A DNA stretch of 64,000 nt from Halobaculum marinum (lineage in GTDB: Archaea; Halobacteriota; Halobacteria; Halobacteriales; Haloferacaceae), in the NCBI RefSeq assembly GCF_029338555.1, contig NZ_CP119989.1, positions 1,550,001-1,614,000 on the forward strand. The letters are read 5' to 3'. Shown here piece after piece: positions 1 to 64,000 of this stretch (positions are counted from its first letter, which is position 1; each line of letters begins with the position of its first letter). Made by a program: the position numbers and the translations under genes. The notes under the pieces were generated by a model, which saw only the letters and a list, made by a program, of their open reading frames with translations, searched no databases and was not told the DNA's origin.

Positions 1-699
1 GACAAAGACGTGGCCCGCCTCCGCCCGACGTGGGCCGACTACTACACGCGCGTCCTCACCGACAAGGACGTGACCGTCAACGAAGACCTGCGCTCGCGAC
101 CGCTCGACGCCCGTGAGGACACCGAGGTCCGGTTCGCGGACATCACCGTCACCGAACAGATCACGGGGTTCGAGCGCAGGGACGGGTCGACGGGCGAGAC
201 GATGGGCGCGGAGATGGTGGACCTCCCAGAGACGGAACTGCGGACGCGGGCGCTGTACTACACCGTCCCCGAAGACGTGGAGCGCGAGATGCGCGAACTG
301 GCGAGCGACGCCGGGCGAGGCGAGGCGGGATTCAACGGCGGCATCCACGCCGCCGAACACGGCTCCATCTCGCTCATGCCGCTGGACCTGTTGTGTGACC
401 GGGCGGACATCGGCGGCGTCTCGACGCCGTTCCACCCGCACACGGGTCAGTCGACGGTGTTCATCTACGACGGCTACCCCGGGGGAGTCGGGCTCACTCG
501 GGAGTCGTACCGGTCTGCCGACCGCCTCCTCGCGCGGACGGCGAAGATGATCGCGGCGTGTGACTGCGCCGACGGCTGTCCAGCGTGTGTCCAGTCGCCC
601 CACTGTGGCAACGCGAACGAACCGCTGTCGAAGCCCGAGGCGGTCACCCTGTTGAACGCGCTCGCGGGGACCGACGAACCGATCCCGTCGGTGGAGTAA
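1..699 (+). CDS. DEAD/DEAH-box helicase, C-terminal part (DUF1998/MZB), 5' truncated by window
   Basis: The reading frame is open from base 1, so the gene starts upstream; 232 codons are visible. The C-terminal cysteine cluster CDCADGCPACVQSPHCGN is the hallmark of the DUF1998 (MZB) zinc-binding domain at the end of YprA/MrfA-type superfamily 2 helicases, which are linked to DNA repair. The helicase motor motifs would lie outside the window. The GTG at position 10 is in frame but is not likely to be the true start. The family call is by motif; the exact subfamily is not decidable from this fragment. Confidence 0.75.
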   Translation, partial: DKDVARLRPTWADYYTRVLTDKDVTVNEDLRSRPLDAREDTEVRFADITVTEQITGFERRDGSTGETMGAEMVDLPETELRTRALYYTVPEDVEREMRELASDAGRGEAGFNGGIHAAEHGSISLMPLDLLCDRADIGGVSTPFHPHTGQSTVFIYDGYPGGVGLTRESYRSADRLLARTAKMIAACDCADGCPACVQSPHCGNANEPLSKPEAVTLLNALAGTDEPIPSVE

Positions 700-777
700 C
701 CGGTCGACACCCGATCGGAAGCGTGATATCATCTATCTGATTAATATTGCCTATATCGAAAAGCGCCGATTTCGAGA

Positions 778-797
778 GGTACAACAGCTGTTGTACC
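778..797. promoter_or_regulatory. Perfect 20-bp palindrome, probable operator of the sugar ABC operon
   Basis: GGTACAACAGCTGTTGTACC reads identically on both strands. It lies about 28 bp upstream of the BRE/TATA-like element of the following transporter operon. A dimeric regulator site in this position is a natural inference; an activator fits better than a simple repressor because the site is upstream of the core promoter. The regulator cannot be named from sequence. Confidence 0.6.
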
Positions 798-821
798 ATA
801 TTTTCACTCGCAGCGGAGTAA

Positions 822-840
822 ACTTCGAAAAGTCTTAAGT
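822..840 (+). promoter_or_regulatory. BRE/TATA-like core promoter of the sugar ABC operon
   Basis: A purine-rich CGAAA (826-830) followed by CTTAAG (834-839) matches the usual layout of a haloarchaeal BRE plus TATA box. Transcription would begin about 25 bp further on, leaving a short leader. That leader contains GGAGG at 875-879, just ahead of the ATG at 884. Confidence 0.5.
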
Positions 841-883
841 GTCGGCTATGGGTACTCACAGGCGGCTCCACTACGGAGGAACG

Positions 884-2170
884 ATGATGAAGGACACGGA
901 ACTCAACAGACGAGACGTACTGAAGGGCGCTGGTGGCGTCGGCGCCGCCGGCATGCTCGGACTCGCAGGCTGCATGGGCGGCGGCGGTGGCGGCAGCGAC
1001 GCGCCCGTCGAGGTCCTGCACGGCTGGACCGGCGGCGACGGTGCGACCGCCGCAGAGGCGCTCGAGGAGGCGTTCAACGAGGCGCACCCCGACACCGAAC
1101 TGGACATGAACCCCATCGGCGGGGGCGGCAACCAGAACCTGGACGCCGTCGTCGCCAACCGCCTGCAGAACGACAACCCGCCGAGTTCGTTCGCGAACTG
1201 GCCGGGCCCCAACCTCGCACGCTACGAGGGCGTGCTGGGCGACGTCTCCGACCTGTGGGACGAAGCCGGCTTCACGGACTCCCACGTCGACGAGGCGGTC
1301 GACCTGCACCAGTACAACGGCGCGTTCCGCGCGGTGCCGCTGGGCTCGCACCGCCTGAACTGCCTGTTCTACAACAGCGCGGTCGTCGAGGAGGCGGGGG
1401 TCGACCCCGAGTCGCTGACGAGCGCGGAGGACCTGCTCGGTGCGCTGGAGACGGTCGCCTCCGAGACGGACAAGATCCCAATGACCCACGGTGGGAGCGG
1501 GACCTGGACGAAGGCGCAGCTGTTCGGCGTCATGCTGCTGTCGACCGCAGGCTACGACAGCTACATGAGCTTCGTCGACGGCAGCCCGAACCGCGACGAC
1601 GTGGTCGGTGCGCTCGACGCGCTCGCGACGGTGTTCGAGAACTACATCAACGAGGACTCGGCGTCCATCGGGCTGACGGAGTCCAACCAGAACATCATCG
1701 AGGGCGAGGCCGCCTTCATCCACCAGGGTAACTGGGCGGCTGGCGCCTATCGGAACGCGGAGGGCTTCGACTACAACGAGGACTGGGGCTTCAAGACGTT
1801 CCCCGGCACCGAGGGGATGTACACGCTCCACTTCGACTCGTTCCTCTACCCGTCGAACAACCCGAGCCCCGAGGGGACGCGGACGTGGCTCGAGTTCGTC
1901 GGCGGTCCCGAGGCGCAGATCGCGTTCAACCAGTACAAGGGCTCCATCCCGACCCGGACGGACGTCGACAAGAGCGAGTTCGGGCCGTACCTGCAGGAGA
2001 CGATGGACGACTTCGCGGCTGCCGAGCAGCGCCCGCCGAACATCCAGCACGGGCTGGGTATCTCCGCGGAGCAGCGCTCGCAGCTCAACGACGTGATCGC
2101 CAGCGAGTTCTCCGGCCCCTACAACGTCGAGGCCGCCGCAGACGGCATCGTCGACGCCGTCTCCAACTGA
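884..2170 (+). CDS. Sugar ABC transporter, extracellular solute-binding lipoprotein (family 1)
   Basis: This 428-aa protein is the substrate-capture subunit of an ABC importer. The N-terminus has twin arginines (R9, R10), a short hydrophobic stretch and the lipobox LAGC with Cys30, so it is predicted to be Tat-exported and lipid-anchored outside the membrane. A glycine/serine linker follows. The body resembles glucose/maltose-type binding proteins (WTGGDG near the start of the mature part, repeated GxWAAGAYR-type motifs later). I chose ATG 884 because GGAGG sits 4 nt upstream; an in-frame start at 839 would precede the probable transcription start. It is first in a four-gene operon with two permeases and an ATPase. 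The sugar cannot be named from sequence. Confidence 0.9.
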   Translation: MMKDTELNRRDVLKGAGGVGAAGMLGLAGCMGGGGGGSDAPVEVLHGWTGGDGATAAEALEEAFNEAHPDTELDMNPIGGGGNQNLDAVVANRLQNDNPPSSFANWPGPNLARYEGVLGDVSDLWDEAGFTDSHVDEAVDLHQYNGAFRAVPLGSHRLNCLFYNSAVVEEAGVDPESLTSAEDLLGALETVASETDKIPMTHGGSGTWTKAQLFGVMLLSTAGYDSYMSFVDGSPNRDDVVGALDALATVFENYINEDSASIGLTESNQNIIEGEAAFIHQGNWAAGAYRNAEGFDYNEDWGFKTFPGTEGMYTLHFDSFLYPSNNPSPEGTRTWLEFVGGPEAQIAFNQYKGSIPTRTDVDKSEFGPYLQETMDDFAAAEQRPPNIQHGLGISAEQRSQLNDVIASEFSGPYNVEAAADGIVDAVSN

Positions 2171-2180
2171 GCGCGTTCCC

Positions 2181-3230
2181 ATGCGCGAGTTTCTTTCGAG
2201 TATCCGAACACGGCTCCGACGCGCCGGGCGCGGCGGAGACAGTGACGACACCGACGTGACGACGGCTGGTCGCGTCGCGACCGACGGCGGCACCGCCGCG
2301 GGCGGTGCGGCCGGTGCGGCGAAGTCGGGCGGGTTCCTCGACCGTCTCGACGAGCGAGTCGGCGAGGACTTCACGGAGTCGGCGGTGTTCTGGCTGCCGC
2401 CGTTCCTCCTGATGGGGCTGTTCGTCTACGGCGCCATCGCGTGGAACTTCGTCATCTCGCTGACCGACTACCAGGGGTTCGTCGGGCCGGACTACTCCGA
2501 CCTCGACTTCGAGATGTACGTCCGGGCGGCCAACGACGCCGGCGTCATCGAGGCGACGATCAACACGTTCCTCCTAGTCGTCTCGTTCACCGCCATCGCG
2601 TTGGCGTTCGGGCTGGTCCTCGCGATCCTCGTCGACCGCGACATCCGCTTCGAGAACACGTTCCGCACCATCTACCTGCTGCCGATGAGCCTGTCGTTCG
2701 TAGTCACAGCGCAGTTCTGGCTGTGGATGTACAACTACAACAACGGGGTCGTGAACATCCTCCTCGGGGCCGTCGGGATCGGCCCGATCAACTGGATCGG
2801 CAACTCCCAGATCGTCCTGTGGGCGGTGGTGTTCGCGCTGGTGTGGCAGTTCTCCGGGTACACGATGGTCGTGTACCTCGCTGGCTTACGCGCCATCCCG
2901 AACGAGCACTACGAGGCCGCCCGTGTCGACGGCGCGTCGACGCTGAAGATGTACTGGCGGGTGATCATCCCGCAGTTGAAGGGGTCGACGATCAGCGCCG
3001 CCATCGTCCTGATGGTGTTCGCGCTGAAGGCGTTCGACTTCCTCTACTCGCTGGTCAGCGGCTACCGCCCGCCGAACGGCACGGACATCCTCGCGACCAA
3101 GATGGTCCGCGAGGCGTACAGCGTGAACAACTGGGCGTACGCGTCGGCGATCGCCATCATCCTGTTTCTGATGGCGCTGTCGATCATCGGCCCGTACCTC
3201 TACTACCAGTACAGCAAGGGTGAGCTATGA
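2181..3230 (+). CDS. Sugar ABC transporter permease 1 (MalF/UgpA type)
   Basis: This 349-aa integral membrane subunit has a roughly 60-residue hydrophilic N-terminal extension rich in Gly, Ala and Thr, then about six membrane segments. The EAA loop that contacts the ATPase is clear (EAARVDGASTLKMYWRVIIP). It starts 10 bp after the binding-protein stop and overlaps the next permease by ATGA, which indicates translational coupling. With its neighbours it should form a heterodimeric channel for a carbohydrate. Confidence 0.9.
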   Translation: MREFLSSIRTRLRRAGRGGDSDDTDVTTAGRVATDGGTAAGGAAGAAKSGGFLDRLDERVGEDFTESAVFWLPPFLLMGLFVYGAIAWNFVISLTDYQGFVGPDYSDLDFEMYVRAANDAGVIEATINTFLLVVSFTAIALAFGLVLAILVDRDIRFENTFRTIYLLPMSLSFVVTAQFWLWMYNYNNGVVNILLGAVGIGPINWIGNSQIVLWAVVFALVWQFSGYTMVVYLAGLRAIPNEHYEAARVDGASTLKMYWRVIIPQLKGSTISAAIVLMVFALKAFDFLYSLVSGYRPPNGTDILATKMVREAYSVNNWAYASAIAIILFLMALSIIGPYLYYQYSKGEL

Positions 3231-4168
3231 GCGACGCACAATCGACGGACAGTGAACAGTCGGGTGCCCTCGCGGGCGTCCGTGAAGACCTCGCAGGACT
3301 CGACGGCTACCGCGTCGCGCTGTACGCGACGGTCCTCGGCCTGACAGCGTTCTATCTGACGCCCATCGAGTCGGGGCTCGTCACCGCGTTCAAGACGAAC
3401 CCCGAGGGCGTCTCCTCGACGCTGCCGTTCGCGCCCCCGCCGGGCGAGTTCTTCACCCTTGAGAAGTGGCAGACCGCCATCTCGGCGCTGGGCCGCGGGA
3501 TGGTCAACAGCGCGCTGTACGCCGTGCCGGCGACGATCATCTCGGCGCTGCTCGGCTCCTTCGCCGCCTACGGCCTGACGCAGGCCGACTGGAAGGCGCG
3601 CTACAAGGCGCCGATCCTGGCGCTGTTCGTCGCGGCGATCTTCATCCCGTACCAGGCGGTGCTCGTCCCCCTCTCGCAGTTCTGGGGCACGGTGCCGCTG
3701 GCGGAGGTGCTGGCGCCCGTCTGGGCAGTCGGCGTCCCGCGAGCGTACACGGGCGTGGTCGAGTTGATCATCACCCACGTCGCCTACGGGATCCCGATCT
3801 GTATGGTCCTGTTCCGCGGCTACTACACGACCGTCAGCGAGGAGATGATCGAGGCGGCGCGCCTCGACGGCGCGACGTTCGCGCGGGTGTACCGCCGGAT
3901 CGTCTTCCCCATCTCCACGCCGATGTTCGCGGTCGTGCTCATCTACCAGTTCACCCAGATCTGGAACGACCTGCTGTTCGCGCTGATCCTCGTGTCCACC
4001 GAGTCGAGTCCGGCCGCGCCGGTCGTGCTCATCCTCGCTGGACTCGGGGAGTCGCAGGAGGGGCAGGACTTCGCGCTCCGGATGGCCGGAGCGTTCGTGG
4101 CGGCGCTGCCGACGCTCATCGTGTACATCCTGTTCGGCGACGAGTTCGCCGAGGGGGTGGCGACGTGA
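3227..4168 (+). CDS. Sugar ABC transporter permease 2 (MalG/UgpE type)
   Basis: This 313-aa protein with about six membrane segments carries an EAA loop (EAARLDGATFARVYRRIVFP) typical of the MalG-type partner permease. The first 30 residues are acidic and hydrophilic. The start overlaps the stop of permease 1 by 4 bp. Unlike the other operon junctions, the gap to the ATPase gene is long (258 bp) and filled with hairpin repeats. Confidence 0.9.
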   Translation: MSDAQSTDSEQSGALAGVREDLAGLDGYRVALYATVLGLTAFYLTPIESGLVTAFKTNPEGVSSTLPFAPPPGEFFTLEKWQTAISALGRGMVNSALYAVPATIISALLGSFAAYGLTQADWKARYKAPILALFVAAIFIPYQAVLVPLSQFWGTVPLAEVLAPVWAVGVPRAYTGVVELIITHVAYGIPICMVLFRGYYTTVSEEMIEAARLDGATFARVYRRIVFPISTPMFAVVLIYQFTQIWNDLLFALILVSTESSPAAPVVLILAGLGESQEGQDFALRMAGAFVAALPTLIVYILFGDEFAEGVAT

Positions 4169-4171
4169 GGT

Positions 4172-4281
4172 GCGCGGTCGAGCGTAGCGAGACCGCGCCC
4201 ACGAGCGGTGAGCGTTGCGAACCGCGAGGCGAGGCCGACCGCAGGGAGGCCTCGAAGCGAACGGGGAGCGTAGCGACCCGT
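4172..4281 (+). repeat. Array of hairpins with a conserved GAGCGNNGCGA core
   Basis: Three stems share the same core. At 4172-4198 the arms are GCGCGGTC and GACCGCGC around GAGCGTAGCGA. At 4205-4225 the arms are GCGGT and ACCGC around GAGCGTTGCGA. At 4261-4281 the arms are ACGGG and CCCGT around GAGCGTAGCGA. Degenerate copies (for example GAGCGAAGCGA near 4300) continue to about 4340. The arms differ while the core is kept, which suggests a dispersed repeat family inserted between permease and ATPase genes, not a single terminator. Confidence 0.6.
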
Positions 4282-4426
4282 GAGCGGCGCGAGGCGCGAG
4301 CGAAGCGACCCGCGACCGCGACCGACGCGAACCGCGCGACGACCGCAACACCGACGGTAGCGGCCGTCGATACGACCGACGACGATCGCTTCGCGCCGAC
4401 GCGCGGAGCACACGGAGGGATCTGAC

Positions 4427-5575
4427 ATGGCACGACTCGAACTCGACAAGGTACGGAAGGTGTTCACCGACGACGACGGCTCCGACATCGTCGCCGTCGA
4501 CGACGTGACGGTCGACATCGAGGACGGGGAGTTCCTCGTCCTCGTCGGGCCGTCCGGCTGTGGGAAATCGACGACGCTGCGGATGGTCGCGGGACTGGAG
4601 AGCGTCACCGCCGGCGACATCCGCCTCGGGGGGCGCTCCATCGTGGGCAAGAAGCCCCAGAACCGGGACATCGCGATGGTGTTCCAGTCGTACGCGCTGT
4701 ACCCGCACATGACGACGCGCGAGAACATGTCTTTCGGGCTGGAGGAGTCCACGGACCTCTCCGACGAGGAGATTGCCGAGCGCGTCGAGAACGCCGCCGA
4801 CCTGCTGTCCATCCCGGAACTGCTCGACCGGAAGCCGTCCGAGCTCTCCGGCGGGCAACAGCAGCGCGTCGCCCTCGGGCGCGCCATCGTGCGTGAGCCC
4901 GAGGTGTTCCTCATGGACGAGCCGCTGTCGAACCTCGACGCGAAACTCCGCTCGCAGATGCGGACGGAGCTCCAGCGGATCCAAGAGGACCTGGGGACGA
5001 CGACGATGTACGTCACCCACGACCAGACGGAGGCGATGACGATGGGCGACCGCATCGCCGTCCTCGACGGCGGGGAACTCCAGCAGGCCGGCACGCCGCT
5101 GGAGTGTTACCACCGCCCGGCCAACAAGTTCGTCGCGGGGTTCATCGGCGAACCCGCGATGAACTTCTTCGACGGGACGGTCGAGGGCGACACGTTCGTC
5201 GCCGACCGCTTCGAGTACCGCCTCACCGACGAACAGCGCGAGGCCGTCGCCGGCGCCGACGGCGTCACCCTCGGAGTGCGACCGGAAGACGTCGAAGTGA
5301 CGGTCGGTGCGACCGCAGCCGACAACCGGGAGTTCGAGACGGTCGTCGACGTCGTCGAGCCGATGGGCAACGAGAACGCGGTGTATCTCGGCTTCGAGAG
5401 CGACCCGACCGACCCGTTCGTCGCGACCGTCGGTGGGATGCGTCAGATCGACGGCGGCGAACACGTCGTCGCGCGGTTCCCTGAGGACGCGATCCACCTG
5501 TTCGACGCCGCCTCGGGGGAGGCGCTCCACAACCGCTCGCTCGAGGAAGACACCGAAGTCGAACCGCGGGTCTGA
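4427..5575 (+). CDS. Sugar ABC transporter ATP-binding protein (MalK/UgpC type)
   Basis: This 382-aa cytoplasmic ATPase powers the importer. The Walker A motif GPSGCGKST is at residues 41-49, the signature LSGGQQQR near 139 and Walker B VFLMDEP near 161, followed by the H-loop in VTHDQTEAM. The C-terminal 140 residues match the regulatory TOBE/OB extension of MalK-type subunits (LGVRPEDVEV). It is the last gene of the operon, separated from the permeases by 258 bp of repeat sequence, so it may be transcribed less or separately. Confidence 0.92.
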   Translation: MARLELDKVRKVFTDDDGSDIVAVDDVTVDIEDGEFLVLVGPSGCGKSTTLRMVAGLESVTAGDIRLGGRSIVGKKPQNRDIAMVFQSYALYPHMTTRENMSFGLEESTDLSDEEIAERVENAADLLSIPELLDRKPSELSGGQQQRVALGRAIVREPEVFLMDEPLSNLDAKLRSQMRTELQRIQEDLGTTTMYVTHDQTEAMTMGDRIAVLDGGELQQAGTPLECYHRPANKFVAGFIGEPAMNFFDGTVEGDTFVADRFEYRLTDEQREAVAGADGVTLGVRPEDVEVTVGATAADNREFETVVDVVEPMGNENAVYLGFESDPTDPFVATVGGMRQIDGGEHVVARFPEDAIHLFDAASGEALHNRSLEEDTEVEPRV

Positions 5576-5650
5576 GCGACGGCGCCACGGTGTTCTCCCT
5601 CCTCCGCGCCGGCCCACGCGTCGCGTCGGGACTGCGTACCGGGCGACGAG

Positions 5651-5737
5651 TCAGACGAAACTGAGAACGATACCGACGGCGATCAGTGCGAAGATGACGA
5701 GCGTGACGATCAAGAAGAACTGGTCGGAGCCGTCCAT
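5651..5737 (-). CDS. 28-aa single-span membrane microprotein
   Basis: The reading frame ATG 5737 to TGA 5651 encodes a short polar N-terminus (MDGSDQFF) and then one continuous hydrophobic helix of about 20 residues ending in LSFV. The composition is exactly that of a membrane helix, which is unlikely by chance in GC-rich sequence. It lies between convergent neighbours and is not a fragment of either. Function unknown; it could be a helper subunit of a larger membrane complex. Confidence 0.55.
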   Translation of the reverse strand: MDGSDQFFLIVTLVIFALIAVGIVLSFV

Positions 5738-5786
5738 GCCCACGTCTACGCACGCGACGGGCTAAACGTTCCGCCACCCCGGACGG

Positions 5787-6407
5787 CTACACGTCGGCGC
5801 CGAGGTCGTCGAAGCCGCGGGTGCGGAGGTACGCCGCGGCCACCTGGAGGAACACCCCGAGCGCCAGCGCCGTGACGGCGACGGTCGCCACGCTGGGCCC
5901 CACGCCGGTCGGCGCGTAGGGGTTCCCGCCCCCGGCGGCGACCCACGCACGGACCGTCTCGACGCCCCCGAACCCCAGGAGGACGAACGTGTACGTCGCG
6001 GCGGTGGCGATCCCACCGGTCGCCAGCCCCGCCATCGAACAGAGGTCCTCCAGGGTGAGCACCGAGTGGGCGGTGTGTTCGTCGAAGTCGTCGCCGCGGG
6101 CGAGGCGGAACGCGGCGACGACGACGAGTCCCACGCCCGCGACGGCGATGACGCCGACGGCGACGAGCGCGACGACGCCCACCTTCGGGGCGGCGGTGGC
6201 GACGGAGTCGCCGAAGTAGGCCGCTCTGAGATCCGCCGGGAGGAGCGCCAGAACCGGGAACACTCCCGCCAGGAGGGTCAGCAGATAGCTCTGGAGCGTT
6301 AGCTTCCGCGTGACAGACTGTTTGAACCAGCCGAATCGTTGGTAACGCGCCCGTTCGTAGGTGGAGTCCGACAGGAGGGCGGCGGCGATCGGGTCGTCAC
6401 TGGTCAT
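5787..6407 (-). CDS. Multi-span membrane protein of unknown function
   Basis: This 206-aa protein starts MTSDDPIAAALLSDSTYERA. It has a hydrophilic N-terminus of about 40 residues and four probable membrane helices (about 45-65, 80-105, 128-150 and 172-195), with a Gly/Pro-rich external loop before the last. The in-frame codons upstream of ATG 6407 have non-coding character, so that start is preferred. I do not recognise the family. Neighbours give no functional hint. Confidence 0.7.
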   Translation of the reverse strand: MTSDDPIAAALLSDSTYERARYQRFGWFKQSVTRKLTLQSYLLTLLAGVFPVLALLPADLRAAYFGDSVATAAPKVGVVALVAVGVIAVAGVGLVVVAAFRLARGDDFDEHTAHSVLTLEDLCSMAGLATGGIATAATYTFVLLGFGGVETVRAWVAAGGGNPYAPTGVGPSVATVAVTALALGVFLQVAAAYLRTRGFDDLGADV

Positions 6408-6666
6408 TGACGAACGTAGCTCAGATGGCCAGTGGGTATACGGCTTGTCGCAAGGTTTGGCCCGATACTCGTCACGTTGCTCCCGCTCCACGTCTGACTA
6501 GGAGCGCCCTACGTTCCCGGAAGGAGAATCTTACCGCGACAGCGGCCGTCGCGCGCGTCGTCGCCACGGCCCGCCGGGTCGTCCCTGGCGGTCGGGGTCG
6601 TCGCTTCCGGCGTCAGGGGCGTTATCGGCGGCGGCCCCCTCCGTGGGGTATGGAGGATGCGACACG

Positions 6667-7401
6667 ATGACCGACCCCGGCGTCGTCCCCGGCGGTCGGG
6701 TCAGACACGGCACCGGCGTCACCTCGACGCGGGCGTTCCCGACGGAGGCATACCCTCACAACCTCGATCCGTTCGTGCTGTTCGAGCGGTTCTACATCGA
6801 CCCGGAGGACGGGTTCCCGATGCACCCGCACAAGGGGTTCGAGATCGTCTCGTACATGCTCGACGGCGGGATGGAACACGAGGACTCCCTCGGCGTCACA
6901 CACACCGCCCGCGAGGGCGACGTCATGCGGATCACGACTGGAAGCGGGATCCGCCACTCGGAGTTCCCCGCCGACGGCGACGCCTGCAACGGACTCCAGT
7001 TGTGGGTGAACCTCTCGCGGGCGCAGAAGGACGTGGAGGCCGACTACGAGGACGCCGACGCGAGCGACCTCCCCACCGCCGACCGCCGCGGCGCGACTGT
7101 CACGACCGTCGTCGGCGAGGGGTCGCCCATCGACCTGCACACGCCGATGGAGTACCTCGACGCCCGCGTCACCGGCGCGTGGACGTGGGAGGTCCCGGAT
7201 GACTGGGTGGGGTTCGTCTTCGGCGTCGACGGCGACGGCTCCGTCGACGGCGACGACTTCGGCGTCGGCGACGTGCGTCCGGTCACGGACGCCCGGGCAG
7301 TCGACCTCGCGGCGGGGGACGACAAGGTGTTCCGCGTCGCCTGCGTCGCCGGGCGCCCCCACGGTGAGCCGATCCGACAGCGCGGGCCGTACGTCCTGTG
7401 A
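6667..7401 (+). CDS. Pirin family protein
   Basis: This 244-aa bicupin has the pirin metal-binding set: HPHKGFE gives His53 and His55, and GSGIRHSEF gives His97 and Glu99. Pirins bind iron and some have quercetin dioxygenase or redox-sensing roles; which applies here is unknown. ATG 6667 is preferred over an in-frame start at 6643 because the family begins with the DPGVVPGG-type segment. It is followed by superoxide dismutase, an oxidative-stress neighbourhood. Confidence 0.85.
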   Translation: MTDPGVVPGGRVRHGTGVTSTRAFPTEAYPHNLDPFVLFERFYIDPEDGFPMHPHKGFEIVSYMLDGGMEHEDSLGVTHTAREGDVMRITTGSGIRHSEFPADGDACNGLQLWVNLSRAQKDVEADYEDADASDLPTADRRGATVTTVVGEGSPIDLHTPMEYLDARVTGAWTWEVPDDWVGFVFGVDGDGSVDGDDFGVGDVRPVTDARAVDLAAGDDKVFRVACVAGRPHGEPIRQRGPYVL

Positions 7402-7487
7402 CCCCCCGGCGCCGGTGTGTAAGCGATCCTACGTAAGCCGGTTTCAGGGAACGCTCTTTGGGGTCACGACCGTACGACGAGACGCAC

Positions 7488-8087
7488 ATGAGCTACGAAC
7501 TCGATCCGCTGCCGTACGACTACGACGCCCTCGAACCGCACATCTCCGAGCAGGTGCTCACGTGGCATCACGACACCCACCACCAGGGCTACGTCAATGG
7601 CTGGAACTCCGCCGAGGAGACGCTCGCCGAGAACCGCGAGAGCGGCGACTTCGGTTCCTCCGCAGGAGCCATCCGCAACGTGACGCACAACTCCTCGGGT
7701 CACATCCTGCACGACTTGTTCTGGCAGAACATGAGCCCCGAGGGCGGCGACGAGCCGTCGGGCGCGCTCGCGGACCGCATCGCCGAGGACTTCGGTTCCT
7801 ACGAGGCGTGGAAGGGCGAGTTCGAGGCCGCCGCCGGCAACGCCTCCGGCTGGGCGCTCCTCGTCTACGACACGTTCTCGAACCAGCTGCGCAACGTGGT
7901 CGTCGACAAGCACGACCAGGGTGCGATCTGGGGCGGCCACCCGATCCTCGCGCTCGACGTCTGGGAGCACTCGTACTACTACGACTACGGCCCGGCACGC
8001 GGCGACTTCGTCAGCGCGTTCTTCGAGGTCGTCGACTGGAACGAGCCCAGCGCCCGCTACGAGCAGGCCGTCGAACTCTTCGAGTAA
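7488..8087 (+). CDS. sod: Superoxide dismutase (Mn/Fe family)
   Basis: This 199-aa enzyme dismutates superoxide to oxygen and hydrogen peroxide in the cytoplasm. The metal ligands are visible: His27 in WHHDTHHQGYV, His75 in GHILHDLFW, and Asp157 and His161 in LALDVWEHSYY. Length and both domains are standard. ATG 7488 aligns with the usual MSYELDPLPYDYDALEPH start. Haloarchaeal enzymes of this family are normally manganese-loaded. Confidence 0.95.
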   Translation: MSYELDPLPYDYDALEPHISEQVLTWHHDTHHQGYVNGWNSAEETLAENRESGDFGSSAGAIRNVTHNSSGHILHDLFWQNMSPEGGDEPSGALADRIAEDFGSYEAWKGEFEAAAGNASGWALLVYDTFSNQLRNVVVDKHDQGAIWGGHPILALDVWEHSYYYDYGPARGDFVSAFFEVVDWNEPSARYEQAVELFE

Positions 8088-8243
8088 CTCCGCCCGATCC
8101 GGGCGGCGCGACCGCGCCACTCGACCCCTCCTCCCTCACGACCGCCGGCGACCGACCGTGGGCACGGACCGTCGCCGCCGACCGCGGTCCTCGCTTCTTC
8201 GACCCGCTGACGCTCGCGGCGACGCAAGCGCCCTCTCGCCGGC

Positions 8244-8792
8244 TTACGCCTCCTGAGTGCGCGCCAGATCCGCGAACTTCTTGCGCACCTTCCGGATCTT
8301 CGGCTCGGCATTGAACGTGCAGTAGCTGTCGCCGGGGTTCTTCTCGTAGTAGTCCTGGTGGTACTCCTCGGCCTCGTAGAACGCCTCCAGCGGCTCGATC
8401 TCGGTGACGATCTCGTCGTCGTAAGCGCCCTCCTCAGCCAACTCGACGACGAAGCGCTCGACGATGTCGCGCTGCTCGTCTGTCTCGTAGAGGACGATCG
8501 AGCGGTACTGCGTGCCCACGTCGGGGCCCTGGCGGTTCAGCGTCGTCGGGTCGTGGACGGTGAAGAACACGCCCAGCAGGTCGGCGTACGTGATCTCCTC
8601 GGGGTCGTACTCGACGCGGGTGACCTCCGCGTGGCCCGTCTCCTCGCGGCACACCGCCTCGTAGGTCGGGTTCTCGACGTGGCCGCCAGCGTAGCCGGAG
8701 GTGACCTCGCGGACGCCAGCGAGCTCCTTGAACGCCGCCTCGGTGCACCAGAAGCAGCCGCCGCCGAACGTCGCCGTCTCGGTGTCGCTCAT
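8244..8792 (-). CDS. msrA: Peptide-methionine (S)-S-oxide reductase MsrA
   Basis: This 182-aa repair enzyme reduces methionine sulfoxide in proteins. The GGCFWC motif places the catalytic Cys at residue 13, close to the N-terminus as usual, and GTQYRSIVLY is the conserved second block. ATG 8792 is preferred because it puts GGCFWC at the canonical distance. It is convergent with sod and fits the oxidative-damage theme here. Confidence 0.93.
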   Translation of the reverse strand: MSDTETATFGGGCFWCTEAAFKELAGVREVTSGYAGGHVENPTYEAVCREETGHAEVTRVEYDPEEITYADLLGVFFTVHDPTTLNRQGPDVGTQYRSIVLYETDEQRDIVERFVVELAEEGAYDDEIVTEIEPLEAFYEAEEYHQDYYEKNPGDSYCTFNAEPKIRKVRKKFADLARTQEA

Positions 8793-8864
8793 GGTCGTGA
8801 AAAGGGTCCGGTGGCGGTTAAGGCTCCCGCAGGCGGCGATCAACCCTCGTATCGACGCGGTGGC

Positions 8865-9236
8865 TCACTCCTCGCTGGGCGCCACACCTTCGAAGTACCG
8901 GTCGTAGTGAGCCGCACAGCCGGGGTTGAACGCGGTCGCACACTCGGGGCACGCAAAGTCGGCGTCGAGGTACGCGTGCACCGAGAGCCGCGCCCCACAG
9001 CCACCGCACAGGACCGCCGGGTCGTCGAACCGGTCGCGGGGCCACGGCTCGGCCCCGTGGTCGGCGACGGCGTCGTGGCAGGCCGCACACGGGAAGAAGT
9101 CGCCGCAGCAGCCGAACCGTAACGCGATCACGTCCGTCGGGCCGGCGTAGTGGGCACAGCGGGTCTCCGGCCCCACGTTGACGCCGCGGACGGTCGTGCC
9201 GTGGACGCGTGTTCGCACGATCACACTCCCGGGCAC
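8865..9236 (-). CDS. CHY zinc-finger protein
   Basis: This 123-aa protein has the CHY signature: CAHY near residue 27, GCCGDFFPCAACH, CGGCGARLS and CPECATAFNPGCAAHYD. The many CxxC pairs predict two or three bound zinc ions. The start is GTG at 9236; a second in-frame GTG (9224) is possible. CHY proteins are implicated in redox or thiol-disulfide biology, and the MsrA gene next door is compatible with that. Confidence 0.8.
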   Translation of the reverse strand: MPGSVIVRTRVHGTTVRGVNVGPETRCAHYAGPTDVIALRFGCCGDFFPCAACHDAVADHGAEPWPRDRFDDPAVLCGGCGARLSVHAYLDADFACPECATAFNPGCAAHYDRYFEGVAPSEE

Positions 9237-9939
9237 GCGAGTGAAAACCGTTGTGAGCCCCTCGGAGTCGGGTTATCACGTTCCTTACAATGAGCACGGG
9301 GGCACTGTGAACTGGTACTCGCGGGGGTGGCTCCGACCACGCCGCCGCGAGTCGGGGGGAAGGTCCCCCAAGACCCGCCGTCGGACGCGACGACGGGGCC
9401 CGGTCGGCCCTTCATGGACACTCCGGGCGGCCCGACGGGGCCGCCCGACCCCCCACCCGCAGAGCCACGGCACTCGGGGGCTCAGCGCGTGCCGGCGTCG
9501 ACACCTCCCGTCGCGGATCAGCCGATTCGGCGGATGATACCCGACGAGTAACAATACTCGAACCCCGCGTTCGGTAGGACACTCGCAGACGGGGTTTGTC
9601 GCCACCCTGGACGCGAGTGACGCCCGAGCGACACTCGGTGGTCGACGCACGCGCGGCGGCCACACAGGTGCTCGGACGACCCGCCGACAGCGGCTCCCCG
9701 GCCGACTGTCTGCCATCGCATCGCACCACACCCGGTCGCGTCCTCCACGGCGCGACCGACTCCGGTTTCGGCTCCGCGGGTGACTCCAACCCGTCACCCG
9801 CGTTCTTTCACACGACCAGCCACGGCCAGTGCGACCGACACGGACGGTCAGTGCGACCGACACGGACGGTCAGTGCGACCGACACGGGTAACACGCCCAC
9901 GAGCAGCGGTGCTCGCAGGTAATCCGGTCGCGTCGGTCG
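9237..9939. other. 703-bp gene-free interval
   Basis: Open frames here are low-complexity, Arg/Pro/Ser-rich on both strands and lack conserved-looking domains, so I call no gene. The interval holds the tandem repeat at 9827-9887 and otherwise GC-rich spacer. Confidence 0.6.
9827..9887 (+). repeat. 22-bp tandem repeat, about 2.8 copies
   Basis: A 22-bp unit beginning CAGTGCGACCGACACGGA is repeated exactly at 9827-9848 and 9849-9870, with a third partial copy from 9871. It lies about 50-110 bp beyond the 3' end of the beta-helix gene. There is no spacer between units, so it is not CRISPR-like. Confidence 0.8.
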
Positions 9940-12570
9940 TCAGTCGTACTCGTCGGTCACGTCGTCGCCGTCGACCACGATCCGGTAGCCGTCGTCGGCG
10001 CCGTCGATTTCGACTGACACGACCGTCCCGGTGATCACGAACGCGTCGCCGGAGTTGCTACCTGTCGAGCCGCTTATCGTCACGGTGCCGTCGCCGTTGT
10101 CGACGACTTGGTCACCGGAGTCGGCGGCGACATCATCGGTCATGGTCTTCTCGGCGGTCCCCTCGACCACGATTTCGTACTCGAACTGGTTCTCTTCGGT
10201 CGAGAGGACTTCGAGGATCACCTCCGAATCAGCGGTGTCGTCGTCGCTGTCGTCGGCATCCCCGTCGTCACCGTCGTCCGCATCGTCGCCGTCGTCGGTG
10301 ACGATACCGCTCGACACCGAGTCACCGTCGACCAGTACCTCGTACCCATCGTCGGTACCACTGATCTCGACGGACACGACCGTCCCGGTGATCGTGAACG
10401 CGTCACCGGAGTTACTGCCCGTCGAACCGCTAATCGTCACGGTGCCGTCGCCGTTGTCGACAACTCGGTCGCCGGAGTCGGCTGCCACGTCCTCGGTCAT
10501 GGTCTTCTCGGCAGTGCCATCGACCACGATTTCGTACTCGAACTGGTTCTCTTCGGTCGAGAGGACTTCGAGGACTACCTCCGCACCAGCCGTGTCGTCG
10601 CCGCCGTCGTCATCGTCAGCGTCGGCGCCATCGTCCGTGACGATGCCGCTCGACACCGAGTCGCCGTCGACGAGCACCTCGTACCCGTCGTCGACGCCGT
10701 CGATTTCGACGGACACGACCGTCCCGGTGATCGCGAACGCGTCACCCGAGTTGCTACCGGTGGAGCCGGTGATGGTCACAGTGCCGTCGCCGTTGTCGAC
10801 GACTCGGTCACTGGAATCGGCGGCGACATCTTCGGTCATCGTCTTCTCGGCGGTCCCCTCGACCACGATTTCGTACTCGAACTGGTTCTCTTCGGTCGAG
10901 AGGACTTCGAGGATGGCTTCCGATTCACCGTCGTCGCTGTCGTCGTCACCGTTGACCGGTGCGTACTCGTCGGTCACGTCCTCGCCGTCGAGCACGAGTT
11001 GGTAGCCGTCGTCGACGCCGCTGATCTCGACGGAGACGATCCGACCGGAGACGGTGAAGGCGTCACCCGAGTTACTGCCCGTCGAACCGCTAATCGTGAC
11101 GGTGCCGTCGCCGTTGTCGACGACTCGGTCGCCGGAGTCGGCGGCGACGTCTTCGGTCATCGACTTCTCGGCGGTTCCCTCGACCACGATTTCGTACTCG
11201 AACTGGTTCTCCTCGGTCGAGAGGACCTCCAGCGTCGCGTCCTCGAGGTCGCCGGCGTCGCCACCGTCGCCCCCGTCGGTCGGGCCGAGCGGGACGAAGG
11301 TGCCGTCGCGGTCGACGGTCGCGACGAAGCGATCACCGGTCACCGACCCGTCGGCCTCGAACGCCCACCCGGCCCCGTTGTAGCGCCACAGGTCGACCTC
11401 GCTGTCCGTGTAGCCGGCGCTGTCGAGGTCGTACACCACGCGGAGCGAGGCGGGGAGTCGGTTCGCGACCAGCGCCTCGTCGGCGACGGGTGCCCCGGCG
11501 GTGGCGGTCGGGAGGGTGTCGCTCTGTACCGTGTCGAGCCAGAAGGGGTCGTCCTCGTCCGCGTCGACCTCGGCGGCGCCGCCCTGCATCGTGACGCGCA
11601 CGTCGTCGACGCTGACGCGGGTCAACTCGATCGACCCGTCTTCGACGTCGATTGCGTGGCCTCCGTTGTCGCGGATCGTGACGTCGATCAGGCGTTCCCC
11701 GCTCGCGTAGTCGCCGTAGATTCCGGATCCGCCGTTGTTCTCGATGATCGTGTCCCGGATCGTGTTTCCGTTGTACGTGTCCGACAGCGTGATCCCGTGG
11801 CCAGCGTTGTCGGCGATGTAACTGTCCCTGATCACGTTCTCCCCGACGTCGTCGCTCATGCGGAGCGCCCCGCGGTCGGACCTGTCGGCGCCGTTCCCGG
11901 TGAGTTCGGCGTCGGTGAAGGTGATCCGCCCGACGTTCTGGGCGAGGTACAGTCCGACCTCGTCGTTGTCGGTCGCGGTGAGGCCGTCGACGCTCCCGTC
12001 GTACGTCTCCCAGAAGTAGAAGCCGACCCTGTTTCCGGTCGCCGTAACCGCTCGCACCTCGATGTCGCGAGACTCGGTGAACGAGATGCCGAATCTGTTA
12101 TCGCTCGCGGTAACACCGAGGACGCGTACTCCCTCGACGCCCTCGTCGATGTTCGTCCCAATCTCGACGCCGTCCTGCCAATCGGTGACAGAGATGTTCC
12201 GAACGGTGACGTTCGAGAGCGGACCGTCGGCGACGCCGTCCGGGGTGCCTTCGTACGCTAACACTGCCGTGCCGACACCGTCTCCGGTCACCGTGTGTCC
12301 GTTCCCGTCGAGCACGACGTCCGACGACCGAACGTGGAGGCACGCCCCGGAGATGTCCGCGGTGATGTCGTCCGCGAGTCGGTACACCCCTGGCTGGGTG
12401 ATCGTCGTGCAGGAGTCGATCGTCGTCGCGGTCTGCAGTTGCCCCCCGTCCGTGCCGATCGACACGGTAGGGGTGGTGCCGACCGCGACGGGTGCGACCC
12501 CGACGACAACCGTCACGGCGACGACGAGCGCGACGGCGGCGGTCCGGCGCAGTCGGGACGACTGGCTCAT
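9940..12570 (-). CDS. Secreted right-handed beta-helix protein with four C-terminal tandem domains
   Basis: This 876-aa protein begins with a Sec-type signal peptide (hydrophobic residues 11-30). Residues about 55-330 show the short Asn/Asp/Gly-rich imperfect repeats of a parallel beta-helix (VTVRNISV, IRDSYIADNAGHGI, IRDTIIENNGGSGI), as in NosD/pectate-lyase-fold proteins. Residues 446-535, 553-643, 667-757 and 785-875 are four near-identical roughly 90-residue domains starting LEVLSTEENQFEYEIVV. They are joined by Asp-rich linkers. No C-terminal membrane anchor is seen, so it should be released or bound to the surface layer. The domains may bind carbohydrate or mediate adhesion; this is inference. 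Confidence 0.85.
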   Translation of the reverse strand: MSQSSRLRRTAAVALVVAVTVVVGVAPVAVGTTPTVSIGTDGGQLQTATTIDSCTTITQPGVYRLADDITADISGACLHVRSSDVVLDGNGHTVTGDGVGTAVLAYEGTPDGVADGPLSNVTVRNISVTDWQDGVEIGTNIDEGVEGVRVLGVTASDNRFGISFTESRDIEVRAVTATGNRVGFYFWETYDGSVDGLTATDNDEVGLYLAQNVGRITFTDAELTGNGADRSDRGALRMSDDVGENVIRDSYIADNAGHGITLSDTYNGNTIRDTIIENNGGSGIYGDYASGERLIDVTIRDNGGHAIDVEDGSIELTRVSVDDVRVTMQGGAAEVDADEDDPFWLDTVQSDTLPTATAGAPVADEALVANRLPASLRVVYDLDSAGYTDSEVDLWRYNGAGWAFEADGSVTGDRFVATVDRDGTFVPLGPTDGGDGGDAGDLEDATLEVLSTEENQFEYEIVVEGTAEKSMTEDVAADSGDRVVDNGDGTVTISGSTGSNSGDAFTVSGRIVSVEISGVDDGYQLVLDGEDVTDEYAPVNGDDDSDDGESEAILEVLSTEENQFEYEIVVEGTAEKTMTEDVAADSSDRVVDNGDGTVTITGSTGSNSGDAFAITGTVVSVEIDGVDDGYEVLVDGDSVSSGIVTDDGADADDDDGGDDTAGAEVVLEVLSTEENQFEYEIVVDGTAEKTMTEDVAADSGDRVVDNGDGTVTISGSTGSNSGDAFTITGTVVSVEISGTDDGYEVLVDGDSVSSGIVTDDGDDADDGDDGDADDSDDDTADSEVILEVLSTEENQFEYEIVVEGTAEKTMTDDVAADSGDQVVDNGDGTVTISGSTGSNSGDAFVITGTVVSVEIDGADDGYRIVVDGDDVTDEYD
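9946..11235 (-). repeat. Four near-identical tandem coding repeats of about 270 bp
   Basis: The DNA encoding the four C-terminal domains (10966-11235, 10642-10914, 10300-10572 and 9946-10218) is nearly identical over long stretches, for example in the ENQFEYEIVV and DNGDGTVTI segments. The intervening linkers vary in length and sequence. This points to recent unequal recombination and makes copy number likely to vary between strains. Confidence 0.85.
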
Positions 12571-13037
12571 CGCGTCCCTCCGCGGTCGTCGCCGGGACAG
12601 GCGATCGAAGTCAGACGGATCCGGGGCGACGTTCGGTCCGTCGGTCGCCGGTCGACACCGCGGGCGATCGTGCTCGTGTCGAAGGTGGTGACGTACGCCA
12701 TGGGTGAGTCGCCCGCGCGTGGTCCACCCGGGCGCGGGAGCAAACCGTACGCGAATTGATCACTAAGTTATGACACTCGTTCGACTCATCGGCGAGCGCA
12801 GCCGATGGGGCCGGCGTCGCGTGGTGAGCGCTTACTCCGCGTTCCTGGCCGCCGAGGATCCGAGCGCGAGGTCGGGACACTCACGACGCAGTCCGTCGGT
12901 AGTCTCGGGTGAGTCTGCGATGCGAACGGCTTACGGATGCAACTCGGTAGATTCCGTGATACTGCCGCCGCAGCGACCGTCGTGACCGCCGCGAGTGACT
13001 CGCGAGCGTTGCCGTGTGAGGAGTGACCGCGAGGAGA
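12571..13037. other. 467-bp gene-free interval left of the integrated element
   Basis: No convincing gene on either strand. It should hold the promoter of the beta-helix gene (minus strand); an AT-richer patch at 12755-12780 is the most likely place. It ends at the element boundary. Confidence 0.5.
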
Positions 13038-13057
13038 AGCCGGGGGCGGAATACGAA
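13038..13057 (+). repeat. Left attachment site, copy of tRNA-Thr 3' end
   Basis: These 20 bases match the 3' end of the tRNA-Thr gene (52714-52733) at 18 positions, starting with the exact 12-mer AGCCGGGGGCGG in the same orientation. It lies 63 bp before the integrase start. This is the expected position of the distal junction of an element integrated into the tRNA. Confidence 0.7.
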
Positions 13058-13120
13058 GGGAATGTTCGAATCCAGCCTACGGGTCGTTTTCAATCGAATC
13101 GGGAGAGGCACCGAACGCAG

Positions 13121-14362
13121 ATGAGCCGGGACCACGCCGAGTACATCGAGACGCTCCGCGACCGCGTCGAAGAAGAGCGCGGGGACGAGATAGCCGAGGC
13201 GGACGCCGAACGGATCCTCGAGTTCAGCGATCAGTTGTACCTGCTGAAGAGTTCCTACTCCGACGCGCGCCACGAGAAGCTCCTCCGTCACATCGTCCGC
13301 ATCGCCGAACACGTCGGGGGTGTCGCGGAGGCGCTGGAGGACCGTGACGCGGCCGAGGAGATCGTCCGTTGGATCAACCGAACCTACGACAACGAGGAGA
13401 CGAACCGCGACTACCGCGTCGGCTTCCGGGTGTTCGCCCAGAAGGTGACCGACGGCGACGACGTGCCGGACAGCGTCGACTGGGTGCCGGCGACGACGTC
13501 CAGCAACTACGACCCCGCACCGAAGCCCAGCGAGATGCTCCACTGGGAGGAGCACGTCCAGCCGATGCTCGAGGAGTGCCAGAACGTCCGCGACCGCGCG
13601 ATGATCGCGCTCCAGTGGGACGCCGGCCTCCGCGGCGGCGAGTTCAAGAGCCTCACCTACGGCGACGTCACCGACCACACGCACGGCCTCCAGGTGACCG
13701 TCGACGGGAAGCAGGGGCGTCGGACGGTGACGCTGATCCCGTCGGTCCCGTACGTGACGCGGTGGCTCGCGGACCACCCGACCAGCGAACCGGACGATCC
13801 GCTCTGGTGCTCGCTCCACCGACCGTTCGTGAAGCCGACCGACAGAGCCCTCACGAGCGCGATCGCGTCCGTCGCCGAGCGCGCCGGCGTCGAGCGGCCG
13901 GTCACGCTCACCAACTTCCGGAAGTCGTCCGCGTCGTACCTCGCCTCGCAGGGCATGAGCCAAGCGCACCTCGAACACCACCACGGGTGGGTCACCGGCT
14001 CGACCGCGGCGGCACGGTACATCGCCGTGTTCGCCGACGCGGCCGACAACGAACTCGCACGGATCCACGGGCGCGACGTGAGTGAGACGGAGCCCGATCC
14101 AGTCGGTCCCGTCGAGTGTCCGCGCTGTGGCGAGGACACGCCGCGAGAGCGGGAGTTCTGTCTCCACTGCTCGCAGGCACTCGACCCGACCGCGAACGAG
14201 CAGCTTGAAACGCTCACCAGAGCGCTCGAGGATCGCGCGGTCGCGGAGGGGGATTCGCGCCTCCTGGACGCAGCGCGGGAAGCGCGGGAGCGTCCCGCCT
14301 CCGCGCTCGCCGACGACAGCGTTCAAACGTTCCTCACCTCCGAGTCGGAGTCCGAGGACTGA
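13121..14362 (+). CDS. Tyrosine recombinase/integrase with C-terminal zinc ribbon
   Basis: This 413-aa protein has an N-terminal alpha-helical arm/core-binding region and a C-terminal catalytic domain. Catalytic residues are Arg171 (GLRGGE), Arg267 in NFRKSSA, His288 in the HHHGW box and the nucleophile Tyr300 (AARYIAVF). The residue usually His in the HxxR box is Asn here. A CPRCG plus CLHC zinc ribbon (Cys333, 336, 347, 350) follows the catalytic domain. ATG 13121 was chosen as the first codon with coding-like sequence; the frame is open further upstream across the att site. It probably catalyses integration and excision at tRNA-Thr. Confidence 0.9.
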   Translation: MSRDHAEYIETLRDRVEEERGDEIAEADAERILEFSDQLYLLKSSYSDARHEKLLRHIVRIAEHVGGVAEALEDRDAAEEIVRWINRTYDNEETNRDYRVGFRVFAQKVTDGDDVPDSVDWVPATTSSNYDPAPKPSEMLHWEEHVQPMLEECQNVRDRAMIALQWDAGLRGGEFKSLTYGDVTDHTHGLQVTVDGKQGRRTVTLIPSVPYVTRWLADHPTSEPDDPLWCSLHRPFVKPTDRALTSAIASVAERAGVERPVTLTNFRKSSASYLASQGMSQAHLEHHHGWVTGSTAAARYIAVFADAADNELARIHGRDVSETEPDPVGPVECPRCGEDTPREREFCLHCSQALDPTANEQLETLTRALEDRAVAEGDSRLLDAAREARERPASALADDSVQTFLTSESESED

Positions 14363-14490
14363 CTCATCGCCACGGCGAGCCGCTGGAGGAGTTCGTCGTC
14401 GGGGTAGTCCTCCGCGAGTCGCTGGAAGAGGTCTTTGTCTTCGTCGTCGCTCTCGTCGTTCGGGGTGGTGGGGGACGTGGACTTACTCAT
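14323..14490 (-). CDS. 55-aa acidic small protein
   Basis: Starts MSKSTSPTTPNDESDDEDKD and continues as a charged, probably helical peptide with a DLFQRLAEDYPDDELLQRLA core. Its ATG overlaps the stop of the upstream zinc-finger gene (ATGAGTAA), so it is translationally coupled to it. Its 3' end overlaps the integrase 3' end by 40 bp on the opposite strand. Function unknown. Confidence 0.6.
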   Translation of the reverse strand: MSKSTSPTTPNDESDDEDKDLFQRLAEDYPDDELLQRLAVAMSQSSDSDSEVRNV

Positions 14491-14809
14491 CGTCGTCACC
14501 TCCGGTCGGCTGGCCGGCGAAGCGGCCGTTCTCGTCTCGCTGGACGGTTCGCGCGGAGTCGGGGACCGGCCCGTTCGAGATCGGTTCGGCGCGGTCGGGG
14601 CGGTGCGGGCACGGGCCGTCGAGGTCGCCCCACGAGCGGCTCCCCCAGCGGGCGTGTCCGAACTCGGTGCCGTCGGGGCCGATCGAGACCCAGCGCCGGC
14701 AGATTCGACACTTGATGTTGCCCTTACGGTCCGGCGGGGCGGACTCTCGTGCGAGATGGGCGGGGAGGTCGTCGAGGACGTCGCCTGGAGAGCGTGGGAC
14801 GGTGCTCAC
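14483..14809 (-). CDS. Small zinc-finger protein (108 aa)
   Basis: A CRIC pair near residue 35 and CPH near residue 68 with intervening His suggest one zinc site in an otherwise hydrophilic protein. It overlaps its upstream neighbour by 4 bp (ATGA) and its downstream one by 8 bp, making a three-gene operon facing away from the repressor. Proteins of this kind are common in haloarchaeal plasmids and proviruses; no function can be assigned. Confidence 0.7.
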   Translation of the reverse strand: MSTVPRSPGDVLDDLPAHLARESAPPDRKGNIKCRICRRWVSIGPDGTEFGHARWGSRSWGDLDGPCPHRPDRAEPISNGPVPDSARTVQRDENGRFAGQPTGGDDDE

Positions 14810-15750
14810 TGCTGATCACCGTCCTCGTGGCGCGGTAGAACGTACGCGGAGTGTCCCGTCGTCTCTCGGTGGCTCTTCGCTGTGGTCTCAGCCGCAGGCT
14901 TCCCTCGGTACCCACCGAGGCGACCGCAGGCGTCGTCGCACCACGTGATGTACTCTACTTCGTCTGTCTCAGGCTCGCCGCCGTCGGCGACGATCTTCCG
15001 GTCGGGTTCGACGTAGTCACCACTCTCGGGGAGCTCGCCCCGGTTCAGGTCCCAACGGAAGTAGAACCAGCGTACGTCGTCACAGTTGGCACACCAGTAG
15101 GAGGTGACGAAGCCGGAACTGGCGAAGTAGCGAACGATGCCGCAGTCCTCGCAGGCCGTCGCGACGGAGTGTGACTTGTACGAAGTCCCCCTCGTCCCGA
15201 AGGTCTTCTTCACCATCGGCCCAGTCGCACCACCCTTCCGCATCGAGAGCGGGACGTTGTAGCCGACGCACGGATCGCCGTATTCCCAGTCGTCACGGTC
15301 GCCGCAGTACCGGCGCTGCTCGATCTCTTGGCCGCCGTCCGTGACGATCCGTTCGTTCGCTGCTCGACACCCCTTCGCCGCCGCGATCTCGGCGCTCACG
15401 TCGCGGAACCACTCCCCCGCGAATGAGGCGCCGCCCTCGCTGTCGATCTCCAGCGAGACCTCGAACGCACGCCTCGCTGCCGCGCGCTCTTCTCGCAGAT
15501 CTGCGAGTCGCTCCAGGCCACCGTCCGTCGCGACCCGGTGTGCGCCGTCGTCGAGGACGAACGCGATCTCGCGGAGCGTCACGGCGGCGACGTCGAACCC
15601 GCACGGCGCGAGCGTCGTCCGTCCGGGTCCGGCCGATGTAAGGCCGTGGTCCGCGAGCGCGCGTCCACAGTCGGGACAGTCGGTTCTCAGGGTGAGCGGT
15701 GCGTCCTCTCGTTCGGGGGTTTCATGGCCCCCCGTAGCGTCGTCGTACAT
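14806..15750 (-). CDS. Multi-zinc-finger protein (314 aa), unknown function
   Basis: Begins MYDDATGGHETPERED. It contains at least four Cys clusters: CPDCG near residue 30, RRYCG, CEDCG with a CANC partner (a full ribbon), and ITWCDDACG near the C-terminus. Segments resembling (A/V)TDGG or VADGG followed by acidic residues recur three times, as if shorter modules were joined. The open frame extends far upstream but that part crosses the promoter inverted repeat and is not protein-like, so ATG 15750 is used. Probably nucleic-acid binding (inference). Confidence 0.7.
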   Translation of the reverse strand: MYDDATGGHETPEREDAPLTLRTDCPDCGRALADHGLTSAGPGRTTLAPCGFDVAAVTLREIAFVLDDGAHRVATDGGLERLADLREERAAARRAFEVSLEIDSEGGASFAGEWFRDVSAEIAAAKGCRAANERIVTDGGQEIEQRRYCGDRDDWEYGDPCVGYNVPLSMRKGGATGPMVKKTFGTRGTSYKSHSVATACEDCGIVRYFASSGFVTSYWCANCDDVRWFYFRWDLNRGELPESGDYVEPDRKIVADGGEPETDEVEYITWCDDACGRLGGYRGKPAAETTAKSHRETTGHSAYVLPRHEDGDQQ

Positions 15751-15864
15751 GGCTTTCGTGCCTGCTTCACGAAGGCCCGCGCGGGCCCGTGCCTCTAACA
15801 CGGGGTCCGCATTCTGCGAACCGGGACCCATCTGTGAGAGACGGGTCCGCGAAGTGCCTTCGCC

Positions 15865-15916
15865 ACAAATGGTTCTGTAGGTGGGTGACTTAGTTCTTAC
15901 CCACAGAACCATTTGT
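15865..15916. promoter_or_regulatory. Large inverted repeat between divergent genes, probable repressor operator
   Basis: Perfect 14-bp arms ACAAATGGTTCTGT (15865-15878) and ACAGAACCATTTGT (15903-15916) flank a 24-bp centre. That centre contains a further GTGGGT/ACCCAC pair. The repeat lies between the zinc-finger operon (minus strand) and the winged-helix repressor gene (plus strand). It could be bound by that repressor to control both directions. Confidence 0.7.
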
Positions 15917-15989
15917 CTCTTAGACTGTATTGTTTGTCTGGGTGGTGCCATGAAAATAGTAAAGCGAGAGGCCAACACGGATTGGACCA

Positions 15990-16271
15990 ATGCGGCCGCG
16001 CCTCGCTTCGTGGATGACTCCGGTTGATCGAGACATCCTCGAACTGCTCCAGAATCAGGACGGGAGGGAACTAGTCCTGACTCCGGGTGTGATCGAGGCC
16101 AACACAGATTGGGGGCGTCAGGCTGTTCGAGAACACCTGATGACTCTCCGCAAGGAGGGTCTGGTCGATTACGAGGACGAAAGCAGAGCCCTGTATCGTC
16201 TTTCAGAGAGGGGTCGGAATTACCTCGAAGGTCGTCTCGCTGTAGAGGAACTCGAGAACCGTGAAGAATGA
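15990..16271 (+). CDS. Winged-helix DNA-binding protein, PhiH1-repressor-like
   Basis: This 93-aa protein reads MRPRLASWMTPVDRDILELL and then a winged helix: recognition region TDWGRQAVREHLMTLRKEGLV and wing YEDESRALYRLSERGRNYLEG. The opening and overall length match the small repressors first known from halovirus PhiH and widespread in haloarchaeal mobile elements. It is next to a large inverted repeat and coupled by ATGA to a 31-aa membrane peptide. A role as lysogeny or copy-control repressor is inferred. Confidence 0.75.
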   Translation: MRPRLASWMTPVDRDILELLQNQDGRELVLTPGVIEANTDWGRQAVREHLMTLRKEGLVDYEDESRALYRLSERGRNYLEGRLAVEELENREE

Positions 16272-16363
16272 GACACGGATACCCGCTCTCCGCGAAGCTG
16301 TTCATCGCCTTCGTGTTCGGCGGCACGTTCGCGCTGCTGGCGCTCGTGTTGTTCTGGCTCTGA
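16268..16363 (+). CDS. 31-aa single-span membrane peptide
   Basis: ATG overlaps the repressor stop (ATGA). The peptide is MRHGYPLSAK, then an uninterrupted hydrophobic helix to the end (LVLFWL). A positively charged start before the helix predicts N-terminus inside. The coupling makes random occurrence unlikely. Function unknown. Confidence 0.6.
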   Translation: MRHGYPLSAKLFIAFVFGGTFALLALVLFWL

Positions 16364-16379
16364 GTCGCGAGCATCTGAC

Positions 16380-16631
16380 TCACTCCGTGATCACGTCGAG
16401 GTGCAGTCCCAGCCGCTGGACCGTCGCCTCACACCACGCCGGGACGAAGCCGGATCCTTCGTAGATCGCTTCGTCTTCGTCGGTGACGCGGAACCGTTCG
16501 TGGTCGTCGCCGCGCCTGAGCGTCACTCCGACTTCGCTGGCGTGGTAGGCCTCTTCGTCGATGCTGAACCGGATCTCCGGCGCGTCGTCGTCGGTGTCCT
16601 GCGGGGACAGGACGCGATCTCTCGTCGACAT
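16380..16631 (-). CDS. Small haloarchaeal protein of unknown function (83 aa)
   Basis: Acidic protein with strong beta propensity (IRFSIDEEAYHASEVGVTLRR and later FRVTDEDEAIYEGSGFVP). No domain recognised. Codon usage is host-like and GC-rich, unlike the next genes. It marks the left edge of the low-GC cargo. Confidence 0.6.
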   Translation of the reverse strand: MSTRDRVLSPQDTDDDAPEIRFSIDEEAYHASEVGVTLRRGDDHERFRVTDEDEAIYEGSGFVPAWCEATVQRLGLHLDVITE

Positions 16632-16778
16632 CGAGCGAACGGAGTACCGTTTCGGGTTTGAATAGGTGAGAGAAGCCGACTATTTTCCGAACATTGGTGT
16701 AGAGAATCACCATACAGTGACGACTCGTGGATTCAGTCCCGGACAAAAATCCTAAAATTACGGCACTTCCGGACACGA

Positions 16779-16846
16779 ATATTGTGGTAATCTGTGTTTC
16801 CGGCATGCTGTCTTGAATAATACACGTTCAGGCCGAACCACAATAT
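16779..16846. promoter_or_regulatory. Inverted repeat ATATTGTGGT / ACCACAATAT upstream of the 156-aa gene
   Basis: Perfect 10-bp arms at 16779-16788 and 16837-16846, 48 bp apart, end about 38 bp before ATG 16885. An AT-rich run TATGTATTAATAATAA sits between the second arm and the start and probably includes the core promoter. A two-site operator is plausible. Confidence 0.5.
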
Positions 16847-16884
16847 GTATTAATAATAAACACTCAGATGCGAATTGATATTCC

Positions 16885-17355
16885 ATGAGCGAGACTGCTG
16901 ATGTTCCAGATCCATACATTCGTGACGGTCTGAGTAACCGGCCGGTTACGTCGGAGGTGATTCAGTCGGAGATGAGCTATGTAATTGACTCGTTAGTGAA
17001 TCCGGAAGAAGCAGGCCAACGATCAAACGGTGTTAATGACTCCAATCAGGAACTCCGACGAGATCGATGGGAACGTCTCTGTGAAATCTATGACGAACTT
17101 GTTGAAGAGTTATCTGATAATGAGAGTGTCTATGGATTACAGATGGGCTATTTCAATGACGTTGGCGGACACCCGATTGGACTCGTAGTTGCTTTGCATC
17201 ATAGCCCTTCATCCACACTTACAGGCAGGGTCCCGGATGACATTCTAACGCGAATTCGCGATGGACAAATCCAACTCGTAAAGGATAAACCCAGCTCGAC
17301 AGAGCAGGTCAGAGTCTTTGGGTTCGCACTCCCGAAGATATCAACAGAGGCGTAG
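16885..17355 (+). CDS. Protein of unknown function (156 aa), low-GC cargo
   Basis: An N-terminal region is followed by a predicted helix (DRWERLCEIYDELVEELSD) and a beta-rich half (VYGLQMGYFNDVGGHPIGLVVALHH). No family recognised. Base composition is clearly lower in GC than the flanking genes, indicating a different origin. It may belong with the DUF2971 gene downstream (108 bp apart, same strand), but coupling is not evident. Confidence 0.65.
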   Translation: MSETADVPDPYIRDGLSNRPVTSEVIQSEMSYVIDSLVNPEEAGQRSNGVNDSNQELRRDRWERLCEIYDELVEELSDNESVYGLQMGYFNDVGGHPIGLVVALHHSPSSTLTGRVPDDILTRIRDGQIQLVKDKPSSTEQVRVFGFALPKISTEA

Positions 17356-17462
17356 AGATAACTGTTAGTTGGGGTTCTGTTTACCGGTAGAATTTATCCT
17401 GCTGAATCTATATGACGGGATGTGATAATCCAAAACATTAATTCACACACCAGAGGTATGAT

Positions 17463-18290
17463 GTGTCTCAAGTAGACGAGTCAGATTGGCAACCTGAACA
17501 GCCGGGTAGTACACGCGACATATGGCGCTATCTTAGTTTCCCAAAGTTCGTGTCTATTCTCGACACAGAAAGCCTGTGGTTCAGTGCTGCATCTGAATTT
17601 CAAGATTCTCACGAGGGGGCACTACCTCTACCAACAGTAGAACAAAGAGTGGCGAAACGCATGGGTCCGCCAGAGGAGATCAATGTCGAACAGCTGTTAC
17701 AATCATCTTTGTTAGAAACGCTGCTCCACATCGGCACTAGTAAAGCAAGCTACATGAGCTGTTGGCACCTGAATTCGTATGAATCGGTCGCGATGTGGGA
17801 CCTCTACTCTAGTGAAGGCAAAGGAATTGCTATCCAAAGCACAGTTCAGGACTTTAAGCACTCAATTGAGGACCGTCCAGTGAAGTCGGGTTCGGAGACG
17901 GAGGAATACGACAATCCACAGGAGTTGATCGAACTTGGGAAAGTGGAATATATTGACTACGCAGAGGATCAAATACCACACGGAAATCTGACTGCGCCAC
18001 TATTCCACAAGCGGAAGAGTTTCAGCCACGAGAGAGAGTTCCGGGCGGTATATTCAAAAGTGGGAGACGTAGCCGAGCTACTTGATAGGGAGGAACCTCA
18101 GCTGGACATGTTTGAAGACTTTCCAGCCGGTGAGCCAGTGTCGATCAATATCGATCAACTGATTGAAAAGGTGTATATCGCTCCCGACTCACCTGATTGG
18201 TTTGAAAGTGCTGTCAGAGCGGTCATTCGGGAATTCGACTTTGACTTTGAGACGCAACGATCATCTCTCGAAAGGGATCCAATATTTTAG
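17463..18290 (+). CDS. DUF2971 domain protein
   Basis: This 275-aa protein has DUF2971 landmarks: WRYLSFPKFVSILDTESLWFSA near the start, SCWHLNSYESVAMWDLYSS in the middle, then GIAIQST and KRKSFSHEREFRAVYS. The start is GTG 17463; nearby ATG codons are out of frame. DUF2971 genes are frequent in mobile elements and defence islands, sometimes with abortive-infection annotations; the biochemical activity is not established. Confidence 0.8.
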   Translation: MSQVDESDWQPEQPGSTRDIWRYLSFPKFVSILDTESLWFSAASEFQDSHEGALPLPTVEQRVAKRMGPPEEINVEQLLQSSLLETLLHIGTSKASYMSCWHLNSYESVAMWDLYSSEGKGIAIQSTVQDFKHSIEDRPVKSGSETEEYDNPQELIELGKVEYIDYAEDQIPHGNLTAPLFHKRKSFSHEREFRAVYSKVGDVAELLDREEPQLDMFEDFPAGEPVSINIDQLIEKVYIAPDSPDWFESAVRAVIREFDFDFETQRSSLERDPIF

Positions 18291-18370
18291 ACTATAACGT
18301 CTGTAAAGAATGAATTGAGATTGATATAGAAAATCTGTTTCCAGATAGCAACCATGTCGAAAATGAGAAC

Positions 18371-19384
18371 CTACCCATCTTGGGCAATCGACAGATAACG
18401 CGTCCCTCGCCCACTCCCCTGCTTTCGGATACACCCGTACCGAACGAGGACGTTCAGATACCGCCGACGGTCGCGACCGTGCGCGTCCGGGTACTCCACC
18501 TCGAACCGATCAGCCAACTCCCCGGCGCGGATCTCGCCCGCGTCGTCGATCATGTGCTTCAGTAGTCGATGCGGGGTGTCCAGCCGCTCGACGTTGTACC
18601 GCCGGATCGACTCCATCGCCGGTTCGCGGACGTCGGCGATCAGCGCCGGCGTGACCCGTTCGTCGCGGGCCTTCCCCTCGACGTAGGCCTCACGGAGGAT
18701 CGATATCGCCTCGCGAGCGTTCCCAGCGGCGGTGTCCGCGATCAGCTCCAGCGTCCCGTCCGTGATCCCCGAGAGGTCGCCCGCGTCGACGCGCGACTGG
18801 AGGATGTCGACGAGCTCCGACTGACTGTACCGCTTGAGTTCGATGTGTGGGCCGGTCCGGAGTCGCGACGACGTCGCGGCGTCGAGGCGCGCCGCGAATC
18901 GCTCGTACTCGTGGACGACGAACACCGGCGTCACGCCGTCGGCCTCGAAGAGGACGTGCGGGAGGTGCTCGTCCTCGATGTGTTCCGCTTCGTCGAGGGT
19001 GAGGACGATGGGCGAGTCGGCGTCCTCCAATTGCGCGAGGTACGACGACGCGGCGTCCGCCTTCGGCGATGAGCGCGTCTTGAGCCCGGCGTCGACCAAC
19101 GCCTCTTCGAGGATCGCGGCGCGCGAGCGCGTCCGGAGACAGTCGACGTGCGCGGTGTTCACCGCCGTCTCCCGGCGGAGTTCGCGGACGGCGAACCGCG
19201 AGACTGCCGTCTTGCCCGCGCCCGTCGGCCCCGAGATACAGATCGGGTACGCTGGGCGGTCCGAGCGCAGCGGGTCCAGGGCGTTCGCGAGCTGCCCAAG
19301 CGCGGCGTCGCGGTGGGGCATCCGCTCGGGGACGCGGTCGAGTTCCAGGACCCGCGGGACGGATGTACTCACTCCGCCCGCCAT
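18371..19384 (-). CDS. Orc1/Cdc6-family AAA+ replication initiator, element type
   Basis: This 337-aa protein has Walker A GPTGAGKT at 52-59, Walker B LTLDEAEH with Asp131-Glu132, sensor and lid segments (AGNAREAISILREAYVEGKA), and a C-terminal winged helix (DAGEIRAGELADRFEV). It is shorter and more divergent than chromosomal haloarchaeal Orc proteins, as usual for plasmid and provirus copies. It overlaps the upstream 118-aa gene by 16 bp. No clear origin-recognition boxes were seen next to it. Confidence 0.85.
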   Translation of the reverse strand: MAGGVSTSVPRVLELDRVPERMPHRDAALGQLANALDPLRSDRPAYPICISGPTGAGKTAVSRFAVRELRRETAVNTAHVDCLRTRSRAAILEEALVDAGLKTRSSPKADAASSYLAQLEDADSPIVLTLDEAEHIEDEHLPHVLFEADGVTPVFVVHEYERFAARLDAATSSRLRTGPHIELKRYSQSELVDILQSRVDAGDLSGITDGTLELIADTAAGNAREAISILREAYVEGKARDERVTPALIADVREPAMESIRRYNVERLDTPHRLLKHMIDDAGEIRAGELADRFEVEYPDAHGRDRRRYLNVLVRYGCIRKQGSGRGTRYLSIAQDG

Positions 19385-19725
19385 TGGTGCCGTGGGTGGA
19401 TCCAGTCCCAGTCGTCGAGGTCGACCTCGGCGAAGTAGTCCTCACGTCCGGCGTACCGGATTTCCTCGGGAACGTCTCGGGCGAGGTCGTCGACACCGTC
19501 GACGTTGAACCCCGCGGCGACGACGTGGTTCCAGAAGTAGTCCCAGTACAGCGCGACCTCGCACTCGTTCACGAGTCCGAGGAGTTCGTAGCGTCCTTCG
19601 TCGGCGTCGGTGAGGTGACGGGTCAGCGTGATCGCCTCACTCGGGGAGCGGTGTTCGGCGATCGTCCACGCGAGTTCGCCCTTGGTATGGGTGAAGACTC
19701 CGCGTTTCGTGCTCGACTTTGACAT
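19369..19725 (-). CDS. Orc-linked protein of unknown function (118 aa)
   Basis: Begins MSKSSTKRGVFTHTKGELAW; rich in Trp and Asp at the C-terminus (DLDDWDWIHPRHQWRAE). Its stop overlaps the Orc1/Cdc6 start by 16 bp, so the two are probably co-translated. The coupling suggests a role with Orc in element replication or copy control. The frame upstream of ATG 19725 is open but not protein-like. Confidence 0.7.
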   Translation of the reverse strand: MSKSSTKRGVFTHTKGELAWTIAEHRSPSEAITLTRHLTDADEGRYELLGLVNECEVALYWDYFWNHVVAAGFNVDGVDDLARDVPEEIRYAGREDYFAEVDLDDWDWIHPRHQWRAE

Positions 19726-19954
19726 CACCTCGATACCGACACGGTTCGGTATTAGAAGCGATCCAAGGGCGGAGTGTAAGTAGAGGCACCCGGATGCGGG
19801 TCGAATTCTCACCGGTAGTGAACGCTGGCTAGTGCAAGCGTCTGTTGAACATCGGAGTGTTGGAACATGATTCGCATTGACCCACCCAGAGTGACAGGTC
19901 ACCCATCAATTAGCGACCGAAACTACCATTAGCAGACCTCCCAATGGACGCCGT

Positions 19955-22321
19955 ATGGCGATTCCTCGGGACTCGAGTACTGGCAAATATGTGACTGAAT
20001 ACTCGCCAGCTCGAATCATCCTGGGACTTGCATTTGACGGCTCTCACAGTACGGGGGAGGTAGAGGACAAACTGGGCTGTAGTCGTGAAACTGCCCGACA
20101 GAAGCTCCTACTGCTTGAGAGCTGTGGTGTCGTTACTCAAAAGACGGTCGGGGACACATTCGTTTGGTCGCTGAGCGAAGATGCTCTTTCAGAGCGGTCC
20201 AATGCGATCCAATCTCAGGATACCATTGAGTTGCTGATCACGGAAACGCTTCAGGAACTCGCTGATCATCTAGCTCAACCTGGCCAGGCACTCCCCGAGA
20301 ACATTATCGAGTGGATCGAAGACAGAGATGTTGACGACACACTTTCTGAAGCGGTTTTCGCATATCGGATGGGTCTATTCAAGCGACTGCTCAGGGCAAC
20401 GCTCTATTCGCTCCATGAGGACGAGCACGAGTCGCTGGACCCGTTAGTTGCAGATATTCACTGGAACAGCCAGTTGGACTACGCGTACAAGGAAACCGGC
20501 GACAGCGGGCTTGCACGGGCTCCTATTGAGCGTCTCATTGACTCGGATGTCGAGATCGTCTCGAAGCTACTCATCGCGCTAACCAACGCACTTGGCAACG
20601 TCGAGAACCCCGCAACGACGCTCACGACAGTGTATGAGTCGTTGGTCCCGCAAGACACCCGACGTTCGTTAGGTCAATTCGGGACTCCCGACTATGTGAG
20701 CGACTTCTTGGCATCATGGGCAGTTCGGGAGGCAGATGACTCAATTCTTGATCCCGGTATCGGTGCTGGTCAACTCGCTTCGAGTGGGTTGGACCGGAAA
20801 CTGAAGCTTGGCGCGGAGAGACCGCTGTCAGAAATCACTGGCGTAGACGTCGACGATGTTGCGATTTCAATGGCGTCGGTAACGCTCAAACTTGTGGATG
20901 GTTCTGGTAAACCCAATCTGTACTTGAATGACTTCATGGAGTATAGTCCGCACAGCTGGGATGAGGATTCGTACGAGCAGAAAACCGTCGACGGCGTCAT
21001 CGCAAATCCTCCTTACTCCCGACATCAAGCACTGGATGAGGAGTTCAAGAATACACTCTCTGAGACCGTGTCGCGAGAGACCGGCCGAGAATTTTCTCCG
21101 CGGACCCCGTTGTATGGGTACTTCATCGCTCACGCGGCACAATTCCTCGAAAGTGGTGGTCGATTTGCCGCAATCGTTCCTTCGCAGTTTTTCGACACCG
21201 AATTTGGGCGCGATTTGAAGGAGTACCTACTATCTGAGTTTACAATTCATGGCATCGTTCAGCTCGCCGATGAGCTCGATGTCTTTGAGGATGTCCGTAC
21301 CCGTCCTAGTATCCTCCTCCTTGAGAAGGGTGCACCGGACCACTCTCACGAGATCAATTTCTGTCGCCTCACAAGCTGGGACGGGATAAGCGATGCCCCA
21401 GAGCTACTCCAGTCCGATTTTGAGTCCTTCCCAGCGGTCGAATCCAATACCACAGTTGTGCAAGATCTAGTACCTGCCCATCAGCGATGGTCGGTCTACC
21501 TCGACGAGACTGAAATTTTAGACCGGTCAGAGCTCACCGAGTTTGAGACAATCGCCTCGATCAAGCGGGGAATTGCAACGGGGAGTAACGACTTCTTCTG
21601 CCTCACTGGTGAAGAAGTCGCAGATCTTGGAATCCCGGAGAAGTATCGAAGGCGGATCATCAAGTCTGCACGTGGAATGGACTATGTTAATCTCACTGAG
21701 TCAAACTGGGAGACATGGGAGACTGAGGGGAAGTCAGTTTGGCTGTTGTACTGTCGTGAGGATGGTGCGCCAGTCGAACGTAACGAACTTCCTCGTACTG
21801 TTGATGAGTACCTGGCGCAAGGCGAATCGTCAGGGGTCACTGATGGGTACCTCGTCTCAAAACGGTCCTACTGGTACCAGGTCGAAGCACGCGATCCTGC
21901 ACCGATCCTTGGCAAATACATGAACCGGACTGGTTTCCTGTTCATGCGGAACGATGCAGATCTGCTCACACTGAATAATGTCCACGCAATCGACCTCAAC
22001 TTCGGATATACCGATGACGAGCGTGACGCACTTTTGGCGTATCTCAACAGCACTGTCATGGAGCAAATCCTCAGTGCGGCCAGCCACGACTACAGTGGCC
22101 TGCAAAAAATCGAAATCGGCCAGCTGAGTGGTGCAGCGGTAATCGACCCCCGGGAATTGACCCCGTCGAAGCGGGAGACATTGGCCAATTCTTTTGACGA
22201 GCTCTGTGAGAAGCGACAAAACGGTCGCAGTGGTGAGGAGGTCATCGAGGAGATCGACAAATCCATCGAGAGCATCTTGGATCTTCGTGCACGAGATAGT
22301 AATGAGCTTCAGTCAAATTGA
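19955..22321 (+). CDS. N6-adenine DNA methyltransferase with N-terminal winged helix
   Basis: This 788-aa protein starts with a helix-turn-helix (residues about 30-65, DKLGCSRETARQKLLLLESCG). Motif I of the methylase is DPGIGAGQL (266-274), preceded by GQFGTP, and motif IV is NPPY (351-354), the hallmark of amino-methyltransferases modifying adenine. Residues about 530-760 look like an Eco57I/TaqI-type target-recognition region (GIATGSNDFFCLTGEE). No nuclease domain is visible in the protein and no matching restriction subunit lies alongside. It could be a solitary methylase or the self-marking arm of a local defence system. Confidence 0.85.
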   Translation: MAIPRDSSTGKYVTEYSPARIILGLAFDGSHSTGEVEDKLGCSRETARQKLLLLESCGVVTQKTVGDTFVWSLSEDALSERSNAIQSQDTIELLITETLQELADHLAQPGQALPENIIEWIEDRDVDDTLSEAVFAYRMGLFKRLLRATLYSLHEDEHESLDPLVADIHWNSQLDYAYKETGDSGLARAPIERLIDSDVEIVSKLLIALTNALGNVENPATTLTTVYESLVPQDTRRSLGQFGTPDYVSDFLASWAVREADDSILDPGIGAGQLASSGLDRKLKLGAERPLSEITGVDVDDVAISMASVTLKLVDGSGKPNLYLNDFMEYSPHSWDEDSYEQKTVDGVIANPPYSRHQALDEEFKNTLSETVSRETGREFSPRTPLYGYFIAHAAQFLESGGRFAAIVPSQFFDTEFGRDLKEYLLSEFTIHGIVQLADELDVFEDVRTRPSILLLEKGAPDHSHEINFCRLTSWDGISDAPELLQSDFESFPAVESNTTVVQDLVPAHQRWSVYLDETEILDRSELTEFETIASIKRGIATGSNDFFCLTGEEVADLGIPEKYRRRIIKSARGMDYVNLTESNWETWETEGKSVWLLYCREDGAPVERNELPRTVDEYLAQGESSGVTDGYLVSKRSYWYQVEARDPAPILGKYMNRTGFLFMRNDADLLTLNNVHAIDLNFGYTDDERDALLAYLNSTVMEQILSAASHDYSGLQKIEIGQLSGAAVIDPRELTPSKRETLANSFDELCEKRQNGRSGEEVIEEIDKSIESILDLRARDSNELQSN

Positions 22322-22508
22322 ATGAGCGTAAAATGGCATGCTACAGTGGACTTGATAATGAACTTCTTCGGTAATCAGTGAGCCAAGATCGTTAGCATGA
22401 CTGATCACAATCAGTTTGTGAGCTAAACTTCCGGAGCAACCCCCGGAATATACCTCCTAGTAAGTCGAAAGGAATGTGCTAGCATCATACTTTCTGATAG
22501 GGTCTAAT

Positions 22509-23306
22509 TTAGATAGGGCGGTGACGGTTTTCGTCTAAAATAGGTGTTCCATCATCTCTTATGCAGTGATGGACGTACCAGGACTCAGAAACCATCTTTT
22601 GACCTCCGAACCCGTGCTCGAATGATTCTTCTGGGAATCTCGGAATATGCTCCTGTATTATCTCTTCAGAAGGCCATCCTCTACTCTCAATAATTGTGTC
22701 GGGGAGGTGATCATTCAGGATCATATAGCCCACAGAAACCACATCAAATGGGGGACATGGAATACGTGGGAAGGCCGGATATGACCGCTCATGTTCTGCA
22801 GGATCCCAATGTTTGAGCGCGCTCGTATCTACACAGTTCGGATTATACTGTGCATGGAAGATTGGGTGATTTGCGTCTTGCTCTCCATCATCGCCATTTG
22901 CCTGGTCCCCATTTAGGTCGAAGTCAAAATGTAAGCCCTGTACTCTTTCTCTTGCTTCTTCACCGTCGGTTTCGATGAGTTTGAGATAAACCATTTCAGT
23001 TGAGGACTTTGAGATCAGATAGTTCTCAGAGCCATCCTTGGTTCGCTTTCCGATTGTCATCGCGAACTGAATATAGATCTCCACCTTTGTAGATTCATCC
23101 TGGGGACGATACGGGACTGGACCCAAACGGACTGCGGTACCCTCATCTGTCTCGATAGTGATCGTATGCTCGTCAGCAAGGTCAATAGTAAAATTTTTTG
23201 AAGGGCTGTCGTCGGATTCTGTTTCTTTTGCCAAGTTATTCAGATATGTAGCGTATGCTTTGGTAAGTTTCGCTTTGTCTCCCCCGTGAACTTCTTCCCA
23301 TTCCAT
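22509..23306 (-). CDS. Unknown protein (265 aa), third gene of the kinase operon
   Basis: Last gene of a three-gene minus-strand operon, starting 4 bp after the receiver-like gene. The N-terminal 120 residues are beta-rich and acidic. The most conserved-looking part is HPIFHAQY (147-154), then RIPCPPFDVVSVGYMIL (181-197). No catalytic motif is recognised. Its constant partnership with a kinase and receiver would suggest an output or cargo-recognition role, but that is inference from position only. Confidence 0.75.
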   Translation of the reverse strand: MEWEEVHGGDKAKLTKAYATYLNNLAKETESDDSPSKNFTIDLADEHTITIETDEGTAVRLGPVPYRPQDESTKVEIYIQFAMTIGKRTKDGSENYLISKSSTEMVYLKLIETDGEEARERVQGLHFDFDLNGDQANGDDGEQDANHPIFHAQYNPNCVDTSALKHWDPAEHERSYPAFPRIPCPPFDVVSVGYMILNDHLPDTIIESRGWPSEEIIQEHIPRFPEESFEHGFGGQKMVSESWYVHHCIRDDGTPILDENRHRPI

Positions 23307-23310
23307 AAAT

Positions 23311-24420
23311 TTACCACCCCTTCAGTTTCATCCAAGCTTCTTCACGCAGACGACTAAGAGACGCTCCGGCAGGAATCCAAGCTTCGGGACTGACTGAATG
23401 TTCCTCACAAACTGGGACATTTTCTAAGATACAATAGTAACCAGCGCCCTCATGCTCCTCCACACACATGACTGAGTCTACTTCTATTCCCTCCCGGGAC
23501 AGGAAGTCAATGGTGGTCACTGTTCCGTCATCTTCGACAGTTGTGTTCATAGCAAGAATATTATCCAGTTCTGCAGTCCACCAGTAGTCACCCACCTCCG
23601 AAAATGGCCCTTTATATCGGGCGTCTTCAAATCTACTACGAATTTCGTTGTTGGTACTGAATTCCTCTACATCGATTCCCAAATATGACGCAGCGGCGAT
23701 CTCATTGACCAATACACCAGGATACTCGAGAAGTTGATTCACCATCCAATATCCAAGGACAGTTGCCTTACGACGAATTGCGTCTTCCTTACCTTCATTC
23801 TCTTTTAACAGAGATAGACTCTCAGACTGGCCCCAGGAGTACTTGTCAATGTCCGGTTTTGAACTGATCGGGACATTATCGAGTTCCTTAATAAACTCCG
23901 ATGGCGGTTCGAATAGCTCCTCTGGCGACGCCTCTGCCATCCGCTCTGTCAGGTGTGTTCGGATTTTGTCGAATCCTTTGATCAGAGCTGCACACTTTAG
24001 AGCCATCTGTTCATGGCCGCCGTTGCGGGGTAGCAATCTGATTATCTGATCATCTGATTCTTTGACGCTGTCTGGGTCGGCGTATTCGCCGTCGTCACGG
24101 TGATAAACGCAAAGGGGAATTCCAAATTCGCTACAGGCTTCTCGAACATCGGCCCGGCGAACAGTACTGCTTTGATACTCGTTTAATTCAGCATCTAAGA
24201 TGACCAGTAGAGGATATCCTTCGTCTTCATCAGCTAGAAGTTCCTTCACGTATTCTGTATCATCAAACTCGCTTTGATTTCCATCATCTCCAAGGAACTC
24301 CTCAATTCTGAACCGTTCCGTGTCAATATGTGATTCTAAAGGAGACTTGAGATCTTTCAGATTCGACTCATTGTCTTCAAAAATGTAAATTCGGTGTTCC
24401 ATTGTGTGACCTTCTGTCAT
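23311..24420 (-). CDS. Receiver-like protein (369 aa), second gene of the kinase operon
   Basis: The N-terminal 130 residues resemble a response-regulator receiver: beta strand IYIFEDNES with acidic Glu15/Asp16 and LLVILDAEL with a candidate phospho-acceptor Asp76. The remaining 240 residues are an unrecognised domain with a helical part (GYWMVNQLLEYPGVLVNEIAAASYLG) and a Cys/His-containing end (DSVMCVEEHEGAGYYC). The start at 24420 overlaps the kinase stop by ATGA; an internal ATG at 24402 is possible. No DNA-binding helix-turn-helix is evident, so the output is probably not classical transcription control. Confidence 0.8.
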   Translation of the reverse strand: MTEGHTMEHRIYIFEDNESNLKDLKSPLESHIDTERFRIEEFLGDDGNQSEFDDTEYVKELLADEDEGYPLLVILDAELNEYQSSTVRRADVREACSEFGIPLCVYHRDDGEYADPDSVKESDDQIIRLLPRNGGHEQMALKCAALIKGFDKIRTHLTERMAEASPEELFEPPSEFIKELDNVPISSKPDIDKYSWGQSESLSLLKENEGKEDAIRRKATVLGYWMVNQLLEYPGVLVNEIAAASYLGIDVEEFSTNNEIRSRFEDARYKGPFSEVGDYWWTAELDNILAMNTTVEDDGTVTTIDFLSREGIEVDSVMCVEEHEGAGYYCILENVPVCEEHSVSPEAWIPAGASLSRLREEAWMKLKGW

Positions 24421-26873
24421 CGTTTAAATCTCACCTCAAAACAAGTTTCGAAATCCTCTGGAGCCTCTACTACTGATATCTCTCCATCTGAATTTTCTAC
24501 AATTCGTCTTACCACATACAGTCCTAACCCTACACCTGCTCCGAGAGGGTCGTCGTCTCTGTTCTCTGTTGTGCTGAACAAAGGATCGAAAATCCGATTT
24601 TCTAGTCCCGATGGGATCCCACTTCCGGTATCAGCGACGCGCAATTTATGCCAGGTATCCGTATTTTCAGCCTCAAACCGAATTATCCGACCATTATTTT
24701 CGGGAGGTACCTCTAAAACGGCTTTGATTGCATTCGTAAATAAGTTCATCAAGACGCCGGTGTAGACACTGGGATTGACCTCAGGTGTCTTAATATATTC
24801 TGGGTACTTGTGTTCGATAGTAATTTGTTTTCGATCTGTATAGTGACTGAATTGCTCGATTATTTCCGCTGTTTTACCCTTAACAAAGAGCTCATTTTGG
24901 GTATCTTCTTCTAACCCTTGCATGAACCGTTTCGAATAGCCAAGTTGCTTCTCGAACTTGTCTCGAGCCTCTCGTGTAACATCTAATCGATGTTCTAATG
25001 CTTCAGAGCGCTCATTTTCGGGGGTTTCCTCCCATGCCTCAATCATTTGATCCGCACTGCGAAGTAACTCGTTCGTTTCATGTGTCATGAATGCCGCAAC
25101 GGCACTCATGAGGTACATTGACTCTACAGAACTCTGAAAATCTACTTCCGCCTGTTCATATCTGTCGACTTTTTCACTTAGTTCTGAATACGACTGCTCT
25201 ATTTTTGGCTTGATTTCCTCATTGATCTTCCGCTGAAAGTCGTTGGTGGTCCTGAGAGAATCAGCTGACTCTGCCGACGGAGATCTGCCGGGCGAGTCTG
25301 TACTTACGTCCCCGTTTGAGAATGCGTCATCAATTGATAGCTGTCCCTTTGTCTCTGTAGATTGTCCGCTCTCAGGATTCGTTGTCGAGTTCGTTTCTGA
25401 CTTAAATTCTTTTGCGGCAGATTCTAGTTCTTCTTCTATCTCTTTCTGCTGCTGCTCGATCTCGCTCTTCAGTTCCGATTTGGATTCCTTTGCTTTTTGC
25501 CTTTTTCTACGGAGTTCCTCTTCTTTGTCAAGGATAGCGATAATTTCGATGGCACCGCGCGCAATGTCACGGAGTTGGTCCATGGCCTCATTCTCAATGA
25601 ACCCTTGCCGGTCCATGGCTGGAACTAGTTTTTGCAAACTCTCGTCTACGTCCTCGCTCTCACCGGGACGATAGCTAGAGACGTTCAGTGACCCCAGTAT
25701 TTGATTCTTCGATGGAAGATTGAGTTGGTGCTGTTTCGTATCGGCAAGCATCTGTCCCCCACCAGAGGAAATGTTGGAGGTGAATGTTGATCGCCATTGG
25801 CGTTCACGTCTTGCCTGAGATTCGGAAATATTCAACCAATCATTCAATTCATCTCCGTAGGGCGGTACACGGAAATTCTTATCAATAATTCTTACCCCTC
25901 CGTTATTTCTAAGCCACTTCGGTACGCTTCTACCGTCAATAGTGTTGAGATTTCTAAATAAGCCCGAGTAGTTCCAATTAAAGTATCGAATCTCGCCAAA
26001 TACGTCATCCAAGAGGTTCTTTCCAAGATTGAATTCGTACACCCTGGACTCTGATTCATTATCATCATAGCCATACTTATATTCACAGTCATACCTGACA
26101 GTCGTTTCCCTCACCGAAATTTCGACTTTCATCACATACCGTTCATAGATCTCCTGAGCGGCACTCTTCTCGGGGGCTCCTTCCCCGGGAGGTGCAAAGT
26201 AGACCGAGAATCCAGGGTCTGCTTTGTCTGAGCCTCCTCCCGGTTGCATCTCCGAACGATTCGTCTGATAAGGCGCTGAAATAATATCTAGGACTTCTCC
26301 GGAGACCTCTTCTAATTCATCCTGGGTCCAATTGCTCTGTAGTTGGGAGATCTCGAGAGTCGTCCCCTCCTCCTCCACATCAGCAGTCTCTATCTGATAC
26401 GTAACCTCTTCACTTTCCAAAGGCTGCCCACTCTCGAAGTCTCCCCACTTCAAATCAGCGGTCAACTGTCGGTATTCTTGATGTTCTTCATACCAAGCGA
26501 CAGTCTCGATCGAGAGCTCCAACCCAAGGTTTCGAACGGCGAATCTGCCCACTCCCTTTGCGCCGGTCAACTCACGGTTATATCTCTTTGAGGTCTCCTG
26601 TTCAAGTCTACTGTTCGTCGCAATTGTCATCCAGTAATCTCGAAACTCCTGCTCGGTCATCCCGTGCCCATCATCCTTTACGAACAGACTATCTTCCTTG
26701 AGCCAGATATTGCACTTGGTAGCATCCGCATCGTAGGCGTTCTTGATGAGCTCTGAGAGAGCGATGTCCGGAGTAGCGATAAGCCGCTCTCCGATCTCAG
26801 AGAGAAGCTTACTATCGCTGGAGAATCGGACTGTCCCCGAATCTAATGTTTCGCGGGAATCAGATTGAGACAT
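24417..26873 (-). CDS. Double-GHKL ATPase: Hsp90/MORC-like N-terminus plus histidine-kinase C-terminus
   Basis: This 818-aa soluble protein has two complete ATP-binding folds. The first: ELIKNAYDAD (41-50), VKDDGHGM (65-72) and TGAKGVGRF (103-111), with a following IIDKNFRVPPYGDELNDWL segment as in Hsp90-like HATPase_c_3 proteins. The second: NLFTNAIKAVL (710-720), ADTGSGIP (747-754), FDPLFST, and GAGVGLGLY (778-786). A dimerisation helix with candidate phospho-His598 (THETNELL) precedes the second ATPase. A charged coiled coil (about 450-490) and a Ser/Thr-rich linker lie between. No membrane helix is seen, so the stimulus is intracellular. First gene of the operon; promoter should lie just above 26873. 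Confidence 0.88.
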   Translation of the reverse strand: MSQSDSRETLDSGTVRFSSDSKLLSEIGERLIATPDIALSELIKNAYDADATKCNIWLKEDSLFVKDDGHGMTEQEFRDYWMTIATNSRLEQETSKRYNRELTGAKGVGRFAVRNLGLELSIETVAWYEEHQEYRQLTADLKWGDFESGQPLESEEVTYQIETADVEEEGTTLEISQLQSNWTQDELEEVSGEVLDIISAPYQTNRSEMQPGGGSDKADPGFSVYFAPPGEGAPEKSAAQEIYERYVMKVEISVRETTVRYDCEYKYGYDDNESESRVYEFNLGKNLLDDVFGEIRYFNWNYSGLFRNLNTIDGRSVPKWLRNNGGVRIIDKNFRVPPYGDELNDWLNISESQARRERQWRSTFTSNISSGGGQMLADTKQHQLNLPSKNQILGSLNVSSYRPGESEDVDESLQKLVPAMDRQGFIENEAMDQLRDIARGAIEIIAILDKEEELRRKRQKAKESKSELKSEIEQQQKEIEEELESAAKEFKSETNSTTNPESGQSTETKGQLSIDDAFSNGDVSTDSPGRSPSAESADSLRTTNDFQRKINEEIKPKIEQSYSELSEKVDRYEQAEVDFQSSVESMYLMSAVAAFMTHETNELLRSADQMIEAWEETPENERSEALEHRLDVTREARDKFEKQLGYSKRFMQGLEEDTQNELFVKGKTAEIIEQFSHYTDRKQITIEHKYPEYIKTPEVNPSVYTGVLMNLFTNAIKAVLEVPPENNGRIIRFEAENTDTWHKLRVADTGSGIPSGLENRIFDPLFSTTENRDDDPLGAGVGLGLYVVRRIVENSDGEISVVEAPEDFETCFEVRFKR

Positions 26874-26883
26874 TTGATATGTC

Positions 26884-27081
26884 TTGTTACTGGATGGTAA
26901 TAAATCCGGGCGAATGGGACAGAGAACGCGTAGAACGTCTCTCGGTACGCCAGAGTTCGGAAAGGGAGCAGTCAGTGCAATTTTGGATGTGGTGGAATTG
27001 CTTGCTCCAGAGTTTGATCAACTACTTGGAGAGCTTCAGAGGTTTTGGTTCGCCGTTCATCGGAACGAAATCAGGGATTAG
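26884..27081 (+). pseudogene. Possible gene remnant in the 363-bp interval 26874-27236
   Basis: The interval between the kinase operon and the phosphoesterase gene has no intact gene. On the plus strand the segment ending at 27081 encodes a protein-like amphipathic stretch (ILDVVELLAPEFDQLLGELQ, then RFWFAVHRNEIRD and a stop) without a convincing start. It may be the decayed 3' end of a lost gene. The rest of the interval should contain the operon promoter. Confidence 0.3.
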
Positions 27082-27236
27082 CTTGTGGATCAAGAATCGG
27101 TACTCAGTACTACAGGAGAATCGGGAATCACCCTTCGTTCGAGAGGTGGTCTAAATACGTGTATACTTAGCAGATGATTCATGTGGGAATTTTGAGTACC
27201 ATAGACAAGGCATGGTGCTGTGAGTTCGTTTAACTA

Positions 27237-27803
27237 TTATATTACAGGTGCGTCGGCAAGCGTTTCATATCGCTCTCCTGTTTTAATGTTTGAGACAAGG
27301 TCCGAGAGCAATAATGGTCGGTACTCAATCCGTTCACAAGCGACATTGACACGTCGAGTTTCTGGATCGATGAACGGGTACTTTGCTGGGTTTTCGTGCT
27401 CGTGGCCCGAAATGATCCACCCATCGAAGTAATCTGGGGCGTGCTCTGCTTTGTGTGTGAAGTAGAAACTATACCCCTGGAAATCAAGTCGCCTCGATTC
27501 CTTGATGTCTATCGCCGAATCAGCGAAGCTGGACTTCGGAATTGGGGCGTGATTCCCAGCAATCAGATTGACCGTCCCATTGAGTTGATCCAACCTATAG
27601 AGGGCGTGGCTTTCCCGCCTTTCGGGTGGCTCCCCACCGAGTAGATCGCCAACGTGGTAGACGGTGTCTGCCTCGTCGACGACCGAATTCCAATTGTCGA
27701 TGAGAGCTTCGTTCATTTCATCCACCCCGTCAAATGGCCGGTCCAACTCATTCACCATCTTCGGATCGTCAAAGTGGGTGTCCGAGATGACATAGATCGT
27801 CAT
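27237..27803 (-). CDS. Metallophosphoesterase (calcineurin-like), phage type
   Basis: This 188-aa protein has the metallophosphoesterase blocks in order: DTHFDD (8-13), GDLLGG (near 52), GNHA (near 84) and GHEHE (near 132). The usual DLxHG after GD is replaced by DLLGG. Small stand-alone enzymes of this form are common in viruses and mobile elements, acting on phosphate mono- or diesters. It sits alone between the kinase operon and a divergent restriction-type gene. Confidence 0.85.
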   Translation of the reverse strand: MTIYVISDTHFDDPKMVNELDRPFDGVDEMNEALIDNWNSVVDEADTVYHVGDLLGGEPPERRESHALYRLDQLNGTVNLIAGNHAPIPKSSFADSAIDIKESRRLDFQGYSFYFTHKAEHAPDYFDGWIISGHEHENPAKYPFIDPETRRVNVACERIEYRPLLLSDLVSNIKTGERYETLADAPVI

Positions 27804-27931
27804 AGTAGCTCACACACAACGGTTGGTATAATCTCTTGGTCTGCCGAAGCCCCTGAGTCAGCGTATCTGGCCGAGATCTTCACTCTCGTTTTATCAGAAC
27901 ATCTATCTTCCATAGATAGATTGCAAAGAAC

Positions 27932-29012
27932 ATGGAGGACGATCCAGACCTGTTTCTTGCACCCTGTAGTAGGGAGCATAAGGAAACCACCATCAAGTAC
28001 TTCCGAGATACGGTCCTCGAGGGTATTGATCCTGCTCAGTATCAAGAGGTTGCAGATCTCGGATACGAGGGTCGGACTCCGGTGTGGGGGGTGGTGAGCT
28101 CGAAGAAATCGACGTGGGAGCAGATGGACGAAGGCGACGTAGTCCTATACTACACGAAGGCTGGCGAGTACACGCATTGTGCTACCGTCTCCGGAAAGTT
28201 GGCCGACGAACGAATAGCACGCCACATTTGGGAACCATATGATGAAGGCCGAACGGTCGATGATATCGAGGAACCGTGGACCTACATGTTCTTTTTGCGG
28301 AACGTCCAGGAGGTCGATATCCCGGCAGAAGTCGTTCACGGCACACTCGGATACGAAATGGAGTATCCACTCGGGTTTATGCGGCCCTCGGACACGGCAC
28401 ACTCCACTCTTCGGGGAGAGTACAATAACGTAGAGTCGTTCCTGACTGAACAGGGCTACGCATACCGCCGGGAGCTGGAGACCGTGGACTCGGGTGACCA
28501 AGTCGAAGAATTCTCTCCGAGTAGCCTTCGTGACCGATCCGGATCCTCGGTGGGAACAATCGAAGACAACCCCCAATCTATCGAGTCCACTATCAACCCT
28601 GCTGAGACCGAACGAAAGAAGAGAGAGCACGAGACCATCCTCGACTTCATAGAGGAACGCCTCACAGCGGCAGGTTTTCATACCGGTGAGACCTCAAGGA
28701 GCGATCTCATCGCGATTGGCAAGGGGGGAAGTGGTTCTGGCTGAAGGGAAAACGATCCACGAAGACAATGAGAAGACACAGATTCGCTCGGCGCTTGGTC
28801 AACTTCTAGAATATCGTTACCAAGACATCCGAGTCAACGAAAGCCTGGACGGTGAACCACTACTATTTCTAGTACTTAGTCAACGGCCTTCGGACTACTA
28901 TGCGGCATTCCTCCGAGATCTACAGAGTGATGGGATCTATACTTGTTGGATAGAGGACAAAGAGATCAGAGGCTTCAGCGAATTCGCCGATGTCTTTGAG
29001 AGCTTAATTTAA
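27932..29012 (+). pseudogene. EVE-like domain plus PD-(D/E)xK-type nuclease, frameshifted
   Basis: The first frame (27932-28744, 270 aa) holds an EVE/PUA-like domain: FLAPCSREH, TPVWGVVSSKK, GDVVLYYTKAGEY, then PWTYMFFLRNVQEVDIP. It ends shortly after a run of six Gs (28723-28728). Removing one G joins it to the second frame (to 29012) as SDLIAIGKG then EVVLAEGKTI and RSALGQLLEYRY. The Asp and GluXLys are arranged as in PD-(D/E)xK nucleases. The joined protein would be about 359 aa. EVE domains bind modified cytosine, so a modification-dependent restriction enzyme is plausible. Either the gene is broken or the homopolymer is a sequencing error. Confidence 0.7.
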
Positions 29013-29165
29013 ATATCCGAGCCCGAATCCATCGCCGAAAACTTCTGTCTCGATGCTGAATTCTGGTACGACCTCTCGGTCGAAACAGTCGAAACAACTC
29101 GTTTCGACGGACTTCGACACCCCTACCATCAACAAGGAGCCGTGATCGTCTGGAAACTTGGGTGA
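29013..29165 (+). pseudogene. Fragment of an unidentified gene
   Basis: An open stretch without a start codon encodes ESIAENFCLDAEFWYDLSVE, then a run containing FDGLRHPYHQQGAVIVWKLG and a stop at 29163. The composition is protein-like, but there is no room for a full gene. Beyond it, 29166-29323 shows nothing recognisable apart from AT-rich sequence before the next gene. Confidence 0.35.
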
Positions 29166-29323
29166 GCGGAAAGTGCAACGTGAATTAGATGACGGAGACA
29201 GAGATCTGACGGTCTACCGTTGCTGGTGGGGCCGGGGGCCCCGAACACACAGAGACAAGCTCAGTATATCTTATCTATGATATTCTGGTGCAGGATTTCA
29301 TTATCAACTAATCTGATATACGA

Positions 29324-30229
29324 TTGTGTCTTAGCCCGCTCTGGATCAATCACGCTGATGGACCGGTAACTGAGACTCAGTATAACCAGCAAGCAATCGA
29401 CCGAGGATACGGACTTTTACATTGGGGAGATCGCCCATCTGCGGATCCCGAAGACTACCAGGACAAGAAACGGAAGTGCAGGACCGAGCTCCGCCGCCTT
29501 AGTGAAGCTGTGGAGCAGGACCGACTTGTTGTTACCTTCTACAATCCACTAAGCAGGATCACGATTGCGAAGCCTGAATCTGTTTGTATTATTCCTGCCA
29601 CGGATACCGCACTTCAAGATCCCATTGACGTCGAACCCCGAGGGAGTACCACTCTAAACGCAGAGTATTCGCGGATTTTCAAAGGAATCCGATTTTCAGA
29701 GAGTTCTTCTATAGAGGTCTCTCCGACAGAAGCCCCACCTCTATTTGACACGGATCTGCACCCTCCACACTATGCTGCGTGTAATTGGGGAAAGATCGAC
29801 GAGGAGATCGTGGAGGCGGCATATCGGAAAGAGCCGATTCCATACGTTGCATCGAGCCTCACACCTACGCAAGTTGAAGTTTGTGCTGAAGAGTATCTCC
29901 GCTCGATATACCCCTCTTTCCGTCGAACCTCGACATTAGGCGGTGAGCAAAAAGACGTTGATGTTATTGGACATATTGGGCCTACGCATGGCCCGGCAGT
30001 GATTGCTGAGATGACTGGTGGGGATAGGGATGACGCTCAGAAGAGGGCTGGTCGATTGGAGAAATACAGTGATCGATCTGAGCATCTCTATCTGTTCGCA
30101 CCTTCGGGGAGCAAGCCGGATTCGGTTCCTAAGTCGATTGAATTCATTCCGTTAGAAGAGGTCTTCAGTTTCCTCGACGGATCTAACCGGACGAGATCGA
30201 TGCTAAACGAGATGCTAATGCAAGCGTAG
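29324..30229 (+). CDS. Unknown protein (301 aa), possible nuclease-like C-terminus
   Basis: The start is GTG 29324. The N-terminal half contains DRGYGLLHWGDRPSADPEDY and a charged helix. The C-terminal part reads KDVDVIGHIGPTHGPAVIAEMTGG, which recalls the Asp..Glu core of the restriction-endonuclease fold but lacks the usual Lys. I do not recognise the family. It lies in the restriction-gene cluster, on the same strand as the frameshifted gene, with HNH nuclease convergent downstream. Confidence 0.6.
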   Translation: MCLSPLWINHADGPVTETQYNQQAIDRGYGLLHWGDRPSADPEDYQDKKRKCRTELRRLSEAVEQDRLVVTFYNPLSRITIAKPESVCIIPATDTALQDPIDVEPRGSTTLNAEYSRIFKGIRFSESSSIEVSPTEAPPLFDTDLHPPHYAACNWGKIDEEIVEAAYRKEPIPYVASSLTPTQVEVCAEEYLRSIYPSFRRTSTLGGEQKDVDVIGHIGPTHGPAVIAEMTGGDRDDAQKRAGRLEKYSDRSEHLYLFAPSGSKPDSVPKSIEFIPLEEVFSFLDGSNRTRSMLNEMLMQA

Positions 30230-30375
30230 AATTACCCCGTCTATTGAGGTTGGATTTTATTTGAATATGGGCAAGCCATTGCCGGAGCAGAACTGGAAAG
30301 TGAATGCAAACGGCTCAGAAATTAGATCGACGAAAGTGCACGCCCAGCCTGTGCGATATCTTAGCTCAGGGTCAT

Positions 30376-32007
30376 TCAATCATCTACCGGCCACCAATCG
30401 AGTTGAGAATTCCGCTCTTGGATAAACTCAGTACGGACCGGTGAATCCTTGAGAGCGGGGATTTGAGCCCCTTCGCGGAGTGTTAAGGTGTTTTGAAGCC
30501 AAGGGTCATTGGACTCGAACTCCGGAGATACCCATAACCTCCCATTGGCATCGAAGGTCCATAGGTCAGCATCAAAGGCTGCGTGGTGAGTATGGGTGAG
30601 AAGCACGACGTTGCCGATGTCTTCTGCGATCTCCGGATGATCAGCTCGTCCAAGTATATGGGCAACCTGGAGGAGTCGAGGATCGGATATCTCTGTCAGA
30701 ATACACTCGCCGTACGTGTCGTGAGTCTCGTTTCTAAATTCCTGACTGATCCTGACCTGAGTCTGCTCTCCCGTTGATATCCGGCCGGCAGTATCCGTGG
30801 TGTCGGATGGACCTGCAATGGTCGTATCATCTACTGGTTCTGGGGTGACTGAGGCCTCCCCATATCTCATTCCTGGAGTGACTTCTCCGGACTCCACCCA
30901 CTGATGCCATACGTCCGGGGCCAGTGCGTCGGAGCCAGTTTCCGTACGCTGATGTATCCACGACAGAGGAACCTCTTCAACGTCGAGGACACCGAGATGA
31001 TAGAGATAGTTCGGTGTGGGGACACCGTTGTCCTCGAATTCGTCGAGCTCAACTTGTTCGATTACACAGAGGCCGTTGAACTCGACAACTCCTGATTCTG
31101 GGCGTCTGAAAACCAAAATTGGAGGGTAGCGAGTCCGTTGGTCAGTAGTGTTTAATCGGTGAACAGCACGCAATTGCTGGTTCCCGGGGAACTCGTCCTC
31201 ATCAATCGGTTCATCAGACTCCGAACCGCTCCGCTTCGCGTCACCCCAGTAGTGGATCAGCCCATTGTTCAGGTCGAATTCGTCGTCCCAGCGGTTGAAT
31301 CCGTCAGGGTCGTCGAGTTCTGAAGAGACAATAACAACTGCAGTAACCTCCCCTTTTTGAGGACCGGTCTTGGCTTCGACGACACGAATTCCGGCGCTAT
31401 TGCCTATACCTGATTCGAGAGGGCCCTTGATCCAACTTTGGAACTCATCACGTTCCGGATCCGTCGAGTCGTAGTATCGCGCTCCAACACGGTACCAATT
31501 CTCGGAATCCTCAGACCTTGATGATTCGGCCTGGTCGTCGATTGAATCGTTGACGGCGTAGCTAAACACCGCATCCCAGTCATCCACATGACGAGCTAAC
31601 GGCCCATCGTATTCGCCTGAACCGAGGACTCTGATTTTCTGGTCTCCTTTAGAATACGTACCGGCGGTGACCATCTCCTCGGTCAGGAACAGGAAATGGT
31701 CCTGGTCGAGATCGTATCGGCCGGTATCCCAGACGTCGAGTGTAATATTGACTACCCTGCGGGGATCGTCACTTTCGGCCTGCTCCTGCTCTCGATTATA
31801 TCGATGCCAAATGTATTCCACGCCTTGGTCGTCGCGGAACTCCCGACTCTGGCCTTCGGAGGTCCGTACCTTCCCGATAATGCCAGGATCTTCTCCTAAT
31901 ACGAAATGGAAAATTCGCCCGTCTGTCTCAGCAGTAAATCGGATACCCCTGTCGTTTGCTCGTTTACGGAGTTCGTCTACCCAATCAGAAATTGCTTGGA
32001 CTGGCAT
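30376..32007 (-). CDS. HNH endonuclease with probable modified-DNA-recognition N-terminus
   Basis: This 543-aa protein ends in an HNH domain: His450 (QVAHILGRAD), Asn466 (DIGNVVLL) and His475 (THTHHAAFD). The middle part includes NGLIHYWGDAKRSG and FPGNQQLRAVHRLN, resembling the recognition domains of AspBHI/ScoMcrA-type modification-dependent enzymes. The likely role is type IV restriction of modified foreign DNA. The nuclease call is firm on motif; the specificity is inferred. ATG 32007 gives MPVQAISDWVDELRKRANDR. Confidence 0.82.
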   Translation of the reverse strand: MPVQAISDWVDELRKRANDRGIRFTAETDGRIFHFVLGEDPGIIGKVRTSEGQSREFRDDQGVEYIWHRYNREQEQAESDDPRRVVNITLDVWDTGRYDLDQDHFLFLTEEMVTAGTYSKGDQKIRVLGSGEYDGPLARHVDDWDAVFSYAVNDSIDDQAESSRSEDSENWYRVGARYYDSTDPERDEFQSWIKGPLESGIGNSAGIRVVEAKTGPQKGEVTAVVIVSSELDDPDGFNRWDDEFDLNNGLIHYWGDAKRSGSESDEPIDEDEFPGNQQLRAVHRLNTTDQRTRYPPILVFRRPESGVVEFNGLCVIEQVELDEFEDNGVPTPNYLYHLGVLDVEEVPLSWIHQRTETGSDALAPDVWHQWVESGEVTPGMRYGEASVTPEPVDDTTIAGPSDTTDTAGRISTGEQTQVRISQEFRNETHDTYGECILTEISDPRLLQVAHILGRADHPEIAEDIGNVVLLTHTHHAAFDADLWTFDANGRLWVSPEFESNDPWLQNTLTLREGAQIPALKDSPVRTEFIQERNSQLDWWPVDD

Positions 32008-32127
32008 ATCGAGTTACTGTAATTACTCTCTCAAAGTGCTTCGGTCAGACCTATCAGAATTGAGGCTATCCTATTACCCCGGTAATAGAGGTTCAGAAGG
32101 CCTCAAGGTTTGTTCGGTCGTGTTTCA

Positions 32128-32664
32128 CTACCAGAGTTCCTCGGCTTCAGCGTCGAGCTGGCTTCCGGCGTACTGCAAATAATCGTTCGCGCTCGAGAGG
32201 TCTGCGTGCCCCATCGTCTGGCGGATATACTGTGGAGTCGCTCCCCGCGCCGCGATCAGCGTCCCGTAGGTATGCCGGAGCACGTGTGATGTAATCTTCT
32301 TCCGAATCTCCGTCTCGGCGGCGACTCGCTTCACGCGGTTGGTGACGGTCTGTCTCGTCGCGTCGTACGACTCGTGGTAACTGAAGTAGTCGCGGAGCCG
32401 TCGAACAGTGCCGGGGTGTTTCAGCGGAATCGTCCGCGCAGAGTGCTCGGTCTTCGGAGTCCACTCGCCTTCGGCAGACGGAACACGAAGCCGCTCGGCC
32501 TGCCAATCGATCCACTCGTCTCGGAGATGAGCGAGTTCGTTTGCTCGCAGGCCGGTGTGGGCGAGTGTGTAGATTGTCACCTGGTGGGTGAGGTTATACT
32601 CGTCTACAGCGTCGAGCAGATCGTCGAGTTCTTCTTCGATTAGGGGTTCGCGTTTCCACGCCAT
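32128..32664 (-). CDS. Small tyrosine recombinase (178 aa)
   Basis: This is essentially just a catalytic domain, with Arg40 (HTGLRANE), His127 and Arg130 (HVLRHTYGT), His153 (MGHADL) and Tyr162 (NDYLQY). All five key residues are present, so it may be active even though it lacks the N-terminal core-binding domain. It could mediate recombination of the cargo region or be the remnant of a second element; no att-like repeat for it was found. Confidence 0.88.
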   Translation of the reverse strand: MAWKREPLIEEELDDLLDAVDEYNLTHQVTIYTLAHTGLRANELAHLRDEWIDWQAERLRVPSAEGEWTPKTEHSARTIPLKHPGTVRRLRDYFSYHESYDATRQTVTNRVKRVAAETEIRKKITSHVLRHTYGTLIAARGATPQYIRQTMGHADLSSANDYLQYAGSQLDAEAEELW

Positions 32665-33917
32665 GCGTCGTTGTCAAAGAGGTTTCCAGAGGAAGCTTAT
32701 GAACGGCCCGCACGGCAGGGTCAGTAGAGTTGAGTTTGACAGTCCCCCGTCTCTGTAAAACTGCATCGTCCCAGTGAACTCAGAGGCTCCCGAACGTTAC
32801 AAATGGCTGATCCGTATACAGACATAGGGAGCCACCCTACAGAGATGGTGTCAGAAACCTGGCGCCTGATATAGAGAGTACATGGGGCACGCAGTCTCCT
32901 TACCTCGATTGATATAGGGGGTCATTGCTCACTGTCTGGCAGTTCCGTCCGGGAAATTTTTATCACAATAGAGGTTGACATCTTGGATAGGTTCGGGATG
33001 CTCGCTATCACCCAGATATTCCACCGGCAGAGGAGTCTTAGCTCCTTCAGCGCCGGTAGAATAAAAGAGCTCTCGAGAGAGTGCTTGGGGCATTCCGAAC
33101 TCATCTATCATAACGAAACCCTACACCCGCTACGAGTATTGGAGGAGCTTTTACTCGTAAATTGGCAAAGAAAGCAGGTCGGCCCATGTTCAGCCAATAA
33201 CCCAGTTTCAACTGAACAGATGCCGACTTGTGAGTGCAGGAAAAGTTGGCCGCCACCAGACAGTTCGTTATTTAAGTAGGTTGCCCACTCCGGAACTGAT
33301 GGCCGTTCCACTCGGAACAGGGTGTCCTTGACTGGATACGGCAATTTAATAGATTGCCTACCCCGATGCCCTCTCTTTTCACCGGTGCGGGCTGTCCGAA
33401 TCTCAACAACAGAAAGGGTCAGAGTTGGCTCCTTTCTAAGCAAGTGAAGAGATTCATAGTCTACAGCCCGCGCTAAGCCCAGCGGTTCATATTGGGCGAC
33501 AAACAAATTGCAAGCGCCTAAGGAGGAGACCACCTCCAGCGATGAGGGTCGTTCAAACGGCCTCCTTGTTCGCCCCCTTTACAGATCCATCTCCATCATT
33601 TCGGGATGGCTATCACATCTAATCAAAAAATTAAGGCTATATTCATTCTATCTCCACTGTATATCAATATTCGCAAAGCACCTGCTGAAAAAGAGAATCA
33701 CACACACGATTCTCCAATATTACACGCAAAAGCAGGTGTTGGCTTTCATACTCATTGCCCCGGTCGCATACCTGAAAGGGTGGATAGAAATGGGTGATGT
33801 TGTGATGATACTAATCACGGTCCTCGCTACTCCGCGGCAGGGAGTGAAGTCAGAAACTTAATATCAAAGCCGTTTTACTGTTTCAAACAAGTCATCTAAC
33901 ATTGTTTAATTAAATAA
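32665..33917. other. 1.25-kb gene-poor, AT-richer interval
   Basis: No confident gene. On the minus strand, 32929-33111 encodes a 60-residue protein-like peptide (MIDEFGMPQALSRELFYSTG start). Its ATG overlaps by ATGA the end of a poorly protein-like frame at 33108-33533. These may be remnants of a decayed gene pair. The section 33550-33917 is the most AT-rich of the window and looks non-coding. It separates the cargo block from the particle operon. Confidence 0.4.
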
Positions 33918-34184
33918 TTAGTCTGCCGCACTTCCCTGCTCGAACGCGTCCTGCTGCAAGAGTCGCTGTGCGGCGAGCCGCTCGACGACCTCCGTCTCCT
34001 CGGCGTCGGGAACGCGGGCGTCGTCGACGAGTCGCACGAGGTAGACGCGCCGCCCGAGCCGGTCGACCACGAGGTTCTGCTGCTCGGGGATCTCGCCGTC
34101 CTCGGTGAGCACGTCGTCGCGTTCGAGTCCTTTCTTCGGGAGCGTCACGAGGCCGCTGCCACTCCGTCGCTGCAGTGTTTGCAT
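33918..34184 (-). CDS. AbrB/SpoVT-like DNA-binding regulator (88 aa)
   Basis: Begins MQTLQRRSGSGLVTLPKKGL, the swapped-hairpin AbrB-type motif (substrate strand, SGSGLVTLPKK turn), followed by an acidic C-terminus (DAEETEVVERLAAQRLLQQ). ATG 34184 is preferred over an upstream in-frame codon because a TATA box lies just ahead of it. It is divergent from the large particle operon and probably regulates it or itself. Confidence 0.75.
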   Translation of the reverse strand: MQTLQRRSGSGLVTLPKKGLERDDVLTEDGEIPEQQNLVVDRLGRRVYLVRLVDDARVPDAEETEVVERLAAQRLLQQDAFEQGSAAD

Positions 34185-34204
34185 ACTACGTCCCACCTGA
34201 TTAT

Positions 34205-34218
34205 CGCATATAAACGGC
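34205..34218 (-). promoter_or_regulatory. TATA box of the AbrB-like gene
   Basis: On the minus strand this reads GGCCGTTTATATGCG, a strong TATA element centred about 27 bp from ATG 34184. The transcript would begin at or very near the start codon, that is, be leaderless, which is common in haloarchaea. Confidence 0.55.
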
Positions 34219-34327
34219 CCGTGCGTACCCATAGCGACACCACGCAGTACCCGTTCAGCGGAGGTTCTAGTCGAGGGGCCAGTTCGTGAATGGTATCGGC
34301 CGGGCTGGGTAGGTCGGCCGGTATGTC

Positions 34328-34483
34328 ATGGGAGACGACGCACTGCCACCGCCAATAGGCGGCACGGACGGTTATCCGGGGCACCGAGTGTTGAGAGCCC
34401 GCGAGCGACCCGTCGACCTCTCGGTTGGCGATGTCGCGAGCGTCGACGACGAGGTCGCCGATCTCGTCGGGGGGCGCGTGTGA
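34328..34483 (+). CDS. Small protein (51 aa), first gene of the particle operon
   Basis: Starts MGDDALPPPIGGTDGYPGHR and ends DEVADLVGGRV. Its TGA overlaps the GTG start of the next gene (GTGA). The C-terminal coding sequence GATCTCGTCGGGG is repeated at the end of the 10-codon frame downstream. No function can be given. Confidence 0.55.
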   Translation: MGDDALPPPIGGTDGYPGHRVLRARERPVDLSVGDVASVDDEVADLVGGRV

Positions 34484-34818
34484 CCAAGGATCAGCCCGAT
34501 CGGACGGCAGTGGCGTTCTTGGTTGGGACGCTGGGCATCGCAACGACGCTCGCGGTAACCTTCGCCGCGTTACCGGCGTACGCGGTGGTCGTGCTGTTCG
34601 GCTACGTCACGCTCCGGGCATCCGAACAGTGGCTCGGGTACGAGCTGTCGCTGATCGGCACCAAGACCGACGAGAACTCGGAGTCTCCGGCTACGGCGAC
34701 CGACGGCGGGGTCACCTCCGAGCGAGAGACGGCCGCCCAACTCGTCGAGGAACACGGGTCGGAAGGGCTCCGGGACGAAGCACTCGTATCGGCGCTCCGC
34801 GGGGAGGACCCGCGATGA
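34480..34818 (+). CDS. Small membrane protein (112 aa)
   Basis: GTG start overlapping the previous stop. Two membrane helices (about 8-30 and 33-52) form a hairpin, followed by a hydrophilic tail that is probably cytoplasmic (TSERETAAQLVEEHGSEGLRD). Part of a run of overlapping small genes in the particle operon. Confidence 0.7.
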   Translation: MTKDQPDRTAVAFLVGTLGIATTLAVTFAALPAYAVVVLFGYVTLRASEQWLGYELSLIGTKTDENSESPATATDGGVTSERETAAQLVEEHGSEGLRDEALVSALRGEDPR

Positions 34819-34847
34819 ACTCCGATCTCGTCGGGGAGCGCGTATGA
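34815..34847 (+). CDS. 10-codon coupling frame MNSDLVGERV
   Basis: A tiny frame with ATG overlapping the upstream stop (ATGA) and TGA overlapping the next ATG (ATGA). It repeats the last residues of the 51-aa protein (DLVGGRV). It may act only as a translational relay between the two longer genes rather than make a functional peptide. Confidence 0.35.
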   Translation: MNSDLVGERV

Positions 34848-35077
34848 CGCTGGCCGACCTGATCGTCGCCGGCCTCGAGGCGGTCAACGAGATCGTCAGG
34901 GAGCTGGTGACGCTGGCCGAGCGTGCGACGGGCTCGAAGCCGGACGAGCAGAACACGCCGCCGGTGACGCCGAGCGCGAAGGCGATCGAGTCGTGGCCGA
35001 CGGAGGAGCACGACGCGCCGCGCCAGGTGTCGCCGCCGTTTCAGGGACATTCGGTACCGCTGGGTGGTGGCTCGTGA
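34844..35077 (+). CDS. Small protein (77 aa) of the particle operon
   Basis: MTLADLIVAGLEAVNEIVRE begins an amphipathic helix of about 30 residues, followed by a Pro/Ser/Glu-rich tail. It has no true membrane span. GTGA overlap with the next gene. Function unknown. Confidence 0.6.
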   Translation: MTLADLIVAGLEAVNEIVRELVTLAERATGSKPDEQNTPPVTPSAKAIESWPTEEHDAPRQVSPPFQGHSVPLGGGS

Positions 35078-35328
35078 GCTTCGCTCGCGCTCGCCGATTC
35101 CTGTCGCCGCCGGTGTGGGCGTGGACTGCGCTCTGGGCGTTCAACACGCTGTTCTACACGCTGATCGCGGTCGATCAGGCGTTGCTGTCGCTCCCGACGG
35201 TGACCCCGATCGAGGCTGGAATCGTGCTCGTCGCAGTCGCGGTCGCCGGCGTAAGTGGGCTGACCGCGGTGCGCGGGGCAATCGAACTGCGGAGTGGTCG
35301 GCCGGAAACCGACTCGACGACGACATGA
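35074..35328 (+). CDS. Small membrane protein (84 aa)
   Basis: GTG start overlapping the previous stop; two membrane helices (about 14-35 and 47-66) with a basic N-terminus (VSFARARRFLSPP). Resembles a membrane-hairpin accessory protein. Coupled by ATGA to the next gene. Confidence 0.65.
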   Translation: MSFARARRFLSPPVWAWTALWAFNTLFYTLIAVDQALLSLPTVTPIEAGIVLVAVAVAGVSGLTAVRGAIELRSGRPETDSTTT

Positions 35329-35441
35329 CTGACAACACAACTCACACGAGAGAGGAATCGACCGACGACGAGCAGATCGAGCGAGTCGACCCGAGCGTGC
35401 GGTGGGTCGACTACGAGAACCACGAGGGCACCGATGTCTAA
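35325..35441 (+). CDS. Acidic small protein (38 aa)
   Basis: Starts MTDNTTHTREESTDDEQIER and ends RWVDYENHEGTDV. It overlaps both neighbours (ATGA upstream, ATGTCTAA downstream), which supports translation. The first half is very acidic; no domain. Confidence 0.5.
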   Translation: MTDNTTHTREESTDDEQIERVDPSVRWVDYENHEGTDV

Positions 35442-36954
35442 GGTGTTCTCCGGGCGGTTCGGAACGTTGCTGGCGGCTGGCATGGTTCTCATGCTGGCGT
35501 TCGCGCCGGCTCTGGGCGCGGCAGTGCCGACGCAGGAGCAGCGCGTGAACATGAACAGCGACTACGCGCACAACCCGACGATCTCGGTGGACAAGGTGAT
35601 CGTCGAGGAGCACCAAGTCGGCGAGATGGGCGGGCTCGAGTGGGTGAACGACTCGGGCGGCGTCGAGACGTTCGACGCTGAACTCAACGCATCGACGAAC
35701 AACTCGTATTCGTACCTGCCGACGCAGGTCGAAGACGAGACGCTGGGCGCGTTCCCACGGACGGGGGACTCCGACGGCAACATCTCGGCGCTGAACTCGT
35801 CGCGGTGGACGAAGGCGGGTGCGAACTCGACTTCGTTCACGGTGACGGACACGTCGGGAGACACGGCGACGGGCGTGGAGTCGGTCTCGTTCGGGACGGA
35901 CGGCACGTTCGGCGCTGGTGACAGCGCGTACGCGGAGTTCACGCTCCCGGAGACAATCACCGACTCGCCGGACAAGCTGTACTTCCAGCAGGTGTTCGAC
36001 GTGTCGGACCTCGAGTCGGGCGCGGAGATCGTCTTCGAGTACCGCGACGCGGGCGGTGACGCGCGACGGGTCGTCGTGAACGGCTCAGCGGACACGAGCG
36101 ACGCCGGCGTGGCGGCGAACCAGACGGGCGAGGGCTTCGTGGCCCAGCCGCAGTCGGGTGAGCTGTCGGTGATCTCGAACGACGACGGGTCGTTCGACGG
36201 TGTCGACAGCGTCCGGGTGTACATCACGGACGGCGACGGGAACATCACCGTCACGGGGCTGAACGCGGAGAAGTCCTCGCAGTGGTCGCTGGGCACCGAG
36301 CGCGTCGACGGCGAGATCTCGAAGGTGACCGAGAAGTCGGAGCCGGGTCGCCTGCGGATCACATCGATGGACTCGATCGGGAGCTGGGCGGCCGACGGGA
36401 TCGTCCACAAGAAGGGCATCCACAACCTCGAGTTCACGGCTGAACTGACGGGCACTGAGGACCGGAACGTCACGTACTCGAAGGCGGAGCAGTACGGCGG
36501 GTACGAGTGGAAACAGGAGTCGTACTACCGGCTTGACCTGCCGAGCGGGTACGACCTGACCTACTACGGCGTCACGTTCGAGGACGAGCAGAAGATGATC
36601 GCGGAGCGCTATGCGCTCGTCGAGGTCGCGGAGGGGACCGACGACACGGCGTTCGCGAACATCACCTCGTGGACGGACAAGACGTCGCTGTACAGCAACG
36701 CGAAGCCGGAGACGACGCACACGCTCGACGACACCGTCGAGATCGGGAAGACGTACGTCTTCCACTCGGTGAAGCTGATCACCGCCGACGAGAAGACGGA
36801 CCTGATGACGCCGCAGGAGGGCGACTCAGGCAAGGGAACCGGCTTCTGGGGCTCGAACAACCCGATCGCACAGTTCGCCTCGTGGGTGATCTCCGCACTC
36901 GTCGCAGTCGGGGGCATCGTCGGCCTGAAGCGCCGGAACTCGGCGGGGGCGTGA
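35434..36954 (+). CDS. Surface protein 1 with signal peptide and C-terminal membrane anchor (506 aa)
   Basis: An N-terminal signal peptide (hydrophobic 9-28, ending near ALGAA) is followed by about 440 extracellular residues, beta-rich, with many N-glycosylation sequons (NNS, NSS, NGS, NIT, NVT). A single helix near the end (FASWVISALVAVGGIVGL) precedes a basic tail (KRRNSAGA). This topology is that of a virion spike or envelope protein, or an S-layer-like surface protein. Its place in an operon with an ATPase and small membrane proteins favours a particle component. No sequence family recognised. Confidence 0.8.
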   Translation: MSKVFSGRFGTLLAAGMVLMLAFAPALGAAVPTQEQRVNMNSDYAHNPTISVDKVIVEEHQVGEMGGLEWVNDSGGVETFDAELNASTNNSYSYLPTQVEDETLGAFPRTGDSDGNISALNSSRWTKAGANSTSFTVTDTSGDTATGVESVSFGTDGTFGAGDSAYAEFTLPETITDSPDKLYFQQVFDVSDLESGAEIVFEYRDAGGDARRVVVNGSADTSDAGVAANQTGEGFVAQPQSGELSVISNDDGSFDGVDSVRVYITDGDGNITVTGLNAEKSSQWSLGTERVDGEISKVTEKSEPGRLRITSMDSIGSWAADGIVHKKGIHNLEFTAELTGTEDRNVTYSKAEQYGGYEWKQESYYRLDLPSGYDLTYYGVTFEDEQKMIAERYALVEVAEGTDDTAFANITSWTDKTSLYSNAKPETTHTLDDTVEIGKTYVFHSVKLITADEKTDLMTPQEGDSGKGTGFWGSNNPIAQFASWVISALVAVGGIVGLKRRNSAGA

Positions 36955-36955
36955 T

Positions 36956-37504
36956 GTGTCCGCCGAGTTCGACTCCGGCTCGAGCGGCGGGGGTGACTCG
37001 ACTGTGAGCAGTAGCAGCAGCGGCGACGACAGCGCCTCGCTCGTCTCGACCGGCAAGGCGTACATCATCGGCTCGGAAGACGTCGGCACGGGCCAGAACG
37101 AGGGCACGTTCGGCGCGGTCCTCTTACAGACGATCTCCGGGGTCGTGTTCTTCGTCGGAACGGCGATCACGGCGTTGGGCCAGTCCATCGTGTTCGCAGT
37201 GACGAACCCGCTGTCCCAGCTGGGGATCGGCAGTGGCGACATCATCTCGTCGGTGACGTCGTCGCCCGCGGACTTCGTGGACTCGCTGTTCGACACGGCG
37301 GCTCAGACGGCCCAAACGGGGCCGTGGGCCCAACTCGGGATCTTCCTGCCGGTCGCCGGCTCGGTGGTGATGGTGATGACACTCGGCGTCGTCCTGTGGT
37401 GGATGAACCGGCGGGACTCGGACCTGCCGGGGCTGGGTGTCGACCTGCCGCTGATCGGCGAGTCGACCGAGACGGAGGCAGAGGACGACGAGGAGGTGCT
37501 GTAA
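36956..37504 (+). CDS. Membrane protein (182 aa) of the particle operon
   Basis: GTG start one base after the previous stop. A Ser/Gly-rich N-terminus precedes two or three membrane helices (FGAVLLQTISGVVFFVGTAI, then LGIFLPVAGSVVMVMTLGVV). It ends in an acidic tail (STETEAEDDEEVL). Probably an integral component of the particle membrane (inference). Confidence 0.7.
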   Translation: MSAEFDSGSSGGGDSTVSSSSSGDDSASLVSTGKAYIIGSEDVGTGQNEGTFGAVLLQTISGVVFFVGTAITALGQSIVFAVTNPLSQLGIGSGDIISSVTSSPADFVDSLFDTAAQTAQTGPWAQLGIFLPVAGSVVMVMTLGVVLWWMNRRDSDLPGLGVDLPLIGESTETEAEDDEEVL

Positions 37505-37507
37505 GCC

Positions 37508-37873
37508 GTGCCCCCCGAGGACACGCTGTTCGAGCAGTCCGAGCAGTACGTGGGCGAGGGGGGCCGTGTGGACGCTGGCGCGCTCGTGACGCGGCTGGGA
37601 ACGGCTGCGGTCTACACGGTGTCGTCAGGACTACTCGCGATCGGAGCCGCTGCGATAGCAGTTCCCCGCCGGCTCGTAGAGGCGTACGGCAGCTTCTACG
37701 GGGACTACGTCGGAATCGCACTGGGCGGGATCGCGGACGCCTCCGACACTGCATGGCAGGTGGCCGCCCAGGAGGCGAGCGAACTGGGCGTCTTCGCGCC
37801 GGTGCTGCTCGTCGTGGTGATGCTGGCGTCGATCACGATCGCGACCGCGATCGCGGAGGGCGGCGATGAGTAG
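37508..37873 (+). CDS. Membrane protein (121 aa) of the particle operon
   Basis: GTG start 4 bp after the previous stop. Two membrane helices (about 30-52 and 93-117) flank a polar middle region (VEAYGSFYGDYVGIALGGIA). The stop overlaps the next gene by 8 bp. Confidence 0.65.
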   Translation: MPPEDTLFEQSEQYVGEGGRVDAGALVTRLGTAAVYTVSSGLLAIGAAAIAVPRRLVEAYGSFYGDYVGIALGGIADASDTAWQVAAQEASELGVFAPVLLVVVMLASITIATAIAEGGDE

Positions 37874-38429
37874 CAGTCCGTCGTACGACTCGGACACGAC
37901 GGGGTCTGGCGACTCGATCGACACCGACCGGCTGGCCTCGAGCACGGAGACGGACACGAGCGACACCGGAGGCAGCGGCGACGGTGGCCTCCTGTCAGGC
38001 AGCACCAGGGAGACGCTGGCGAAGTTCGCCGCGGCGCCCGGTGCGTTCATCCTGACCTACGTGGTCCGCGAGGTCGTCTTCCGCCCGGCAGCCGCTGGGC
38101 TGGGTCTGATCGACCTGGGCCTGTCGCTCGTCCGCGACGGCTGGGCGATGATCCCGGACCTGCTGTTCGGGACACCGACGAACCCGGGCCCGCTGACCGA
38201 CGCCGCGGAGACGGTGTTCATCATCCCGCGGTCGGTGACCGGTGCGCTCGAGAACAGCCTCGCAGGACTCGGACTCGGAGCGCCACTGGTGTTCGCGTTC
38301 GGGATCTTGATTCAGACGGCGTTCCTGTTCGCGCTCCTGTTCGGCGGGCACGCGGTGCTCGTCTCGGCGATTCCGGGTGCGAGCGGGGTCACGAACACGG
38401 TCGGCGAAGTGTGGGGGAGAATCCGATGA
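37866..38429 (+). CDS. Membrane protein (187 aa) of the particle operon
   Basis: A Ser/Thr/Asp-rich N-terminus of about 50 residues, probably disordered, is followed by three or four membrane helices, among them GAFILTYVVREVVF and LVFAFGILIQTAFLFALLFG. ATGA overlap with the next gene. Confidence 0.65.
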   Translation: MSSSPSYDSDTTGSGDSIDTDRLASSTETDTSDTGGSGDGGLLSGSTRETLAKFAAAPGAFILTYVVREVVFRPAAAGLGLIDLGLSLVRDGWAMIPDLLFGTPTNPGPLTDAAETVFIIPRSVTGALENSLAGLGLGAPLVFAFGILIQTAFLFALLFGGHAVLVSAIPGASGVTNTVGEVWGRIR

Positions 38430-38689
38430 GCAAGCAACAGAAAGCAGAAGCGGCGGGTCTCGGGCTCGGCATAGTGTCCCTTCTGGGGACGTTCGTGTCG
38501 ATGCTGGACCCGACGTTCCTGATCTCGACTGCCGACCTCTGGTACCCGATGGTGTCGTACACGGCTCGCTACGGGCCGGACATCCCGGGGATCCCGATGG
38601 CGGCCGTGCTGACGGTGGCGACGACGGTCTTCGTCAGCGCGATGGCGTACAGGCTGTACGAACGGCGGAAAGCGACTCAGAAGACATGA
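38426..38689 (+). CDS. Small membrane protein (87 aa)
   Basis: MSKQQKAEAAGLGLGIVSLL opens the first helix; a second spans about 55-75, followed by a basic tail (YRLYERRKATQKT). ATG 38426 is selected because it overlaps the previous stop by ATGA; an upstream in-frame GTG would overlap more. Confidence 0.65.
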   Translation: MSKQQKAEAAGLGLGIVSLLGTFVSMLDPTFLISTADLWYPMVSYTARYGPDIPGIPMAAVLTVATTVFVSAMAYRLYERRKATQKT

Positions 38690-38796
38690 GACACGATACA
38701 CACAGAACGGAAGAACAGCGCCGTGCGAGCGCCGTCTCCGACGGCGTGGGCGCGGGAACGGCGGACACGGCGGAGGTGACGGGATGCCGTCGATGA
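38686..38796 (+). CDS. Small hydrophilic peptide (36 aa)
   Basis: MRHDTHRTEEQRRASAVSDG start; ATGA overlap upstream and a 13-bp overlap with the next gene. The overlaps make it a plausible gene, but its sequence has no recognisable feature and it could be only a coupling frame. Confidence 0.4.
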   Translation: MRHDTHRTEEQRRASAVSDGVGAGTADTAEVTGCRR

Positions 38797-39200
38797 TGGC
38801 GATCGCCGCCGTCGTCGGCGTGCTGTTCCTGCTCGGCCTCGCGTTCGTGCTCCTCGAGGAGCGCTACGACGACGTCGACTACGAGGGTCGGGCGGTCGCG
38901 GCGGGCTCGCGGACGAAGAAGGCCGCGAAGGCGGCTGGCGGGCTCGCAGGCATCGGGATCGTCTCGCTCGCTGGGTCGGCGTGGCAGGCGGGCGTGGACA
39001 TCATGACGTACGTCGCGATGCTCGTCGACATCGGCGCACAGTCGCCGCTCGGCGCTGCGGGGATCGTGAACGTCGGGCTCGTCGGCTTCGGCATCACCGA
39101 CTGGTTCGGACCGATCCGCGCGGCGGGAATCCTGCTCATGATCATGGGCGCCGGCGGCGTGTGGAAGATCCAGCAGCGGAAGAACGGGAGGGCCGCCTAA
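38784..39200 (+). CDS. Membrane protein (138 aa) of the particle operon
   Basis: Helix one is at the N-terminus (AIAAVVGVLFLLGLAFVLLE), followed by an acidic-basic loop. Two or three more helices follow, one near GIVNVGLVGFGITDWFGPI and one near AGILLMIMGAGGVW. The tail is basic (KIQQRKNGRAA). The next gene begins two bases after the stop. Confidence 0.65.
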   Translation: MPSMMAIAAVVGVLFLLGLAFVLLEERYDDVDYEGRAVAAGSRTKKAAKAAGGLAGIGIVSLAGSAWQAGVDIMTYVAMLVDIGAQSPLGAAGIVNVGLVGFGITDWFGPIRAAGILLMIMGAGGVWKIQQRKNGRAA

Positions 39201-39201
39201 G

Positions 39202-41205
39202 ATGGGACGCGGGTCCGGTGAGCGCCGTCGGTCCACGGTCGTGATCCTGGCGGCGTTGCTGGTGGCGGCGGCCTTCGTGCCGGCGGCGAGTGCAGCAACT
39301 GGTGCGGCGTCCTCGAGCAGCGGCGTCGCACTCCAACAGGACGGCGACAGTGTGAACACGACGACGGTGTCCTCGCCGGACCACACGTACGAGTCGCTGT
39401 CGCGGACGGCTGCGCACCCGAACGGGGCGCCGCCGTCGATCCGTCCGTCTGGGTCGTACGCGGAGTACGCGATCAAGCACCTTCCGACGGGGCTGTTCTA
39501 CTTCGACGGCTTCGAGCAGTACGCGGGGCGGGGCACGAAGATCGAGCGGACGTCGTTCGAGTTCTGGTCGAAGCGACCGTATCAGACGGCCTCGAACCCG
39601 ATCCCGGACAAGACGGTGACGCTCCACACGGTGATCTGGAAGAAGAAGACGGTGACCGTGACGGAGAACAACCAGACACGCCAGGAGCCGATCGCGACGA
39701 ACATCACGGAGACGAAGCACACGCTGACGCTGGGTCCGGGCTACACGACGCACGACATCGAACTCCCGAAGAAGTGGGACTCGTCGTACCGGCTGACGGT
39801 GTTCGTGGCGTCTGAGTCGGACACGGCGCGGTGGCAGTACACGTACAACCCCAGCAAGACGGCGAAGGTCGTTCCGGCGCAGTCGTCGGGCGCGCGAACG
39901 CTGTACATCGCGGCGCTGTTCGGCGTTGCGGCGCTGGCGGCCGGAGTCTCGCTGAAGGGATCACGTGGGCTGCTGAAGAAGGCGGGCGCGGGCCCGGACA
40001 TCTCGCTGCTGGTGTGGGGCCTGCTCGTCGTCCCTGGCGCGTTCGTCGTGTTCTTCGTGCTCGGGTGGGACTGGACGATCCAGCAACTCGTCACGGCGCC
40101 GTGGCTGTTCCCGATCATGCTGGGGTGCGTGGTCGGGTTCATGGCGACGGTGTGGTTCGGGGACTACACGTTCACGGACCTGTTCGTCCGGCTGAAACTG
40201 GACGACAACATCCCGGACTACGCGCCGATGGACGTGCCGAACGAGACCGCCCCTACGGGGCGGGGCGTCGTCGACGTCGAGGTGCGGGAGATCTCGACGC
40301 TGACCGACGGGGGCGTGACGGCGACCGGGAAGGCCGGCCAGATGCAGGCGGTCGTCGACTCGTTCAAGCAGTCGATGTCGTCGGGCGGGGCGTCCTCGAG
40401 GAGCGAGCGATACGAGCGGACTCCGGGAACGACCCAGGAGCTGTCGCTCGCGGACATCCCGGGCGTGATCAGCGCGGACGTCGTGCCCCGGAAGATGACT
40501 CGCTACGAGGACGGCTCGATCGGGCCGATCCGCTCGGGGATCTCGGCGTTCCTCGCTCGAGCGAAGGGAGCGGCGACGAAACTGAAGACGGACGGGAACC
40601 CGCACAACCGCATCGGCGTCGACAAGGGGCCGTACGAGAACCTGTACTTCGTCGATCCGGAGTACGAGCAGGTGATCGACCACAAGCCGGAGTCGTGGAC
40701 GTTCAACTTCCCGAAGCTCCTCGAGAAGCGCGTCGACGAGGACGACGTCGCGTCGTGGGTCGTGAACTGGAAGGCGGTGATCGGCGGGCCGCTCGCACTC
40801 GCGACGGGCTGGGTGTTCGGGTCGCTGACGCTGGATAACGGCCCGCTGGGTGCGGTGCTGATCGCGCTGGCGCTGACGTGGATGTACGTCGTGGAGCCGC
40901 GCGAGTCGTGGGCGTACACCGAGCTATCGCCGATCCACTACGACCGGGTCGTCGAGGTCGTGATGTCGCACGCGTCGGCGCTGTCGGAGGTCTCGTCGCT
41001 CGAGGACTCGTGGAACGGCTGGGTCAACAGCGAGACGAAGCGGCGTGCGGAGCGCCGCCGGCTCGCGGACGCGAAGTCGAAAACGCAGTCGGAGGCTATC
41101 AACGAGGAGTTCCTCGCCTCGGAGTCGAACGAGGAGGAGGACTTCAACGCCGACAGCCGGTCGCGTGACGTCCACCAGGACGACGGGCGAGGTGGTCGGC
41201 GATGA
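39202..41205 (+). CDS. Large membrane protein (667 aa) with signal peptide
   Basis: A signal sequence (STVVILAALLVAAAFVPAAS) leads into an extracellular domain of about 200 residues with Thr/Lys-rich beta strands. Three membrane helices follow in about 235-330 (LYIAALFGVAALAAGVSL and neighbours), then a long cytoplasmic region of about 190 residues. Two more helices (about 535-575) come next. The C-terminal tail is charged and coiled-coil-like (SETKRRAERRRLADAKSKTQ). It may link surface proteins outside to the ATPase inside (inference). Overlaps the next gene by ATGA. Confidence 0.75.
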   Translation: MGRGSGERRRSTVVILAALLVAAAFVPAASAATGAASSSSGVALQQDGDSVNTTTVSSPDHTYESLSRTAAHPNGAPPSIRPSGSYAEYAIKHLPTGLFYFDGFEQYAGRGTKIERTSFEFWSKRPYQTASNPIPDKTVTLHTVIWKKKTVTVTENNQTRQEPIATNITETKHTLTLGPGYTTHDIELPKKWDSSYRLTVFVASESDTARWQYTYNPSKTAKVVPAQSSGARTLYIAALFGVAALAAGVSLKGSRGLLKKAGAGPDISLLVWGLLVVPGAFVVFFVLGWDWTIQQLVTAPWLFPIMLGCVVGFMATVWFGDYTFTDLFVRLKLDDNIPDYAPMDVPNETAPTGRGVVDVEVREISTLTDGGVTATGKAGQMQAVVDSFKQSMSSGGASSRSERYERTPGTTQELSLADIPGVISADVVPRKMTRYEDGSIGPIRSGISAFLARAKGAATKLKTDGNPHNRIGVDKGPYENLYFVDPEYEQVIDHKPESWTFNFPKLLEKRVDEDDVASWVVNWKAVIGGPLALATGWVFGSLTLDNGPLGAVLIALALTWMYVVEPRESWAYTELSPIHYDRVVEVVMSHASALSEVSSLEDSWNGWVNSETKRRAERRRLADAKSKTQSEAINEEFLASESNEEEDFNADSRSRDVHQDDGRGGRR

Positions 41206-42035
41206 GCGTCGAGGAGATCTCGGAGGCGGATGCGGAGCTGGCCGCGGAGGTCGAGACCGTGCTCGAGGACGCACCCGTCGACGCGATGGGCCGGCGAGCG
41301 CTGGCGACGATCTCGGAGGGGGGCGTCGAACTGATCGCGGACGCGGTGACGCCGTTCGAGGACCGCCGCGCCGTGATCGAGTGGATGACGAGATGTACCG
41401 TCCACTCGCTCGGCGAACTCCCCGAGACGTGGTTCACGGCGTCCGACAGCAGCGAGGTCGAGACAGCGGTGCTGTTCGACCGCGTGATGATGTCGGCGCT
41501 GCTGGGGCGCCCGTGGGGCGATGTCGGCGCCGTCGACGACGACTGGGCGCGCGAGGAACGGCTCGCGCTCGTCGCGAAGGACGTGCTCCCGGCGATGCAC
41601 GCGGGCGTCCGCGAGATCCGCTGGAGCGCGACGGACTACTCGGCGCCGGCGTCGAAGATGGACCCGGACCCGCTGAACCAGCGGCACCCGGCGATGCGCC
41701 CGGGGCTGACCGACCTCCTCGAGCGCGCCGAGTGGCTCGTCGAACAGCTGCTCGATGGGTTCGGCTCCGGGGCGGAGTACCTGTCGTGGGCGTCGTTCGC
41801 GACGACGGCGACGTACGGCGAGTTGGACCGCGAGGTCGCCCGCGGGGCGTACTTCGAGACGGGGATCCGGTCGGCGCTGATCCGCAACGGCGGCGACGGC
41901 GACCGGTTCACTCGGGAGAACTGGGCCGCGCGGTACCTGCTCCCAGCGATCACGCGAGCAGCCGCGCAGGAGGCGTCACGAGGCGCCGAGAAGGACGAAG
42001 CGGCAGAGAAGGACACGAGTATCCCACAGACATGA
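41202..42035 (+). CDS. Soluble helical protein (277 aa) preceding the ATPase
   Basis: Largely alpha-helical, acidic, no membrane segment: EISEADAELAAEVETVLEDA at the start and RAAAQEASRGAEKDEAAEKD near the end. Sandwiched between the large membrane protein and the ATPase with 4-bp overlaps on both sides, so it probably belongs to the same complex. Family not recognised. Confidence 0.7.
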   Translation: MSVEEISEADAELAAEVETVLEDAPVDAMGRRALATISEGGVELIADAVTPFEDRRAVIEWMTRCTVHSLGELPETWFTASDSSEVETAVLFDRVMMSALLGRPWGDVGAVDDDWAREERLALVAKDVLPAMHAGVREIRWSATDYSAPASKMDPDPLNQRHPAMRPGLTDLLERAEWLVEQLLDGFGSGAEYLSWASFATTATYGELDREVARGAYFETGIRSALIRNGGDGDRFTRENWAARYLLPAITRAAAQEASRGAEKDEAAEKDTSIPQT

Positions 42036-43681
42036 GTTCGAGCAACCAACAGGCAGGCGAACAGCAGCGCCCAGGCGCGCGAGACGAGCGGTCTCCGCCG
42101 AACCGCAGTCCGTTCACGAACGGACGCGCAAAGACGGGCTACGGCTGGGGCGAGCACACGCGCCAGTCGATGAAACACCCCGTGGGCGACGCCAAGAGCG
42201 ACGCCCACCAGATCGGGCTGTGCTTCGGGATGAACGACATCGACGTCGAGGCGTTCACCGAGCGCCACCCGAAGCGGATCGTCCACCCGGACATGCTGAT
42301 CCACGAGAAGAACCCCACCCGGACGAAGACGGACAAGGGAACGGACTTCTTGCTACGTGGCGAACGAGGGTGCGGGAAGACGACGCTGCTGCTGACGTTC
42401 GCGCGGCAGTTGATGCGGGAGAACGACGAGATCGTCGTCTGGCGCGGGCGTGAAGGTTCGTCGGGGTGGCTCCCGTACAAGCACTGGACGACGGTGTACC
42501 TGCCGGCGAACGCGACCGTTCGTGGCGCGTGGATGCCGGAGGTCGAAGACGAGTCGGACGAGATCTCGCTGTCCGTCGACGACGGCCAGGAGCTGACCGC
42601 GTCGGAACTCGAGCGCGTCGTCCGCGACGTCGTCTACTACGAGGACGTCTTCGACCTGCTCGACAAGCTGGGCGAGCGGTCGCGGGGCACGTTCAACGTC
42701 GTGTACCCGGACCCGTCGTTCTCTGGGTGCCAGAAGGCGACGCGAGAGTCGCGTCGTGTGAACGGCTACTTCCCGTTCGTCCCGCGGTGGGAGGCAGAGT
42801 ACGACGACGACGGCGAGACGACGGAGACGCCGCTCGTCCAGTGGTGGTTCGCGTTCTGGCTCGCACGGTGCGACTACGGGCCGTTCACGTGGATGACGCT
42901 GCTGTTCGACGAGGGCGGCGACCTGATCCCACGGTCGGCATCGCAGTCGGTGTCGCGGCTGTACGACAAGCTCGAGATGCTCCGGTCGATCTTCGCGGAG
43001 TCCAGGCGTCGACTGGCGACGCTGGGCATGGCGATCCACTACGAGGAGAACCTCGACCCGGACACGAAGCGGGAGTTCAAGTGGCGCGTACACATGCCAG
43101 ACGGGTCGGCAAACCCGGTCGCCGACAAGCGCGGGACGCACCCGGTCGGCATGAAGGGCGACATCAAGATGAACGACGACTTCATGTCGCGCTACGACGA
43201 GCCCGGCGTCGGGCTCACGTACTCGAAGAAGGGCTTCTCGAAGTTCCGATGGGACGACGTCCCCGACTGGCCGGAGGACGAGAACCGGTGGCTGAAGGTC
43301 GTCCTCGAGGAGCCGGACGCGTCGACGAAGCGCGAGCTTCGCCAGCGCCGCCGCGAGCAGTACGACGGCGAGGACGAAGCAACCAGCGAGCTGGAATACG
43401 ACTCGCAGGTGTTCGGCGAGTGGCGGAACCAGCACGAGCAGCGCCTGTACGTGAAGCACGGCTCGGGACAGATCAGCGTCGAACGCGGCGTCGTGATCGA
43501 GGACCTCGAGTCGGAGATCGACGGGCTGCGGTTCCGAGAAGACCTCCGGGATCTCGGGGACGTCCTCGAGGTCGTCATGGTCGAAGAAGCGAGCGGTGAC
43601 GAGATCGTGGTGGCGAGGGTCCCTGCGGCTTCGTCCCCCTTTAAGTCAGATGCGGCGGTGGCCGCGGGGGCCGGGCGGTGA
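42032..43681 (+). CDS. P-loop ATPase of the particle operon (549 aa)
   Basis: Walker A RGERGCGKTTLL with Lys116 and Walker B MTLLFDEGGD with Asp293-Glu294 are clear; the intervening region contains a strongly acidic insert. No helicase or AAA+ lid motifs are evident. ATPases in this position next to spike-like and membrane genes occur in pleomorphic haloviruses and in plasmid-vesicle elements, with DNA packaging, assembly or secretion as suggested roles. ATG 42032 overlaps the previous stop. Confidence 0.8.
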   Translation: MSSSNQQAGEQQRPGARDERSPPNRSPFTNGRAKTGYGWGEHTRQSMKHPVGDAKSDAHQIGLCFGMNDIDVEAFTERHPKRIVHPDMLIHEKNPTRTKTDKGTDFLLRGERGCGKTTLLLTFARQLMRENDEIVVWRGREGSSGWLPYKHWTTVYLPANATVRGAWMPEVEDESDEISLSVDDGQELTASELERVVRDVVYYEDVFDLLDKLGERSRGTFNVVYPDPSFSGCQKATRESRRVNGYFPFVPRWEAEYDDDGETTETPLVQWWFAFWLARCDYGPFTWMTLLFDEGGDLIPRSASQSVSRLYDKLEMLRSIFAESRRRLATLGMAIHYEENLDPDTKREFKWRVHMPDGSANPVADKRGTHPVGMKGDIKMNDDFMSRYDEPGVGLTYSKKGFSKFRWDDVPDWPEDENRWLKVVLEEPDASTKRELRQRRREQYDGEDEATSELEYDSQVFGEWRNQHEQRLYVKHGSGQISVERGVVIEDLESEIDGLRFREDLRDLGDVLEVVMVEEASGDEIVVARVPAASSPFKSDAAVAAGAGR

Positions 43682-43811
43682 CCGGCGATCGCCGCGGAAC
43701 TCTCGGAATCTCGACACGCCTCCTGCGCGCGCGTGTGGACTCAGAAATCGGACACACCCCCCGCTGTGGGTGGGGGGGCCCCCTCCCCATCTCGGGGTCG
43801 GAGGTAGGCCG
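43682..43811. other. 130-bp gap with G/C-tract inverted repeats
   Basis: The only sizeable gap within the particle operon. Between 43755 and 43790 runs of C and G alternate (CACCCCCCG.., GGGTGGGGGGG, CCCCCTCCCC), able to form strong stems. This may attenuate or separate transcription of the ATPase and the second surface protein. Confidence 0.4.
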
Positions 43812-46649
43812 ATGAGCGCCAGAACCGGAGTTCGGATCGCGGCAGGAGTCGCCGCGTTCCTGCTCGTGTTCCAGGCGGCTCTTGCGGGCGCGCTCGTCGG
43901 AAGCGCGACGGCCGCCCCCGCGGGTATGCTCGGCGTTCCGGACTCGAACGTCGACGTCGATCTCGCGAGCGACTCGCCGCTGGGCGTGACTCAGTCCGAC
44001 CTCGAGGGCGCGGTCTCGACGAGCGCGCACGCGTCGACCACGCACGTGACGCTCACGTCTGGCGACCGCGTGAACGACTCGGCAGGCGTGACGTTCGGCG
44101 GGTCGGGCGACGCGGTGCTGCTGATCAGCGACGACGTGAACCACCAGGGCCGCGAGGTCGCCGTCGACGCCGATCTCGTCCGTGCGGTCGTCGGGCACAT
44201 CCCGGAGACGGTGACGGGCGTCCACTCGTCGGGCGAGACGTGGGTCCGGCAGGTCGACGCTGGCGACGGTGTCGTCCGGTTCGAGGTGCCGAAGTTCTCG
44301 ACGAATCAGGTGACCTTCGAGGGCGAGTTCCATGCGAGCGGGACGTTCTCGAACGGCTCCTCGCTGTCGTGGGACCTGGCGGACCTCGACGCGGCGTCGA
44401 ACGTGACGGTAAATGCGACGGGCCTCAATAGCACCGAGACGGATAGCGTGAGCGGGCAGGTGTTCGGCTCCGGATCGGTGGGGATCTCTATCGCGTCCGA
44501 TGGGTCGAGCGTCCCAGCGAATATCACGCTTTCCGGCCAGTCCGGCGAGTACGTTCTCGACGGATACCGACCCGCTCCGAACGCGGGTGCGGACTTCGGT
44601 ATCTTCCAACCGGGTATGACGCACTCAGAGGTTCGGATTGATAGCGTCACGTCCGGGGAAGAAGTCTCAAAAGTGACCTTCAAATTCCGTTCCACGCCGG
44701 GGAGTTCGTTCCCGGTCGATGTGTATCTGGCAGATGGTGCGGTCGACGGGTCACAGTCCGGGACATTGGTTGCGTCCGATGTTGACTTACGGACAGGAGC
44801 AGGCTATCAGACGATAACGTTTGACAATCCGCAAACGGCACCGAGCGGGGCGGTTCATCTAGAGTTCGTCGCCAAGCAGGATCCTCCGGGCACTTGGCAG
44901 GTTCCGTACAATAGCTCAGAGAGTCCGCCGTTCGACACGATGTACTTCACCTTCGATGGCGGAGACGCATACAACGGCAGACCGCTTGCGGTGTGGCTCG
45001 GGAACGGCCCGCCAGCAGAGAGTGCAACCGTTAATATCGGGAGTGAAACCGTGGATTTCCCGGATATTGCTGGAAAGACAGTCACAAAAAGCACGACCGT
45101 TCCCACATCCGCGGAGAATGTGAGCATAACCGTGAACGAGGGCGGGGAAGCGGACTATCAGGTGAACTACACAGAGACGACTGCCGGATCGACAGACCCC
45201 GGCGTGGAACTTAACAACTGCACGACGGCGTACGACGGGACGATCCCCGAGGGCCAGACGGAAACGCTGACGCTGAACGCCAGCTGTCTCGTCGAGGGGA
45301 CGAACCGCCTGAACGTCACGACCGGCGACGGGACGCTGTCGGCGGACGCGCCGGACTCGCAGGTCGACCTGGACATCACGCACGACGCAGTGTCGATCCA
45401 CGAGGTTGCCGTCGACGACACGCGCTGGCGGTACTCGTACAACGACTCGAAGACGTGGGCGAGCGACCGCCGGGACGCGATCCACACGGCGACGCTGCCG
45501 TCTCGGGTCGTCGCGATCGACTCGGTCGAGATCTCGACCAACGACGGCATTTGGCAGGAGACAACCGACTACACGCTCGAGGGACAGGACCTCGAGGTGA
45601 ACGTCGGCGACGTCTCCGCCGGCACGAAGACGGAGGTGCGGGTGACCGCCTCGAAGGTAACCGTCTACAACGGGTCGATCACGGTGACCGACCCGTCGAC
45701 GCCGGACGAGTCGCTCGATACGAGGTTCCAGATCGACTCGTGGAACTCGGACTCGTACATCGGCGTGGGCGGGACCGCGGACGGTGCGCGGATCCACTAC
45801 ACGTACAACGAGTCGTGGGACGTCCGCGAGGTGAGCGAGATCACGGCGTCGGGCGACCAACGGCTGTACCTTCCGGGGGCATCGAGCCCGGAGACGGCCC
45901 GTGTGGCGTCGCTCCCGATCGAGGCGGTTCTCGACTCGGGGGAGGCGCGCTTCCACGTGGCAGACTCGTCGACGCGACCGACAGTCGAGGTCGCACCCGG
46001 CGACGCTCAGGGAGACACCGTGACGTATCGGTGGCTGACGCCGCCGACGTCGGGCGCGGTGCTCGAGTCCTCTCGCGGCACGACGCTCGACGACTCGGGG
46101 GCGAACCCGGCGATCCTCGTGGACGACGACTCCGAGGAGACCGTCGTGTTCGAGGCAGAGTCCGACGGGTCGGTGTCCTCCGACAGTACCGGCGGCTTCT
46201 GGGAACAGGGCGGACAGCGGGTCGTGCGCGAAGCGAAAGAGGGCGGGCCGCTGACGGCAATCCTCGTGTTCGGACTGCTCGGCGCCGTGGTCGTCGGGTA
46301 CATCCTGATCCGGGAGCGCGCGCCGGACGTCCTCGACCGGCCGCCGCAGGAACAGCCGTACCTGCTCGGCGGCGTGGCGATCGTCCTCGTGATCGGGCTC
46401 GAACTGCTCCGACCGGGGACGATCTCGGTGCCGATCCGGAACGCGGTGGACTCGGCGGCGCCGTTGCTGGCGGTGATGGGGTCGATCATCATCGCCGTCG
46501 GCGCCGCGCTGGCGCTGAACCGCTGGCGCCAGGGCGACGGCGGCATCCCGTTCGTCGGCGACTCGGGGTCGTCGAGTCCCTCGAGCACGGCGTCGACGGG
46601 CGACGGAGCCGACGACGACGGCGGCACGGTGGTGAACATCTATGACTGA
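43812..46649 (+). CDS. Surface protein 2 (945 aa), signal peptide and three C-terminal membrane helices
   Basis: A signal peptide (9-36) is followed by about 790 extracellular, beta-rich residues with many N-glycosylation sequons (NDS, NGS, NVT, NAT). Three helices at the C-terminus (LTAILVFGLLGAVVVGYILI; YLLGGVAIVLVIGLELL; PLLAVMGSIIIAVGAALAL) anchor it. A Ser/Asp/Gly-rich cytoplasmic tail ends the protein. Residues about 196-466 (44400-45210) are encoded with markedly more A/T-ending codons than the rest, suggesting a swapped domain. A receptor-binding spike is the most natural role (inference). Confidence 0.8.
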   Translation: MSARTGVRIAAGVAAFLLVFQAALAGALVGSATAAPAGMLGVPDSNVDVDLASDSPLGVTQSDLEGAVSTSAHASTTHVTLTSGDRVNDSAGVTFGGSGDAVLLISDDVNHQGREVAVDADLVRAVVGHIPETVTGVHSSGETWVRQVDAGDGVVRFEVPKFSTNQVTFEGEFHASGTFSNGSSLSWDLADLDAASNVTVNATGLNSTETDSVSGQVFGSGSVGISIASDGSSVPANITLSGQSGEYVLDGYRPAPNAGADFGIFQPGMTHSEVRIDSVTSGEEVSKVTFKFRSTPGSSFPVDVYLADGAVDGSQSGTLVASDVDLRTGAGYQTITFDNPQTAPSGAVHLEFVAKQDPPGTWQVPYNSSESPPFDTMYFTFDGGDAYNGRPLAVWLGNGPPAESATVNIGSETVDFPDIAGKTVTKSTTVPTSAENVSITVNEGGEADYQVNYTETTAGSTDPGVELNNCTTAYDGTIPEGQTETLTLNASCLVEGTNRLNVTTGDGTLSADAPDSQVDLDITHDAVSIHEVAVDDTRWRYSYNDSKTWASDRRDAIHTATLPSRVVAIDSVEISTNDGIWQETTDYTLEGQDLEVNVGDVSAGTKTEVRVTASKVTVYNGSITVTDPSTPDESLDTRFQIDSWNSDSYIGVGGTADGARIHYTYNESWDVREVSEITASGDQRLYLPGASSPETARVASLPIEAVLDSGEARFHVADSSTRPTVEVAPGDAQGDTVTYRWLTPPTSGAVLESSRGTTLDDSGANPAILVDDDSEETVVFEAESDGSVSSDSTGGFWEQGGQRVVREAKEGGPLTAILVFGLLGAVVVGYILIRERAPDVLDRPPQEQPYLLGGVAIVLVIGLELLRPGTISVPIRNAVDSAAPLLAVMGSIIIAVGAALALNRWRQGDGGIPFVGDSGSSSPSSTASTGDGADDDGGTVVNIYD

Positions 46650-46953
46650 CGTGAACGCGCTGCTGGCCGAAGCGCTCGCACAGTACGGCGTCGAGATCTC
46701 GGTGAGCGTGCTGGCGATGCTGCTGGGGCTCGCGTTGTGGGCTCGGCGGCTGTCGAAAGTCGGCTCGAAGACCGCGGGCGTCGCCTCGCAGGGCGTGCGC
46801 GACGTTCAACTGGCCGCCGGCCTCCTGCTCGTGCTGGTGCTGCTCGGTTGGGTCAGCATCCAGCCGTCGCAGATCCAGGCGTCGCTGACGCTGGCGTGGG
46901 AGCAGGGTGGTCGCCTCGCTGGCGAGCTGATGCAACGAGGTGTACTGCCGTGA
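46642..46953 (+). CDS. Small membrane protein (103 aa)
   Basis: Overlaps surface protein 2 by 8 bp. Two membrane helices (about 11-34 and 56-75) joined by a basic loop (ARRLSKVGSKTAG), then an amphipathic end. Coupled by GTGA to the GINS-like gene, so it is the last membrane gene before the replication genes. Confidence 0.65.
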   Translation: MTDVNALLAEALAQYGVEISVSVLAMLLGLALWARRLSKVGSKTAGVASQGVRDVQLAAGLLLVLVLLGWVSIQPSQIQASLTLAWEQGGRLAGELMQRGVLP

Positions 46954-47276
46954 AGTTCGCCGACCTCGAGGAGCGGAAACAGCGCTCGCGGCGCCAGGAC
47001 TCGCTACAGGATCTCCCCGAGTGGTTCTACCCGGAACTCGTGGAGTACCTCGACGGCGACCTCGACGAGCGCGAGCGGCGGACGGCAGAAGACGTCGCGG
47101 ACGGACTCGTCGACCGGCGACTCGGGAAGATCATCAAGTTGGCGTCGTGGGAAGCGGCTGACGCCCCGACAGACACGTCGACGCTGACCGACGCCGAGCG
47201 CGAACTGTACGAGGATCTCGTCGCCCGGATGGAACGGTTCCGGCTCGAAGTGCTCGCACCGACGGAGGGCGAGTGA
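46950..47276 (+). CDS. GINS-like replication protein (A-domain type, 108 aa)
   Basis: The sequence has the pattern of the archaeal GINS (Gins51-type) alpha-helical A domain. QDLPEWFYPELVEYLDGDL is followed by ERRTAEDVADGLVDRRLGKI, then IKLASWEAA and LTDAERELYEDLVARMERFR. GINS subunits join Cdc45/GAN and MCM in the replicative helicase complex. Only the A domain is present; the short B domain is missing. The MCM gene lies two genes downstream in the same overlapping operon, which strongly supports the idea. The assignment is by pattern and needs profile confirmation. Confidence 0.6.
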   Translation: MKFADLEERKQRSRRQDSLQDLPEWFYPELVEYLDGDLDERERRTAEDVADGLVDRRLGKIIKLASWEAADAPTDTSTLTDAERELYEDLVARMERFRLEVLAPTEGE

Positions 47277-47428
47277 TGCGGTCGATCAGGTGCGTGCTCG
47301 GGATTCACGACTGGACGTTCGTCGGATCGCTCGACAGGGTCGAGTTCGAGATGGGCTACGGCATCCACGAGTGCGAGCGCTGCGGCGCCGCCGAACAGAA
47401 CTACGGAACCAACCTGCTACGGATATGA
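47276..47428 (+). CDS. Small zinc-binding protein (50 aa)
   Basis: Starts MRSIRCVLGIHDWTFVGSLD and contains HECERCGAAE, giving one Cys pair plus His/Cys upstream as a likely zinc site. Overlaps both neighbours by ATGA-type junctions (47276 and 47425). Lies between the GINS-like and MCM genes, so a replication accessory role is possible. Confidence 0.55.
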   Translation: MRSIRCVLGIHDWTFVGSLDRVEFEMGYGIHECERCGAAEQNYGTNLLRI

Positions 47429-49338
47429 ACGGGAAGAACGACGGCATCGAACGCCTCGGGCGGTGGCTACGGAACGAGCACATGGACGCGCTGGCGGAGT
47501 TGGCCCAGCAGTACCCGAACGAGTCGCGGACGTTCGCGCTCGACTGGCACGACCTCGCTCGCTGGGACGAGTCGCTGGCCGACCGGCTGCTGGGCGCTCC
47601 CGACGACACGCTCGAGGAGATCGAGGAGGCGATCCGGGTCGTGGACCTCCCGGTCGACCTGTCGATGTCGCGAGTGAACGTCCGAGTCCACAACCTGCCG
47701 GAGTCGTCGACGTTCGTCGTGGGGGAACTCGACCCGACGGAGCACGTGGGCGAACTGGTGGCGCTCGAGGGCCAGGTGACCCAGCGGACGGGTGTGAGCC
47801 CGAAGGTGACCGAAGGCGCGTTCGAGTGTCTTCGGTGCGGGACCATGACGTACGTCCCGCAACCGCCGTACGGGAACATCCGCCAGCCGAACAACTGCCA
47901 GGGATGCGAAGAAGGGGGCTTCTTCCGGCTGAACGAGGGCCAGTCGTCGTTCGAGGACTACCAGAAGATACGGCTACAACAGCCGCCAGAGACGGCGATG
48001 GGCGACACCGAGCACATCGACGTGCACTGGACCGACGACATCACCGGCGAGGGCGACCTCGAGTCGGGCGGGCGGCTCACCGTCGTCGGGAAGTTCTCGA
48101 GTGTGTGGACGGGGAAGGTCGTGTTCGACACGACGATCCACGGGAACCAGTACATCCCGGAGGAGGAGGCGGGAGCCGACTACTCCGACGAGCGGTTCGA
48201 CGCGGTCGTCGAGGACGTCGTCGACTCGCCGGACCCACTCGAACGACTCTGCCAGTCGTTCGCGCCGAACTTCGAGGCGGCGGGCCCCCGCGACAAACAG
48301 GTCGTGCGGGCGCTCGTCCTCCAACTGATCGGCGGGTGGGCGAAGACCGGCCCCGACGGTCGCCGGCACCGCGGCGACTCACACATCTACCTGCTGGGCG
48401 ACCCTGGCGTCGGGAAGACCGTGCTGCTACAGGCGGCGTTCGGCGTCGTGCCTCGAGGAGCCATGACCGACGGGACGGGTGCGAGCGAGGCAGGGCTGAC
48501 CGCGGCGATCGTGAAGAACGACTTCTCGGACGAGCAGTGGTCGATCGCGGCCGGCACGCTGGTTCGAGCGAACGGCGGGCTCGCGGTTGTCGACGAGTTG
48601 GACAAGGGCGACACGTCGGACCTCGACGCGCTCCACACGGCGCTCGAGTCCCAGACGGTGCACGTCGACAAGGCGGGAAAGAACGCCTCCCTGCCGGCGG
48701 AGACGGCGCTGCTGGCGGCGGGGAACCCGACGGGCGGGCACTTCGACCCGACGAAGGACTTCGCCGAGCAGGTCGACTTTCAGTCGCCGCTGCTGTCGCG
48801 GTTCGACCTGATCCTGCGGATGCAAGCACGGGAGGACTACGACCTGATCCTACAGGTCGCCGAGAAGATGACGCGCGCCCGGACGGCGGCGGCGAAGTAC
48901 GAGCTGGGCGAGGAACTCACGCCGGAGGAACGCGGCGCGATCGAGGGCGACCTCTCGGCGGAGGAGCTGTCGGCGTACATCGCGCGAGCGAAAGAGGTGA
49001 AGCCGCGCATCCGCTCGGAGGAGGTCGAACGCGAGGTTTCCGCGTGGTTCGCCGAGACGAAGACCTCGCTCCCGGAGCGCTACACGGACGCGATGGGCGA
49101 CGGTGACTACGACGGGCCGCCGCTACCGATTACGGCACGGAAACAAGTCGCGTTGATGCGGCTGGCGGAGGCGTCAGCTCGAGCACGGCTCGACGACACC
49201 GTGCGGATGCACGACATCGACCGCGTGAAGCCGCTGATCGAGCGGTCGCTGGCGGACATCGGGATCGCTCCAAAGAACGCGAGCGCCTTTGGCGGGGGCG
49301 ACGCGGAGGGCGTGGACGCGGGAAGTGTGGGCCTGTGA
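47425..49338 (+). CDS. mcm: MCM replicative DNA helicase, element-encoded
   Basis: This 637-aa, full-length MCM contains an N-terminal helical and OB domain with a zinc finger (Cys135, 138, 158, 161). The AAA+ motor has Walker A GDPGVGKT (325-332), the presensor region NDFSDEQWSIAAGTLVRANG, Walker B LAVVDELDK (Asp390-Glu391), sensor-1 Asn434 (AAGNPTG), and the arginine finger SPLLSRFD (Arg459). A C-terminal winged-helix-like tail follows (MHDIDRVKPLIERSLADIG). No intein is seen. It probably unwinds the element's DNA, possibly recruited with its own GINS-like partner. Last gene of the operon. Confidence 0.93.
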   Translation: MNGKNDGIERLGRWLRNEHMDALAELAQQYPNESRTFALDWHDLARWDESLADRLLGAPDDTLEEIEEAIRVVDLPVDLSMSRVNVRVHNLPESSTFVVGELDPTEHVGELVALEGQVTQRTGVSPKVTEGAFECLRCGTMTYVPQPPYGNIRQPNNCQGCEEGGFFRLNEGQSSFEDYQKIRLQQPPETAMGDTEHIDVHWTDDITGEGDLESGGRLTVVGKFSSVWTGKVVFDTTIHGNQYIPEEEAGADYSDERFDAVVEDVVDSPDPLERLCQSFAPNFEAAGPRDKQVVRALVLQLIGGWAKTGPDGRRHRGDSHIYLLGDPGVGKTVLLQAAFGVVPRGAMTDGTGASEAGLTAAIVKNDFSDEQWSIAAGTLVRANGGLAVVDELDKGDTSDLDALHTALESQTVHVDKAGKNASLPAETALLAAGNPTGGHFDPTKDFAEQVDFQSPLLSRFDLILRMQAREDYDLILQVAEKMTRARTAAAKYELGEELTPEERGAIEGDLSAEELSAYIARAKEVKPRIRSEEVEREVSAWFAETKTSLPERYTDAMGDGDYDGPPLPITARKQVALMRLAEASARARLDDTVRMHDIDRVKPLIERSLADIGIAPKNASAFGGGDAEGVDAGSVGL

Positions 49339-49625
49339 GCGACGACCGGCTGGGGTCTCTTTCTGCGGTGGTGCGGGGGCGGAGTATTGCGTTGCTGTAG
49401 GGCGGGGGGTCCCCGGCCTGCGAAGCAGGTCGGGGGTATTCCGGGCTTGTGCCCTTAGGCACACTCCCTAAGGGGTGCTGTGCCAGATCGCGGGACGGCG
49501 CTGAACAGACCCCAGGTGGTCGACAGGCAAGAACACATTACAAGGACAACAGAAATGCGGTAGTTCTGTCGCGTGAAGGCGAAAAGAAGGGGTGATCGTG
49601 AGAGATGCCTCTCACCAGGACCGCC
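49339..49625 (+). other. Structured 287-bp interval downstream of mcm
   Basis: Contains an 11-bp stem with a GAA loop (CCCCGGCCTGC at 49411-49421 and GCAGGTCGGGG at 49425-49435, one G-U pair). A second stem has arms CCCTTAG (49452-49458) and CTAAGGG (49468-49474), nested within a GGCACA/TGTGCC pair. The particle operon and the minus-strand operon converge here. Options are a bidirectional terminator, a small RNA, or part of the replication origin. Confidence 0.5.
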
Positions 49626-51803
49626 TCAGCGGGGCGCGCTGCCCCGCGAGACGCCGAAGGACGCCCGCTTGTTCCCGCAGATCTTCACACGCCCAGCCTC
49701 CTCCAGGACGATGTTCTTCGACTCGCGGACGCGCTCCTGCTCCTTCGAGTACCACCTGAACACGGTATCCTCGACGAACGTGCGAGCGGCGTGGGAGCCG
49801 TCATCGTACGCAGCGTTGAACCCAGAGCGAAGGATCTCCTCTAACTCACGCTCGAGGAGCGGGGTACCGGTGAGATCAACGAGGAGACCGTCGTGAGTCT
49901 CCTCGATGTGGGCCAGGTGGCGACGCGCCCAGCGACCGAGCGCAGACGTTGCTTGGGCGAATCGAGCAGCCTTGTCGGCGAGATGTCCGGCCTCGCCTCG
50001 GACCCAGTCCATCGCATCGTTGAACGAACCGAGGAGCTGGTCGACGCGGTCGCGGATGATCCCGTCCTCGAAGCCGATCGAGCCGTTCTGGATCTTCAGG
50101 ATGTCGTCGAACTGCTTCACCGCCCGATAGATCGTCGACTTGGACTGTCCCGCGGCCTCGCGGACGTCAGTCCAGTGCATCGCTGAACCACCATCAGCAA
50201 CCGCCTGGAGAACGTGGCGCTCGCCGAGCGAGGAGGCCCCGTCCGCGAACTGCTTCAGGGCGGCGGCGTTCTCGATCTTCTCGATGCGGGGCATCGGATC
50301 CCGCACCAACTCGACGTAGTCGGTGACGGACTCAGTCGGCGTCCAATACTCGTCCTCGGTGAACGTTCGCTCGTCGGCACGAGTTGTGACGTTTGCCCAG
50401 TTGAGGACATTCATCAGCGCGTTCTCGGCCTCTTCGATGAGATCCCGAAAGTCGTAGACAGCGTCGGATTGCCACGGGACCGAGTCCTCTTCGTTGTAGG
50501 TGGGTGAGAACTGGATCTCGAACTTTGGATCGCGTAGAGGGTCCTCATCGGCAGTGGTCGACTCCGAGCGCGGGTTCTTCGGGTGGTAGTACTTCAGGAG
50601 CTTTGCGAACTGGTCTTGTGGGATGAGCTTCGACCAGGCGTGAGAGTCGAGGAGCAGGGCGTTTCGGTGGCCCATGACCTCCTCGTTGTCCCACTCGTAC
50701 TCACCTGAAGAGCCTTCCATCGTCGAGGCAAAGCGAGCGAGACGGTCCAAGGCCGAACCGCGCCCGACGAGTTTCTTCTGAGCCTCCTCACGATCGAGGC
50801 GGACGTACTGACCGAGTCCAAAGGCACGAGACCACTGATGGATACGGTCCTCGCCGAAGTAGTCGGAGTTCACGCCGATCACGTCGGCGACCGAACGGAG
50901 CAACTCAGTCGTCTCGTCGGGAGTAAGATTCGAGGAACCGATCTGAACCCGAACGCCGTACGGCATATCGCGAGGCATCCCGCCGATCAATTCGCCGCTG
51001 TCGCAGTGGGTCGCGGCAGGGAGCGCCGGCCGGAACTGGAAGCTTGCACTGCGGGCACCGATCTCGTCAGTGGTGCGAACGCCGATCTGGTATTCGTTGA
51101 ACGCGTCGAATGACTGGCCTCTGGCAGCGATCTTGCCCTGCCAGTACGTGACTCCCGCCTTCTCTGCATCCCTCGGGACGAACTCCCACTCGTAGCCGAG
51201 TGCCTCGAAGGTGCCATACCGGTCACGCATCACGTCATCGGGTTCCCACTGGGATACGATCGCCCAGTAGGGGGCGAGGGCAGATTCGTTGTGCCGTTTG
51301 ATCACAGCATCGTCGTCCAGATCGCTGATGTCTTCATCGCCGAAGGCGCCGTAGTTCTCCGACGTGAACAGGAGCTTCGCGTTCAGTTCGTGGATGTGCG
51401 GGTCAACCGTCGGGACGGGCTCTCCCTCTGGGATCGGCTGCGGGACGTCGGCGACCGAGATCCCTGGGTCGGCGTTGATCTCGCCGAAGCTATTGTCGAC
51501 TCCCCGGTCTGCTCCGACGTCTGCCGAATGCTGTCGGTGAGAGGGCGTACGTTCGCCGCTGCTGGCTTTGCTAAGTGACGCCGGGTGAGGGTCGGGACCT
51601 CTCGCTGCCGCATGCTCGTTAGCCGAGAGGCGGGTGTCTGCGTCGACAACGTTCGGTGCATTGCTCGCTCCCTCCGTGCCGAGTAGGGTGTTCGACTCAT
51701 CGGAGTCGACCGAGGACTCGATCGAGTCTTCTCCGTGTTCAACTATCTCAGCACCTTCGAGCTTCCGCAACTCCTTGAGGCGTTCGTCGACACCCTCGGT
51801 CAC
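49626..51803 (-). CDS. Large protein of unknown function with central or C-terminal winged helix (725 aa)
   Basis: GTG 51803 overlaps the upstream stop by GTGA. A low-complexity acidic N-terminus (to about 150) precedes a mixed alpha/beta body (DPHIHELNAKLLFTSENYG, then GYEWEFVPRDAEKAGVTYWQ). The C-terminal third holds a winged-helix-like segment (MHWTDVREAAGQSKSTIYRA) and a helical end. Large proteins with such a HTH are frequent in haloarchaeal plasmids and proviruses. A replication or regulatory role is possible but not demonstrated. Confidence 0.7.
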   Translation of the reverse strand: MTEGVDERLKELRKLEGAEIVEHGEDSIESSVDSDESNTLLGTEGASNAPNVVDADTRLSANEHAAARGPDPHPASLSKASSGERTPSHRQHSADVGADRGVDNSFGEINADPGISVADVPQPIPEGEPVPTVDPHIHELNAKLLFTSENYGAFGDEDISDLDDDAVIKRHNESALAPYWAIVSQWEPDDVMRDRYGTFEALGYEWEFVPRDAEKAGVTYWQGKIAARGQSFDAFNEYQIGVRTTDEIGARSASFQFRPALPAATHCDSGELIGGMPRDMPYGVRVQIGSSNLTPDETTELLRSVADVIGVNSDYFGEDRIHQWSRAFGLGQYVRLDREEAQKKLVGRGSALDRLARFASTMEGSSGEYEWDNEEVMGHRNALLLDSHAWSKLIPQDQFAKLLKYYHPKNPRSESTTADEDPLRDPKFEIQFSPTYNEEDSVPWQSDAVYDFRDLIEEAENALMNVLNWANVTTRADERTFTEDEYWTPTESVTDYVELVRDPMPRIEKIENAAALKQFADGASSLGERHVLQAVADGGSAMHWTDVREAAGQSKSTIYRAVKQFDDILKIQNGSIGFEDGIIRDRVDQLLGSFNDAMDWVRGEAGHLADKAARFAQATSALGRWARRHLAHIEETHDGLLVDLTGTPLLERELEEILRSGFNAAYDDGSHAARTFVEDTVFRWYSKEQERVRESKNIVLEEAGRVKICGNKRASFGVSRGSAPR

Positions 51804-52387
51804 GGCGAGTCCCCCTGACTGGGTTCCGTGTAGGCCGGGGTGAGGGCCCGTGCGACGTCGTCTTCGACGTCCAACCAGCGGAACTTCTGGAAATTCGCAC
51901 GAAGCCACTCCCCAGCCTTCCGAACGGCCACACTGGTGGCCGCATCAACGTCCAAGGAAGCAGAGATCGCGACGTATTCGACGACTCCGTCCTCGGGTTC
52001 GGCGGACTCGTAGAGGACACGACCGTCGTTGAGAAGTGCGACGCGAACGAGATCGCCGTCGGCGAGGTGCTGAGGAGCGTCGGCGAGAGAGACAAAGCGA
52101 TTCCCGGCGGCTGCGTAGTCGTTCGGGTTCGCCGAACAAACTCGATCCGGAGCGACTTCTAATCGTTCCCAGGTCTCGCTATTCTCGCGACGGTACCACT
52201 CGAGATGGAACGAACAGTACCGAGCTTCACCGCCCTCCGTTGCGGGGACAGCGAACACAGCCGACTCGTCGCAAGGGCCGGCTTCACAGTCGTGCTCGTC
52301 GTCCGGAAGCGGGCCGACGTCGGGCTCCAGGTCGCGGCGGATTTGAGCGTCGCGGGCACCGGCAGAACGATCACTATGTGAGCTCAC
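51800..52387 (-). CDS. Zinc-binding protein of unknown function (195 aa)
   Basis: GTG start overlapping the upstream stop (GTGA). CEAGPCDESAVFAVP followed by YCSFHLEWYRR gives a probable Cys/His zinc site near residues 34-62. The second half is beta-rich (RVALLNDGRVLYESAEPEDG) and then helical. Middle gene of the three-gene minus-strand operon at the tRNA-proximal end. Confidence 0.7.
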   Translation of the reverse strand: MSSHSDRSAGARDAQIRRDLEPDVGPLPDDEHDCEAGPCDESAVFAVPATEGGEARYCSFHLEWYRRENSETWERLEVAPDRVCSANPNDYAAAGNRFVSLADAPQHLADGDLVRVALLNDGRVLYESAEPEDGVVEYVAISASLDVDAATSVAVRKAGEWLRANFQKFRWLDVEDDVARALTPAYTEPSQGDSP

Positions 52388-52650
52388 CGTCCGTCACCTC
52401 CCTCGGTCTCGACGGCCCCGACCCGCGCACCACTGTTCCGAGTTGGCTGGTCCAGCGGATCGACGTGCGTGTCGACAGACTTCCCTGCGGCGGATCCTCG
52501 GCTGAGTCGAGGAGAGGAGTCGCAGGCCTGACAGCGATGGACGTTACCGTTTTCGTCCCCGAAGACGCGAGCGAAGCGCTGGGTGACGTGAGTTCCGCAG
52601 TGCAGGCAGTCGGTCGAACCGCCGGTACCGAGACGGTTCACGCGGACCAC
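52384..52650 (-). CDS. Small zinc-finger protein, DUF7563-like (88 aa)
   Basis: CLHCGTHVTQRFARVFGDEN followed by VHRCQACDS is the pattern of the small haloarchaeal DUF7563 zinc-finger family. The start is GTG, either 52650 or 52641. First gene of the operon running away from the tRNA; its promoter must lie in 52650-52713, immediately beside the att site. Confidence 0.7.
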   Translation of the reverse strand: MVRVNRLGTGGSTDCLHCGTHVTQRFARVFGDENGNVHRCQACDSSPRLSRGSAAGKSVDTHVDPLDQPTRNSGARVGAVETEGGDGR

Positions 52651-52713
52651 CCCTCGACAGCCGCCACTGAATCAGGTGATCCAGCCGCTACCGGCTCCGA
52701 ACCTTTACAAGAG

Positions 52714-52733
52714 AGCCGGGGGCGGGATTCGAA
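52714..52733 (+). repeat. Right attachment site within tRNA-Thr 3' end
   Basis: The last 20 bases of the tRNA gene (discriminator base, acceptor stem and T-loop edge) match 13038-13057 at 18 of 20 positions. The element side lies at lower coordinates, beyond the tRNA 3' end, as expected for tRNA-targeted integration. Confidence 0.7.
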
Positions 52734-52787
52734 CCCGCGAAGTCTCGATTACAAGTCGAGTGCATGCACCGCCCATGCTCCCCCGGC
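52714..52787 (-). tRNA. tRNA-Thr (anticodon UGU)
   Basis: A full cloverleaf can be drawn on the minus strand. The acceptor stem is GCCGGGG with CCCCGGC, the D stem GCAT with ATGC, and the anticodon stem CTCGA with TCGAG around loop CTTGTAA. The T stem is GCGGG with CCCGC around TTCGAAT. The anticodon TGT reads Thr codons. No CCA is encoded, and there is no intron. The 3' end abuts the integrated element. Confidence 0.95.
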
Positions 52788-52816
52788 GCCCGTTGCGAAC
52801 GTACTGTATCCTCCGT

Positions 52817-53335
52817 TTAATCGCTATCGCTTTCTGCCCCGTCGAGTGGTTTCTCCAACTCGACGCGGTGTTCGGTGTAGCCGTGCCGCTCGTAGAACCG
52901 TCGTGCGTCGTCGTTGGCGGCCATCGCCTCCAGCGACACGATGTCCGCCCCCTCGTTCGCCAGCGCCGCCTCCGCGGCAGTCAACAGTCGTGCCCCGACG
53001 CCGGCGTCGCGGTACGGGTCACGAACGTAGAGGTTGTAGATGGTGCCGCGTTCGACGTCCTGTCGGTACCGGCCCGACTCGCGGCCGAAGGTGACGAACC
53101 CGATCACCTGCCCGTCTGCCACCTCGTCGCGCGCGACGAGCAGGCCGCCGGAGACGACGGCGTGTGCGACCGCGTCGGCGGCGGAGTCGCGGTTGGGGGC
53201 GGCAAGGAGGTGCGTCCCGTGCGCGCGCTGGCCGCGAGCGAGTTCTACCCACAGGTCGGCGGTCGCGTCGACGTCATCGACGGTGCCGCGGTCGACGACG
53301 ACGGACTCCCCCCCGTCGTCGGTCCCTGTGGTCAT
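52817..53335 (-). CDS. GNAT family N-acetyltransferase
   Basis: This 172-aa protein shows the GNAT acetyl-CoA binding block YVRDPYRDAGVGARLLTAAE and a downstream Asn/Asp plus Tyr motif (ANDDARRFYERHGY). It would acetylate an amine of a small molecule or protein; the substrate is unknown. ATG 53335 is used (a GTG lies one codon upstream). First host gene beyond the tRNA. Confidence 0.87.
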   Translation of the reverse strand: MTTGTDDGGESVVVDRGTVDDVDATADLWVELARGQRAHGTHLLAAPNRDSAADAVAHAVVSGGLLVARDEVADGQVIGFVTFGRESGRYRQDVERGTIYNLYVRDPYRDAGVGARLLTAAEAALANEGADIVSLEAMAANDDARRFYERHGYTEHRVELEKPLDGAESDSD

Positions 53336-53430
53336 CACGCTGTCTAGTCGTTCCGACAGTGCTTGTCGCTTGTGTCTGTTCGATCTGTGCGTTCGGTTGT
53401 CGTGTCGGCGGACTAACCGTCCACGGGCGC

Positions 53431-53450
53431 TGAAAGAACGGTTAAGTGTA
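53431..53450 (+). promoter_or_regulatory. BRE/TATA-like promoter of the liv operon
   Basis: TGAAAGAACG followed by GTTAAGTGTA places a BRE-like purine run and a TATA-like TTAAG about 40 bp before ATG 53486. The resulting leader would be short. No palindrome is evident nearby. Confidence 0.4.
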
Positions 53451-53485
53451 TCGCGCTACCTCTCGAATCGTGAGAAGGAACACCA

Positions 53486-54595
53486 ATGGGCATTAGCGAA
53501 ACGTACACACGCGGCAGGGAACTCGCCGTCGAGAGACCGTTCGTCCTCGTCGTCGCGGCCGTCGTCGCGCTGTTGGCGCTGGACATCGTCCGCCAGCTCG
53601 CGGCACCTGGTGGGCTGACGAACGCCCAACTGGCCACGTACCTCTGGGACGGCCTCGTCGTCGGCCTCTCCATCGGCCTGGCCGGCGTCGGGCTCTCGAT
53701 GACGTACAGTATTCTGAACTTCGCGAACTTCGGCCACGGAGACTACGTCACCACCGGGGCGTTCACCGGCTGGGCCGTGACGTGGCTGATCGCGGGCGCG
53801 GGCCAGTTCGACTTCGCCACGCTCCTGTTCATCGGCTCGGTGTCGACGACGGAGTTGGGCGTGTCGATGCTGTCGACGCCGCTCGCGATCATCGTGGGAC
53901 TCGTCGTCGCCGCGGGCGCGGCTATCGTGCTGTCGCTCGCGATCGACCGAGTCGTCTACAAACCGATGCGCGACCAGGAGGGGATCGCCCTCCTCATCGC
54001 GTCTATCGGCGTCGCGCTGGCGCTGCGCTACACCATCTACATCGTCTTCGGACAGCGCACCCGCGGGCTCACCGACGCCCAGTCGGTGCCCGAGGTCGCG
54101 TTCCCGGTCGGCGGCGGCGAGACGCTCGCCCTCGGCGGCCACGAGATCACGCTCGTCGTGATCGCCGCGGCGCTCATGTTGGGCGTCCACCTCCTGCTCC
54201 AGACGACGAAACTGGGCAAGGCGATGCGCGCGATGGCCGACAACGAGGACCTCGCACGCGTCACCGGGATCCCGACCGAGCGGGTCGTCCGCTTCACGTG
54301 GATCATCGGCGGCGGCCTCGCGGGCGCGGGCGGCTTCCTCATCGCGCTCGAACGCGGCGCGATGAACTTCCAGTTCGGCTGGATCCTCCTGCTCCTCATC
54401 TTCGCGGCCGTCATCCTCGGCGGCATCGGCTCCATCTACGGCGCCATGTTCGGCGGCATCACGATGGGACTCGCACAGAACCTCTCGCTGGTGTGGATCC
54501 CCAGCGAGTTCTCCACGGTCGCCGCCTTCGGCGTCATGATCCTCGTGCTGCTGTTCAAGCCGGAGGGACTGTTCTCCGGGGTGACCACCGCATGA
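53486..54595 (+). CDS. livH: Branched-chain amino acid ABC transporter permease LivH type
   Basis: This 369-aa protein has about eight membrane helices. Landmarks of the LivH family are GLSMTYSILNFANFGHGDYVT near residue 70 and GKAMRAMADNEDLARVTGIP, the loop facing the ATPase, followed by FGGITMGLAQNLS. It is the first gene of a four-gene operon with ATGA overlaps. Liv-type systems may import branched-chain amino acids, urea or other amides; the substrate is not fixed by sequence here. Confidence 0.88.
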   Translation: MGISETYTRGRELAVERPFVLVVAAVVALLALDIVRQLAAPGGLTNAQLATYLWDGLVVGLSIGLAGVGLSMTYSILNFANFGHGDYVTTGAFTGWAVTWLIAGAGQFDFATLLFIGSVSTTELGVSMLSTPLAIIVGLVVAAGAAIVLSLAIDRVVYKPMRDQEGIALLIASIGVALALRYTIYIVFGQRTRGLTDAQSVPEVAFPVGGGETLALGGHEITLVVIAAALMLGVHLLLQTTKLGKAMRAMADNEDLARVTGIPTERVVRFTWIIGGGLAGAGGFLIALERGAMNFQFGWILLLLIFAAVILGGIGSIYGAMFGGITMGLAQNLSLVWIPSEFSTVAAFGVMILVLLFKPEGLFSGVTTA

Positions 54596-56271
54596 GTTCA
54601 CCCACGGAGACTGCGGACGCGAGCACCTCGGGCGCCGGTGACGGCTCCCGAGAGATCCCCGGGTGGACGCCGTACCGCGAGTGGTTCCGCGACCAGTGGG
54701 CGCAGGGCGGCGCCGTCGCGTGGGGCACCGCGCTTGGCCACCTGCTCGTCGGCCTGCTCGTGTTCTCGCTGGTCGTCGGCTTCGACATGTCGTCGCTGCC
54801 GATCGGCGGCAGTCTCGTCTGGCTCGTCTACCTGACCGTCACCGTCGCCGTGCTGTACGCCGCGACGGCGCCGCCGGCCGAGCCGTACGTCGCGTGGCTC
54901 GACGAGCGGTGGATGGAGTCAGACGCGGACAAACTGCTGATCATCCTCGGCCACGTCGTCGTCGTCTTCTTCGTGTTTGCGGTCGCGCTCGGTCTCCCGT
55001 TCAACGGGCTGGCGGGCGCGCTCGGCTCGGTGTTCTTCTTCACCGCCGTGTACGCGATGATGGTGCTGGCCTTGAACCTCCACTGGGGATACGCCGGCAT
55101 CTTCAACATCGGCATCGCGGGCTTCATGGCCGTCGGTGTGTACGTGATGGCCATCCTCTCGACGCCCGTCGACGCCGGGGCGACCGGCGTCCCGGGGTTG
55201 GGGCTACCGCTCCCGATCGGCATCCTCGGCGGGATGATCGCGGCGGCGGTCGTCGGCCTCGTCGCGGCGCTGCCGGCGCTGCGCCTGCGCGCCGACTACT
55301 TCGCCATCGTCACCGTCGCGCTGTCTGAGATCATCCGGCTGACGCTCAACTCACGGGCGCTCCAGGAGTTCACCGTCGCGGGGGTCACCACCGGCACCGG
55401 CGGGGCGACCGGCAAGACGATGCCGGGCAACCCGCTGCGGCTGCTGTTCTACGAGAGCTTCGACCCCGGCGCGGGGCCGGCGTTGCTCGGATCGGTGCTG
55501 TTCCCGCTGTTCGAGGGGCTGCGGATCGAGTTGATCCCGCCGAACTCGGCCCTCGTCGGCGTCGTCCCGCTGCCGGCGTTCACGCTCGACCTCGCGGTCG
55601 AGCCGCCCGTGATCGTCAACTGGGCGTACGTCGTCGTGCTCACCGGCTTCGTGGCGCTGTTCTACGTCCTGCTGGTGCGCACGGGCAATTCGCCGTTCGG
55701 CCGCGTCCTCAAGGCGATCCGCGAGGACGAGGTCGTCGCGAAGTCGCTCGGGAAGGACACGAACCGCTTCAAGATCGTCGCGTTCATGTTCGGCTGTGGG
55801 CTGATGGGGCTGGGCGGCATCCTCTGGCAGGGGAGTCAGGGGTTCACCAACCCGAACGCCTTCCGGCCGATCATCACGTTCTACATCTGGGTCGCGCTCA
55901 TCATCGGGGGCGCCGGCTCGAACACCGGCAGCGTGCTCGGCGGCGCGCTGTTCGCCGGCCTCATCTGGGAGGGTCCGGTGTACGTGCGCCGTGTCGTCAC
56001 CAACTTCGTCGACTTCGGCGACACGCCGTCGACGTTCCCGGCGGCCATCGGGCCGTTCGTCGAGGGCGAAGTGTTGCCGTTCCTCGCGTACATGCTCGGC
56101 AACGTCTCTGCGCTGCGGTTCGTCCTCGTCGGCGTGATCCTCGTGGTGCTGATGCAGACCCGGCCGGAGGGGCTGCTCGGCCACCGCAAGGAAGAGGCGG
56201 CGGCAATCCCCCTCGGCCGGCCGACGCGCCGCGCCGAGGGCGGCACCGACACGGACGGAGGTGACCAATGA
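54592..56271 (+). CDS. livM: Branched-chain amino acid ABC transporter permease LivM type
   Basis: This 559-aa protein is longer than typical LivM (about 320-430 aa). An extra N-terminal part of about 150 residues carries two or three helices, and there is a Gly-rich insert in a periplasm-facing loop. Family landmarks are LNLHWGYAGIFNIGIAGFMA, LRADYFAIVTVALSEIIRL, and FGRVLKAIREDEVVAKSLGK. Overlaps both neighbours by ATGA. Confidence 0.87.
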   Translation: MSSPTETADASTSGAGDGSREIPGWTPYREWFRDQWAQGGAVAWGTALGHLLVGLLVFSLVVGFDMSSLPIGGSLVWLVYLTVTVAVLYAATAPPAEPYVAWLDERWMESDADKLLIILGHVVVVFFVFAVALGLPFNGLAGALGSVFFFTAVYAMMVLALNLHWGYAGIFNIGIAGFMAVGVYVMAILSTPVDAGATGVPGLGLPLPIGILGGMIAAAVVGLVAALPALRLRADYFAIVTVALSEIIRLTLNSRALQEFTVAGVTTGTGGATGKTMPGNPLRLLFYESFDPGAGPALLGSVLFPLFEGLRIELIPPNSALVGVVPLPAFTLDLAVEPPVIVNWAYVVVLTGFVALFYVLLVRTGNSPFGRVLKAIREDEVVAKSLGKDTNRFKIVAFMFGCGLMGLGGILWQGSQGFTNPNAFRPIITFYIWVALIIGGAGSNTGSVLGGALFAGLIWEGPVYVRRVVTNFVDFGDTPSTFPAAIGPFVEGEVLPFLAYMLGNVSALRFVLVGVILVVLMQTRPEGLLGHRKEEAAAIPLGRPTRRAEGGTDTDGGDQ

Positions 56272-57128
56272 GCACCGACACCGAACCCACGACAGACGAG
56301 ACGAGCGCCGCCGGCGGCGACGAGGTCGCGGCGGCCGCACAGGGCACCCGCGACGCGGAGAACCACCCGCTGGTCGTCGAAGACCTGCGCAAGACGTTCG
56401 GCGGCATCACCGCCGTCGACGGGGCGAGCTTCTCCGTCGCGGAGGGGTCACTCACGGGCCTGATCGGTCCCAACGGCGCCGGGAAGTCGACGACGTTCAA
56501 CTGCATCACGGGCGTCCACACCCCCACGTCGGGGTCGGTGACGTTCCGCGGCAACGACATCACCGGGATGGCGCCCCACGAAATCGCCCAACAGGGCCTC
56601 GTGCGGACGTTCCAGATCGCTCGCGAACTCCCCGACATGACCGTGTTGGAGAACATGATGCTCGCACCGAAGGGGCAGTCGGGCGAGCGCCTCAGCTACT
56701 CGCTGTTGCCCGGCCTCCGCGACCAGGTGGTCGCACAGGAGGAGGAACTGCTTGACCGCGCCTGGCAGCAGTTGGAGTTCTTCGAGATCGACCACCTCGC
56801 AGAGGAGTACGCGGGGACGCTATCGGGCGGCCAGCGGAAACTGCTGGAGATGGCACGCGCGCTGATGACCGACCCCGACATGGTGCTGCTCGACGAACCG
56901 CTCGCCGGGGTGAACCCGACGCTGGAAGAGAAACTGCTGGACCGCATCCACGAACTCCGCGAGATGGGGAACACGTTCCTGTTCGTGGAGCACGACATGG
57001 ACGTCATCATGGACAACTGCGAACACGTCATCGTCATGCACCAAGGGAAGGTGCTCGCGGAGGGCACCCCCGAACAGGTGACCAGCGACGACCGCGTCGT
57101 CGAGGCGTACCTCGGAGGTGACGTATGA
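56268..57128 (+). CDS. livG: Branched-chain amino acid ABC transporter ATPase LivG type
   Basis: This 286-aa protein has Walker A GPNGAGKST (near 66), signature LSGGQRKLLEMARALM, Walker B MVLLDEPLAGVNP, and the H-loop VEHDMD. A hydrophilic N-terminal extension of about 35 residues is unusual but common in haloarchaea. The C-terminal AEGTPEQVTSDDRVVEAYLG is typical of LivG. ATGA overlaps on both sides. Confidence 0.92.
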   Translation: MSTDTEPTTDETSAAGGDEVAAAAQGTRDAENHPLVVEDLRKTFGGITAVDGASFSVAEGSLTGLIGPNGAGKSTTFNCITGVHTPTSGSVTFRGNDITGMAPHEIAQQGLVRTFQIARELPDMTVLENMMLAPKGQSGERLSYSLLPGLRDQVVAQEEELLDRAWQQLEFFEIDHLAEEYAGTLSGGQRKLLEMARALMTDPDMVLLDEPLAGVNPTLEEKLLDRIHELREMGNTFLFVEHDMDVIMDNCEHVIVMHQGKVLAEGTPEQVTSDDRVVEAYLGGDV

Positions 57129-57916
57129 GCGCAGAGGGCGAGGCGACGGAGACGGTGGAGGCCGAGCAGACGGCGGGCGCGACGCGCGCCGCCGACGCCG
57201 CGCTCCCGGAGGAGAGCCTCCTCCGCGTGCGTGACCTGGACGCCGGCTACGGCGACCTCCAGATCCTCACCGACGTCGACATGGACGTCGGCGACGGCGA
57301 GTACGTCACCATCGTCGGCCCGAACGGCGCCGGCAAGTCGACCGTGATGAAGTCCGTCTTCGGGCTGACGACGTACATGGGCGGCGTCGTCGAGTTCGAC
57401 GGCGAGCAGATCCACGGCCGCTCGCCCGACGAGATCATCCACGAGGGCATCGGCTACGTCCCGCAGAACGAGAACGTGTTCGAGAGTCTCACCGTGCGCG
57501 AGAACCTCGAGATGGGTGCGTACATCCTCGACGAGGTGCCCGAAGACCAGATCGAGTGGGTGTACGAGCGGTTCCCGATTCTCCGGGAGCGCTCGGACCA
57601 GCGCGCCGGCACGATGTCCGGCGGCCAACGCCAGATGCTCGCGATGGGACGGGCACTGATGCTCGACCCCGACCTCCTCTTACTCGACGAGCCGTCGGCG
57701 GGCCTCGCGCCCGACCTCGTCCAGGAGATGTTCGACCGCATCGACCGCATCAACGACGACGGCACGGCCATCCTCATGGTCGAGCAGAACGCCAAGGAGG
57801 CGCTGCGCCGCTGTGACCGCGGCTACGTGCTCGTGAACGGCGAGAACGCTTACGTCGACACCGGGGACGCGCTCCTGCACGACGAGCAGGTCCGCAAGGA
57901 CTTCCTCGGCGGGTAG
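57125..57916 (+). CDS. livF: Branched-chain amino acid ABC transporter ATPase LivF type
   Basis: This 263-aa protein has Walker A GPNGAGKST, LivF-specific GIGYVPQNENVFESLTVREN, signature MSGGQRQMLAMGRALM, Walker B LLLLDEPSAGLAP and MVEQNAKEAL. The end (EQVRKDFLGG) is canonical. Last gene of the operon; no periplasmic binding protein gene follows or precedes it in the window. Confidence 0.92.
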   Translation: MSAEGEATETVEAEQTAGATRAADAALPEESLLRVRDLDAGYGDLQILTDVDMDVGDGEYVTIVGPNGAGKSTVMKSVFGLTTYMGGVVEFDGEQIHGRSPDEIIHEGIGYVPQNENVFESLTVRENLEMGAYILDEVPEDQIEWVYERFPILRERSDQRAGTMSGGQRQMLAMGRALMLDPDLLLLDEPSAGLAPDLVQEMFDRIDRINDDGTAILMVEQNAKEALRRCDRGYVLVNGENAYVDTGDALLHDEQVRKDFLGG

Positions 57917-57997
57917 TCGCCTCGCATCGGCCGACACGCTCGGGGGTTCGTTCTCCCCCCGCGACAGCTTCACGACGCCCGGGAGCGTCCGCTCAGG

Positions 57998-58405
57998 ATG
58001 GACCCGCACATCAGTATCGTCACGCTCGGCGTCGACGACCTCGCGACCGCGACGTCGTTCTACGAGGACGGACTCGGCCTGCCGAGACACGACGGCGACG
58101 ATGACGGCGACATCGTGTTCTTCGACCTTCGGGGGACGTGGCTCGCGCTGTACCTGCGCGAAGAACTGGCTGCCGACGCCGGCGTCGAGGCCGCCGGGGA
58201 GGGGTTCTCGGGGGTCACACTCGCCCACAACGTCGACAGCGAGGCGCGCGTCGACGAGGTGCTCGCGGCGGCCGAGCGCGCGGGGGCGACGGTGCAGAAG
58301 CGTGCCGCAGCGACCGACTGGGGCGGGTACAGTGGGTACTTCGCCGACCCTGACGGTCACCTGTGGGAAGTCGCGTACGCGCCGGGCTTCTCGCCCGGAC
58401 CCTGA
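57998..58405 (+). CDS. VOC family (glyoxalase/bleomycin-resistance fold) protein
   Basis: This 135-aa protein has two beta-alpha-beta-beta-beta halves: DLATATSFYEDGLGLPRHD at the start and YFADPDGHLWEVAYAPGF at the end, with the typical metal-site positions (His4 near the N-terminus and Glu in LWEVAY). Function within the superfamily (lyase, dioxygenase or binding) cannot be told. Convergent with the next gene. Confidence 0.85.
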   Translation: MDPHISIVTLGVDDLATATSFYEDGLGLPRHDGDDDGDIVFFDLRGTWLALYLREELAADAGVEAAGEGFSGVTLAHNVDSEARVDEVLAAAERAGATVQKRAAATDWGGYSGYFADPDGHLWEVAYAPGFSPGP

Positions 58406-58418
58406 AGGAGCGTCTCGA

Positions 58419-58664
58419 CTACGCCAGTGCGTAGCGACCGTCGGCCTTCTCGACGTGGCCGCCCTCGCGCAGCGTCTTCAGGATGGAGTACAGAGAGATG
58501 CGCTTCATCGCGAGGCCGTCACAGAGGTCGTCCTCACACACCGCACCGTGGGTCGCGAGGTAGAGATACACCAACTTCGCACGGGGGGAGGAGACGCCCT
58601 CCGGTAGTTGTGTCATCGGCGTCTGCCGTTCGGTGTCGACTGCGTCCGCCTGCGTCGTAGCCAT
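58419..58664 (-). CDS. Small winged-helix DNA-binding protein (81 aa)
   Basis: RAKLVYLYLATHGAVCEDDL, then MKRISLYSILKTLREGGHVE, form the helices of a MarR/TrmB-like winged helix, ending in a short wing (DGRYALA). ATG 58664 (MATTQADAVD) is preferred. A transcriptional regulator role is likely; possible targets are the neighbouring operons. The gap 58665-58877 shows nothing beyond promoter-like AT-richer sequence. Confidence 0.75.
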   Translation of the reverse strand: MATTQADAVDTERQTPMTQLPEGVSSPRAKLVYLYLATHGAVCEDDLCDGLAMKRISLYSILKTLREGGHVEKADGRYALA

Positions 58665-58877
58665 CTTGTCCCGACACAACGCTTCGACACACGTAAAACT
58701 GTGGTACGACGTTCGTCGAAACTTGCGGTAGGGGAGCTGAGGGCGCTGTTCGTGGGTGAATACGGGAATTACGCAACTCCGAGTAAATCGTCAACCGGGG
58801 CGTATCGGCGTGCGGTTTCGACTGTCGACGGAGACGCGTTCGACGAAAAACGGGACCGGCTGCGTTGACGCGACGAC

Positions 58878-60722
58878 TCAGTACGACCGGATCTTCGGCT
58901 CGTACTCTTTGTCCTCGCCCTCGAGGATGACCGGCTTGTACCACAGTTCCGGCGTGCCGTCGTTCCACGACAGCATCGTGTGCTTGAGCCACTCGTCGTC
59001 CTTGCGCTCTTGGGCCTCCGCGCGCCAGTGGGCGCCGCGGAACTCCTTGCGCGCGAGCGCGCCGAGCGTGATGGCCTCCGCGGTGTCGAGGATGTTGCGC
59101 GTCTCGATGGTCTGGATGAGGTCCGTGTTGAACGTGCGCGACGGGTCCTTCACGAACACGTCGCGGTAGCGCTCGCGTGCCTCCGCGATGTCCTCCAGCG
59201 CCTGCTTGAGGCCCTCCTCCTCGCGGAACACGTTCACGTGCTGCGTCATGGACTTCTGCACCGCCGAGCGGATCTCGGCGTGCTGGACGCCTTCGTCGCG
59301 GTCCATCAGCGTCTGGACGCGATTGCGCTCGCGCTTGACGGCGTGCTCGACGACGTCGTGACCCGACATCGAGCCGGTGTCAGCCGCGACGCCGCCGTCG
59401 GCGACGGCGTCGCCGGCGGGTTCGACCTCGCCGGGTTCGACGGGCGTGTCGACCTCGCCGAGTTCGTACTCGCCCTGCTGGCCGGTCTCGATCTTCGCGG
59501 TGCCGAGGTCCTTCCCCGCGGCGTGCTGGCCGGCGCGCTTCCCGAAGACGATGAGCTCCGGCAGGGCGTTGCCGCCGAGGCGGTTCGACCCGTGGACGGA
59601 CGCGCAGGCGCACTCGCCGGCGGCGTACAGGCCGCCGATGCACGTCTCGCCGTTCTCGTCGGTCTCGATGCCGCCCATGGCGTAGTGCTGGCCGGGCTTG
59701 ACGGGCATCGGCTCCTTCAGCCCGTCGACGCCCTCGAAGTCCTTCGCGAGGTGGAGGATGTTCTCCAACCGGTCGGTGATGCGCTCGTCGCCGAGGTGGC
59801 GCATGTCGAGGTGGACGTACTCGTCGTCGATGCCGCGCCCCTCGTTGACCTCGCTCAGTTCGGCGCGGGCGACGACGTCGCGCGAGGCGAGTTCGCCGGC
59901 GTTGCTGGCGTAGCCGTACTCGAACATGAAGCGCTCACCCTCGCTGTTATAGAGGATGCCGCCCTCGCCGCGGACACCCTCGGAGATGAGGACGCCCGTG
60001 CTGGGCAGGCTGGTCGGGTGGAACTGGATGAACTCCATGTCCTCGATGGGGACACCCGCGCGGTAGGCCATCGCGACGCCGTCGCCGGTGTTGGAGACGG
60101 CGTTGGTGGTGTGGTCGAACACCTGGCCGAGGCCGCCGGTCGCGAGGATGACGCCCTCTTTGGCGCGGAAGCCCGACAGCTCGCCGCTCTGGATGTCGTA
60201 GGCGACGACGCCGTGGCAGGTGCGGTCCTCGGGGCGCTCCTCGTCGGTGACCGCGAGGTCCGAGACGTACCACTCGTCGTACACGGTGATCCCGCGCTTG
60301 ACGAGCTGTTCGTACATCGTGTGGAGCAGCTGGTGACCGGTCTCGGCGCCCGCGTACGTCGTCCGCGGGAACGAGAGGCCGCCGAACGGTCGCTGCGAGA
60401 CGCGCCCGTCGTCCTCACGGGAGAACGCCATCCCCCAGTGCTCCAGCTGGATGACCTCCTTCGGGGAGTCCTTACAGAGCGTCTCGATGGCGGGCGCGTC
60501 GCCGAGGTAGTCCGAGCCCTTCATCGTGTCGTAGGCGTGGTCCTGCCACGAGTCGCCCTCGCGCAGGGCGGCGTTGATCCCGCCTTCGGCCGCGCCCGTG
60601 TGGCTCCGCACCGGGTGCAGCTTCGAGACGATCGCAACGTCCGCGCCCTCCTCCTGGGCGGCGATAGCTGCGCGGAGTCCCGCGCCGCCGGCGCCGACCA
60701 CGATAACGTCGTGTTCGTACAT
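58878..60722 (-). CDS. sdhA: Succinate dehydrogenase flavoprotein subunit
   Basis: This 614-aa catalytic subunit of complex II oxidises succinate to fumarate. The FAD-binding GAGGAG is at residues 10-15; SHTGAAEGGIN contains the His expected to bind FAD covalently (His41). Catalytic-region motifs HPTSLPSTGVLISEGVRGEG and the capping Arg in RLGGNALPELIVFGKRAG are present. A Glu/Gly/Ala-rich insert near residues 425-450 may be a surface loop. Last gene of sdhCDBA, 130 bp after sdhB. Confidence 0.95.
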   Translation of the reverse strand: MYEHDVIVVGAGGAGLRAAIAAQEEGADVAIVSKLHPVRSHTGAAEGGINAALREGDSWQDHAYDTMKGSDYLGDAPAIETLCKDSPKEVIQLEHWGMAFSREDDGRVSQRPFGGLSFPRTTYAGAETGHQLLHTMYEQLVKRGITVYDEWYVSDLAVTDEERPEDRTCHGVVAYDIQSGELSGFRAKEGVILATGGLGQVFDHTTNAVSNTGDGVAMAYRAGVPIEDMEFIQFHPTSLPSTGVLISEGVRGEGGILYNSEGERFMFEYGYASNAGELASRDVVARAELSEVNEGRGIDDEYVHLDMRHLGDERITDRLENILHLAKDFEGVDGLKEPMPVKPGQHYAMGGIETDENGETCIGGLYAAGECACASVHGSNRLGGNALPELIVFGKRAGQHAAGKDLGTAKIETGQQGEYELGEVDTPVEPGEVEPAGDAVADGGVAADTGSMSGHDVVEHAVKRERNRVQTLMDRDEGVQHAEIRSAVQKSMTQHVNVFREEEGLKQALEDIAEARERYRDVFVKDPSRTFNTDLIQTIETRNILDTAEAITLGALARKEFRGAHWRAEAQERKDDEWLKHTMLSWNDGTPELWYKPVILEGEDKEYEPKIRSY

Positions 60723-60852
60723 TGTGTCGTGTGGTGTGTGTCGTGTGTCCAGTCGTCCGTTCGAGCCGGGGTCCCGTGGGTTCGTCGCTGAACCCGCTTA
60801 GGGTTCCGGCTACTTCAATCGCGTGCCGATCCGTGTCGCTGGCCGGGTGAGC

Positions 60853-61758
60853 CTACCAGAACTTCAGGTTGCTCTTGACGGCCTCCCGCTTGAGTTCCTG
60901 GATGTGCTCGGTGAGCGGGATGTCCTTCGGGCACACCTCGGTGCACGAGAACTGGGTCTGACAGCGCCAGACGCCGTTCTCCTGTTCGAGGATGTTGAGG
61001 CGGTGCTGCTTGCGGTCCTCGCCCTCGCGCTCGTCCATGGCGAAGCGGTACGCCTTGTTGATGGCGGCGGGGCCGAGGTACTCGTTGTTGCCCGCGGCGA
61101 TGTTGCACGAGGACATACAGGCGCCACACCAGATACACCGGGTGGACATCTTCACCTTCTCGCGGTTCTCCCGCGTCTGGCGCTGCTCCTCCAACTCGCC
61201 GTCGGGGAGTTCGTCGGCGTCGAAGTACGGCTCGACGGACTCCATCTGGTCGTAGAAGTGCTCCATGTCGACGACCAGGTCCTTCTCGACGTCGGCGTGC
61301 GGGAGCGGCTCGACGCGCACCGGCTCGTCGAGGTCCGACAGCTGGGTCTTGCAGCCGAGTCGCTGAGAGCCGTTGACGAACAACGCGTCCGACCCGCAGA
61401 TCGCCTGCCGGCAGGAGTGCCGGAACGTGAGCGAGGAGTCGAACGTGTCGCGGGCGTAGATGAGCGCGTCGAGGACGGTCATCCCCTTCTTGTACGGGAC
61501 GTGGAAGTCGTCGAAGCGCGGCTCTTGCTTCCCTTCGACCTCGGGGTCGAAGCGGAACACCTTGAGGTGGTATGTGTCGTCCTCGGCGTTGGCGCGCTCT
61601 TCGGCCTCCTGCTTGGCGCGCTCTTCGCGCTCGGCGCGGCCCTCTGCCTTCTTGCGCATGCGCTCTTGTTGGGCCGGCGCGAGCGGCTCGCCGTGCTCGA
61701 CCTCCGTCTCTGCCTCGGTCTCCGTCTCCGTCTCGGTCTCTGGAACTTGCGTGCTCAT
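60853..61758 (-). CDS. sdhB: Succinate dehydrogenase iron-sulfur subunit
   Basis: This 301-aa protein shows the three cluster motifs. The [2Fe-2S] site is Cys116, Cys121 with CGSD, and Cys136. The [4Fe-4S]/[3Fe-4S] ligands are Cys208, 211, 214 and 218 (CIWCGACMSSCN), with Cys266, 272 and 276 (CTEVCPKDIP). Residues 1-60 form an unusual highly charged extension (ETETETETEAETEVEHGEP, then a Glu/Lys/Arg helix). ATG 61758 starts 2 bp after the sdhD stop. Confidence 0.94.
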   Translation of the reverse strand: MSTQVPETETETETEAETEVEHGEPLAPAQQERMRKKAEGRAEREERAKQEAEERANAEDDTYHLKVFRFDPEVEGKQEPRFDDFHVPYKKGMTVLDALIYARDTFDSSLTFRHSCRQAICGSDALFVNGSQRLGCKTQLSDLDEPVRVEPLPHADVEKDLVVDMEHFYDQMESVEPYFDADELPDGELEEQRQTRENREKVKMSTRCIWCGACMSSCNIAAGNNEYLGPAAINKAYRFAMDEREGEDRKQHRLNILEQENGVWRCQTQFSCTEVCPKDIPLTEHIQELKREAVKSNLKFW

Positions 61759-61760
61759 GG

Positions 61761-62132
61761 TCAGAAGGTGGGGAAGCCGGCCCAGGCGTTCGCGGTGCGG
61801 ATCCCCTGGACGACGAGCACGAGGCTCGCCGCGATCAGCGTGTACTTGACGACCTGCTTCGGCGTGCCCGACAGGCCCTGGTTCTCCAAGGCGTTGTAGA
61901 CGCCGTTGACGCCGTGGAACGTCGCGGTGATCAGGAACAGCACCATCAGCGAGTAGTAGGTGAGGTCCTGCATCCGCATGCTCGAGGCGAGGAACGTCAC
62001 CTCGTCGGCGTGGTTCACGAAGTGGAGCAGGAAGAAGTGGAACGCCAGCACCACCACGAGGAACCCGGCGGTGATGCGCTGCCACAGCCAGCGGCGCCCG
62101 CCCGACTCGAACGAGGAGTAGCGCTCGGCCAT
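61761..62132 (-). CDS. sdhD: Succinate dehydrogenase membrane subunit D
   Basis: This 123-aa protein has three membrane helices: ITAGFLVVVLAFHFFLLHFV, LTYYSLMVLFLITATFHGVN, and VVKYTLIAASLVLVVQGIRT. His residues in the first two helices could serve as haem or quinone-site ligands. Lies between sdhC and sdhB with gaps of one and two bases. Confidence 0.88.
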   Translation of the reverse strand: MAERYSSFESGGRRWLWQRITAGFLVVVLAFHFFLLHFVNHADEVTFLASSMRMQDLTYYSLMVLFLITATFHGVNGVYNALENQGLSGTPKQVVKYTLIAASLVLVVQGIRTANAWAGFPTF

Positions 62133-62133
62133 C

Positions 62134-62559
62134 TCAGAACACCCCCGCGAGGAACGTCGGCACCGACGCGACGACGATGGCGCCCGTCAGGATGAGCGAC
62201 GCGTAGAAGCTCTTGTCTTGGCTGTCCAGTCCGATCCCGAGGTCGACCAACAGCAGGCGGCAGCCGTTCAGGATGTGGAACACGGCCACCGCGAGCAGTC
62301 CGACCTCCAGGATGCGGACGACGAGCAGGCTCTCCAGCGTGACGATGACGGTCGTGTACACGTCGTTGTTCGCCGCGATGGTCGCCTGCGACTGTCCGGC
62401 GGCGGAGATGGCGGTACTCAGCACCGCGATGTGGGTGAAGAGGTAGCCCACGAGCACCCAGCCCGTGAACTTGTGGAACACCCAGGCCCACATCCCCGCC
62501 GAGAACTCCCGCCACCGGCCGAAGTCCTCGACGAGGCCCCTGTCATACGACTGGCTCAT
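62134..62559 (-). CDS. sdhC: Succinate dehydrogenase cytochrome b subunit C
   Basis: This 141-aa protein begins [16 protein letters not shown]. It has three membrane helices. [20 protein letters not shown] and [15 protein letters not shown] carry the His residues that normally hold haem b between SdhC and SdhD. First gene of the operon; the promoter should lie in 62560-62600 on the minus strand, where ACTACTATACC resembles a TATA region. Confidence 0.9.
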
Positions 62560-62736
62560 ACGTACTGTCGCTCCGGCCCACGGTGGTATAGTAGTTACGT
62601 GACGCACTCGCACGGAGGCACGTCCCGACCCGACCGATCCGACAGGACTCGGCGGGGCCGGCGCAGCGAATCCGAGGGCGACTGAACGGCGTTGCGCGCG
62701 TGTAGGGCGCCGCGGGGGCGCAATCGCCGAGCCCCG

Positions 62737-63759
62737 TCACACCACGCTGGTGTTCGGACTCTGCTCCATCTCCACGACGCGCCGGGTCCGCTGGCCCAAC
62801 TCCACGAGGTGACACAGCGGGTTCCCCGGGTAGACGACCGGGTTCTCCAGCACACCGACGAGGAGGCCGGTGAACGGCGCCTCGATGGTGACGTTGTCGT
62901 CTTTGAACGGGTTCGTGATGGTGCAGACGGTGTCGCCCTCGTGGACGAGCGACCCGCGCTCGAAGTGCATGTCGACCATGCCGCCGGCGTCGGCGCGCAG
63001 CCACGTCTTCTCGCGCTCCTCGGTGATCACGGTCCGCCACCCCGGCCACCGCACCGACTCCGTCGGGAGCATCCCGTACTCGGCGAACACCGAGCGGACG
63101 CCGGTGAGCGCTTCGTCGATGAGCGCCCGCTGGAAGCGGTGGGCCTCGCCCATCTCGACGGTGATGGTGGGGGTGTCGTCGACGGACGCCTCGGTGCGGA
63201 GCATCCCCGAGGAACCCTCGCTGTCGATGATGACGTTCGTCCCGTACGCGCGGGCGAGGCGCCCCACGTCCGCGTCGGCCATGTCGGCGCGGACGTGGAT
63301 CATGTTGGTGCGGCCTCGCGTAGAGGTGTGGAAGTCGAGGCCGAAGTCGCACGGTTCGATGAAGTTCGTGTAGATGCGGGCGGCCATCCGCTTGGCGCTG
63401 GTCGAGTCGGCAGCCCCCGGGAACGACCGGTTGAGGTCGCGGTCGTACACCGGGAGGTAGCGTTGTTGGGCGAGAAAGCCCGGGACGTTCAATACGGGGA
63501 GACAGATCAGCGTGCCCGCTAGCGACGAGAGGTCCCACTCGTGGGCCACCTCCCGGACGACCTCGATTCCGTTGAGTTCGTCGCCGTGGGCGGCCGCCGA
63601 GAGGAACGCCGTCGGGCCGGGGCGCGCCCCGTTGATGATCGTTACGGGGATGCGCACGGGGTCCCCCAGATACGTCTCCGACACCACGAACCGAATGTTC
63701 TGCCGCTCGCCGGGGCCGACTCGCCCACCGTTGTAGGTGAATGACCCGTCGTCGCTCAT
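62737..63759 (-). CDS. Succinylglutamate desuccinylase/aspartoacylase family metallohydrolase
   Basis: This 340-aa enzyme of the M14-like AstE/AspA family has zinc ligands His58 and Glu61 in AAHGDELNGIE and His144 in GLDFHTSTRGR. The C-terminal beta domain (GLLVGVLENPVVYPGNPLCH) is as in the family. ATG 63759 is preferred over an upstream in-frame codon. It is divergent from the RimK-like gene, a pairing often seen with ATP-grasp amino-acid ligases. The substrate is not known. Confidence 0.85.
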   Translation of the reverse strand: MSDDGSFTYNGGRVGPGERQNIRFVVSETYLGDPVRIPVTIINGARPGPTAFLSAAAHGDELNGIEVVREVAHEWDLSSLAGTLICLPVLNVPGFLAQQRYLPVYDRDLNRSFPGAADSTSAKRMAARIYTNFIEPCDFGLDFHTSTRGRTNMIHVRADMADADVGRLARAYGTNVIIDSEGSSGMLRTEASVDDTPTITVEMGEAHRFQRALIDEALTGVRSVFAEYGMLPTESVRWPGWRTVITEEREKTWLRADAGGMVDMHFERGSLVHEGDTVCTITNPFKDDNVTIEAPFTGLLVGVLENPVVYPGNPLCHLVELGQRTRRVVEMEQSPNTSVV

Positions 63760-63948
63760 GCTCGCCGGTGTGCGACGGAGGGGTATAAAGGACAGCACAG
63801 GGACGCCGACACGGCACGCCCGCGTCGCGTCGGGCGGTTCTCGTCGATGGTCGCAGTCGCCCGCGTTCGGCGGTGAGGGCCGTGTCCGCGGCTGTCACGG
63901 CTTCGCCGGACCGGGACACATTTCCCTTCCCCGCCGAGTGACCGATCC

Positions 63949-64000
63949 ATGACCGAGGATCCAGTCCGCGTGGGGGTGCTCTCGCTCCACACGAGCAAGG
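63949..64000 (+). CDS. Start of a probable RimK-family ATP-grasp ligase (truncated by window)
   Basis: Only 17 codons are visible: MTEDPVRVGVLSLHTSK. This opening matches what is usual for haloarchaeal RimK-type alpha-L-glutamate ligases. The divergent desuccinylase/aspartoacylase gene fits the same context. The call rests on a short stretch. Confidence 0.45.
   Translation, partial: MTEDPVRVGVLSLHTSK

Follow-up and report, generated by a model that had tools for sequence, protein, structure and literature searches.

The HK–RR–X genes of Halobaculum marinum form a real, conserved and mobile unit, which encodes a double-GHKL histidine kinase (HK), an atypical receiver-like protein (RR) and a third protein (X), and which is constantly accompanied by an adenine DNA methyltransferase (MT). 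A cross-domain four-gene unit was defined in this way, with clear residues for mutation. The features in the window, i.e., the whole 64,000-nucleotide stretch of DNA that was analysed, are collected in Table 1. The three minus-strand reading frames were recovered with exactly the coordinates and couplings given in the original prediction. The unit of three genes claimed there proved real, but a fourth recurrent member, the methylase, had been overlooked.

Table 1. Coordinates of the cassette and of associated features (window positions unless another locus is named).
Feature	Position	Strand	Description and basis
HK	24417..26873	-	818 aa, soluble double-GHKL histidine kinase; ORF list, Pfam, alignment
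HK N-terminal GHKL site, MORC/Hsp90-like (HATPase_c_3)	26427..26768	-	Pfam; Glu41, Asn45, DxG and G-motif invariant 23/23
HK His598 codon, candidate phospho-His	25080..25082	-	His-Glu invariant 23/23; assigned from H-box position
HK C-terminal kinase ATPase (HATPase_c)	24423..24755	-	Pfam; N and G boxes invariant
RR	23311..24420	-	369 aa; 4-bp overlap with HK
RR receiver and novel ~205-residue output	residues 9-161 and about 165-369	-	AlphaFold2, Foldseek
RR Asp76 codon, candidate phospho-Asp, end of strand beta-3	24193..24195	-	AlphaFold2; 23/23 loci
X	22509..23306	-	265 aa; 4-bp gap to RR
X motif HPIFHAQ, residues 147-153	22848..22868	-	P148, H151 and Q153 identical 23/23
MT, Eco57I-type adenine DNA methyltransferase	19955..22321	+	Pfam; convergent, 187 bp from X
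Low-GC island with cassette	16400..34000	.	GC about 45-61% vs 66-69% in flanks
DUF2971 protein in island	17463-18290	+	candidate defence family PDC-S31, E 2e-20
AspBHI-like modification-dependent nuclease (AspBHI-N) in island	30376-32007
Integrase-family (phage-integrase) fragment in island	32128-32664
AspBHI-N nuclease near cassette, L015	11487-12638
AspBHI-N nuclease near cassette, L043	13479-14636

Conservation and Distribution of the HK–RR–X Unit

The RR profile was searched in one-per-species genome collections, IMG/VR and plasmids. Every strong RR match was accompanied by HK, RR and X in this order and on one strand (24/24 loci), and the genes nearly always overlapped or lay within about 20 bp of each other. 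The 24 loci comprise 23 distinct ones (L042 and L044 are near-identical), which span two deep clades. The arrangement is not due to chance, because its adjacent, ordered recurrence at all 24 loci was combined with residues that were identical in all 23 distinct loci. An X-only search of 292 haloarchaeal genomes was carried out to remove the bias of the RR search. X alone was found at 13 places in 12 genomes; the strong matches of the RR profile (E <= 1e-43) fell at exactly these 13 places, all of them adjoining X. The co-occurrence of the three genes in other genomes, on which the original prediction depended, was thus established by the 24 loci and by the independent X and RR searches.

The closest matches were all haloarchaeal, e.g., in Natrinema ejinorense and Haloferax elongans. 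The archaeal carriers were haloarchaea and a Thermoplasmata MAG (L021). The bacterial carriers were two Phycisphaerae of the Planctomycetes (L023, L026), a member of the Mariprofundaceae (L024), one of the Neomarinimicrobiota (L025), Pseudomonas gingeri (L027), another gammaproteobacterium (L040) and a member of the Myxococcales, Myxococcota (L028). The cassette was also carried by a Paraburkholderia plasmid (L014) and by two IMG/VR contigs (L029, L030), one of them a phage. At L029 it was located inside a phage genome (1649-17891), between portal/head-protease genes and the terminase, and the spot between head/portal and terminase genes is one in which phage-borne accessory genes are seen. 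The window RR used as a single sequence found nothing among the viral contigs; the RR alignment used as the query did find matches. Only one of the seven sampled genomes of the host's genus carried the cassette, and the six others were without X and RR.

The Methylase as a Fourth Member

An Eco57I/N6-type adenine DNA methylase was found by Pfam at <=5 kb from HK–RR–X at 24/24 loci. In most bacteria, in Thermoplasmata and in the two viral contigs, the genes were arranged as methylase–HK–RR–X on one strand and nearly abutted. At L040 the methylase came after X. In some haloarchaea it ran convergently or divergently relative to the trio, and in the window it was convergent. The N-terminus of MT carries a winged-HTH-like region. 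For a neighbourhood of 20 kb, the probability that a methylase lies nearby by chance was, by our own arithmetic, about 1-3% for each locus; since each of the 12 haloarchaeal carriers had only 1-6 Eco57I matches per genome, chance proximity at every locus was not credible.

The distance matrices of the core proteins were closely correlated (HK–RR 0.958, HK–X 0.937, RR–X 0.922), and the correlations with the methylase were lower (HK–MT 0.613, RR–MT 0.597, X–MT 0.561). Moreover, HK, RR and X of the window were nearest to those of L015, whereas the nearest counterparts of the window methylase were in the other clade (49% to the L090 methylase). Hence, HK, RR and X make up an inseparable core, beside which the methylase fills a constant but exchangeable role.

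Kinase and Receiver

Two intact GHKL sites in one soluble polypeptide had been predicted, and both were recognised by Pfam far above the cut-off, with HATPase_c_3 at residues 36-149 (E 1e-20) and HATPase_c at residues 707-817 (E 2e-22). The order in HK was N-terminal GHKL, middle/coiled-coil region, H-box and C-terminal kinase GHKL. In the N-terminal ATP site, Glu41, Asn45, Asp67, Gly69, Gly104 and Gly107 were identical in 23/23 loci across the two deep clades. The same held for Asn710, Asn714, Asp748, Gly750 and Gly782 of the kinase ATP site (23/23 loci) and for His598-Glu599 of the H-box (23/23 distinct loci). In paraMORC ATPases the GHKL domain is followed by an S5 domain; the middle region of HK was conserved, with its PYG motif included. 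The H, N and G boxes of a two-component kinase were therefore present as invariant residues in the alignment, and His598 keeps its place as the candidate phospho-His.

RR had no Pfam or NCBIfam family match. Its AlphaFold2 model was a (beta-alpha)5 receiver with a pLDDT of 84, which matched receiver domains with a Foldseek probability of 1.00, so that the receiver-like N-terminus proposed earlier was borne out. Asp16 and Asp76 were identical in 23/23 distinct loci. The model thus carries the acidic pair and the Asp at the end of beta-3 of a two-component receiver, and Asp76 remains the candidate phospho-Asp. Furthermore, the weaker RR-profile matches in the 292 haloarchaeal genomes (E 1e-5 to 1e-4) covered model positions about 3-150 and lay in frames of 560-820 codons. 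They appear to be ordinary receiver domains, and this resemblance supports the receiver assignment at the sequence level. The beta-5 Lys of two-component receivers was not conserved across the 23 distinct loci, and the beta-4 Thr/Ser column varied. RR is best described as an atypical receiver, and without a conserved Lys and a constant Thr/Ser its phosphorylation might not work classically.

The output of RR had been described as a non-DNA-binding region of 240 residues. No recognised HTH was found in it by Pfam. The region is shorter than described (Table 1), and a role in nucleic-acid binding is possible. The output of the clade-2 RRs ends in a C-x2-C ... H-x2-C pattern in the alignment, which suggests zinc binding.

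The Third Protein

X was expected to have no known domain, and no Pfam or NCBIfam family match was obtained, nor was any credible match found among PDB profiles, Foldseek PDB or BFVD. The two motifs noted earlier, HPIFHAQY and RIPCPPFD, were both present. In the predicted structure (pLDDT 77), an N-terminal helix was followed by an antiparallel sheet, and the conserved HxD and HxQ were placed on predicted strands. His126, Asp128, Pro148, His151 and Gln153 were identical in 23/23 distinct loci, and H126-x-D128 ... P148-x-x-H151-x-Q153 is a candidate metal or catalytic site. An assignment of X to the PADLOC family PDC-M19B was put down to chance, as only 1/13 members gave a weak match (E 0.0011).

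Genomic Context

The mobile and defence-gene surroundings that had been predicted were found in the window as a low-GC island with an integrase fragment and an AspBHI-like nuclease, and defence genes were also found at several other loci. PbeA/PbeC and a methylase adjoin HK–RR–X in three haloarchaea (L016-L018; 3/24 loci), and at L018 the trio sits between the methylase and PbeA. The HK–RR–X module may be needed by those Pbe systems in which a methylase takes the place of Dnd. HmaB and a DUF499 protein lie directly upstream at L025, and L088 has a helicase resembling DrmD/HmaA-type defence helicases as well as a large methylase. A YgjP-like metallopeptidase gene was placed between the methylase and HK at 7/9 clade-2 loci (L041-L044, L087-L089). 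Defence is the best reading of this context, which is stated with moderate confidence.

Some further genes were observed in the neighbourhoods. Three haloarchaeal cassettes had an AspBHI-N nuclease, with an HNH or Mrr C-terminus, at a distance of about 5 kb or less (Table 1). A calcineurin-like metallophosphoesterase adjoins the trio both in the window (27237-27803, -) and in another haloarchaeon, at L089 (10512-11069, +), with 37% identity. An EVE-like N-terminal reading frame of the window (27932-28744, +) is overlapped by one in another frame (28686-29012, +), and the two may have arisen from a single gene through a frameshift. At about 16650-17900 of L089, the peptide FQTDPCGIEA is repeated in the frame translation, a sign of a possible CRISPR array next to the cassette.

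Proposed Function and Alternative Explanations

We lean, with somewhat more confidence than doubt, towards a mobile, methylation-linked immune cassette under the control of a cytoplasmic two-component phosphoswitch. This reading is based on the strict gene order and the methylase at 24/24 loci, the co-divergence, the invariant residues, the receiver fold, the defence neighbours, phage carriage, the patchy distribution and the low-GC island. In the proposed mechanism, the adenine methylase would mark host DNA, and the N-terminal MORC-like domain of HK would act as an ATP-driven clamp that senses non-self or damaged DNA. Closure of the clamp would turn on the C-terminal kinase, and His598 would be phosphorylated. 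The invariant residues and the folds suggest that the phosphate then passes from His598 to Asp76 of RR, whose output region would activate or recruit X. The His/Asp/His/Gln cluster suggests that X may be a metal-dependent effector enzyme. The immune reading is weakened by the finding that no recognised nuclease or toxin domain was present in X or in the RR output, by the missing Lys and inconstant Thr/Ser of the receiver, and by the convergent or divergent methylase of some haloarchaeal loci, the window included, which could be separately regulated. A new class of modification-based immunity in archaea and bacteria, with sensing of self and non-self DNA by a MORC-type clamp, a His-Asp relay and a metalloenzyme X family with a fold not in the PDB, is put forward tentatively and is on balance doubtful. 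If the immune reading of the cassette is true, it would bring together MORC-type ATPases, two-component phosphosignalling and methylation-based self-recognition, which are usually kept apart. It would also explain the purpose of the kinase half in MORC relatives associated with restriction-modification (R-M), extend this theme to archaea and make X a new effector family.

In the main rival explanation, the cassette is a two-component system by which the methylase or neighbouring restriction/defence genes are transcriptionally regulated; HK would sense the state of DNA, RR, perhaps with X, would act as the regulator, and the effector would lie elsewhere. We consider it unlikely, though it deserves serious attention. 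The same proposal has been published for HEF_HK/Response_reg_2 (PMC8011034), the C-x2-C...H-x2-C cluster of the clade-2 RRs is accompanied by a helical segment, and CapK/CapS provides a precedent for a GHKL kinase that regulates immune operons (PMC13373217). However, many bacterial copies consist of a compact MT–HK–RR–X unit to which no further defence genes are directly joined, X and RR are inseparable, and the RR output contains no recognised HTH. The incomplete set of receiver residues could instead mean that the kinase and receiver modules are structural relics. HK would then serve purely as a MORC/MutL-like DNA clamp powered by ATP, and it would form an R-M-like complex with RR and X in which no phosphate is transferred. 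In favour of this reading, paraMORC ATPases that lack kinase parts work in R-M contexts (PMC2292703). This explanation is improbable, because the catalytic His, the N/G boxes and the acidic pair and Asp of RR were kept in 23/23 very divergent loci, and such conservation would be unexpected had phosphotransfer been lost. Least probable is a selfish addiction or stabilisation module, in which loss of methylation would activate X as a toxin via HK–RR. The methylase linkage, the plasmid and phage carriage and the patchy distribution would fit such a module, but the methylase was exchanged between lineages while the trio was retained, and no toxin fold was recognised.

Comparison With Known Systems

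Detocs is a phosphorelay anti-phage system, which shares with the cassette the logic of histidine kinase, receiver and effector in defence. It differs from the cassette, in which a constant methylase and a MORC-like ATPase sensor are present. Membership in Detocs was rejected, since its phosphorylase-type effector domain was not found in RR or X. The constant adenine methylase makes the unit look modification-linked rather than an analogue of Detocs. The phosphorelay-type defence system of new composition proposed in the original prediction is partly supported, with defence read from the gene context, and it has a published relative (PMC8011034). Type II R-M systems pair a DNA methylase with its cognate endonuclease; the unit has the methylase at every locus, and no nuclease domain was recognised in HK, RR or X.

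CapK/CapS is similar in having a GHKL kinase that is linked to immune operons and responds to DNA, in this case ssDNA; in contrast, it acts by serine phosphorylation of a STAS-wHTH repressor, and its unit has neither a receiver nor a methylase (PMC13373217). The PbeA helicase and the PbeC ABC ATPase of the PbeABCD / CxC ABC-ATPase systems (PMC6459918, PMC10853773) were found, together with a methylase, beside the cassette in the three haloarchaea mentioned above, but Pbe genes were absent from most loci including the window, and the definition of Pbe does not include HK–RR–X. Like HK, the MORC/paraMORC ATPases of R-M systems (Iyer et al., 2008, PMC2292703) have an N-terminal GHKL domain in an R-M context, and its E/N, DxGxG and G motifs are intact. 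The C-terminal half of HK is, however, a histidine kinase, not a nuclease or TIR domain, and a two-component partner is present here; no receiver partner of MORC/paraMORC is described in the passages of that paper that were consulted. According to a figure legend, the systems predicted by DefensePredictor (PMC13092281) include one that has HATPase and REC domains, which may or may not correspond to the cassette.

In the open literature that was searched, the same composition of HK, receiver and adenine methylase was not found, and only one report was close. It describes, in bacteria, HEF_HK (PF19191) and Response_reg_2 (PF19192) beside C5-methylases, for which control of R-M was proposed (Bellieny-Rabelo et al., 2021, PMC8011034). 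As these modules are already published, the kind of system is not wholly new. HEF_HK is likewise soluble, with an N-terminal HATPase_c_3, an H-box and a C-terminal HATPase_c, an adjoining RR-like gene with a conserved Asp, and linkage to DNA methylase and R-M genes. The N-terminal halves of HK and HEF_HK are homologous (hhalign 99.5%). PF19191 gave no match in the window HK and only weak matches in 5/13 members (best E 0.0019); a clade-2 HK scored 13.8 bits, below the cut-off of 24.1. No alignment was obtained between Response_reg_2 and the cassette RR (hhalign 0.1%), and 0/13 cassette RRs matched PF19192 (clade-2, 13.4-15.6 bits vs a cut-off of 27 bits); RR was hence rejected as a Response_reg_2 member. 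PF19192 was above the cut-off in none of the 10 cassette-carrier genomes. HEF_HK is in most cases accompanied by a C5-cytosine methylase, often together with Vsr, whereas an Eco57I/N6 adenine methylase is found here. Moreover, the two HEF_HK loci that were fetched were arranged as C5-methylase–HK–RR2, and an X gene was not seen there. Judged from these comparisons, the cassette is a lineage parallel to HEF_HK/Response_reg_2, with an adenine methylase, a new third protein and an archaeal occurrence.
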